Part shown: positions 1-41,308 of the stretch, piece by piece
Position numbering within the stretch: the first letter of the stretch is position 1
Layout of the letters: each line of letters begins with the position of its first letter
Translations under genes and position numbers: made by a program
Origin: Perkinsus chesapeaki
Lineage: Eukaryota; Perkinsozoa; Perkinsida; Perkinsidae
Reading direction: 5' to 3'
Length of the DNA stretch: 41,308 bases
Assembly: GCA_013115145.1 (NCBI GenBank)
Contig: JAAPAO010000233.1
Span: forward strand, 7,964-49,271
The notes under the pieces: generated by a model
Told to the model about the DNA's origin: nothing
Database searches by the model: none
Seen by the model: the letters and a program-made list of their open reading frames with translations, nothing else

Positions 1-1
1 C

Positions 2-133
2 TATCTTTACGCACTCGGAAGAATTTCGAATCGTATCTTTACGCACTCGGAAGAATTTCGAATCGTATCTTTACGCACTCGGAAGAATTTCGAATCGTAT
101 CTTTACGCACTCGGAAGAATTTCGGATCGTATC
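2..133. repeat. 32-bp tandem repeat, about 4 copies
   Basis: Four head-to-tail copies of a 32-bp unit (core TTTACGCACTCGGAAG) start at 2, 34, 66 and 98; the fourth carries one change (GGATCG for GAATCG) and the array then degrades. The unit is not a multiple of three, so the array is not a conserved coding repeat. It lies upstream of the first recognisable Trm4 exon, probably in an intron of that gene. There is no spacer/repeat alternation as in CRISPR. The array may continue left of the window. Confidence 0.9.
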
Positions 134-412
134 TTTCCGTATCACTGGTAGAAATTGAAGATGAGATCCTTGATTATTGCAAAGAGTTTGCCAATAATAT
201 GATAAAAGTATACTTAACCGTATTTCCCATTTTAAAAAATGAGGAAAAATCATCAAGTGCGAAATTCGAAAATCGATCAAACGTTACAGGATTGATGATA
301 TATATGAAAATAAAAATAGTAATGGTAAAAATAATCGAGGTAAATCGTAGGTAAATTTTTATCATTTATTTTTACAACTTTCCATTTTACAATTTAAAAA
401 AAATCCCTTCAG
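134..412. other. AT-rich stretch before the first recognisable Trm4 exon
   Basis: No exon with recognisable Trm4 sequence is visible here. A short + strand open stretch follows the repeat array (about 150-350), but it is AT-rich and resembles nothing known. The stretch ends in a good acceptor (CCCTTCAG at 405-412) that opens the first Trm4 exon, so it is best read as intron. Confidence 0.5.
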
Positions 413-3036
413 GGATGGTGGTGGCCAATGAGCTGGTTGTGAAGCGTGCCCACCTCCTGATTCATCGTCTCCGTCATCACAACTCACCAAATCTAGTCGT
501 CACTGCGCACGCTGGTCAAGCCTTTCCGACGTGCTACGATGAAGTTACGGGAAAAAGGATTGAATTCGATGCGGCCCTTTGCGATGTGAGAAAGGGCGTG
601 GGTTCGATTCCTGGTGGAGGCATTTTTAGGCACCGTGCTCGGGAGATGGGACGCTGCGAAAGTCGCCGGACTTGTGGGCGAGGTGGCACCCGAACGCCGG
701 GTTGAGCTGTCACAGACTGCAGCGGTCGATTTTGAAACGCACCGCTGCTTTAGTGAAAGTGGGCGGCGTGATTGTGTAAGTTTTGTGGTCGAGAGGTCTC
801 CGGCAGCTCGATCGAGGAAGGCTATGATCGCCATTCGGTAGCTCTTGCTTTGGGTATACTAGGAAATATACGAAAAGTGGGTTCTGATCTTATCCGGAAG
901 GTTTGCGGGCAAAAAAACTCCGCAGAAAAATGACAGGCCTGGGGATCGAACTTGCGTCCGTGCAACAGAATTTACTGATGATTCTTCGAGCCCCGTATTA
1001 TATATTGTAGAGGAGTTTGGTATTTTATTATTTCGCTATATAGTATAATAAAGCTTCATCATTATCAATAATAAAATTTGAATTATATTTATGGACGTCT
1101 TCGGGTGACAGGGGCGGATTATCGAACTCGTCGTTTTGAAATAGCAACCCGAGGAATATAATCGATCCTGTTCCTCATTTACTTTATTTTTTATTGATCA
1201 CTTGTTAGTTTTTATTTTTTCCCAGCTACTCTACCTGTGCTTTGAACCCTATCGAAGATGAAGCTGTGGTCGGCAGTGTTGTGGCATCATCTGAGGGAGC
1301 TTTGGTACTGAGTCGGTGGAAGGAGGAACCGAAAGGGCTGAAATACGAGAAAGGAGCTACGAATTGGAAAGTTAAAAGTGGTGGAAAATGGTAAGAAACT
1401 TTCGAGGATTATTTGCCTGACATTTTTTACATCTTTTCCCTCGGAATTTCCCCATTTTCTTGTCCCAAAATTCTCACAATTTTTTCTGAGTTTTAGCACT
1501 GTTGGTCGGAGCTCCTCGATATTGGATAATATTGTCTTTTTATTCTGAAGAATCACCAAAAAAGCTCTCCGAACGAAGTCGCCGGCGGTCGCCTTCCCGA
1601 CTCAGCATCACATGACATCTTGGTAGAGTGCTTTTCCGTCAAGTATAGAAAATTTCAGGGCTCATTTTGCCCCCAAGTTGCTCGCGTTGATGAACTACTT
1701 AATGGTAGCAAACCCAACGAATGTTAGTTTTGGGTTCAGTCCAATGTTGATCGATGATGGGGATAATAATTTCTGTCTCAGGTTCACGAGCTTCGAGGAG
1801 GCCCAGGCGGAGCTCGGGGACGGGAAGGATGCCCGATTGGTGAAATCGTCGATGTTCCCGCAAGCTTCTGAGGGCGTCGATCTGTCACAGTGTGTCAGAG
1901 TCTATCCTCATCTACAGGTGAGTTCGATTCCTGGCGAGGGTATTTTACTCGCATTTTTCGGTTCACCAAATTTTTCACGGCAATGGCAGATTTTTTTGAA
2001 AATTTTCCCGAAATTTGTTTTTTTTTAGAATACTGGAGGCTTCTTTATTGCGGTTATAAGGAAGGTGCGGAGAGTTCCTTGGGAGACTATGAGCGATAAT
2101 TTAACAGATGATGAAGATACGTGTGAGGTTGAGAAGAAAGATACTTCTGAGGTTGACAAGAAAGATACTTCTGAGGTTGACAAGAAAGATACTTCTGAGG
2201 TTGAGAAGAAAGATACTTCTGAGGTTGAGAAGAAAGATACTTCTGAGGTTGAGAAGAAGGATACTTCTGAGGTTGAGAAGAAAGATACTTCTGAGGTTGA
2301 GAAGAAGGATACTTCTGAGGTTGAGAAGAAGGATACTTCTGAGGTTGAGAAGAAAGATACTTCTGAGGTTGAGAAGAGAGCATCTTATCGATCGGTATGT
2401 ACAGGCGAACCTGATCGATCTCCGATAAGCAGCGCGCCTTCGAGAGAAGAGAAGCAATCTGACTTCTACGAGTGCCCAGAAGATTTTGCGGCGAAATTGA
2501 AATCTCAATTTGGCATTCCGGAGTCGGAAGTGGACGGTCTACTGTGGTCCAAAAGTCCCGAGCCGACGCCGAGGAAGCTGTGGTTGATGAGTCGATCAGT
2601 TGATCGATTTCTGCGTAGCTATTCTCGGCATGGGTTGAAGGTTGTATCCGCCGGCACACCTGCATTCGATCGGCCCTCGGGGGCTCATAGCGAACCGCGC
2701 GTGCTGATGACAGCGCTGCAGTGGTTAACTATATCGAAAAGGGTGTATGATATCACTCCAAAAAATTTCGCAAAATTGTTGATAACCAAAATTCCAGCCG
2801 AAGCAGTTGGCCTTGGTGAGGCCAAGGAGAGCGCCATCGTGGCTCGGTGTAGGGTGGGCGATGTGACGCTGAGGATGCCTGTCTATCGGGGGAGGCATTT
2901 GGCGGAAGGTTTGGTTTCAGAAGACACTCGACCGGGATTGGCATGGTGTATCTCGAAGGAAATAAATGAAGGTAGGATGGCTAGAGGTGTCAGAAAGTTG
3001 CCTGGAGTAATCGTCATTGAATCGGTCATTTCGTAA
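413..3036 (+). CDS. NSUN2: tRNA (cytosine-5)-methyltransferase, Trm4/NSUN2 family (5'-partial, 5 exons)
   Basis: SAM-dependent enzyme expected to make m5C in tRNA (positions 34 and 48-50 in the family). Exons: 413-585, 630-775, 1226-1390, 1782-1917, 2029-3036; phases agree throughout. Seen in order: GMVVANE segment, motif IV PCSGDGT (catalytic-site Cys), motif VI YSTCALNPIEDEA with the nucleophilic Cys, the W-F-T segment, NTGGFFIAV, and a C-terminal PUA-like region beginning FYECPEDF. Between catalytic and C-terminal parts lie 11 copies of an acidic/basic octapeptide (EKKDTSEV type). Introns are 44, 450, 391 and 111 bp. The N-terminal part with SAM motif I (about 200-230 residues) is missing to the left. 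The motif IV spelling is CDAPCSG rather than the commoner CDVPCSG. Identification is firm; start unresolved. Confidence 0.93.
586..629 (+). repeat. 44-bp Trm4 intron 1 carrying a tRNA T-arm/B-box sequence
   Basis: Intron GTGAGAAAGG...TTTTTAG. Its 3' part (598-629) reads GTGGGTTCGATTCCTGG, then a short G-rich spacer, then ATTTTTAG. GGTTCGATTCC is a canonical Pol III B box (tRNA T-loop). Related sequences occur in intron 4 of this gene and in kinase introns. Confidence 0.75.
924..1130 (-). repeat. Two antisense B-box elements in Trm4 intron 2
   Basis: On the minus strand, 955-924 reads CAAGTTCGATCCCCAGG and runs into TGTCATTTTTCT. Positions 1130-1105 read GAGTTCGATAATCCGCC, then TGTCAC. Both match the T-arm plus T-run element seen elsewhere in the window, but here they are antisense to the host gene, so the element is not simply part of the splice signal. 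Confidence 0.6.
1918..2028 (+). repeat. Trm4 intron 4 beginning with the T-arm element
   Basis: The intron starts GTGAGTTCGATTCCTGG, so the 5' splice site is part of the tRNA T-arm-like sequence. It is followed by a small inverted repeat (CGAGGGTATTTTACTCG) and a T-run, and ends in a long T tract and AG at 2027-2028. Confidence 0.75.
2116..2379 (+). repeat. 24-bp coding tandem repeat (11 octapeptides)
   Basis: Eleven in-frame 24-bp units encode DT(S/C)EV(E/D)K(K/R). Nucleotide identity between units is very high (mostly AAA/AAG and GAG/GAC changes), implying recent expansion by slippage or unequal exchange. It sits exactly between the catalytic domain and the C-terminal domain of the Trm4 gene, where it would form a long charged linker, probably helical. 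Confidence 0.95.
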
Positions 3037-3264
3037 TTTTTGAAATCGACCGGAATTTGCCTCACCAGTAGGTGAACAGTATAGAAGTATAATTCGAAGA
3101 ATAACATCTTCGAAGAATTTGCAGTGGCCGGGCTGAAACGGTGGCGAGGAGGCCTTTTCGAGGAATGGGACAGGCGACACAGAGATGTCTAGCTAGTCTC
3201 AAGAGATTTTGCTCCTCCTAGCAGAATTCACTTACGCAGCGGATTGTGTGCCAGCAACATCGCA

Positions 3265-3501
3265 ATGACTTTTTTGTCAGATATCGATTTCCCCGGTTTG
3301 ACCTTGTCGGCTAACAGTGATATAAAATTGAGTGATAAGGCAGTCGAAGGGGAAGCCTCGGCTGTGAAGAAGGAAAACGTTTCGGACACTTCCAACCTCG
3401 AGAGCTACGACGCCGTTCTGGCCGGTTTGGTGACTTCCTCGGTGGTGATCGCCGTGGCGGGGACAGCGTTGTTTGTGTACAGAACTCTACGCAGGGATTA
3501 A
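3265..3501 (+). CDS. Small tail-anchored membrane protein, unknown
   Basis: A 78-residue reading frame from ATG 3265. The N-terminal half is hydrophilic (K/E/S-rich); the C-terminus has one clear hydrophobic segment (about residues 52-72, AVLAGLVTSSVVIAVAG...) followed by a basic tail YRTLRRD, a layout typical of tail-anchored proteins. A good acceptor-like CTTACGCAG lies just upstream (3230-3238), so an upstream exon or trans-splice site is possible; an alternative acceptor TTTGTCAG lies inside the frame. I do not recognise the family. It sits between Trm4 and TrmO on the same strand. Confidence 0.5.
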   Translation: MTFLSDIDFPGLTLSANSDIKLSDKAVEGEASAVKKENVSDTSNLESYDAVLAGLVTSSVVIAVAGTALFVYRTLRRD

Positions 3502-3546
3502 TAAGGCAAAAGTTTCTACCAGATGGATTCGTTTGAGTTTTCGCTT

Positions 3547-3564
3547 ATCGATCACGTGATCGAT
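3547..3564. repeat. 18-bp perfect palindrome containing an E-box
   Basis: ATCGATCACGTGATCGAT is perfectly self-complementary and centred on CACGTG. It ends 22 bp before the TrmO start codon. An identical copy lies at 20006-20023, with near-perfect copies at 19598-19615 and 19675-19692. Confidence 0.9.
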
Positions 3565-3586
3565 TTGGTACAAGTTCTATCTTGTA

Positions 3587-4717
3587 ATGGCGGAGGCTAC
3601 GATCGAGGAAATACGAGCTGAGCTATTTCGGTGCGCGCAAGAAATTGCCGCGGAGTTCAACTGGCCAGTAGAGGCATTCGTGCCGCTTGTCTCTCATAGT
3701 CGATCGCCTACAGAATCCAATCGTTACTTCTCACCAGCCCTGTTGCGGTATCGGAATTTCCTGGCGCGTGAAAAAACTGGGGCCCTTTTACCATCGCTCG
3801 GTGAGCTTGCGGAACGTGTTGCTGCCTTGTGGAGCATTGATAGCATTTCTTGCGCGCCACATAATAACGGGTATATCACTTTTGAAGATATTACCAAGCC
3901 GAAAGTCACGCCTAAAATGACGGGCGGCGTGCTCGACGAAAAAGTCGACGTCTTGGTGATCGGGGATGTCGTCGAGAGCACGTATCATCATAAGTGGGGG
4001 ACGCCCCGGCAGGGTGGTTTTGCCAAGGGGTCGACAACTTGCATCAAAATGCGCCAAGGCTTCGGTTTGCCGGAAGAGATTAGAACTGGCGATTTCTGCA
4101 TAGTGCTGTGGGCATGTCATTTGAACGAGACGAATCATAATCATCTTAAAGCGAAAGCGCGACCTCCGAAAAACAATGGCGAGAAAGTAGGGGTCTTCGC
4201 GTGCCGGTCTCCGTATAGACCGACTAATATGGGAATGTCGATTTGCCGAGTGGCCGAGATCGTCGCTGGTGGAATGATCGAAATGCATGACTGCGATATG
4301 ATTCTGGGAACACCGATTTTGTCTCTGGAAAAATACACGGCGGTTCGACATCGACCAACAGGGGAAGTGCGAATGCCGAGGTATGTGACAGAATCTGCGG
4401 GACAAGCGATGAAGGTTTGTTTCTCGAACGGCGCGCGCCAGGAAATTAAGAAGTGGCCCGAAGAGATGGAGGGAGTTATTGTTAATACGCTGGAGGAGGA
4501 CCCGCGGTCGATCCACTCCAGAAAGAAGCACAAGAATCCGGTCTATGCAGTTGACATCGGTTGTGAGGGCCGAGGAGCAATGAGAGTTGTTTATCGGTAC
4601 AAAGCTGGTGAACACGAAGGTGAGAGGGATGCAGCAGGGTGGTGCTTTGGGGTGGATGGGACATCGGACCGTGAAGTATATCGTTTCGATTCCGAGTCGT
4701 GTTCTTGGTTCTTATGA
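3587..4717 (+). CDS. TRMO: tRNA (adenine37-N6)-methyltransferase, TrmO/TsaA-like
   Basis: Expected to methylate t6A37 to m6t6A in ANN-decoding tRNAs using SAM. Intact single exon, 376 aa. Residues 1-115 are a helical extension not in bacterial TrmO. The TsaA-like beta-barrel domain then carries IGDVVES, GTPRQ (138-142), the ARPP segment (191-194), VGVFACRSPYRPTNMGMS (201-218, the family signature) and the GTPILSLEKY strand (241-250). A C-terminal region follows. Start: first ATG, just downstream of the E-box palindrome. Same strand as Trm4 and the small membrane protein. The rare intronless gene in this half of the window. Human TRMO and bacterial YaeB have the same signature blocks; assignment is confident. 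Confidence 0.92.
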   Translation: MAEATIEEIRAELFRCAQEIAAEFNWPVEAFVPLVSHSRSPTESNRYFSPALLRYRNFLAREKTGALLPSLGELAERVAALWSIDSISCAPHNNGYITFEDITKPKVTPKMTGGVLDEKVDVLVIGDVVESTYHHKWGTPRQGGFAKGSTTCIKMRQGFGLPEEIRTGDFCIVLWACHLNETNHNHLKAKARPPKNNGEKVGVFACRSPYRPTNMGMSICRVAEIVAGGMIEMHDCDMILGTPILSLEKYTAVRHRPTGEVRMPRYVTESAGQAMKVCFSNGARQEIKKWPEEMEGVIVNTLEEDPRSIHSRKKHKNPVYAVDIGCEGRGAMRVVYRYKAGEHEGERDAAGWCFGVDGTSDREVYRFDSESCSWFL

Positions 4718-4768
4718 TAGTACTCGACGAGTACTACTCGTATTTGAAACTTTACATCGCGACGATTG

Positions 4769-4824
4769 ATATTGAGTGACAATTCGAAAAAATACGAAAT
4801 ATTGTATTTCATTGCGTTGGACTG
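4769..4824 (+). repeat. Dispersed 56-bp repeat, copy 1
   Basis: ATATTGAGTG followed by an A-rich block and TTTCATTGCGT, matching 33151-33206 over about 56 bp with few mismatches and no gap. It lies about 50 bp after the TrmO stop codon, so it could be a shared 3'-UTR sequence or a small mobile-element remnant. Confidence 0.75.
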
Positions 4825-5584
4825 CACAACAACGGGGAACTGTGAAGAGAATCTCAAAGGAGTTTTACATCTTGAAAAATCGCTCGGAATTGTCATCAAA
4901 CTCATAAATACAAGCACGTGATGGCACGAGCTTCAATTTACTCTCTTGTTGGAATTTAGTGGAGTATCTTTGGTTTGTTAATATCTTTGCAAGCTCGGAC
5001 GACTGACTTTCTGAGGAATTAGCCGGTTGCCTGTTTGATTACGATGCAGCTGCACTTTTTAGACTCGATCGAGGTCGTACGGATTGATGAAGTGTCCGAA
5101 GGAGAGGCAGGCCCAGCCCCCCGAACGAAGGCTTGGTTAGACAATCTTACTCAACAGCTGGTCAAAGGCGACTAGGCTTACAGAATTGGTTTACTGATCC
5201 CTGTATATTAAACGTTCCTGTTCCCACTTGTTTACTTTGTATCTTTCAGCAGGGGACCTTGCGTTTAGTGGTCAGACCGTCGAAAACGAAAATTGCGACT
5301 GCTTCGGGCAAAACGAGAACTGGCTGTGATCCCTGTAACATGGCGAATCTGTATGAGAACACTGCGAGATACCAGAAACGCTGCAGCACCTCGAACCGTA
5401 GACGTGTTATTAAAGATATGATTTGTTTGGTCAAAGTCCTATGTGCAACTAAGATCTTGAGCCAAGATATGGCTACGGTAAAGGGCATGCAACGAGCGAT
5501 ACGAATTACCTAAACGCCGATGATAGGCTTCGAAACTAGCCGTTTCACCAAAACCGTCCCAAAGGATACTAGCGCACTGCACAG
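4825..5584 (+). other. Possible 5' exons of the unknown secreted gene
   Basis: An ATG at 5044 opens a 43-codon frame (MQLHFLDSIEVV...), and after an acceptor near 5250 (CTTTCAG) comes a second coding-looking stretch with NCDCFGQNEN. Neither can be joined to the downstream exons in a consistent phase by eye. They may be the N-terminal exons of the gene at 5585-6755. Confidence 0.3.
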
Positions 5585-6755
5585 ACTTTGCCGGATACCA
5601 TTTCCTGCGGGGATTCAACCAATGCTACTAGCAACAGCGATTGGCGACCCCACACGGGATGGGATTCCCTCATTCATGAGACTATCCAAGTCAGTCCCAC
5701 CAATCATGGAAAATCGAGATACGTTGTGTTAACCAGCTTCATGCCACACAAGTTCACAAGTGTTACATGGTGTAACACCTGCGCCACTTAATCAATAATT
5801 GCCAACTCTAAATTAACGAATATATTCAATCCCAATGAACGCGTCGGGTGGTGAAGAATAGTTTTGAGCAGCAGTTGGTTGCCAAATTCAAGATTTTCGA
5901 GCGTTTTCGGATTCCACCTTGGTGATATCGTGAAAGACGAGGCTTTATATTGATTACCTGGAGTACCTAGTGCTCACGGATTGTTACACCGCAAATGACA
6001 ATGACAGTAAAACGTCTGCTGCAATCTATCACTCTGCCGGCGGCACTCATACAAGGTTTAAGGACTTCGGGAAGGTCTCCCGTACAAGTGAGCTCGAAGT
6101 GTCAGCATGACATGGATTAAGCTTGTATCTCAGCCGTTTTACACTTATAAGACTGCAGGAATACGACTCGATACAAATGCCACACGTTGCCAGTTCACCC
6201 GCAAAAGGAATGCCCACTCCGGTTGGTCATGGTTGGAGGTTGAGATTGAGAAGGGCGCACTGCCGCGGACGGTGAAGTTGCAATGTCCTAAGACTGAGGA
6301 GATGCCTTCCTTCTTCATCAAGCTGTGAGCTTCAAGATACGTCTTGCCGTCACTTCCTCTTATTCAGAAACGAACCGCGAACTACGCTCAGGGATCACAT
6401 CGCTGGGCTCTACACACTCAACAAGACTGACATATCTAGTTATATCCAGTATTCGCTGCCGATCGAATCATGGGAGAGCAGCCCATTCGCAGAGGCAAAC
6501 CAGACAGCTTTTTTGGACGAAAAAAGAGTCCTCGACTCCAAAATGGGGGAATTGGGGTATACTGCTAGACCGGAGCAAAAACTCTTACACACATGGGATT
6601 TAGCAGCCCTGGGTGAAAGAGGCAAGAATGTGAAGAAGCAGCTTGAACGAGCATGCAGGGCGTATGGTGATGCTCTGAAGGCTGCGGTCGATACCGTTGA
6701 TGGATTATGCCAGATGTATTACGCTACAATACGTAGTGCTATTGAGATAGACTAG
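5585..6755 (+). CDS. Unknown, probably secreted protein (multi-exon, 5' end unresolved)
   Basis: Not a recognised family. Coding stretches: 5585 to about 5760 (TLPDTISCGDSTNATSN...), about 5950-6087 (TDCYTANDNDS...), 6159-6324 and 6368-6755. The last three join across introns of 71 bp (6088-6158) and 43 bp (6325-6367) with consistent phase. The join between the first two is unresolved. The product has several N-glycosylation sequons (NAT, NKT, NQT) and Cys, suggesting an extracellular protein; the C-terminal 60 residues are charged and probably helical. At first sight this region looks like a frameshifted pseudogene, but the splice sites restore the frame, so I treat it as a live gene. Confidence 0.45.
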
Positions 6756-9230
6756 GTAGCAGTCTCGTGCTCAGAAGATATTATTTGAGATGTTAGGTGT
6801 ATTCATGTGATGATGGTGTTTATCGTTCTCATGTTGTGTATAGTTAAAGTCTGCCTCAAAAGTTTTGAGTCAAAACTCATAAGCGGCGTTCTTGCCAAGA
6901 ACTTCTGAGTCTCAGAATCTGAGAGGCTCCAAGTTGGAGCGCACTCCGACCACGTTGCATTGCGAAATCGACAGTGAGTATCGGCGATGGATTTTCAATG
7001 AGGACGAAGCATATACGCTTCAGGCTTGACCGGCAGGTCCCATCATTCATTTTCGGCATGTAGCCATTGGTTACTGTCAGAGAGCATTTCATCAGTTGAA
7101 GAGGTCGCCAACAGGCAGGAAAGCCTTAAGCTGACGATCTCGGAGATCGGATCTCCTATCTGCTGCCGGCAGACTGCTGGTCTTAATTAATTTTGTATTG
7201 ACTTTCAAACACAAGTACTACTGAAGAAAAATAACGAAGTAGATTGGCGAGATACAAGGGGCCAATGAGAGTTGTTTAACGAGTGTATCCGGACTGCAAT
7301 GAGCATAACTGTGAACAATTGGTTAATAAGAGGGACGAAACTAGCCTAACTCCTGGACAGAATTGCGAGGCGTCGACAAGAGAAGTATAGAATATAATGC
7401 AGTCACTCATTCGGGTAAAATCAGTTTCGGTTAAGACGATCATTTAACATACAGGTCAAACCCGATGGAGACAATGATATCTGAAAAGAGGGAAACCGGG
7501 CCGAAATTTTCGGCTGAGAAACGACGAAATCCGCTATTCCTGGCGAATAGACTGAATTTCGGATTATGAACGAGGGAGAGTCACCTCACAGGAACAATCG
7601 AATAGACTGCTCTCGCTCGTTTGGCAATGGAACGATCACGGTCAAGATATTTCCAAAACTAACCAATCTACCTTAACAAAAGCAACCGCCTTACCCAGCT
7701 TTTCAGCATACACATTCCTCGGTTGCAGTATGGCTTGGCAGAGACCCCTGTAGCCCAGGGACAGTCTGCATCTACTTCGTAGTCAGGGCTAAAAATACAA
7801 CTCTTCCACTTTCTTGCACGAAAGTAGGAAGTCTAAGACAAAGGAAAAACTTCAAACGGGCGCTTGCAGTTTCCTCACCGAGCAAGTCGAAATTTAACCA
7901 TCAGGTGCAATTAGTAACTTGACCGGGCTCAAGATAGAAACATCTCCCCTCGGGCTTGAGATAGCTTTCCGTGTCCGACAATAAGGGCGTGAGCTCTAGA
8001 CTTTGTGTTATATACAACAAAGCGAGTTCCACAGGTATGCACTTTCCAGCTTGGAGGGCTCTAGATGTAGAAACTAGCGGGTTTCTGCCAGCGAGTGAGA
8101 TTATAGTTCTAAAGAAGTCAAGTTACACATCATTCACAACCACAAAGCTTTTACTCAGTCATGAGACCGTCATCACGGCATTGAGCAATAGGAGTGACCC
8201 AAAACAGGAGGATATGCGGAACTAGACGTGAAACTGTGTAAGAGGTCATTCTGACCAATCAAGTGGGATAGAGCCGATCTTGCCGCAATCTTTCTTGCGT
8301 GTCACCAACGTTCTTACTAGTAGTGGCGTCTCTGTGACGCAATTCATAGTGATATGCTAAATGCAATGTATATGGTTTGAGTTCATCTGGGTGGACTGAG
8401 GTTAACTAATATAGTACGTACAACGACCATGGGGATCGCCACTCAGTGGACAGCTCATCCACAATCCTCTTTATCGTGATTTCACATAATAATAGTCGTG
8501 TAGTTAGAGTCGGTGACGCGAGTAACCGCTACTCCAGCGTCAGCGCACACCATAAGCATGCGCACCAAACAAGAAAGCCAGCAAGTTGGACACGGAGGGG
8601 CTAGAGCAGCGGCTGGGTGCCCGAACTTCGAGCCCGATTCAATAATAGGGGGTGTCTGGGCGGTGGCACCGCCGCTATGCAAATTTACCGGTGAATTCCA
8701 AATTCGACACGTTAGCCCCCCTTAGCGGTCGATGCCTTCCCCTCCGTCAGAAGCCTCACGGCCTAGTCCAGAGGTGTGCCGGTAACGGCATTTATGTTAT
8801 TGTCGTGCAACACAACTTCTCTGTGCTGACGTTATTTCTGTCCCCAATTTTTGTGCTGTTTCCCGCGTCATTTGTTTCCCACAATTGTGTGCTAAGATTC
8901 CTAGCGTCTAGCTAGTGGACTCGGTCCATAACTCATAATAAACGTATAAGTTTTCTAAGCTTTCTACGGTATCGACCTCATCACCTACGAACCATTTGTA
9001 TCCTCAGACGGAATACGTTTTTGAGTTCTTATTGCAGTAATCCGTCATAGAGGTTTTGGCAAAGCAGTGAGTCGCGCATTTAGTTCGCACAAAAAGCGAA
9101 ACTGCAAGCGACAAAATTTGGCCCAGTTAGAGAAAAATCGACGGTCGATCAGTACAAACAGTATGAGCTAGTCTTTATCTTAGGTATCACTTCTGGGGAT
9201 TTACACATCTTTTCCTCTTCACGAGTACCC
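6756..9230. other. Intergenic, nothing recognised
   Basis: About 2.5 kb without a frame that I can tie to a known family or chain by consistent splicing. Short open frames at 7971-8225 and 8513-8915 have no domain-like features. The segment must contain the promoter of the carboxypeptidase. Confidence 0.5.
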
Positions 9231-11644
9231 ATGGTATCCAGCTACCATTTCTTACTTGCATTGGAAGGATTATTCGTCCCAGGTGCTCCCAATCAACAAG
9301 ACGCTTTGATAAGAGCACTTGATGTTCCTGAACTCTTCTCAGGTGCGATCGGCGTTGGGGGAGGAGCACTATGTGAAGATTCGGTCGGTAAACAAGTGTT
9401 TGGCTACACCGTTACCTCATCCACCAACAAGTGATATCAGCTACTATTATCGAGTGTTTCGTCGGCGATCAGGTATTTTCACGCTTACATAAATGCCGAC
9501 AAGGTTACACAAAGTACCCCGACATTTGTCTACCTTCCGGGAGGCCCCGGCATTAGTGCACTCGGTGTCACCCTAACAATGAATGGCCCCTGCATTATCG
9601 AAACTGATGACTTCACCCTTTCTCTCAACAAGTATGCTCGACTTCCGAGACAGCCCAAGTCTGATTCCGTCCATCAGGTACTCTTGGACTTCAACGGCGA
9701 ATGGTATTTACATTGATGCGCCTGGGAAGACTGGATTTAGTGTTGGGTCGACAGAAACCACGATCAAGCAATACATCGAAACTTGTATGAAACATCATCC
9801 ATCTTTGCTCGGCAGATAAACTTTTAAATGTACACTCTACAGGTACAAAACCCTACTCGATATTATAAAGCAAAATCCAAAAGTCAAGGACAACTTGCAC
9901 TTGATTGGAGCATCTTTCGACGGTAAAAGTGGTCAGACTGATGACGGTGTCGTGACCACACTCATAAGTGAACTTGCGTATCGTCGCTGGATCGGACAGA
10001 TTCAAATATATCATCTTAGTCTAATATCCTCAGGTTCCACTGCAACTCTTCTTGCTAAGAAGATTGTATCTCTCAAGGCCCAATCTGGGATTAAACTAAA
10101 GTCTTTACTGGTCATTGACGGAGCTATGGGGCTACTAGACATGTACCAGACATATATCAACTGATATTCGAGAGCTAATCATAAGCTGCTCACGTATTCA
10201 GGTACAGGGATGGAGTCGAGATGGCAAAAGACAGGAAGCTTCTTCCAGAGAAAGTGTAAGGGTTGCCTTACACGCGAAATGCAAAATGAGTCGTAGAGTG
10301 TTCTATATAGAATTGCCAAAATGGTCACCGATGGATATACTTGTGCTGAGAAAGTGAAGGCTTGTCAGCCTTCTGCCAGCTCGGAGCCTAATCCACGTAA
10401 GTCTGTTTAAACGTCTACACCAGCGGCAATACGAACCAGTATGCTAAGTTATGGACCTGCTGTTCTTCAGAGGCTTGTCAAGATGCAATGATATTCTGCG
10501 GAGATGCCTTGTTGAACCCACTTGACGCTTCTCATATAAGCCGGTGAGTTTCGATGGGACCGCATTTATGCACTGCGGTGGTCAACGTCAGGTATGATGT
10601 ACGCGTGCCTCCGGGAGCAGAGGCAAGGAATTACAAGCTTATTACTGGAAATGTGATCGTTCAGTGTTTTTCCCATTTTCATTGTTCACTTTAGTCTGAG
10701 ATGCATATGAACGAGAAAAGTATTCAGACTGCAATGGGGGTGAACAAGCCATGGTTCAGCAGCGATAGCCAGGTGGGGACTTTGAAAATTGGAATATTGC
10801 ATCCTAGTGGACACCGAGTGGAGTGGTGACAGGTTGCGTGTGAATAGGTATTCAACGACTTCAGGAAATACGGTGCTTTTGATACGACTAATGTCATTTC
10901 GGAGCTATTGGATAACGGCCTCAAGGTAACAGTTACTCGCGATAGTCAGCCAAAGCGCAGTAGGTAGCCCTAGCTCGCCATAGACTAGTGGGTGTTGGTC
11001 CTGGTAAGAGACGGAGCACCATCGCACTGGCGCTTCTGCCCCTGACTAGAATGCCCCAATGCCGCCTACTACTGTTGAGCAACTGGAAATGCACCCTTTG
11101 ATCGAACTCACTGAATTTTTCACAGTCTGCACAACTCCTACTATGAAGGCCCTCCAAGCACTTTGTCTGAGTATTCATCATCAGGTTACAGTCTTCAATG
11201 GAGACCAGGACTTCGTATGCAACTCTCGTGGTGCTTTGTATTGGATGAGCAGACTAAAAGGAAAGATAGATTATGGTACAGCATTAGCTAAAGCACCGGT
11301 GAAGCCACTTAAGGTATCAATTCAAGTATACATGATGGTTCGGATTATGGAAGTTTCCTCAGTTTAAGCAAGGTGGTCCACTAGGGACAATTAAACAGGC
11401 GACGTATTCTACAGGAGGCTCATTGGCTTTCATTGAGGTATGTGTCGGAATAGGGACTATCCTGCCGCAGGCAAATGACAGCTCCGAAGAATACGAATGG
11501 TCTGTAACCGCTTCAGTTTCTTGTATATTAGGCTTACTACTGTGTGCAAGGCAGACAGTGACTCAGGTTACGGATGGAAGCCATACTCCCATGCTGAACA
11601 AGCCACTTGAGATGCTTCAGGCAATTCAGCAATTCGTTCAGTGA
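9231..11644 (+). CDS. Serine carboxypeptidase, peptidase family S10 (14 exons)
   Basis: Secreted or lysosomal/vacuolar carboxypeptidase. Exons: 9231-9430, 9473-9631, 9678-9767, 9843-9922, 10034-10142, 10202-10255, 10311-10396, 10471-10543, 10592-10652, 10695-10772, 10848-10925, 11185-11313, 11363-11437, 11567-11644; 1350 nt, 449 aa, the usual S10 size. Seen: weak N-terminal hydrophobic segment, LPGGPG oxyanion-hole motif, NGP, YIDAPGKTGFS, catalytic Ser in GASFDG (family GESYAG), catalytic Asp in NGDQDFVCN, catalytic His in DGSHTPM (family GAGH-VP). Introns are 42-259 bp, mostly under 80. Intron 3 works only as GC-AG (9768-9842); the nearby GT donor at 9785 breaks the frame. Substrate residues around Ser and His differ from yeast CPY, so specificity may differ. 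Confidence 0.88.
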
Positions 11645-13329
11645 ACATGACGAATAACGTCGGACAAACGATTTTGATCGAGAGTCTTGCTGGTGAGCTG
11701 TGTAACTACTATCTCTAATGGATAGTACCTCCATGACGGAGGCTCCGTCTTTTATTCGTCAATACCTGTCATAGTCATATCCCTCATTATCATTTGGGCG
11801 ACCGCGATTGGCAGCTATGCTGTTCCCGTGGGAAGTATGATCGGCTTTGACCCAAAACAGAATAAGGGACTTTTTGTTGACCTCCCATGCTAATTGCGAG
11901 TTGCGTTACTAAACAGTTAGTATCTGATCTACTCAAGGGTCTTCTGCACACGGCGATCGAGAGAGCTTGCAGGATTATCATGTGTCACGTGAGACGTGAT
12001 GATAAGCATGTAGCTATCGAGAAGTTGAATTGAATCTAGAATAAATTAGGTCGAATATTGACATATGTTCAGGTCTGAAATGTTGATTTACAATCGAAAC
12101 ACGCATTCGTCAAAGCCCGCATGCGCTCGAGTCCCGGTGGCGGGAAATCCTGATGGATTTAATCCACCACGACAGTGTGCGCGCTTTCTTGTCAACTTGT
12201 GTCGGCGATCGACCGTCAACATTACCCGCAGTGTGTTAAATACATATCTTCGCCCTACTTTAGGCGAAATTCTTTCACATTGGGGCCCTCAAAGAGCGCA
12301 TGTCTAGTAAGAATTTACTACGATGCCGTCCTTGCCTGGCGGACGGTATTCCTCGAACCTTGTGAGATGAATCTCTTGAATTTGTGTATTTCTGGACGTA
12401 CTCCAACTAAGCCCAGCTCACGATAGAAACCATTCCATGCGAGAAAGGAAATATTAGATAAAATTCCGGATGCTACGATTGGGATGATTTTTTTTGCACC
12501 AAGTTGCAATCGGGAACGTACCTGAGCGAATGTGACTGCATCTTCCACCAAGTTGACAGGGTGGAAAAGGTGGAATTCTATTTTCTCGAAAACGATAGAC
12601 TTTTTTCCGTCGGCATCTTCAATTGTATCCACGCTTCATATTAATTTATATGCAGCTTCATTTATCCTGGACACTAACATTCAAACCGTTAGGTGATCTT
12701 GTTTTTTCAGCTTCACGTCTACGTTCTCGAGACAAAAGACAATATTGCCAAATTATAAGATATTGTCTAATATCATGACCGTCTCGCTACCCGTCCCAAC
12801 AACTGTTCGGGCGTGCGAGGAATCTCCGCGAATGCTCTAAATATATCTTGTCTTGATGCACACTTAGGATGGCACTAAAATATTCCCGTCATAAACCTTA
12901 TATCCGAGCAAATATAACTGCGGGGCTGTGGTGTCTAAAAACGGTGAATTGAAAATTTTTGCATTTTTTTCAAAACAATTTTAATTTTTCTTCGAAGTAA
13001 ATCTTGTTACGTTAGGCATCTTAGTGTGCTCGAGAAAAGAATAAGATAGACTGCCTCTTGACCAGGAGACGAGTAACGGCTCAGTAATTTTCAAACACAA
13101 AGCTTGATTAACGAGCCCTCCTCCTCCGACGTTCACGCAGCACCGGAACGAATGCAAGTTTCATTTGTTAACGAGAAAGAAAATTTCAAGGAAATTCCAC
13201 AAAATTTTCCTTGTATTGAAATTTTCCGAGGGAATATTAGACTAATTTTTACGGCTCGGCAGAGGACGGCCTACAAATAATCCAAGACTGGTTCAATGTG
13301 ACAAACAAAACTCATTTTCACTAGCAGAA
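11645..13329. other. Coding-like segments of uncertain strand
   Basis: Two stretches look coding but conflict. On +, 12175-12426 and about 12504-12624 (LQSGTYLSECDCIFHQ... VEFYFLEND) read well and could be exons of a small gene ending near 12758. On -, 12632-12318 is also open (VDTIEDADGKKSIVFEK...). I cannot decide which is real; the + reading has better splice signals (GT at 12625, TTTTTTCAG at 12703-12710). 12760-13329 shows nothing. Confidence 0.3.
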
Positions 13330-16300
13330 TTAAGATACGCGATCGATTATCTTAAGTCCCGGTGCCGGTGATTGGGACACTTTTGTAAACCTCGCTGCCC
13401 AATTATTAGAGTCGAAGTAAATCTCGTCGACGCGGATTCCTGGAACCTTGAAAGATAAACCAACAGTGAAGAGGTGCCCACTCGACACTGCCCAGTGACT
13501 CATATTAGTCCCAGACCGAATGACTTTCGTTTTTCCTTTTGCTCGAGTAACAACATGCTTCCAATAGATGTCCCATTGCATCAGCTAGAGAACCAAACTT
13601 CTGTGCGGGTAAAAGACGACGACTGTTCGTGAGCTTCGAAAATCGACCCGGCTTTTTCGCGACTGACGCGCCGTGAAAATGCGCTAAAATGTTTTACCTT
13701 TTTTCAGTATTGAAGAAATTTTCACATCCTCGTCTTCGATATGAAGGGCGCGGGAAAGCGCAGGGAATTTCCCAAAAATTTCCCAAAAATTTTCTTCCCT
13801 CAACAAGCGAACATACTGAAATTTTACGGTCCTGCAAATATGGGAACTGCCGAAATTTCCCCGCAAAACAGTTTTCAAGTTACCTTGTCGAATAATCGTC
13901 GGAACTCCTCCTCAGTGAAGACGTGATAGTAGCGGTGATACGTTACCAATTCCGGGTTAGACGTAGCGCCCACCGTCGAGGCGTATTCTGAAAAATACTA
14001 TCTCAACAAAAAATCGCCAAATTTTTACGCCAGAAGCAAAATTTTCCGCAATTCCAGGAGCAAAAAGGCATTCCGCAACGTACGTATAACAGCAACATTT
14101 GAAGGAAACTGAAACTGTGCGAGGCAGATGGCGCACATAGTAAAGTGGATTATTCGACCCAGGAGTCCTATAGCGGCGGGAATCTGGCGGCAAATACTAA
14201 CTAAATACGTCGAGCAATTTCCCAATAACGAGTCGGGAAAATATTTCTTTTTTTGCACTTCTTGTCCGTAACTATTTTTTTATTTTCCCTATTCGCGAGA
14301 ATGACATGGTTCAACATTGGACTCAACTTTCGACTTGCGAATAACAAACATACTTTCAGCCTTCTTGCTTGTCTCATATCGTTTCTGAAGATGCCAAGGA
14401 ACCAACACATCCTGTGTCTCAAATTTTCGGGCGCCAGTCGAGCCTTGCACCTAAACCAATTGTCTAGGTCAGAGAGTCGCTTAGGGAAATCAGACGTCGA
14501 GAGAATTTCATTTTTTCGGCAGGTATATCGTGGCGCGTGACTCTTACTTCCGAATACCTACCCTGTCTTCTTCCGTCCCGACTATCGGATAGCCATGGAG
14601 GACCATTAGGCGTTAAAAGTGACAATACATGTTATCTTTCGGTTGTGCCAATCAAGCAGTGAGATTCATCACTGACTTTTTGCGAGGATAATTCGGAGCT
14701 AATTGAGGTAACTGCTGACTGACTTTAGATTGCACGCACTCCTCCGGCGCTAACTGGATCGTTCGCTTGGACTGATGCATGATTCCTCCACATCTCCAGG
14801 AACACTTCCCCTCGCAAGACCAGATGACTCCTACCTGTTCCATCGCCCAGGCATACACCAATCCTTGCCCGCCGATACGGAGCAGACGAGCCATATGAAA
14901 TAGACACTCCAGTCTACCAGATTCCTACCAGAGGAAAAATATTGCAGAAAAAATTGTTGAGCACGGATATCTCAATCTTAAAGTCCGTAACTGTTAAATA
15001 CTTTTGAGTGAAAATTATCCAAAGGTCCAGATTTGTCCTGGAAGAAACATCCCAACCCCTCGTCAACGATTTGCTCGTCTTGCTCGCACACATTGTTTCT
15101 TCTGCGCTTTTTGCAAAGGAAAGTAGGAATATTTCAACTCAAAAAATCATAGAAATTTCGAAAAGAAATTGGGATATTTTTCCCTTCTCGCACGAGCTAA
15201 ATATACGAGAAATTTTTCCCAGAAAAATTTTTCCCAGAAAAATTTCCCGGAAAACACCGAAAAGTTTCCGGAAAATTTTTCCTTCCTACTGTGGGAATGT
15301 GATGAATTACTGCAATCGAAATTGCACCATCAGCTACACCCGGCCGAAGGGCATTAGAGACATCCCTACTGCAATCCGATACCTAAAGCAGAGGCGTAAT
15401 TTCGCGGCGCGTGAGAAAATATGTTACGAAAGTGTCGGAGCCTGTTCTTTGAGATGCAATCTCGCAGAATACCGGACTGCGATCGGTTCCGAGAGTCCAC
15501 AAACTTGACATTGTCATTTGACCCAGTAAATCTGAAAATGTGAAAATAATAAAATTAAACATATAAATATGCAAAATTACAACAAGAAAGATTCCGAAAA
15601 ATTCACAAAATTTCCCGAAAAATCCACGAAATTTCCCGATTAAAGTAAAAAAATTATAGAATATAAACTGTGTACCTAAAAGATATATAATACAAATAAT
15701 AATATATATCCCAGCTGCCTCCTATGAGGGTGGAGTCCAGCAACGTAACGGCGATCTCACCATCTCTCACTTCAACCTTCTGCTGGTTCATTGCAATCTC
15801 TTCGCTACTTGACGAACCTGTCGGAGCCACTGCCACATCGGTGGGTCTGAAAAATCCAACATCTTCTTGGTTTTCCTGTAAGCATTCATGTTGCGCGAAA
15901 AAACACTGCGACGTGGCAAAAACAGTCTCAAATCCATGATCGATCGACTTTAGCGAAGACCCATGAAAACAAATGAGTATGATTTTCATTGAATCATAAT
16001 CATTATTTTCATCTGCAATTAAAAATAAATCATTTTTACCTCTAGTATTCCAACAATAAAAAAATCTTCCAAAAAGGTTCTTAAATTATTTTAATAAATT
16101 AGGTTGTACGATCCACATATCGGTAAGATGTTGCATCGTTGCTGCGCAGGTTCATATTTTCTAAAAATCAAAATCGTCTCTTTCAGTGATATAGTTGTTG
16201 AAGTTACCGCACTTAAACAAAGTAATAGGAACGAATTACGCTATAAGTTACTGGAATCCCTTCTCCAGAATAATAAAATATCCAACTTGCTCGAGCATTC

Positions 16301-17012
16301 CTGGAATTTCGATGCTTGCATTATTGCCACTTAACTTCCTATATCTACTCCTACTAAAAATTTTGCTGGCCTCATAAAAGTTGTGCACAGCGTAATGGGG
16401 TATTCGTCTCTGCTGTTCAAAAATCGCCAAAATTTTCCGGAAAATCGGGAAAAATAAAAAAAAATCGCCAGAAGTATCTTACTTTTTCCGTTCGGCTAAA
16501 TATTTTCCATTTCCACAGCCAACATCAACAACGATACTTCCAACGGGGAAATCAGATACGAATTGCCACACCTTAGGCCATCGTTTATATCTGAGTTGAA
16601 AAATATCTTTTCAGCGGAGCGAAGCGTTTCATGTTTCACATTTTCTTACCGGGTATGGGAAAAATGGTGCGCAATTTGGTCGTAGACTTTGAACACTTGC
16701 TTATCACAATCAACCTCCTGGGAATCTACAGGAATCGACCTTTTATCGCTCGGCGCCGTTTTAACCTGAAAATATCTTCTATCGCACTGCGAAGAATCTC
16801 ACAAATAACAAGTAATTAATTCCGAAAATGTGATTCGTAGGTCAAGTCCCATTGGGCCTGGCCCAATCATGGTATCCAATATTCTCGCGCGCCATAAAAT
16901 TACGACCGCGTCGCCACGAAATTATTTCCTACGGTAGGAATCCTACCTGTGGTTTCTGGCGTTCCTTTCTTCCGAGTTTTTTACGCTTGCCTTCTTTCGG
17001 CATTTCCGTCAT
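13330..17012 (-). CDS. TRM9: Trm9/ALKBH8-type tRNA wobble-uridine methyltransferase (10 exons)
   Basis: Predicted SAM enzyme that completes mcm5U at U34, normally with Trm112. Exons in transcript order: 17012-16947, 16765-16650, 16590-16483, 15846-15761, 15531-15428, 15382-15290, 14924-14835, 14450-14354, 13987-13884, 13446-13330; 981 nt, 326 aa. Seen: basic N-terminus, FKVYDQIAHHFSHTRYKRWP, motif I VVDVGCGNGKYLA, LGTDRSPVFCEIASQR, ISIAVIHHIPT, ARLLRIGGQGLVYAWAMEQ, ETQDVLVPWHLQ, TYHRYYHVF and a C-terminal FDSNNWA block, all in ALKBH8/Trm9 order. There is no AlkB or RRM domain, so it is Trm9-like. About 45 low-complexity residues (TGSSSSEE...) separate motif I from LGTDRS. Introns range from 45 bp to 636 bp. 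Confidence 0.92.
16591..16649 (-). repeat. 59-bp Trm9 intron 2 carrying a shared 30-nt element
   Basis: Plus-strand positions 16614-16643 (GCGGAGCGAAGCGTTTCATG onward) match the reverse complement of 18776-18805 at 29 of 30 positions. That second copy fills most of a 39-bp kinase intron. Relative to the two transcripts the element is in opposite orientations. Confidence 0.85.
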
Positions 17013-17184
17013 TTGATTGGTAGAAAAATACCCCCACTGGGATTCGAACCCTCGCCCTCTCGATTACCAAAATTATTGCACTCGAAGCAACACCGACGAA
17101 ATCTGGTAAATTCTTAACACCATTAATTGAACATTAAATATGCATTAAAAATGACCTCGCCAGGGTTCGAACCTGTGCCGGTTT
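17013..17184 (-). repeat. Two B-box elements between the kinase and Trm9 genes
   Basis: On the minus strand, 17056-17024 reads GAGGGTTCGAATCCCAG then GTGGGGGTATTTTTC; 17180-17143 reads ACAGGTTCGAACCCTGG then CGAGGTCATTTTTAA. Both repeat the T-arm plus T-run layout. They lie between the kinase stop (17185) and the Trm9 start (17012), so unlike the others they are outside predicted coding transcripts, unless in the UTRs. Confidence 0.7.
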
Positions 17185-20086
17185 TCACCCTACAGGTATC
17201 GCTTCTATTCGATCGATAAGTTGATTCCAAAGCATCGTATCTTTCTGGCATAAATCTGGACTCGAGTCTTCCATAGATTCCGGGTATCTAAATCTCAGAA
17301 TTAGAAAAAAAAATTCGAAAAAATCCTGAAAATTTTCCGACACGGAAAGTGAATCCGTGTAGCTGAGCGATAGTCTTGTGTGTTCTGCCAAAAATGTTTT
17401 AATGCCAACAATTTTTGAAAATTATTCACAAACGTCAGCCACTTGATTTATGTGCATCCGTGCAAAGAGGATCCATCTGGCAACTAACTCGAGGGGCTAT
17501 TTCGTAATTTTTGAAATTTCAACGGAAAAGCCATACAGAAATTTACAGCGCGTCAATTCGAATCAATTCGTTGTTACGAGAACTTCACGGAGTGTCTTCT
17601 TGCCATCCTGTGCCAAAGGCTTGCAACTTTGTGAATAATCTCACGCATGAAATTTTTTTGTCATGATCGATCACAGGAACACTGTGATTTAACCATACCA
17701 ATCAATTATACTTTCACCATTTCCGGAATTTTTTTCGGGAAAATTTCTGAAATTTTCATTTCTCTTACTCGTCAAACACTCCGGTGAAATATCTCCGCCC
17801 AGGCACATCGTCCTTCCTAAAAATCCACATGTAAAAAGCGCACGCCCACATGATCGATTACGGCCCACTGCGCCCCATCTTCACGGTACGTTGGACACTT
17901 TTTCGACGGAAATTAGGGACCTGAATCCATTTCATGACAATATTGCGGCAAATGGGACTTTTTCCGTATCTTCCTTTTATGACACTCGGATTCGACTGGT
18001 TGGTATTCTCTGCGCAAAAGTGAAAAAATTGAGCCTGAACTCGCATTTTTGAAAATCACCGAATTCCGGTCTCTAGATGACGCGTTCTGTCATTTTTTAA
18101 ATTTTCTAGATAGATTTTTAAAAAAATCACACCAAAAATTTCTCGGAATTTTTCTCACGCGCCCCAAAAAACTTACAAAGGGAACCGGTATCTGTTTGTT
18201 AAGCAGAAGATTCCACTCGATGCCCTTGAAAAATTTATGATCCTTCAACTGACAAGAAGAGAACATCAAAAACCGCGCGCCACGAAATTCTCACCTTGGC
18301 AAGAAGCCCTGCTATGCGATTTTCCGGATTGAAAACGAGAAGCGTTTTAACCAGATCTTTCGTAACCCGATCCATTCCCTTCCGTTTGCCCCACCTAAAT
18401 CGAAATCGATCAATCGGGCGCGCGCTTTTTACATACCGAATATTAACAGCCATTATAGCTTGGTGAATGTTAAAATGATCGCTAGCATCTTTGGACCAGT
18501 CTGATAAAAGTGATTTAAAAATGACGGGTGCCGGGATCGAACCCACAACCTTTGGCTTACCCCACGGACATCTCAACATTATTAATTCGAATACTAATAC
18601 TCCAAGTGCCCACCAATCGGGTTCGAAACTGAAGGGGAGAAAATTTCAGGAAAAATTCCAGAAAAGTAATTTTTCCGAAAAAAATTTAGAAAATTTCCAA
18701 CTTACCTGTACGGCTTGTTCAAAAGCATCTCCGGCGCCTGATAGATAAGTGTGCCGCAATTTGTCCGAGTTCCTGAAATGTGAATCATGAAACGCTTCGC
18801 TCCGCCTTTACGGAAATTATCTTGTGGCTCCAGCCGTTTCGCCATACCAAAATCGACCAGTTTTATGTGGCCCTAAAAATGCGGTAAAATGCCGCCGCCG
18901 AGGATCGAACCCACGAGATCGTCAAGCATGCAGTTCTCCGGTTTAATGTCTCGATAGACGGTATGACGATTATGAAGATACTCCAAAGTCAGAACCAGCT
19001 CCCCAATCCAGTGCTGCGCAACTCGAGGAGTTACTCCACCTATAGGAAAAAAATATTTTTCACTGAAATTTTTGCCGGAAAGATTCGGTCTTTTTGTGGA
19101 AAAATTTTCGAAGAAATATTACAATAGCTTATTGGAGTTTGTTTCAGGAGAGTTATTATTTTAAGAGCTCATTTTAGAAACATTGCCAAAAATCGTTATT
19201 AAAAAAATGAAAATTTTTGGGAAATTTCCCGAAAAAAGTCCCAGAAAGAAATAATCTTCTCACAGGACAACCAGTCTGCCGGAAGTCAGCAGGACAGAGA
19301 AATTTACCGATTTTTCCGACACCCGAAGGTCCCGAGTTCGATCCCTCCCACCCGTAATTGGATTTCGCTCCAACTTGCTGCCTCTGCTGTGAATCACTTT
19401 ATAAAGCTCTCCGCCTGAAAAAATTTCGGAAAATTTTCCAAAAATTTTCCGGAAAATCTCTGACCTGTGCAAAATTCCATCAAAACGAAGACTCGTTTAG
19501 GGTCGTGGAAAATCTTCAAGATTCCGACGATAAACGGAAACTCAATTTGACCGAGAATCTCAACTTCATGCTTGATTGCTTGGGCCTGAAACAAATATCG
19601 ATCGCGTGATCGATTACGGAAAATTCCACAATTCTGGACAAAGAAAATCCTTTCACCTTGCATTTGAAGCTGATATCGATCACCTGATCGATTTGCATAC
19701 GAGATGGCCCACAAACCATCTCTCATCGGGAAAAATTTTCCGGAAAAAACAAAAAAAAGGTTTTGCCGAAAAAACTTACGGCGTTGATAATCGACCCTCG
19801 ATATTTTTTCGCTACTTTCACTTTATTGAGAATCTTCAACGCACAAGGAACCTAAAATATGAAATGCACGTTCAACCTCAAGATACCCCTTACAATGCTG
19901 AGCTTCTGCAGATCCTCAATTGGAATCGGGTCAGACCCGGCCGAATCTGGCTCTTGCTGCTTCAGATAACACAATCGTACTCGACCGTATCTTAGGTTGG
20001 AGCAAATCGATCACGTGATCGATTAAACAATAGCGTTACCCTCCCATCCCAACCGTTTGAAAGACATCCAAATCTGCCAATGACAT
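17185..20086 (-). CDS. AGC-family Ser/Thr protein kinase, PKA/PKG-like (15 exons)
   Basis: Exons in transcript order: 20086-20040, 19990-19894, 19851-19780, 19585-19465, 19414-19352, 19039-18915, 18872-18812, 18772-18706, 18628-18561, 18500-18437, 18394-18295, 18248-18177, 17920-17862, 17816-17769, 17287-17185; 1167 nt, 388 aa. Seen: Gly-loop GMGGYGRV, catalytic Lys in CALKILNK, HEVEIL, GGELYKVI, YRDIKPEN, DFG in KLVDFGMAK, APE in YQAPEM, DWWALGVLVFEL, LLVFNPENRI, and the AGC C-tail HKFF...PVPFVPNF and FDEYPESMED. This is the whole catalytic core plus tail. No cyclic-nucleotide domain is visible; the ATG at 20086 is tentative because the frame stays open upstream. GTLIYQAPEM replaces the usual GTPEYLAPEI. 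Six or more introns are under 50 bp. Confidence 0.9.
18501..18560 (-). repeat. 60-bp kinase intron with B-box element
   Basis: GTAAGCCAAAGG, then GTGGGTTCGATCCCGGC, then CGTCATTTTTAA and a TATCAG acceptor. Here the T-arm element lies 15 bases inside the intron rather than at the donor. Confidence 0.75.
18773..18811 (-). repeat. 39-bp in-frame kinase intron made of the shared 30-nt element
   Basis: GTAAAGGCGG...CACATTTCAG. Removing it gives ...DNFRTRTNCGTLIYQAPE; keeping it adds 13 codons without a stop. Thirty of its 39 bases (18776-18805) match 16614-16643 in a Trm9 intron with one mismatch. It falls in the activation segment, between DFG and APE. Confidence 0.8.
18873..18914 (-). repeat. 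42-bp kinase intron consisting of the T-arm element
   Basis: The whole intron is GTGGGTTCGATCCTCGG, an inverted repeat (GCGGCATTTTACCGC) and ATTTTTAG. The B box begins 3 bases after the donor, and the T-run plus AG is the acceptor. It is the most compact example of the T-arm element acting as a complete intron, between the HRD and DFG exons. Confidence 0.85.
19040..19351 (-). repeat. 312-bp kinase intron with antisense B box at its donor
   Basis: The intron begins GTGGGAGGGATCGAACTCGG, that is, the donor lies in an antisense T-arm-like sequence (CGAGTTCGATCCCTCCCAC on +, 19334-19352). The rest contains AATTTTCC/GGAAAATT-type inverted motifs common in introns of this segment. Confidence 0.7.
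19598..20023. repeat. Three copies of the 18-bp E-box palindrome in kinase introns
   Basis: 20006-20023 is the perfect ATCGATCACGTGATCGAT (intron 1). 19598-19615 (ATCGATCGCGTGATCGAT) and 19675-19692 (ATCGATCACCTGATCGAT) each differ by one base and lie in intron 3. Confidence 0.85.
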
Positions 20087-20446
20087 TGCTCTTGGTACCA
20101 CATAACATCGGAAAGTATGTATTAATTTCGTCGTATCTTCAGCAAGTATCTGACAACCTCTTCATCGCCTGCAGTCACCTACACTCTTAAGTATCAGCTT
20201 ATCGCTAGTCTTTCGACAAACAAGCACTGTGTCACAGTTCGGTGTTAAAAATGTCTAATAAATTGCAATTTTGCAAATTTCGACATTTCCAATCAAATGA
20301 TACCTAACACATCTCCGTTTATGCCGATAACTCATCCAAATCTTTCTTATTTAGTTTTCTGACCACACTGAGTTCACTGTGCGCCGCCGCGGCCGCCCGC
20401 TCCCGTGTGCATGCGTGCACAGCTAACCTCCGCTTGATAATTTAAG
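20087..20446. other. Kinase upstream region, nothing firm
   Basis: The kinase frame remains open on the minus strand to about 20170, so an N-terminal extension is possible; beyond that I see no exon. A G/C-rich patch (20383-20402) precedes the hairpin cluster. Confidence 0.4.
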
Positions 20447-20663
20447 CCAAACGAGAAGGATTGCCTCCATCGATCTCCTTCTCGTCTGGTTTCCTCATAT
20501 AAACGAATAACAGTTTCCGACAAGTTCTTTTCTATCGAGTTGGTCGGTATATTATATACCGACCAACTGTAGGGGTCAGTGTAGGGGACTGTACTGTGAC
20601 AGTACAGTTTTAGTGTTTGAGAACGTTGCGGTATATACCGTATATACCGCAACGTCCTCAAAC
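20447..20663. repeat. Cluster of four near-perfect hairpins
   Basis: Four separate inverted repeats in a row: 20447-20460/20476-20489 (14-bp arms, one mismatch); 20538-20568 (15-bp perfect arms, 1-nt loop); 20588-20608 (10-bp perfect arms, 1-nt loop); 20615-20663 (23-nt arms, one mismatch, 3-nt loop). Their sequences are unrelated to one another. Nothing in the segment looks coding. Confidence 0.92.
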
Positions 20664-21218
20664 AAGCCCGAAAAAAAATTTAATTTTCTCTAAAATCGAC
20701 AGCAACCGAGCTAAAAATCGTAACCCCTTACGAAAACATGAACCTAACGCATCAGCCTGAGCACACTGATAGACTCACTGAGCTTCAACCTAAGATACCC
20801 CCCAAAAAACTACGCTCCGCCGCCGCTCGCCCATTCCTTTTTGGACCAAAGCGAGAGGATCCGCGTTTTCCTCTCCCATATCTTCAGAACTGCTTCCAGC
20901 GAAGAGCATCGAACTCAACTGAACAGGCGGAAAAATCGCGGGAAAAATGATAAACTTTTTTCGCCCCGTGGGGGAAAATCCAAATAGGGAATCAGGGAGG
21001 TGAATAAATGATAGAGAACAGAATTTTGCAAATAGCCCTTTGACATCCAAAGGAAAATTAGGAACATTTTTGTACGTAGTTTGCGTAGCTACCAAACTTT
21101 CAGGACAAATTTTCCCGGAAATAAAAATGTTCCAGTACAAAACATTCATGTGATACATGTAAATTTGATGCTTTCTTTGAGCATCAAATTTTCACAGTTT
21201 TAATAAAATAAATCCAAG
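20664..21218. other. Intergenic, nothing recognised
   Basis: No conserved frame. A short inverted repeat GATGCTTTCTTTGAGCATC lies at 21169-21187. Confidence 0.4.
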
Positions 21219-21810
21219 CACTTACGCAGCCGAATGTGTGGAGAAGTTTGAGCTAGAAAAAGTAGGGATCGATTAAGCCACAATTAACTTAACTCTGAGG
21301 AGATATCCCGGAGGAAGCTCCGGTGGGAAAAATGGTCCGAAGGAGGAAAACATAAAATTCATTCCTCCTGGGCGGACTAATAGCGTTATATTACGAACCA
21401 TCTTCGGAAGCTGCTCCACTGAAGGAGGCCGTGAAAAATCTGCAATTTCCATTTTTCCAATTCTTTACATATTTCACTAAATTTATTTTTTTTAATAATT
21501 TTTTTTTCAGAAATTTCCATTTTTTTCCAGAAATTACCATTTTTTTCAGAAATTTTCATTTTTTCAGAAATTTTCATTTTTTCAGAAATTTTCATTTTTT
21601 CAGAAATTTCCATTTTTCAGTAATTTCACTTTTCCCCTCAACAATTCCGTCCAGCCACCCCTCCCCTTTTCCCACTACCCTCCGTGTAAGCTGTTTCATT
21701 GATGGATGACTCGAAAAATCCATTCGACCGTCTGAAATATGAAAAATTTCCGACAAAAAATACCAATTTTCTTACTTCCAGGGCTTCCCGGATCCAAAGA
21801 CGGTCGAGGT
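21219..21810 (+). other. Possible small membrane-protein gene, unresolved exons
   Basis: A 22-nt stretch at 21219-21240 (CACTTACGCAGCCGAATGTG...) repeats that at 3229-3250 upstream of the small tail-anchored protein, with two mismatches. Downstream, a coding-looking stretch near 21366-21440 reads FLLGGLIALYYEPSSEAAPL, a hydrophobic segment plus acidic tail, and a probable 27-nt exon GFPDPKTVE (21781-21807) is flanked by TTCCAG and GTACG. Phases cannot be joined with confidence. Confidence 0.3.
21538..21610. repeat. 18-bp tandem repeat rich in splice-acceptor-like sequence
   Basis: About four copies of an 18-bp unit CATTTTTTCAGAAATTTT, followed by degenerate copies. Each unit holds a perfect pyrimidine-tract acceptor (TTTTTTCAG). 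On the minus strand it reads as MKISEK repeats, but the flanks do not support a coding role. Confidence 0.85.
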
Positions 21811-23016
21811 ACGACCTAGAAAAATGAACTAGAAATCCTCTAAGAGATTTAGAAGTGTCAATTCTGCCTTCTAACAAGCCAACTTAGGCTTGTTAGACTT
21901 CACAGCAAATCGATTGGATTCCCAGCGACCATTTGCGTCCAAAAGTTGAGCTCTGATAGAGTTTTGCCACTAATAAATAATGGCAATAATTCCAATCTAT
22001 TTCAATCGGCCGAAATCAATCCTTTTGAGTTCACGGTATAGAACAATTCATCAGGATTTATAGTGATAGTTGTACTTTAAAAAAGATATTTTATATCAAA
22101 TTTGCCAAAGATATTTTTCGAGGTAGCTTTCAATAATCCCTCCGAGCTAGTACATCTAATGGCTCCACATCATCCTTATTAAATAGAGATAGTCGACAAC
22201 CCATCAGAAGACATTAAAAAATAATTTTCATCATCATCATCGCACAATTCCCTAGAATTTCTTGCGCGCGACGAAATTGCCTGCCGAAACATAGAACAGT
22301 CAGTGTTGAATTCATAATGTTCGTCGTACCTTCTTCGAGCTCGAATTTGAGCTTTGACCAGCAGCCTCTCGACGCGCTCACGGAACTTCTCTCGTGTGGC
22401 CGAAGTTGATATTAAACGGTATTATTTTTGGTTTGTTGGTTAATTAATATTTATTTTATTAATATATAACCAAATTTAGCCAAATTTATTATTGGTTTTG
22501 GTTCGTTATTTAATAACAGATAATGTCTGATAACATCAATCAGACTCCAGCCGTCGAGGCCCCTGAGGCATTCGAGCACCGTAATTTAGTCCGCTTGTCT
22601 CAACGCCCGTTGGAAGAAGTCCAACGTAGACATAGATTCTCCTAATATTGATCATTTTCGTCGGATTTTTCATATAAATGATGGTAATTCAATATTAATA
22701 AGGCCGTCGAGTTGAGCGTAGTAACTATCTATAGTGGCTCCTAAGGGGTCCAAAACCATTATTATTAATAATGTACCTGTCGAGTGTCCCGGGCTTGTGA
22801 GTTCGGGTTCTGCTTCTATGGACACAGGAATCGGTCGAGCCACACGCGATAGTTTAGGAATTTAAGGCAAAATGAAACACATCCATAAGACCCTTGGTCG
22901 AAAAATGGAGGAGACTCGCCAGCCTGGAAACTATATATTGAAATACCAATAATAATAAATATGCATTCCAACGTCGCTGTTGCACAATGACCCATCCTTC
23001 ACAGTTTTAAAGCTCC
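21811..23016. other. AT-rich region with two short orphan frames
   Basis: A 40-codon frame at 22524-22646 (MSDNINQTPAVEAPEAFEHR) and an open stretch at about 22734-22864 (GSKTIIINNVPVECPGLVSS) have coding-like composition but are short and not clearly linked. They could be fragments of a retroelement or of a lost gene; I recognise no domain. The stretch also contains a motif AATTTCTTGCGCGCGACGAA (22257-22276) related to intron sequences near 15.4, 16.9 and 18.3 kb. Confidence 0.3.
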
Positions 23017-24819
23017 ATGAAGCACCCACTAAACCTCTCAGCTCTCCCAATAGTCGTGCTTTCCATCGGCCATCGAGCTTGCTGGTTCTCTGGTACGCTT
23101 TCCCCTGACATCTGTTGTCAACCGAATCACCACTCCTGCTGGGACGGCTTCTTTTCGTTCGATCTGTGCTGTCAAAACAAAAGTCCGAAGACCGAGGAAA
23201 GATTCAAAATTATGGATGAAATCCTCGGCACATGTTTCGATAGAATCGAGCAGAACCGTAGCGGTTCCGGTCTCGATGAGCTGGCTTGTCGGGGAGGATC
23301 TCACGAACTCATTCGAGAATCTTTTTGGAAGACTTTATTCTTCAACCAACGGCTCGCGAAAGTCTCTGTGGGAGACAGCGTAGTTGTCCACGACGAGATC
23401 GCCGAGGCATTTTTCGTGCTGATGTCGAAGGACCCGAAAAGGTTCATGAAAGATTGCGCGCAGGGAGTGGCGGTTTTGGTACTTCATTTGCTCCCGGAAA
23501 TAAGCTCGCGGTTCGGCGCTGATGAGGCGAAAAGATGGTACGAGTTTGTGCTGGCCGAAACTAGAAAATTCGGCGCGAATCTGGGCAGGGATTGCAGATG
23601 GGTCGATATGGTGCATTTTCATGCCTTCGATCATTATCCGATTTTTATGGAGAAAAACCGCCAAGATTGTCCGGTCGATCTAAAGATCTTTTCATACCGT
23701 AGTTCTCTTTTCGAGGCCGACTCTGCGATGGCATGCTACGCCCGAAATAAATTTTGGAATACTGAAGTGCTTTGGCCGACCTGGTTGGAATCTAGCCATT
23801 GCTCTACGGAGAAGATGGATGACGCTGACTTCATATATATGCCGATTTTTTGGACTTGTTGGGAGCTGATAAGTCACAAGAAAGATACTCCGGAGGTCGA
23901 CTTCGTCGCAATCGGCGAGGAGATAGTGCGCACTATAAAATCGCACGGAGCGTGGTCGAAACCGCAGAAGCATGTTTGGTTGTTTTCATCAGCATCCTGG
24001 CCGCTGTTCACTTTTGAACCTCTCCAAGAGTTCATAAAAAAAGGAATAATTCTGGCGGTCGAACCAAACCCACATTTGCAGCCCAGTTGGGGCGGCCAGA
24101 CCGGACGCGATATCGACCTGGACAGAGCCGAAATTCATACCGCTCTCTTGAGAAAGCATCTAGGATTGGTGGTACCCGCGGTAGTGCCATTCGAGCTCAG
24201 TCGAAGACTTCTCCATCAAGACGAGGGACGGAGGAATTTTTTCGCCACTTTTCACGGACAGCACGCCCGAAGTTCTGTCCCGAAAGTGGCGCAAAAATAC
24301 AAGTCGTTCAACGAAACGGTGCGACCGCAGCTGATAGAAATATTTGCCAACGAAACTTCGACGAGCGTCGGCCTGCCCACCATTGCCTATATGGAGACGA
24401 TGTCACAGTCTGTATTCTGTCTCTGTCCCCAAGGTATCAGCAGCTACACGGCGCGATTGTTCGAAGCATTTTTCGCGGGCTGCATCCCGGTCATCTTGAG
24501 CGATGACTACTCCCCTCCGACTTACGGCGGTTTGGTTCCGTGGCGAGAGTTTTCTATTAAGTGGAACTCGACCGATCTCGCAGGTTTGCGAGATTACCTT
24601 CGGATGCTTCTGGCGGACTTCCAGCCGGTTGTGAAGGACATGCTCCGGAAAGTTAAAAAATATAGGTGTTGGTTCGATTGGTTCATCGCCAACCGGATCG
24701 CCGAGTCACGCGAAAGAGCTTGCTCGCCGTACGCAGGCGTACTCAAGTCTTTGAGCGATATTAAGATGCAGGGAGATCCACCAGAGGAGTTCTTGCCTCA
24801 GTTTTGGTGGCCAGTTTGA
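23017..24819 (+). CDS. Exostosin-family glycosyltransferase (GT47-like)
   Basis: Intact single-exon frame, 600 aa, predicted Golgi/secretory glycosyltransferase. The N-terminus has a moderate hydrophobic stretch (residues 5-18), then a compact Cys-rich segment (about 22-53) with repeated CW and CC pairs (CWFSG...CC, CWDGFFSFDLCC), as seen in some protist exostosins. The exostosin domain follows (about 220-560), with ALLRKH, RRNFFATFHGQ, and the signature FCLCPQGISSYTARLFEAF then GCIPVILSDDYSPP and VPWREFSIKW. Donor and acceptor sugars cannot be inferred. Start chosen at the first ATG; a short 5' extension is possible but no better start is visible. Confidence 0.88.
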   Translation: MKHPLNLSALPIVVLSIGHRACWFSGTLSPDICCQPNHHSCWDGFFSFDLCCQNKSPKTEERFKIMDEILGTCFDRIEQNRSGSGLDELACRGGSHELIRESFWKTLFFNQRLAKVSVGDSVVVHDEIAEAFFVLMSKDPKRFMKDCAQGVAVLVLHLLPEISSRFGADEAKRWYEFVLAETRKFGANLGRDCRWVDMVHFHAFDHYPIFMEKNRQDCPVDLKIFSYRSSLFEADSAMACYARNKFWNTEVLWPTWLESSHCSTEKMDDADFIYMPIFWTCWELISHKKDTPEVDFVAIGEEIVRTIKSHGAWSKPQKHVWLFSSASWPLFTFEPLQEFIKKGIILAVEPNPHLQPSWGGQTGRDIDLDRAEIHTALLRKHLGLVVPAVVPFELSRRLLHQDEGRRNFFATFHGQHARSSVPKVAQKYKSFNETVRPQLIEIFANETSTSVGLPTIAYMETMSQSVFCLCPQGISSYTARLFEAFFAGCIPVILSDDYSPPTYGGLVPWREFSIKWNSTDLAGLRDYLRMLLADFQPVVKDMLRKVKKYRCWFDWFIANRIAESRERACSPYAGVLKSLSDIKMQGDPPEEFLPQFWWPV

Positions 24820-26058
24820 CTCGACTCGAAGTTGTCTTGCATGCTTGTATTATTAACCGAATTGATCGGGTGACAAGTTCGTAGTGGTTCAACAATTAGT
24901 GGGTTTGCTAGCCTCACACACATGGGCCTCCGCAGCGGAGCAGGATATAGGAATGGAAATACTCTACGAGACAAAAGACGTGAATTGCAGAGACGGCACA
25001 GACGTGTGGGCACGTCTCTGCCTCTCAACGGCTGTGGGTTCTCGTGAAGTCTTAGATCTTCCCGGGAACATTAGACGTTCCTCTATCACTTCGCTGAGTT
25101 GTGATTGATTTCGCCATTTTTGAAAAGCAAAAATAATATCGACTCTTGGAGCGCAAAATATGTCGAGTAGCATGGCGACCCAGCGGTGTAGCTCGATGCT
25201 TGAGAAAGCTGACTGAATGATAGTCAGCAGCATTAGACGCCCGACGAAAATAGTATCGAAAGATTTCGGTCGTTTATTTTGCGCGCCTCGGTCTCTCGGT
25301 TGATCCTTGAGGCCCGAAAAGTTAGTTTATAGAGATTTTATAATGAAATAATAACTGATATTCTGAATATTATTTCAATTGATAGAATGTTAACAATGAG
25401 ACTTTGTAAAGTACCGGAGTAGACAGAAGTGTCAAGGGAATACCTCTTGGGGACTTCTAACGACCCTTTGTAGCTCCTGGTCTCAGCCAGAATGAGATAC
25501 TCTGTGACTAAAATTACGGTATATGAAGAAATGATCTCATGATTATATCATCTTGCACTATTAATTTATATCAAACTTCCCTCTGCACGCCTCGAGCCCA
25601 GAAAAGGGGACAGCAGCACACAATCCTTGGCTAGTAGCGTGCAGACGTGCTGCCGCCGGCACTAGCTGGGGAAGGTCCTTGTTATTGCCTTCTCATTAGT
25701 AGCTCGATCGATTATAATAGTTCGGTTGTTATTGAGCGGTGAATTGATTGTCTGGATACTTAGGATGGTCGGCGATATGGCCCATATTGCTACGTCGTGG
25801 CCGCCCTTCCCGACTAGTCTTTTCCATCCTAGATCCGATACCCTGATAGTTGAGAAATCAGAAATTATGCCATTATGGGATTTCCATATAGGCATTTTCG
25901 TTAGGTCATCTCTAGCCCTAGCGAGGGATTATTTGTGCTCTTTCAGTACGTATCGTTATGGTGGCTTTCACGTGTGGTTCCGAGTGAGATTTTCCGAGCG
26001 ACTCTCCCCAGGTTCTGACCCGTACTTTTCAGGTCTTTTTACGTCCACTGTATCTATC
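24820..26058. other. Intergenic region before the transporter pair
   Basis: No gene recognised. Inverted repeats: GCAGAGACG...CGTCTCTGC (24988-25021) and GCTGACT...AGTCAGC (25208-25228). The frame of the first transporter stays open to 25726, but that extension lacks transporter character. Confidence 0.5.
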
Positions 26059-27276
26059 ATGGCCGCGTCGCTTCCGTGGTTCACAATCGTCAGTGTTTTC
26101 TTGCTGCTCTTGACTGGCCCTCTGAACACGATGCTCACCAAGGTTGTCTTCGAGATTCAATCTGTTGGCTACTATGGTGAAGTGAAGGCCTTCCACAAGC
26201 CATGGTTCACAACTCTGCAAATGTTCCTCGGTATGGCTCCCGCCATTCTGGTTCATTTCTGTCAAGTCTTCGTCAAGACGCATCAGCGCCTCAGCGAGCA
26301 CCGCCGGGCCCTCCTGGAGAAGCCCGAGATTGCCGCTCAACAAGCCGCGGCTTCGAGCCTCCCCTTCTGGAAGGCCGCTCTTTATGTTGCTTTTCCTGCC
26401 TGCTTGGATATGGCTGGTACGACTGTTAGTTACGTTGGTTTGCTGTACAACTCTGCCTCGGTCTTCACGATGATGAGAGGATCGATTATCGTTTTTTCTG
26501 CCCTGCTTTCTATGGTATTTTTACACAGGAAAATGAACAAGCAAAATTGGCTTGGTATTTTCCTCTGCGTCGTCGCTGTTACTCTGGTCGGTTACGCCAA
26601 CTTAATGAGTCACGACAACGCCACCACAGCGAAGTCCAATACTTCCACGGCCCTCGTTGTGTTTGGTATGGTCATGATTGTCCTGTCCCAAATCATACAA
26701 TCTCTTCAGTTGGTCACCGAGGAGAAGTTTATGAAGAATATCAACATCCCTCCTTTCCTTGTTGTCGGCATGGAAGGCATCTGGGGTACTCTCATTATGA
26801 TATTTATCACTTTGCCAATCGTCTATTTTATTCCGGGTAACGATTCTGGCTCCCTCGAGAACACCTTGGACTCGGTTGTGCTCTATGAGAATTCGCCAGA
26901 GATGCAGCATTTGATGGGCATCTATGTCGCCTCCATTTTCCTCACGAACGTGTCTGGTGTATTGGTTACAAAATATCTTAGTTCCGTGCACCGTACGATG
27001 ATCAGTGCCATGCAGACCGCTGTGGTTTGGGTCGTCGGTCTTGTTTCCTATTACTTCCTCGACCCTACTATGTCATTCGCGGAGCCCTGGACTTTCTGGT
27101 CGTCAGTCCAGCTGGTTGGTTTTATGATGCTTGTTCTCGGCCAACTTGTTTACGCCGAAGTATTCGACGTTCCCGGCTTCTCTACGAGTCGACAGCCGGA
27201 GCTTCTTAATGCAGAGAAAATGGCCATCTTGAAATCGCCAATTTCTATCAGAGCAATGGTCCCTGATAACCACTAG
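26059..27276 (+). CDS. SLC35F6: SLC35F6-like solute transporter, copy 1
   Basis: Multi-pass membrane protein of the drug/metabolite transporter superfamily, 405 aa, about ten hydrophobic segments. Recognised by the order LLTGPLNTMLTK, FHKPWFTTLQMFLGMAP, CLDMAGTTVSYVGLLYNSAS, MRGSIIVFSALLS, NWLGI, LQLVTEEKFMK, VGMEGIWGTLIM and YIPGN, matching SLC35F6/C2orf18 layout. Start placed at the ATG at 26059 (MAASLPWF) because the upstream 111 codons of the open frame are not transporter-like. Substrate unknown. It is the upstream member of a tandem pair 590 bp apart. Confidence 0.85.
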   Translation: MAASLPWFTIVSVFLLLLTGPLNTMLTKVVFEIQSVGYYGEVKAFHKPWFTTLQMFLGMAPAILVHFCQVFVKTHQRLSEHRRALLEKPEIAAQQAAASSLPFWKAALYVAFPACLDMAGTTVSYVGLLYNSASVFTMMRGSIIVFSALLSMVFLHRKMNKQNWLGIFLCVVAVTLVGYANLMSHDNATTAKSNTSTALVVFGMVMIVLSQIIQSLQLVTEEKFMKNINIPPFLVVGMEGIWGTLIMIFITLPIVYFIPGNDSGSLENTLDSVVLYENSPEMQHLMGIYVASIFLTNVSGVLVTKYLSSVHRTMISAMQTAVVWVVGLVSYYFLDPTMSFAEPWTFWSSVQLVGFMMLVLGQLVYAEVFDVPGFSTSRQPELLNAEKMAILKSPISIRAMVPDNH

Positions 27277-27868
27277 TATCCTATATCTATCATTTGCTGT
27301 ATATATCACATTTCATTTGTATATTTATTAATAGCTCTGCCCAACGACTTTGCCGCTGTTCTACCTTTAGAACTCTATAATAGGTTCCTAACGGCCTGTT
27401 TTACCACTTCCTTGAGATTTCCTAAGAGTTAATTTGCTCTGAGGAACATCTACGATTATAATGTCTTTTGCCGCGAGTGTTTTGTTTTTGCGTTTTCCAC
27501 CGGGGTTGAGGGACATCGACTTTGAGCTATAGTTTTCCTTTTCGTTCCCTGTTCGTCTCGACATAATACGGTACGTAGCAAGCTGATTTGTAGGCGTCAT
27601 TCCTGCACTTTGCTCCAGTATAGATTACCCTTATTGTTGCTTAATTCATTGAATAACTTTATAAGTTTCCCCATCTTAATTTCTACGGATTTAATGTTAA
27701 AGTTCCCACGACGTTTCCATGAGGGTCCAAAAGGACCCTTTTTTAAAGGGTCCTTTTCCGCCCTGGTGAATTAGTGTTATTTTTTCTTGCTGTCTTCGGT
27801 TTTTCTGTGCCGCGATCTACTCTCTCTTCCCTTCTATTTCCATCTCCTTAGTCATTTGATTTTCAATC
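27277..27868. other. Spacer between the transporter paralogs, with a hairpin
   Basis: 27723-27764 contains overlapping inverted repeats: GGGTCCAAAAGGACCC, then AAAAGGACCCTTT/AAAGGGTCCTTTT. T-rich sequence follows up to the start of copy 2. No coding sequence recognised. Confidence 0.7.
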
Positions 27869-29065
27869 ATGTTTGACCTTTCAACTGCAATTTGGATTTT
27901 CTTCGTCCTCGGCTGCGGCCCGCTAAATACCATCATCAGCAAGATTGTCTTCGAGATTCGCTCAATAGGTATTCAAGGTTTCCCGAAGCCCTTCCACAAG
28001 CCTTGGTTCATCACCACTGTTATGTTCCTCGGCATGGCCCCCGGTATCATCGTGTACATCGCCAAGGTGCTCAGAAACAAAGCTAAGCGACACCACTCTG
28101 CCAGGGAGCCTCTACTGCGCTCTGCTGAGCCTAAGTCCATGCCCTTCTGGAAGGCCGCGTTATATTGCGCTTTACCTGCGTCGTTCGATATGATCGGTAC
28201 CACTGTTGGATACATCGGTTTGCTGTACAACTCTCCCTCGGTCTTCATGATGCTTCGAGGATCTATTATTGTGTTCTCGGCTATTTTGTCGGTCGCTTGC
28301 TTGCATAGGAAGTTGAACGCTCAAAACTGGTTTGGTGTTATTATATGCGCTACCGCTGTGACGATCATTGGCGTATCCAACTTATGCGCGCAAGATTCCA
28401 AAGAGGTTGACTCGAGCACCACTGCTGATGTCACTTCTGTCGGTCTTATGGCTTTCGGTATGTTGATGATTCTTCTATCCCAATTTATCCAAGCCCTACA
28501 AGTTGTTACCGAAGAGAAGTTCATGAAAGACATGACAATTGATCCCTACTGCGTGGTCGGAATGGAGGGCATCTGGGGCACTATTTACATGGTATGTATC
28601 GTCCTGCCTATACTTTACTACATCCCCGGCGATGATGCTGGCAGCTCCGAGAACACTTTGGATTCTCTTATGTTGTTACGTAACTCTAAAAAGATGCAGA
28701 CTTTCTTGAGTGTATATTTAGTGTCTATTTTCTTCACCAACTGTGCTGCAGTTATAGTCACCAAGATCCTGAGTGCAATTCATGTCACAATGTTTAATGC
28801 CATGCAGCCTGCTATTGTGTGGTTCATCGGTCTCTTTACATACTATCTTGTTAACCCCGAAGCGTCCTTTGCTGAGCAATGGACATCTTGGTCCTGGCTC
28901 CAGCTTGGTGGTTTCCTGTTCCTTGTTTACGGTCAACTTGTTCACGCCGATATACTTCACGTCCCTGGTTTCAAGCGTCCTATTGTACAGTCTGTTCCCT
29001 TCAAAACGCCAACGTCAGTGACGGCTTTGGTACCAAGCGTTGGTGCTAGTAAGAAAGTTATGTAA
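27869..29065 (+). CDS. SLC35F6: SLC35F6-like solute transporter, copy 2
   Basis: Paralog of the gene just upstream, 398 aa, single exon. Same blocks in the same order: GCGPLNTIISK, FHKPWFITTVMFLGMAP, FDMIGTTVGYIGLLYNSPS, LRGSIIVFSAILS, NWFGV, LQVVTEEKFMKD, VGMEGIWGTIYM, YIPGDD. The main differences are in the loop after the second hydrophobic segment (basic, KAKRHHSAREP) and in the C-terminal tail. An ATG 2 codons into the hydrophobic start gives a normal length, supporting the short start chosen for copy 1. Confidence 0.88.
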   Translation: MFDLSTAIWIFFVLGCGPLNTIISKIVFEIRSIGIQGFPKPFHKPWFITTVMFLGMAPGIIVYIAKVLRNKAKRHHSAREPLLRSAEPKSMPFWKAALYCALPASFDMIGTTVGYIGLLYNSPSVFMMLRGSIIVFSAILSVACLHRKLNAQNWFGVIICATAVTIIGVSNLCAQDSKEVDSSTTADVTSVGLMAFGMLMILLSQFIQALQVVTEEKFMKDMTIDPYCVVGMEGIWGTIYMVCIVLPILYYIPGDDAGSSENTLDSLMLLRNSKKMQTFLSVYLVSIFFTNCAAVIVTKILSAIHVTMFNAMQPAIVWFIGLFTYYLVNPEASFAEQWTSWSWLQLGGFLFLVYGQLVHADILHVPGFKRPIVQSVPFKTPTSVTALVPSVGASKKVM

Positions 29066-30383
29066 TTGCTGACCCTTGGCGAAGTCCTTCCTTTGGCGTA
29101 TGTTTAGACGTGATTATAAGATTGTTGTTGTTTATATTTTTACTCTGTGCTCGTAGGCGCCCATAGAGTGGCGACCCGCTGCTTAATTAAATGAAGTATG
29201 TTGTGTTATGTTATACAGTTATACAGAATGCACTGGAAATGCCAGTCTGGAATCAACGCGCTCTGAAGAGCGATCCCCTGACGAACGTGGCCCACGCTGC
29301 GTGGGAACCATTGCTTGAATGCAGCCTTCCGTCTCTTTCCATTTTACTACAAGTATATGAAATTCATATTATGAATTAGTTTGGGTCAGTGATATTATAT
29401 GAAAACATATTTGCAGAATAGGTAAACAGTATAGAATTCTGTTGGACTGGTTAATTCAAACATAAAAGACCACATAATAGGTTACACTACGAGACTTAGA
29501 CAAAGTCGTTTAGTCATAGAGTATGTGAGTCGCAGCTTTATCTCTTCCCGAGGATGCCCGAGCCACCGACAAACTCTATCAAGCTTCTTCTGCTTCCCGG
29601 AAACCAGAAGTTTTAGATCTATTCTGTTGGCTTATGTGACTCGTTCTTTAACATGTTATAGGGTAGTGTCATCTACCTTAGAGAGGGTTTCTAGTAGAAA
29701 CGCGGTGACCACCACTCGAGTGAATCGAGGAGATTTCTCAATTTGAAAATGATAATTCCTTCTTTCCGCCCTGGCAGGCAAGCAGCCGGCGGCTCACGCA
29801 GGGGACTATCCAGCATCGTTGGAGACCGTCTCTAGGACCAATGACGAGGACCAATATTCTTGACAAATCCCATCAGCAACTGCACTCATCTGCAGTGCAC
29901 AATGTGTTACACATTATGTGTGCGTGTGAGCCTGTGACATCTCTGATGTCACATGGGCGGTCGTTGAGCTAAAGCCCCCACTCCTGTACTATTTCCGCGC
30001 GTGATTCGCGGCGCATCCATGGCGAGTTATTTGATAACGATTCGGGTGTTTTAATAACCGTCATTCAAACTCCAACACGTCCAGTCTATGATTGTCATTT
30101 CAGCAGCACGCTGTTATTCGGGCACCTTCATTGTAAGACGCATGTTGGCTCCCTTTAGTCAGTGAAATACCGTCATTGACTATCAGTAATTGTCAGCAAT
30201 AGCGAGTAATTGACTATGACTAACTGTCTTGCTCGTTCGTATACATTCATTGTAGTCGTATTATATAACTCATATACTATGAGGATTATAGCTATAGGAC
30301 AAGCTTCGGTAGTAGTTTAGAGGAAATCCGTGCGCAGAAGTAGTATGCCTCTTTGACGGCCTCGAAGTATATTTTTTTTCAGG
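29066..30383. other. Intergenic with two clusters of short perfect hairpins
   Basis: Cluster A: 29232-29246 (ACTGG/CCAGT), 29259-29272 (CGCTCT/AGAGCG), 29291-29305 (CCCACGC/GCGTGGG). Cluster B: 29881-29899 (TGCACT/AGTGCA), about 29898-29921 (bulged), 29933-29953 (TGTGACATC/GATGTCACA). No gene recognised; a signal-peptide exon for the next gene may lie near 30280. Confidence 0.65.
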
Positions 30384-30845
30384 ATGCCCTCAGACGCGAG
30401 GCCCGGAGATACCAATGTGACCACCGTGATTCAGGCGACCGCAGGTATGGAGAAAACCGCAAGCACATTTCGCTTACATTCAACGCATCCATGTGAGCCT
30501 GTTTTTTAATCAGTTCCTTATGCGGAGCCAGTTGGTTGCCTAAGCAAAGAAGGTTGTGGGTGTCTGTCCGGCTGGTATCCAGCATGCTCCTTCGTAACAG
30601 GCAGCAATCTCGTATGCTTCTGCAGTCAAACATGTTCACACAATTCCGATTGCCCGGGCGCGCCTAACGGAAATGCCAACCAATATTGCGATAACGATGG
30701 CTACTGCCGTTTAGGCTGTGCGGTAAGAATTTTCATGGTGCATTCACATCATGTCATTTTTCAGTTTTTCAAGAAATGTCCAATAGGCATGCATTGCGTT
30801 CTTCATGAAGGCTTGACCATTGACTGCGTTTGGTATGTCGAGTGA
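30384..30845 (+). CDS. Small cysteine-rich secreted-type protein (3 exons, 5' end uncertain)
   Basis: Exons 30384-30444, 30514-30722 and 30765-30845 sum to 351 nt (116 aa) with consistent phase; introns are 69 and 42 bp. The product is dense in Cys: CLSKEGCGCLSGW, then CFCSQTCSHNSDCPGAP, YCDNDGYCRLGC, KKCPIGMHC, ending CVWYVE. Spacing suggests a disulfide-stabilised extracellular domain, possibly two short modules. I do not recognise the family. The ATG at 30384 gives no signal peptide, so a short upstream exon is likely; the TTTTTTTTCAG just before the ATG is a strong acceptor. Confidence 0.65.
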
Positions 30846-32729
30846 ATCCAAGATGATTTACCTCAGATAAAACCCTGCCTTTGCATTAAAGCCTTTTTAT
30901 GAGGAGATTTCTCTATACAACCCGTAGTTGTATTAATTTTATGAAGTCGGTAGCGAGTGGTGTAGAGCTTATGTCTTAATGTCTTTGTAGTTATGATCAG
31001 ATTAGTAAAGTCATTGTTGGCGCCCTAATGCCACTGGCATTATGCCAGTGAATCATCATTCAAAGTACAATTTGTACTTTTGTTAGTAATAGGCGTTCTG
31101 TGTACTGTACGAACCCCAAGATCAGCTGTATGTGATGTGACCGATTTGTTGCTTATGATTAGCTATGATACTTTGTATGAGGCTTTGGGAACGTTTTTTA
31201 CTTGTTCTTGTTGTTCGGTCAAACATTATCACTACAAGCACTACGTAGATCAGCGATCATCCATCAGGCAGAACTATTGTTGAGTTAAACGGAGGCGAAG
31301 ACTCTGTTCTAGCTTCTGGGGAACGGAATTGATACTTCTAAGTGAGCGAAATTGAAGGCACCTCCTGGGTTCCAACGAGATTGGAAGTTCTAAGACGAAA
31401 TTGAATTTCCCGAGCACGAACAAGATCTTCGGATTCGGACCTTCAACTTCGCTCGCCGCCGCGAAATTGATATTCCCAAGGACGAACTAGGTATTGAAAA
31501 GATGTAGAATACGCGCTCACGTAAGCCTCCGTAGAATCGAAATTTCAGCCCACCAAAACTTTTGGTGGGGCTGAAGTGAGAAAAATTCTTACAAGAAACT
31601 AATGACGCTATCCGATAGAGAAAATTACGGGGATTCAGAATACTGTATATATGTCACACCGTTTCAAACGTTTTTTCACAAGAAATCTCACTCGCCCAGG
31701 AATTTGCGCAGTTTTTACCACGTGCCAGAGTACCGAAAGTGAGAACAATGATGTTTCCATGGAAACATCACATAAACTTGGGGGATGTCTGTCATCATTC
31801 ATCAAATTGACTGATGACATGGATTAAGCTCACATGGAATGCCACAACAAGTCACCTGCTCGCTGCGGGCAGCCCGCAACCGTAGCTAACCTCCGGAAGC
31901 CCCCCAGCGCTCACCACTGCTTCAATCGAGGTAGACCTCAAGGCTCAAGTCTTGGGCCGGTGTGAGTCCCGTATTCATAACACATTGACGCAATCCTCTT
32001 TTAACATTCTCTTGCATATTTTAGGATGCTCAGGGAATCGCTCATCTCACTGGACACGAAGACTCGATACTATCGACTCGATAGTATCGAGTATATACTT
32101 CGATAGTCTCGAAAGTGTTATCATATCAGCAACGGCCGCCATGAAGATTCACGAAAAACTTTTAAACGTGATCGATGCGCATGCACGGGGTTTGCACAGT
32201 AAATTTCTCGGGGCCATCTTCCAGGACGTTTCCGTGTAGGAATTCGAGAACCAGGGAATTCGAACAAAATTCTTGGGAGCTGGGGAGTTGCAATCATTTT
32301 CCAACCGAAAACCTCCTTCTCGTGGTTTTAGTGGAACGATCCCACACTGTCCGGCTGACAGAAGGCGCTGTGTGGTAATTAAGCAACGTATTGACGAATG
32401 GAAGAAAACGCGCAAAACTCTGTAATAGTGAAAACTAAATGATTCGAGTAGCAATGTACACACAGAAAATAGCACATGACGAGAGAGTGGAGAAATTTCT
32501 ACTTCTCACGAAGGACAGATAACAGATATGGAGTACTAGAACACTGGAAAAACAGTGGCGATCCCTCCAGCCCGGTACACCCTCCCGCCTATACGGAAGT
32601 CACTTTGGATACGAATATTGTGTTTTAGTGAGCAACAACCTCAGGATGCCCAGTCGCTTCGACGACGCGGCTTCGTCTGATGCTTAAGTGGTCTGAACCC
32701 TATGAAGTTGCAGCACTTCGTGGATTGAG
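30846..32729. other. Intergenic, hairpin-rich
   Basis: Inverted repeats: 31026-31042 and 31032-31050 (overlapping TAATGCC/GGCATTA and CACTGGCA/TGCCAGTG), 31062-31080 (AAAGTACAA/TTGTACTTT), 31544-31575 (about 15-bp arms around CACCAAAA), 31749-31770 (22-bp perfect palindrome TGATGTTTCC...), 32062-32092 (15-bp perfect arms, 1-nt loop). A degenerate direct repeat of about 26 nt (CGAAATTGA...ACGAAC) lies at 31396 and 31462. No convincing gene. Confidence 0.7.
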
Positions 32730-32971
32730 GACCTCAATTTGAGGCGTATTGTGAAGAGAGGCGACGGCGTGTTAAAAGAAGTCCATTTGCGTATGTGAAG
32801 AAGTTCTACGACCAGACTGATCAGCTTAATCCAAAACGAGGTCGAGCTGAAGAAGTAGAGAAGATGACTGTTGCTCCCGAAGGTGAAGCAGAAGCTTCTG
32901 GCTCTGGACAAGAACGTAGAAGGCCTGCACGTAAATGCGCTAAGATCACTAGTTATGCGCATCAACTATAA
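32730..32971 (+). CDS. Last exon of a basic, charged protein of unknown function
   Basis: After an acceptor-like TTGAG (32725-32729) an 80-residue frame runs to a stop at 32969-32971. It reads FEAYCEERRRRVKRSPFAYV, then DQTDQLNPKRGRAEEVEKM, an acidic Ala/Glu/Gly stretch and a basic RRRPARK segment. Composition is clearly coding-like and could be nuclear, but no domain is recognised. The 5' exons were not found; MPSRFDDAASSD near 32646 is a candidate. A 56-bp dispersed repeat lies 180 bp after the stop. Confidence 0.4.
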
Positions 32972-33150
32972 TCGTTTTATTGATTTTCTGCACCAAAGAC
33001 TTTGGTCCAAAGTTCTGTGCGGGGTGTGTACTAGACACTGCGTAGAGATATAACAATTATACATAGTCATGAAACGGTTGATCGATTTAGTGTCATGTTT
33101 TCGATTCTCGTTGTAGTACTCATGTTTTAAATTTCGGTCGATAATACTCA

Positions 33151-33206
33151 ATATTGAGTGAGAAATCGAAAGAATACGAAATATTCTATTTCATTGCGTC
33201 GGGCTG
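33151..33206 (+). repeat. Dispersed 56-bp repeat, copy 2
   Basis: Matches 4769-4824 over 56 bp with about seven substitutions and no gap, in the same orientation. As at copy 1, it follows the end of a coding frame. Confidence 0.75.
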
Positions 33207-35184
33207 TAGTGTGATTCTATCCGATCTTAGTTATTCTTGCAATCTTATCAAATCGTTGACAACGATTCGTTGTATTATGTGGCAATGAAAGATATGAGCA
33301 AAATGGGTTATTTCCAAGCAAGCCTTGTTATTGCAAACACTTCATGCTATCCCAAGCAATGCTTGTTATGCTAAGCATCCTAACGTGCTTGAAATAACAA
33401 GATACACTGCTCAGCTTTGCCGCTCCCTGATCCTATACTCTTAAACAAGCCCGAATTACATTTTGCTAGTTTATCTCGCTTCCCGTACTTTTTTGCTTTT
33501 ACTATAGGAGTGTATTAAGCTTATTTCGGATATAGGACTTCTTCACTTGCTCTTCTTCTATAACTTTGCGTAACACAATAGCTTAAGGACATTAAAACAT
33601 CACTGGAAACTGTTACACTGCAACTTTTACTATCTACTGCTTCACCATCATGCCGCACATGTTGCACACTGCAACTTTTACTTTCTAGTGATTACTCATT
33701 ACGTCATAACCAACCTTCAGGCGCTTCTAAGCTTATATCTGAGAAATATATCGTGTATCTCATTACTTTAGCTCATCATATATGTATCTCACTTTCACTT
33801 TCTGAAGAAAGTCCCCCGTCTCTACTTGATTAGCCTTTTCTTGTGACCTTAATGGGCATGCGTTCAGTCTGGGGCGGCGAACCAACAACAGTCTGGGCAG
33901 TCATTGCCCGCATGAATAGAAAGTAGACATTGTCTACTAGACAATTATGGTGTCACAGTTCTGCACGCACGCCCTTTCTTTATGCGTGTAAGAGGGTAGT
34001 AACTACGGTAGTTACTACCGTGTACTAACCGGTAGTAACCGGTAGTAACCCATCGTTAGTCTCCACACATTGGTTAATATCCCTTTCTAATACGAGCAAT
34101 GTAACTTGTAGTGGCATTCAATGTAAGCTTAAGTAATCCATGTAATCAGTCAAGTTGATGAATGATGGCACCACCAATTGATATAATTCCCCAAGTTCAT
34201 ATGATGGTTCAAGTAGTTTCGATTGTACTTTGCTGATTTTTTCATGGTCAAAAGTGAACGGGTTGTAGTGAGGGCGGCCTCACTGAGGCCTGGAATATAT
34301 GGTTAGAGTCCTATCTGTATTTCGTTAGTCTTCTTTTCAAACCTTAACGGCCATGCGTTCAGGTAGGGACGACAAAGCAACGTCACAATGTGCCGTTGCT
34401 GTATGTGCCGGGCACATACATGCGTTAAGTTCTCCGTAGCTACATTAGGGTGGACATCAATGCGGGCAGCAGGCTGGCTATGTGGGGCGAGCGGCCAATA
34501 ACAGAGCGTCAACTTCTAAGGAGTACGCGCACCGCAGGCGCTCGAGACTCTTTCGGGCGCTGCGAAGAAATTCCAGTGAGCGCCACATAAGCCACCGTGG
34601 GTAAGTTTTAAGTGTTGCCGCCCTCCCGTTGCGGATTTGCAGGTTGCAGTGTCCGGAGCAGCAGCTGGCGGTTGCGCCACCTGGGCTGTCTGCGGCACTG
34701 CGCCTGCTGTCTCCCTCTTCCCCTTTTATTTGTTGAAGACATCGAGATAGCGAGTCTAGTCTGAGGAACTCTAACTGACACGCTCTGCCGTTAGAAGTTT
34801 ATCTTTTATTTCTTGTCGGTTTGTCGTGGTCTCGTTCACTGGAGGCCGGTTTTCTCACAAGCGAAGTAGCCGCTAAAGGTCGCTATGCGCCGCGCCACGT
34901 TTGCTCGACGCTTTAGAGGTGTGCTTGCGGGTAGGAGAACGCTCTTTAATCATTCGCCATCGCCTCACTGCCATCGGCAGAATCGCTGACTCACGGCTTG
35001 TGCGCGGGTCTTAACCCTTCTACTTCGCGGCTATGGCATCTGGCCAATCACAATTTGATGACCAGTCTCACTGATTCTCTTTCCGAAAGATTCTTTCTTG
35101 TATTTTGATTTTTTTCAAATTGGTTATTGGCGAAGTTTTTTAGAGATCGATCTGATTGATTCAATCAGTTGAACAAATATTTCA
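33207..35184. other. Intergenic with repeats upstream of the subtilase
   Basis: Contains two copies of the repeat that also occurs after the subtilase (33819-33887 and 34233-34441), an 11-bp-arm hairpin (33995-34019, GGTAGTAACTA), short CGGTAGTAAC tandem units after it, and small inverted repeats around AAGCAATGCTT (about 33350). No gene recognised. Confidence 0.6.
34233..34441 (+). repeat. Dispersed repeat family, upstream copy
   Basis: Shares TTTTTTCATGGTC, AGTGAACGGG, GGAATATAT, GAGTCCTATCT, TTAGTCTTCTTTTCAAACC and CCATGCGTTCAG in order with 36698-36866. The copy here has an extra roughly 30-bp segment near its end. A partial copy lies at 33819-33887. All are in the same orientation. Confidence 0.85.
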
Positions 35185-36315
35185 ATGACGGTCTTCGCTG
35201 ATATGATAACACTTTCGAGACTATCGGAGTATATATTTCACTGCTATCTAGTTTGGTCCTTTGGAGGGTCTCCGGCCCGCAAGGCCTTTGGTCAACTACC
35301 ATACCCGCCCAACGACCTCTACTTTTCGCTTCAGAGAGCCCTATTCGACTCGTTGCATATCCAAGAGACCTGGAAGGCGGTCCGAGAGTCCGGGTTATCC
35401 CGTAGAGATGCCATTGTCACTGTCATCGACACGGGTGTCGCTACTCAGCAACCTGACCTCGTGGGCAAACTATTGGAAGGGAAGGATGCTTCTGGTTCTA
35501 CAGTGCCATCCGTCGAAGACGTGCAAGGCCATGGTACGGAGATGACCAGTATTATCGCTGCGGGGATCAACAATGGTATTGGTATCGCTGGAATAGCTGA
35601 TAGAGTTAAGATAAGACCGATTAGGTTAAGTACGTCTCCCACCGGCTCTACAGATGTGCAAGTAAAAAGAGCATGGGAGTTGGCGAACACGTTCAAGGAT
35701 TCTGATGTTATAGTGTTCGCCAGTGGTGGGTTATTTACACATGAGAAGTCCACGATGTTCAAGCGGGTGATCAAGAAGGCCGTCGAGCAAGGTAACTTCG
35801 TCGTCGTTGGCGCTTCAAACAACGATGCTGCAACCGGGCCTTCTGAGGTTCTGTTACCCTGTTCACTGGCGAACTCTATGCCTGGTGTGGTGTGCGTTGC
35901 TGCGACATTAACATCAATTCCTGAGGTGTTGTCGCGTGAAGCCGCGCTGTTGGCTAGCTTTGGTGTGCCTGCTACAGAAGTCATGGTAGCTGAGATGAGG
36001 AATGAAGTTGGACAGTGGAAGTATGGGGAGATCAAAGGCTCATCTTGTGCTACTGCTATTGTTGGTGGTATAGCAGCTTTAATGCAGAGTTTCAAGAAAT
36101 TTAAACCAGATGAGATGAAGGAAATATTATTGAATGCTACTGAGGGTAAAGTAAGAACAGCAAAGGGAGTGGAAATGCTGTATGGCGTCCTTCGACCTGA
36201 TCTTGCTGTTAAACGAGCAATTGGCAAAACATCATTGAGGCAAGAGAGCAACATATCAATGATTAATCTTCTCATCTTTCTAACAGAAGGCTCACGTGGA
36301 ATGTCGTATGATTGA
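35185..36315 (+). CDS. Subtilisin-like serine protease (peptidase family S8)
   Basis: 376-aa single-exon frame. Catalytic triad visible: Asp in VTVIDTGVA (about 83), His in GHGTEMTS (about 114), Ser in GSSCATA (about 286), replacing the usual GTSMA. The oxyanion-hole region reads VVVGASNND, where subtilisin has A-A-G-N. YPPNDLYFSLQ and the helix before the Asp match the N-terminus of mature subtilases. The 25-residue N-terminus has a hydrophobic stretch but there is little room for the usual propeptide; either it is very short or an upstream exon was missed. A C-terminal hydrophobic segment (MINLLIFL) is present. Copies of one dispersed repeat flank the gene. Secretion is inferred, not shown. 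Confidence 0.85.
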   Translation: MTVFADMITLSRLSEYIFHCYLVWSFGGSPARKAFGQLPYPPNDLYFSLQRALFDSLHIQETWKAVRESGLSRRDAIVTVIDTGVATQQPDLVGKLLEGKDASGSTVPSVEDVQGHGTEMTSIIAAGINNGIGIAGIADRVKIRPIRLSTSPTGSTDVQVKRAWELANTFKDSDVIVFASGGLFTHEKSTMFKRVIKKAVEQGNFVVVGASNNDAATGPSEVLLPCSLANSMPGVVCVAATLTSIPEVLSREAALLASFGVPATEVMVAEMRNEVGQWKYGEIKGSSCATAIVGGIAALMQSFKKFKPDEMKEILLNATEGKVRTAKGVEMLYGVLRPDLAVKRAIGKTSLRQESNISMINLLIFLTEGSRGMSYD

Positions 36316-37286
36316 TAAATCATCAATGATGATGGCAGCTATAATTTATATTATCTTTATTTCCAATCTTTTTATGACTATTCAGGTAGTTTTTAGTCTA
36401 CGGAGGCTTACGTCAGCGCGTATTCATTTACCGCTCGCCGTATTGGCTCTGTGGATCGATTTATATGACCGGAGTTATCCCCGCCGGTTTTTATTCATTA
36501 AATTTTTAGTAAGCAAACATGCTATTGGTGCCCTCACGAGTAAGCAGCTGTGATTGTGGACGATCTTGTTTCAGACAAGTTGCGTGGAACCGATTCACGT
36601 AGTCTCAGATACAATCGTACTCGCATTTCGTGTGTACGTATTGTCGGAGTGCACGTCTGCCCTTGCTCGTCTGGACCACGCGTGCTTTTGCTCACTTTGA
36701 TTTTTTCATGGTCCGAAGTGAACGGGTCGTAGTGAGGCCCGGAATATATAGGCAGAGTCGTGGTTGGAGTCCTATCTCTACTTCATTAGTCTTCTTTTCA
36801 AACCTCAACCGCCATGCGTTCAGTTAGGGGTGACAAAGCAACACATACATGCTTTTAGCTCTCCTATAGTTTGAATACAAGTGGAATACAGCGATATCAC
36901 GGCGCATTCTGGTAAACGATCATACCCCCAAAATTCCATTTTTCCGAGGTTCCACTGAATTCAAACTTGATCGCGTTTTCAATCACGATGAGCTTCGATT
37001 CAGATTCGTTATTCAGATTTCACCACTTCTTTTTTCGTTGAACTAAGTTGCTACGTGAGTCTTTGGAGTCTTCGTGGTACTGCTTTCTACCGCTCGCATG
37101 GGATGTGGCAATCGGTTTTCTATTTCAGTCACCATTCCGTATAGAAAGTCAGCCAATGAGGATATATTCACCGCCAAGCTTCGGCTTCAAAGACTACATT
37201 TAACCCAACCAAGCCGATAATCGCGAAACTTGTTTCCTTTCAAGTCATGAATAAACACACCCTGTTAAAAATCGTTTAATAAAAAG
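36316..37286. other. Intergenic with downstream repeat copy
   Basis: Contains the repeat at 36698-36866. The remainder shows no conserved frame. Confidence 0.55.
36698..36866 (+). repeat. Dispersed repeat family, downstream copy
   Basis: Direct repeat of 34233-34441 with several substitutions and a deletion of about 30 bp between GACAAAGCAAC and ACATACATGC. Together with the upstream copy it brackets the subtilase gene. Confidence 0.85.
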
Positions 37287-40200
37287 TCAGCCGTCGATTG
37301 GATCATTCTTTTGCAGCTTGTTGTAGTCAAACTCGTACACCTCTTGCATCTGAAGTGACAATCTTGATTGAATCAATTCTCGGCTCTATTGGTTAATCCC
37401 CGCTTAGTGGAACTTCAAGTTCACCGGAGAGCTCACCTCCCAAGCTGATAGCTTTTCGATATTCACCAACGTCTTGATCAATTTCTCGCACTCTTCGTCC
37501 TCCAAAGCGATTGAACCTAACAGCAGCTCATTCCTACGGAGTGCTCCTAAAGCGATAAATTAATAACCATGACCAATAGGCAATGACAAGCACCAAGAGG
37601 AACATCGAACGTCTTCTAACTTTTATTTATCATTTCACTAGTAACAGAAAGTTTATAACTTTTCAGTAGTTGGTAGTTTCCTATCAAACTTGCTATTATA
37701 TCTTTTCCTTCGTCGTCATCTATCTTTCCAATCGAGCCCACCTAGCATCTTGTGCTTGAACTGCAGAATGGCGTTCAGATCAGCTGTGGTGTTCCTGGCG
37801 TGACCGGAGGGATACATCACCATTCCACTAGAAAACTTCTTTCCTGCCAAAAATGAACGACCCCCTTCAATGACGACTCTAAAAATGCCCTATTAACGTC
37901 GGACAATTCCCGATTTCCTTCGATTCAGCAACGACTATCAGACCTAAGCATATCATGCTAATAAGAATTGTGTAATCTCTCATTCATTACGTAAATAACC
38001 AATTATGAAAATTGATCATTTGTGTGAAAAGAAAGTGATAGGAAAATTGAGTTTTCCAGGCAAGCCGCGTAGACCCCCAAAAAATCGGGAGCGCCGCGAT
38101 TCCTGAGACTCAGCTGTTTACCATCTTCAGAAGTAATCTCCACTGAAGTTGGAATCCCATCGGGGTATCTTTTATCGTATTCCGGGCCGCCATGTGAGAA
38201 GCTTATCTAGCCGAATAGAGCCCATTTCCGATATCCTAGTAGTATCGCTACCTTCTCCATCAACGAGCGCGTCTGCTTGTCATTAAGCGCCTCGTAACCG
38301 TAATCATGAGGAGATAACATCCAGTTGGTCCACGCTTCCTCATTTGACTTCGGCACCTATAACAAACAAATCCTAGCCACATTCAAATTACTAGTCAAAT
38401 TTCACCCGGACCAAAAACTCGCTCGGCTCGACTAAAATAGTTATTTTTCAAATCGATATGGGCGCTATATTAAAGGACACTGTATTACTGTATTAGAATT
38501 AAAAAGGCAGTGCACCGAATAAGTCCATTCTTTATTGGCAGGCTGTATATTACAATGAATAATAATTATTCATAATCAATTAATATTTAATTCGGTTTAA
38601 CCAGGTTTTCGGGAAACCCAAACCCGATTATTGATTCATAATATATAATAATTATCAACATCAATATGAAATACACCACAGTGTATTATACAGCTTGCCA
38701 TATAATTATAGATTATCGCGTTTCTTTGAAAATTCTCGGCTATACGAGCGCACCCGTGATCAAAACCCGAAAGGCATGTAAATACGTTTTCATAAAAAGG
38801 GATAGTCTATTATTATTATTATTATTTGGGGGGCTGTTGTATATTACAGTTCAATGCCTTGTTAATACTTGTCGTCTACTACTTAATTTTTATCAAAAAC
38901 AGGGTGGCCCGTGGAAAGAAAAATAGCGATTCTTTCTTTCATGCTATTTTTCTCTCGGAAAAACACGAAAAATACGAAAAAAAGGGATAGAGAAAAAAAG
39001 AAAAATGACGGAAATTTTGCTGAAGTAGGATTGAAGTCATTAATTATGCGCATCGTGGAGATGGAGCATACTATTAGAGTTAAGATAATGCAATAAATTA
39101 CTACAAGCTTAGCGTATTCGGAGGCCTAGGCAGATCATTTTTGCTGAGGCATACCCCCAGACGAGAAAGGAGCGGGTTCGATCCCTGGTAGGGTCATATA
39201 AAAGCCATCAATTTTTATGGTTTCTTCTCAACCTCGTGGATGCTGGATCCGTGCCGAGCATTATAAGCGTATTGCGCTATTTGTAAGAGCTTTCCTACGT
39301 GCTAGGCCTTTTGTTTTCGGAGTGGCTATTTTTCCTATTTTTCCACGGAAAAATAGATATTCTTTCTTTCGGAAAAATTGAAATTCTTTCCGGAAGAAAG
39401 AATGAAAAACCGGTCACTCCCTCAAAAAAATATAGTTTATTCAGTTAATGACTACTTCCTCCTACCACTCCTCGATTAACAGCATTAGCCAGCAGTCTAC
39501 TAATAATGAAGACCATACTGTGATCGGCACTCTGTCTTGTCGTTGGGTTACGCTTGGCAGGATCACCGATAATACCAAAGGCAGGCTCATATCTGAAATG
39601 ACAGAAATTCCCAAAGAACTAGATCCAGGAGACTCACGCTACAACGTTGATGTTCTTTATCTTCGCCGGATCGGCCATGAGCTCCGGGTTCTGCCTGATA
39701 GCACGCCAATTGCTCAATTAGAAATCCAGAGGGAATATTTTTTATTTTTACCAAGGAATAAGAATTAATTTTAAGTAAATAAGAAATAGTAAATATTATT
39801 AATGATTAAAATGGAGAATGTCGTCGTATTATACAAATTGAATATATTCACAGTAGCACAGCTATCAAATAAAGCATGCCACTGGTTGAAAGAACCCAGA
39901 ACGAATTAGTAATAACCCAGACGAATTGATATAGTCCAGATCTTCTCAGTCAATGCTTTTATTAATTAGCTCTTGAAATGACGCAGTTGTGAATTAATAC
40001 GAGATTATGATTATCAATCAGTATCAGCTAGAGATAATTAAGATACTCATGACTATTACACACATATTAAATATAATGAGAATAATAAGTAGGATGAATG
40101 AAACTACTCCCATTCCACGTGGCTTTATTACTGACAATCTATCACAACGCGCACCGAATTGAAGATCTGTCACGAAAGATAGACCATCTATTCATCTTTG

Positions 40201-40565
40201 GTAAATCGTTGTAAAATGACAGAATAATCTACTCCAGTATATGCTATTACTTACATCAGGAGATCAATCATGCCCTGAAGAGCTCCAGCACTTTGATGCT
40301 CGTAAAGTCCGAGCTTGAAATGCATACCCATTACAGCGAAATCGCTACCACTGTGGCTCAGCTCCTACAAAGAAAGACAAGAAAATAGTCAACTGTCAAT
40401 TCAGCTCTTTGGTAAAGCATCTCCTTTATGATCATAAGGTCGCTAGTTCAATCCCGGCATGCAGCTTCAGAAAAACCATCCAATATTACAATGTCAAAAG
40501 GGCATTGGCCGTCCTGCTGTGGCTCAAAATAACGGAAAATGGCTTCTGGATTGCGGAAGACATCC
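37287..40565 (-). CDS. prpD: 2-methylcitrate dehydratase-like protein, MmgE/PrpD family (partial)
   Basis: Mitochondrial propionate/methylcitrate-cycle enzyme in other eukaryotes. Exons in transcript order: 40565-40490 (DVFRNPEAIFRYFE), 40364-40255 (AVMGMHFKLGLYEHQSAGAL), 38356-38252, 38206-38122 (FSHGGPEYDKRYPDGIPTSV), 37843-37742 (MVMYPSGHARNTTADL), 37546-37437, 37349-37287 with the stop. Splice sites and phases agree except between 40255 and 38356: phase 2 meets phase 0, and the roughly 50 residues that relatives have there (YEPA...DHSM region) are not found. That 1.9-kb gap is AT-rich and holds unrelated sequence. Exons 5' of 40565 should lie at 40.6-41.3 kb or beyond the window but were not resolved. 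Either an exon was missed or the gene is disrupted. Confidence 0.8.
39118..39200 (+). repeat. tRNA-like element with intact B box
   Basis: GAGGCCTAGGCAGA (A-box-like) is followed by a possible anticodon-arm region and GAGCGGGTTCGATCCCTGG at 39170-39188, then GTAGGGTCATA. GGTTCGATCCC is a perfect B box. Stems are too poor for a working tRNA; best read as a tRNA-derived repeat, antisense to the PrpD-like gene. Confidence 0.55.
39448..39768 (+). CDS. Orphan 106-aa protein, unknown
   Basis: ATG-initiated frame of 106 codons in otherwise stop-rich AT-rich DNA. The N-terminus is Ser/Gln/Asn-rich (SSYHSSINSISQQS); the remainder has a folded-protein look (TLSCRWVTLGRITDN... VDVLYLRRIGHELRV). No family recognised. 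It lies antisense within the gap of the PrpD-like gene, so it may belong to an inserted element. Confidence 0.45.
   Translation: MTTSSYHSSINSISQQSTNNEDHTVIGTLSCRWVTLGRITDNTKGRLISEMTEIPKELDPGDSRYNVDVLYLRRIGHELRVLPDSTPIAQLEIQREYFLFLPRNKN
40401..40465 (+). repeat. Full-length tRNA-like (SINE-type) element in a PrpD intron
   Basis: CAGCTCTTTGGTAAAGC matches a tRNA D-arm/A box, CCTTTATGATCATAAGG sits at the anticodon arm, and CTAGTTCAATCCCGG matches a T-arm/B box at the right spacing. The acceptor ends do not pair, so it is probably a tRNA-derived repeat rather than a gene. It is antisense to the PrpD-like gene, inside the 40489-40365 intron. Confidence 0.65.
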
Positions 40566-41308
40566 CTAAAATGACGCAACCATTCCGATCGACAACTGAT
40601 GATCTTCAATAGGTTCCCGATGGTGAAGTATTATCCCATCTTCACCGGAAAGCTTGGCAGTCGTAGGGCAGCGTCGACGGCACATCGATACGTGATTGTC
40701 ACATTAAATTCTATGCCAAAGATTTTCTCGTACAAGCTCGACAAAAGCTCGATAAATCTCACCCATAATTGGAGTATACGCTCTTTCGACTACAAACGTT
40801 GGCGAAAAGATAAATTGTTGACATTTCAACAAATCGAGTCGCGTCATATCGGATCATTGCGAACGCAATCGGACTAGATGTTGACCAAGGAAAAGTGTCG
40901 TAGAGAGATCTTGGCAGCGCAGCGATACGTCACATGAAGTTTCTTACTTGACATCGCATCATAAAAATTCAACAACAGTGGGATCATATCACGCATTACG
41001 TAAAATATATACTTTTACACTTGCAAGCGTCGGCGGAAAATTAATTTCTGAATAAGAAACGGCCCCTTAGGTCTGCGAGCGGATCAAGGCGGCAGACGAT
41101 CCAACACTCCACAGCAATTGCCCACGATCCTCTATCACCTCGGTCCCATGAACCCATTCATCGCTCTCTGCATGCACAATATAGCTGCCTCAGTACCTCA
41201 CGACAACAACACTAAAGTCATGCGAACCAAACCGTCATGCGAGTCCTTTTCCAGGCACAACTTCCTCGATGTCAAATGTAAGAACGTGCCATGATGATAA
41301 CACTTGAA
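40566..41308. other. Window end, upstream part of the PrpD-like gene
   Basis: Should contain further 5' exons of the minus-strand PrpD-like gene. A minus-strand stretch near 40700-40640 (RCAVDAALRLPSFP) looks coding but its phase does not match the exon at 40565. Nothing else is assignable. Confidence 0.35.

Follow-up and report, generated by a model that had tools for sequence, protein, structure and literature searches.

A dispersed tRNA-like 3′ element in Perkinsus chesapeaki as a probable source of spliceosomal introns

Copies of the element in the window

The window, a stretch of 41,308 nucleotides of Perkinsus chesapeaki DNA on contig C150 of the assembly, contains a Trm4 (NSUN2-like) gene and an AGC kinase gene, in which five introns consist of, begin with, or contain a short element carrying the tRNA T-arm/B-box motif GGTTCGANYCC. 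Joining the exons around 586–629, 1918–2028, 18914–18873, 18560–18501, and 19351–19040 restores an open, conserved-looking protein. Copies were scored with a 36-position weight matrix, which finds 10 places above score 9 in the window (four of them members of the matrix training set) vs one in the reversed control. In the Trm4 gene, on the forward strand, the 44-nt intron at 586..629 is the element itself (GTGAG ... core 601–611 ... ATTTTTAG); the exon join reads ..FDAALCDAPCSGDGTLRK.., and the Pfam match to Methyltr_RsmB-F (residues 18–126) runs across the junction at residue 77. The 111-nt intron at 1918..2028 has the element at its 5′ end, with the T-stem GTGAG as the donor (matrix score 28.8 at 1921), and its join reads ..RVYPHLQNTGGFFIAVIRK... 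An antisense copy at 924..955 (minus strand, 35.8 at 952), listed in the preliminary description, is confirmed in its orientation; it appears to lie within a long Trm4 intron, recognized by reading the sequence, and not to form an intron of its own. Another listed copy, at 1105–1130, deviates from the core sequence in the part that separates GA from CC, scores below 9, and is not retained. The same gene contains a coding minisatellite at 2120–2390 with repeated KKDTSEVE, and its reading frame has a match to the NSUN2 Pre-PUA domain that falls slightly short of the cut-off. Positions 1–140 of the window form a tandem repeat with a unit of about 34 bases (CTATCTTTACGCACTCGGAAGAATTTCGAATCG...).

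The kinase gene lies on the minus strand. Its 42-nt intron at 18873..18914 is the element (GTGGGTTCGA ... ATTTTTAG); the join reads DIKPENCMLDDLGHIKLVDFGMAKR, the junction lies in the protein alignment without a gap, and an in-frame TAG would be read if the intron were left in. The 60-nt intron at 18501..18560 contains the element in sense orientation (38.8), and its join reads ..FELIMLRCPWDWSKDASDHFNIHQ... An automatically picked 46-nt intron with another donor at this site was dropped; the 60-nt intron fits the kinase frame. The third, 312-nt intron at 19040..19351 has an antisense copy (19334–19352) at its donor end (21.1 on the plus strand at 19335), and its join reads GELYKVIHSRGSKLERNPITGGVTPRVAQHW. 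The preliminary description had proposed that the Trm4 intron at 1918 and the 42-nt kinase intron start inside the element and that the element makes up the whole of the latter, and the joins agree with both statements. It had also ascribed such introns to three genes, of which the Trm4/NSUN2-like gene and the AGC kinase gene stand; the supposed third is represented by two copies on the minus strand, at 17143..17180 (38.0) and 17024..17056 (41.0), located upstream of the next gene, whose frame looks methyltransferase-like by reading.

A further copy and a partial likeness are found on the plus strand. The one at 39170..39195 has an exact core (29.0), is apparently intergenic, and has ATATAA at the position of the T-run. 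The tRNA-like stretch with a T-arm half at 40401..40465 (15.8) had been taken for a near full-length version of the element; it has neither an ARAGORN call nor an Rfam match at E ≤ 1, and is not recognizable as a tRNA; no near full-length ancestor was identified.

Introns and flanks at 16500–20000 and elsewhere in the window also carry TTTCCGGAAA and ATCGATCA motifs, possibly another intron-borne repeat; the first occurs four times in the window vs none in 200 kb of contig C1, the second 18 vs 11 times. Two adjoining related transporter genes (nucleotide-sugar/EamA type) are located at 25726–29062. The GC content is 44.0% in the window vs 49.7% in C1, and the over-represented words differ, which could be regional or reflect a mixed assembly.

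Abundance in the genome

The genome searched was the 35.4-Mb assembly in 884 contigs, and all results come from this one assembly. GGTTCGANYCC occurs exactly five times in the window vs 0.08 expected (none of 100 shuffles reaches five) and 1,735 times (862 + 873) in the genome vs 148 (83 + 65) for the reversed pattern. A strict form, consisting of the core, ten bases (tRNA positions 63–72), discriminator A73, and then the TTTT T-run, so that the YATTTT run stands at tRNA-exact spacing, was found 375 times vs 0 in the reversed control. These counts reject a chance origin of the motif and bear out the earlier claims that the element is dispersed in both orientations and that a T-run follows the motif. 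The 375 strict copies include a few real tRNAs, since two among the first 60 surrounding regions that were retrieved contain tRNAs. The variant with A57 occurs 37 times vs 0 in the control; tRNA matches account for at least three of the 37. In 200 kb of contig C1, which was unselected, the weight matrix finds 18 places above score 12, among them three real tRNAs and three training-set members, whereas the reversed control gives 0. The C1 density and the strict count suggest a genome total of roughly 1,500 to 2,700 copies.

The assembly also carries the Perkinsus/dinoflagellate spliced leader. Its core GTAGCCATNTTGGCTCAAG occurs 21 times vs 0 for the reversed control, with C at the N position in 20 of the 21, matching the P. 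marinus leader in the available part of PMC9399869, which marks the organism as Perkinsus-like.

Extent, tRNA likeness, and subfamilies

An alignment of 71 strict copies, two of which are real tRNAs, shows information confined to the stretch between about −8 and +27 relative to GGTTCGA; a faint excess of purines continues to about −15, and no conserved sequence was found outside the unit. The unit, about 36–42 nt, corresponds to tRNA positions 44–73 plus the T-run. The letters conserved in it agree with a tRNA 3′ part (AGGTC, G-Y-R-GG-TTCGA-NYCC, Y72, A73, and the T-run); the core and YATTTT served to select the copies, the remaining letters did not. The variable-loop and B-box letters agree with the tRNAs of the genome, and the T-run directly follows position 73, an arrangement that some real tRNA genes also have.

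Both likenesses speak for one alternative, namely that many tRNA 3′ parts were captured independently, by break repair or reverse transcription, that some of them are now introns, and that they form no family. The P. marinus scaffolds, with more than 500 copies of five tRNA types according to the available text of PMC3706591, point the same way, as does the similarity of elements to the nearest of 27 tRNAs, slightly above the column-shuffled value (21.12 of 30 vs 20.82 ± 0.09). Element-to-element similarity, however, exceeds its shuffled value by more (24.41 of 30 vs 23.51 ± 0.11), the 27 tRNAs being a partial set. Moreover, positions 49 and 65 are paired in all 27 distinct tRNAs fetched but in only 21 of 69 element copies, below the mean of 29.9 in shuffles. 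Independent capture is therefore considered unlikely.

Further comparisons with tRNA were negative in the same 69 copies. No upstream partner for the acceptor strand exceeds the control, and the best A-box scores upstream of the B box equal those of shuffles, whereas 16 real tRNAs score 8–9 of 9. Because the A box and the acceptor 5′ strand are absent and 49–65 is mostly unpaired, the copies are not intact tRNA tails, and intact tRNA 3′ halves are ruled out as a general source; a cloverleaf with paired acceptor and T-stem was not found. The description of the element as tRNA-derived is thus narrowed to a tRNA-like element, limited to positions of about 44–73 with the T-run, that does not copy a functional tRNA tail.

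Within 97 listed copies of the 375, variants are linked, e.g., at positions 65–66, 65–68, and 65–72. A neighbor within two of 12 variable positions was found for 63 of the 97, with 24.2 expected after column shuffling, and two types stand out, G65 (roughly CCYGGYRAGGGY) and C65 (roughly CCCRCACCYGTC). The linkage shows subfamilies and therefore copying of the element; the pattern looks like copying from a few sources rather than independent conservation of letters. Among the 97 listed copies, full agreement over the 12 variable positions was seen in a single pair, whose two members differ in their upstream flanks. There are thus few recent copies among those listed, which counts against the introner reading. 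Two loci (L056 and L073) have in common a longer similar stretch that extends to both sides of the core, indicating a longer repeat family that contains the T-arm.

Introns elsewhere in the genome

Homology supports junctions at element introns in eight proteins, and not every one of the 375 strict copies is an intron. A conserved protein is restored by removal of sense element introns in Trm4, the kinase, a flippase, topoisomerase I, PS synthase, and a HATPase, and of antisense ones in poly(A) polymerase and NAD kinase. Thirty joins were scanned for domains, chosen by hand (21 of 41 listed proteins, eight further joins, and the hand-joined kinase). The domain match continues through the junction in seven, i.e., Trm4, topoisomerase I, poly(A) polymerase, NAD kinase, PS synthase, the HATPase, and the kinase of the window; 20 of the 30 spliced candidates gave no Pfam family at E ≤ 0.01. 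The flippase junction is gap-free against PDB chains, and poly(A) polymerase also aligns without a gap at the junction. Syf1 and TIP49, among the 10 candidates with a family, were not accepted as junction-spanning, their domain matches merely touching the junction. A MAPK-like antisense case (L124) was rejected too; its weak Pfam match begins at the junction, where the alignment has a gap.

An earlier coding test with fixed 120-nt flanks, for which 27 long reading frames had served to train the coding score, was positive in 2 of 71 copies in sense and 1 of 71 in antisense orientation. We attribute this low yield to short exons, and the test was therefore replaced by a search for splice pairs. 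A sense pair above score 8 is present at 23 of 88 copies vs 3.5% of 1,056 control windows, and a strong donor lies just upstream in 31 of 88 sense sites vs 8–11 at four control offsets. Antisense pairs were found at 10, 5, 5, 2, and 0 of the 88 at thresholds 4, 6, 8, 10, and 12, where the controls give 5.9, 3.5, 1.6, 0.9, and 0.5%. Since this bulk signal is only weakly above control, without excess at threshold 12, the antisense case rests on individual homology. Two antisense candidate introns are 30 nt long. In the classes defined by the splice test, G65 is found in 21 of 28 sense copies and C65 in 11 of 12 antisense copies (Fisher p = 2.4e-4); C65 may splice better in antisense, or orientation may be part of how each subfamily spreads.

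It was also considered whether the element is a conserved functional site that arose repeatedly, such as a TFIIIC-type binding site or a splicing signal, e.g., a branch-point region with TCGA. Preservation is best in the B box and T-run, although both were used to select the copies, and the TCGA center, identical on both strands, could serve as a branch-point region either way. However, the 10-nt spacing to YATTTT is also present in copies antisense to genes, which a splicing signal does not explain, and the variants are linked in subfamilies. A repeatedly arisen functional site is thus very improbable. The T-run is followed by AG, AC, AA, or AT in 16, 14, 17, and 10 of the 88 copies; AG being no commoner than AA or AC, this speaks against strong selection for a T-run acceptor.

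The second issue is whether the copies created introns or entered existing ones, some of which were later reduced to the element alone, so that the element dispersed without making introns. The latter is favored by copies in a longer intron and apparently between genes (924–955, 17024–17180, and 39170). However, introns of 42 and 44 nt and the 30-nt candidates leave scarcely any room for older sequence, and the site of the 42-nt kinase intron is uninterrupted, with at most 15 extra bases, in 33 of the 34 further places in the genome that match this segment of the protein; the remaining match ends at residue 33, ahead of a different intron. In seven of the 34, the matched frame is broken by a stop, and some may therefore be pseudogenes or contain introns. 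The empty site in the 33 other matches favors intron gain, short of proof, and entry into pre-existing introns appears quite improbable.

Comparison with introners and other mobile elements

Introner elements (in Micromonas, Aureococcus, fungi, Amoebophrya, and others) resemble the Perkinsus case in being short multi-copy introns, spread over many genes, that nearly fill the space between the splice sites. Here, similar copies are introns of unrelated genes at unrelated sites in the eight proteins, and the element reaches close to both splice sites in the 42- and 44-nt introns, but not in longer ones, e.g., 1918–2028. Some described introner families show cut-and-paste signatures (3–9 bp target-site duplications and/or terminal inverted repeats) and others do not, according to the available part of PMC9860276, and those of Amoebophrya form non-canonical introns and bear inverted as well as direct repeats (PMC7789003, available part). 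In contrast, the Perkinsus element has a tRNA-like B box and T-run, forms GT-AG introns, and shows no target-site duplication; in 69 copies, the longest strings shared by the flanks equal the shuffled expectation, and conserved ends are absent. The data thus do not support placing the element with introners of the DNA-transposon type. Neither tRNA nor SINE occurs as a word in the main text of PMC9860276 as available, and the accessible parts of PMC9860276, PMC7789003 (with one of its two uses of tRNA), PMC3443670, and PMC3488318 do not mention a tRNA-like intron. A literature search, with most subscription papers outside its reach, found no report of tRNA-like introns in Perkinsus.

The element shares with tRNA-derived SINEs the B box, a terminator-like T-run, and dispersed copies with subfamilies. 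It differs in lacking an A box and target-site duplications, in its length of about 36–45 nt, and in that no separate tail was found. An intron of rice catalase is said to derive from a SINE. In the host group, in the involvement of tRNA genes, and in the many tRNA copies, there is also a likeness to the Dada DNA transposons of Perkinsus tRNA genes; these are kilobase-sized and inserted in tRNA genes, the TAGCTC of the A box being the site used by three P. marinus families (PMC3706591, available text). The element corresponds to the tRNA-like 3′ part only, and no transposon is seen at it; Dada is a different matter.

A tRNA-like introner and its implications

Abundance, extent, both orientations, subfamilies, and frame-restoring joins in conserved proteins were obtained by computation. 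Taken together, it is probable that a dispersed family of tRNA-like 3′ elements of about 36–45 nt exists in this genome and that copies in coding regions become spliceosomal introns, i.e., act as introners. We read this as a process of a known kind in which the element is the unusual part. The unit would consist of the variable loop AGGTC, the T-arm/B box GGTTCGANYCC, ten variable bases, a discriminator A, and a T-run. In sense orientation, the donor would be a GT at the T-arm or within 32 nt before the core; the acceptor would be an AG that directly follows the T-run, which resembles a Pol III terminator, or one close by. In antisense orientation, the complement of the T-run (GTAAAAT...) could be the 5′ splice site, as is often so among the candidates, with the 3′ splice site at an AG located at the complementary T-arm or beyond it (e.g., ...TCGAACCAG). 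We infer that insertion created the introns, which would agree with introns made of the element and with splice sites inside or beside it; this part of the preliminary description, an element able to create introns, is retained, its full tRNA origin is not. The B box and T-run may have been retained because transcripts of the copies serve as templates, and reverse transcriptase would then be what moves the copies; the genome has 56 reverse transcriptase matches, some in frames of more than 1,000 codons.

It is tentatively proposed, as a possibility somewhat short of even, that the element is a minimal mobile RNA gene, a B box and terminator in less than 50 nt, which is retroposed and uses its own Pol III signals for splicing as well. 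The terminator would provide the polypyrimidine tract and acceptor, its complement the donor, and an insertion either way could therefore be spliced at once.

The source of new spliceosomal introns is a long-standing question, and mass intron gains have been attributed in large part to non-autonomous transposons that behave as introners, as stated in the available part of PMC9860276. If the proposal is true, a tRNA-like source in which transcription signals are also splice signals would be a different route to introns. In a number of genes, the element itself appears to be the intron, in one direction or the other, which suggests that new introns have an unusual origin here.
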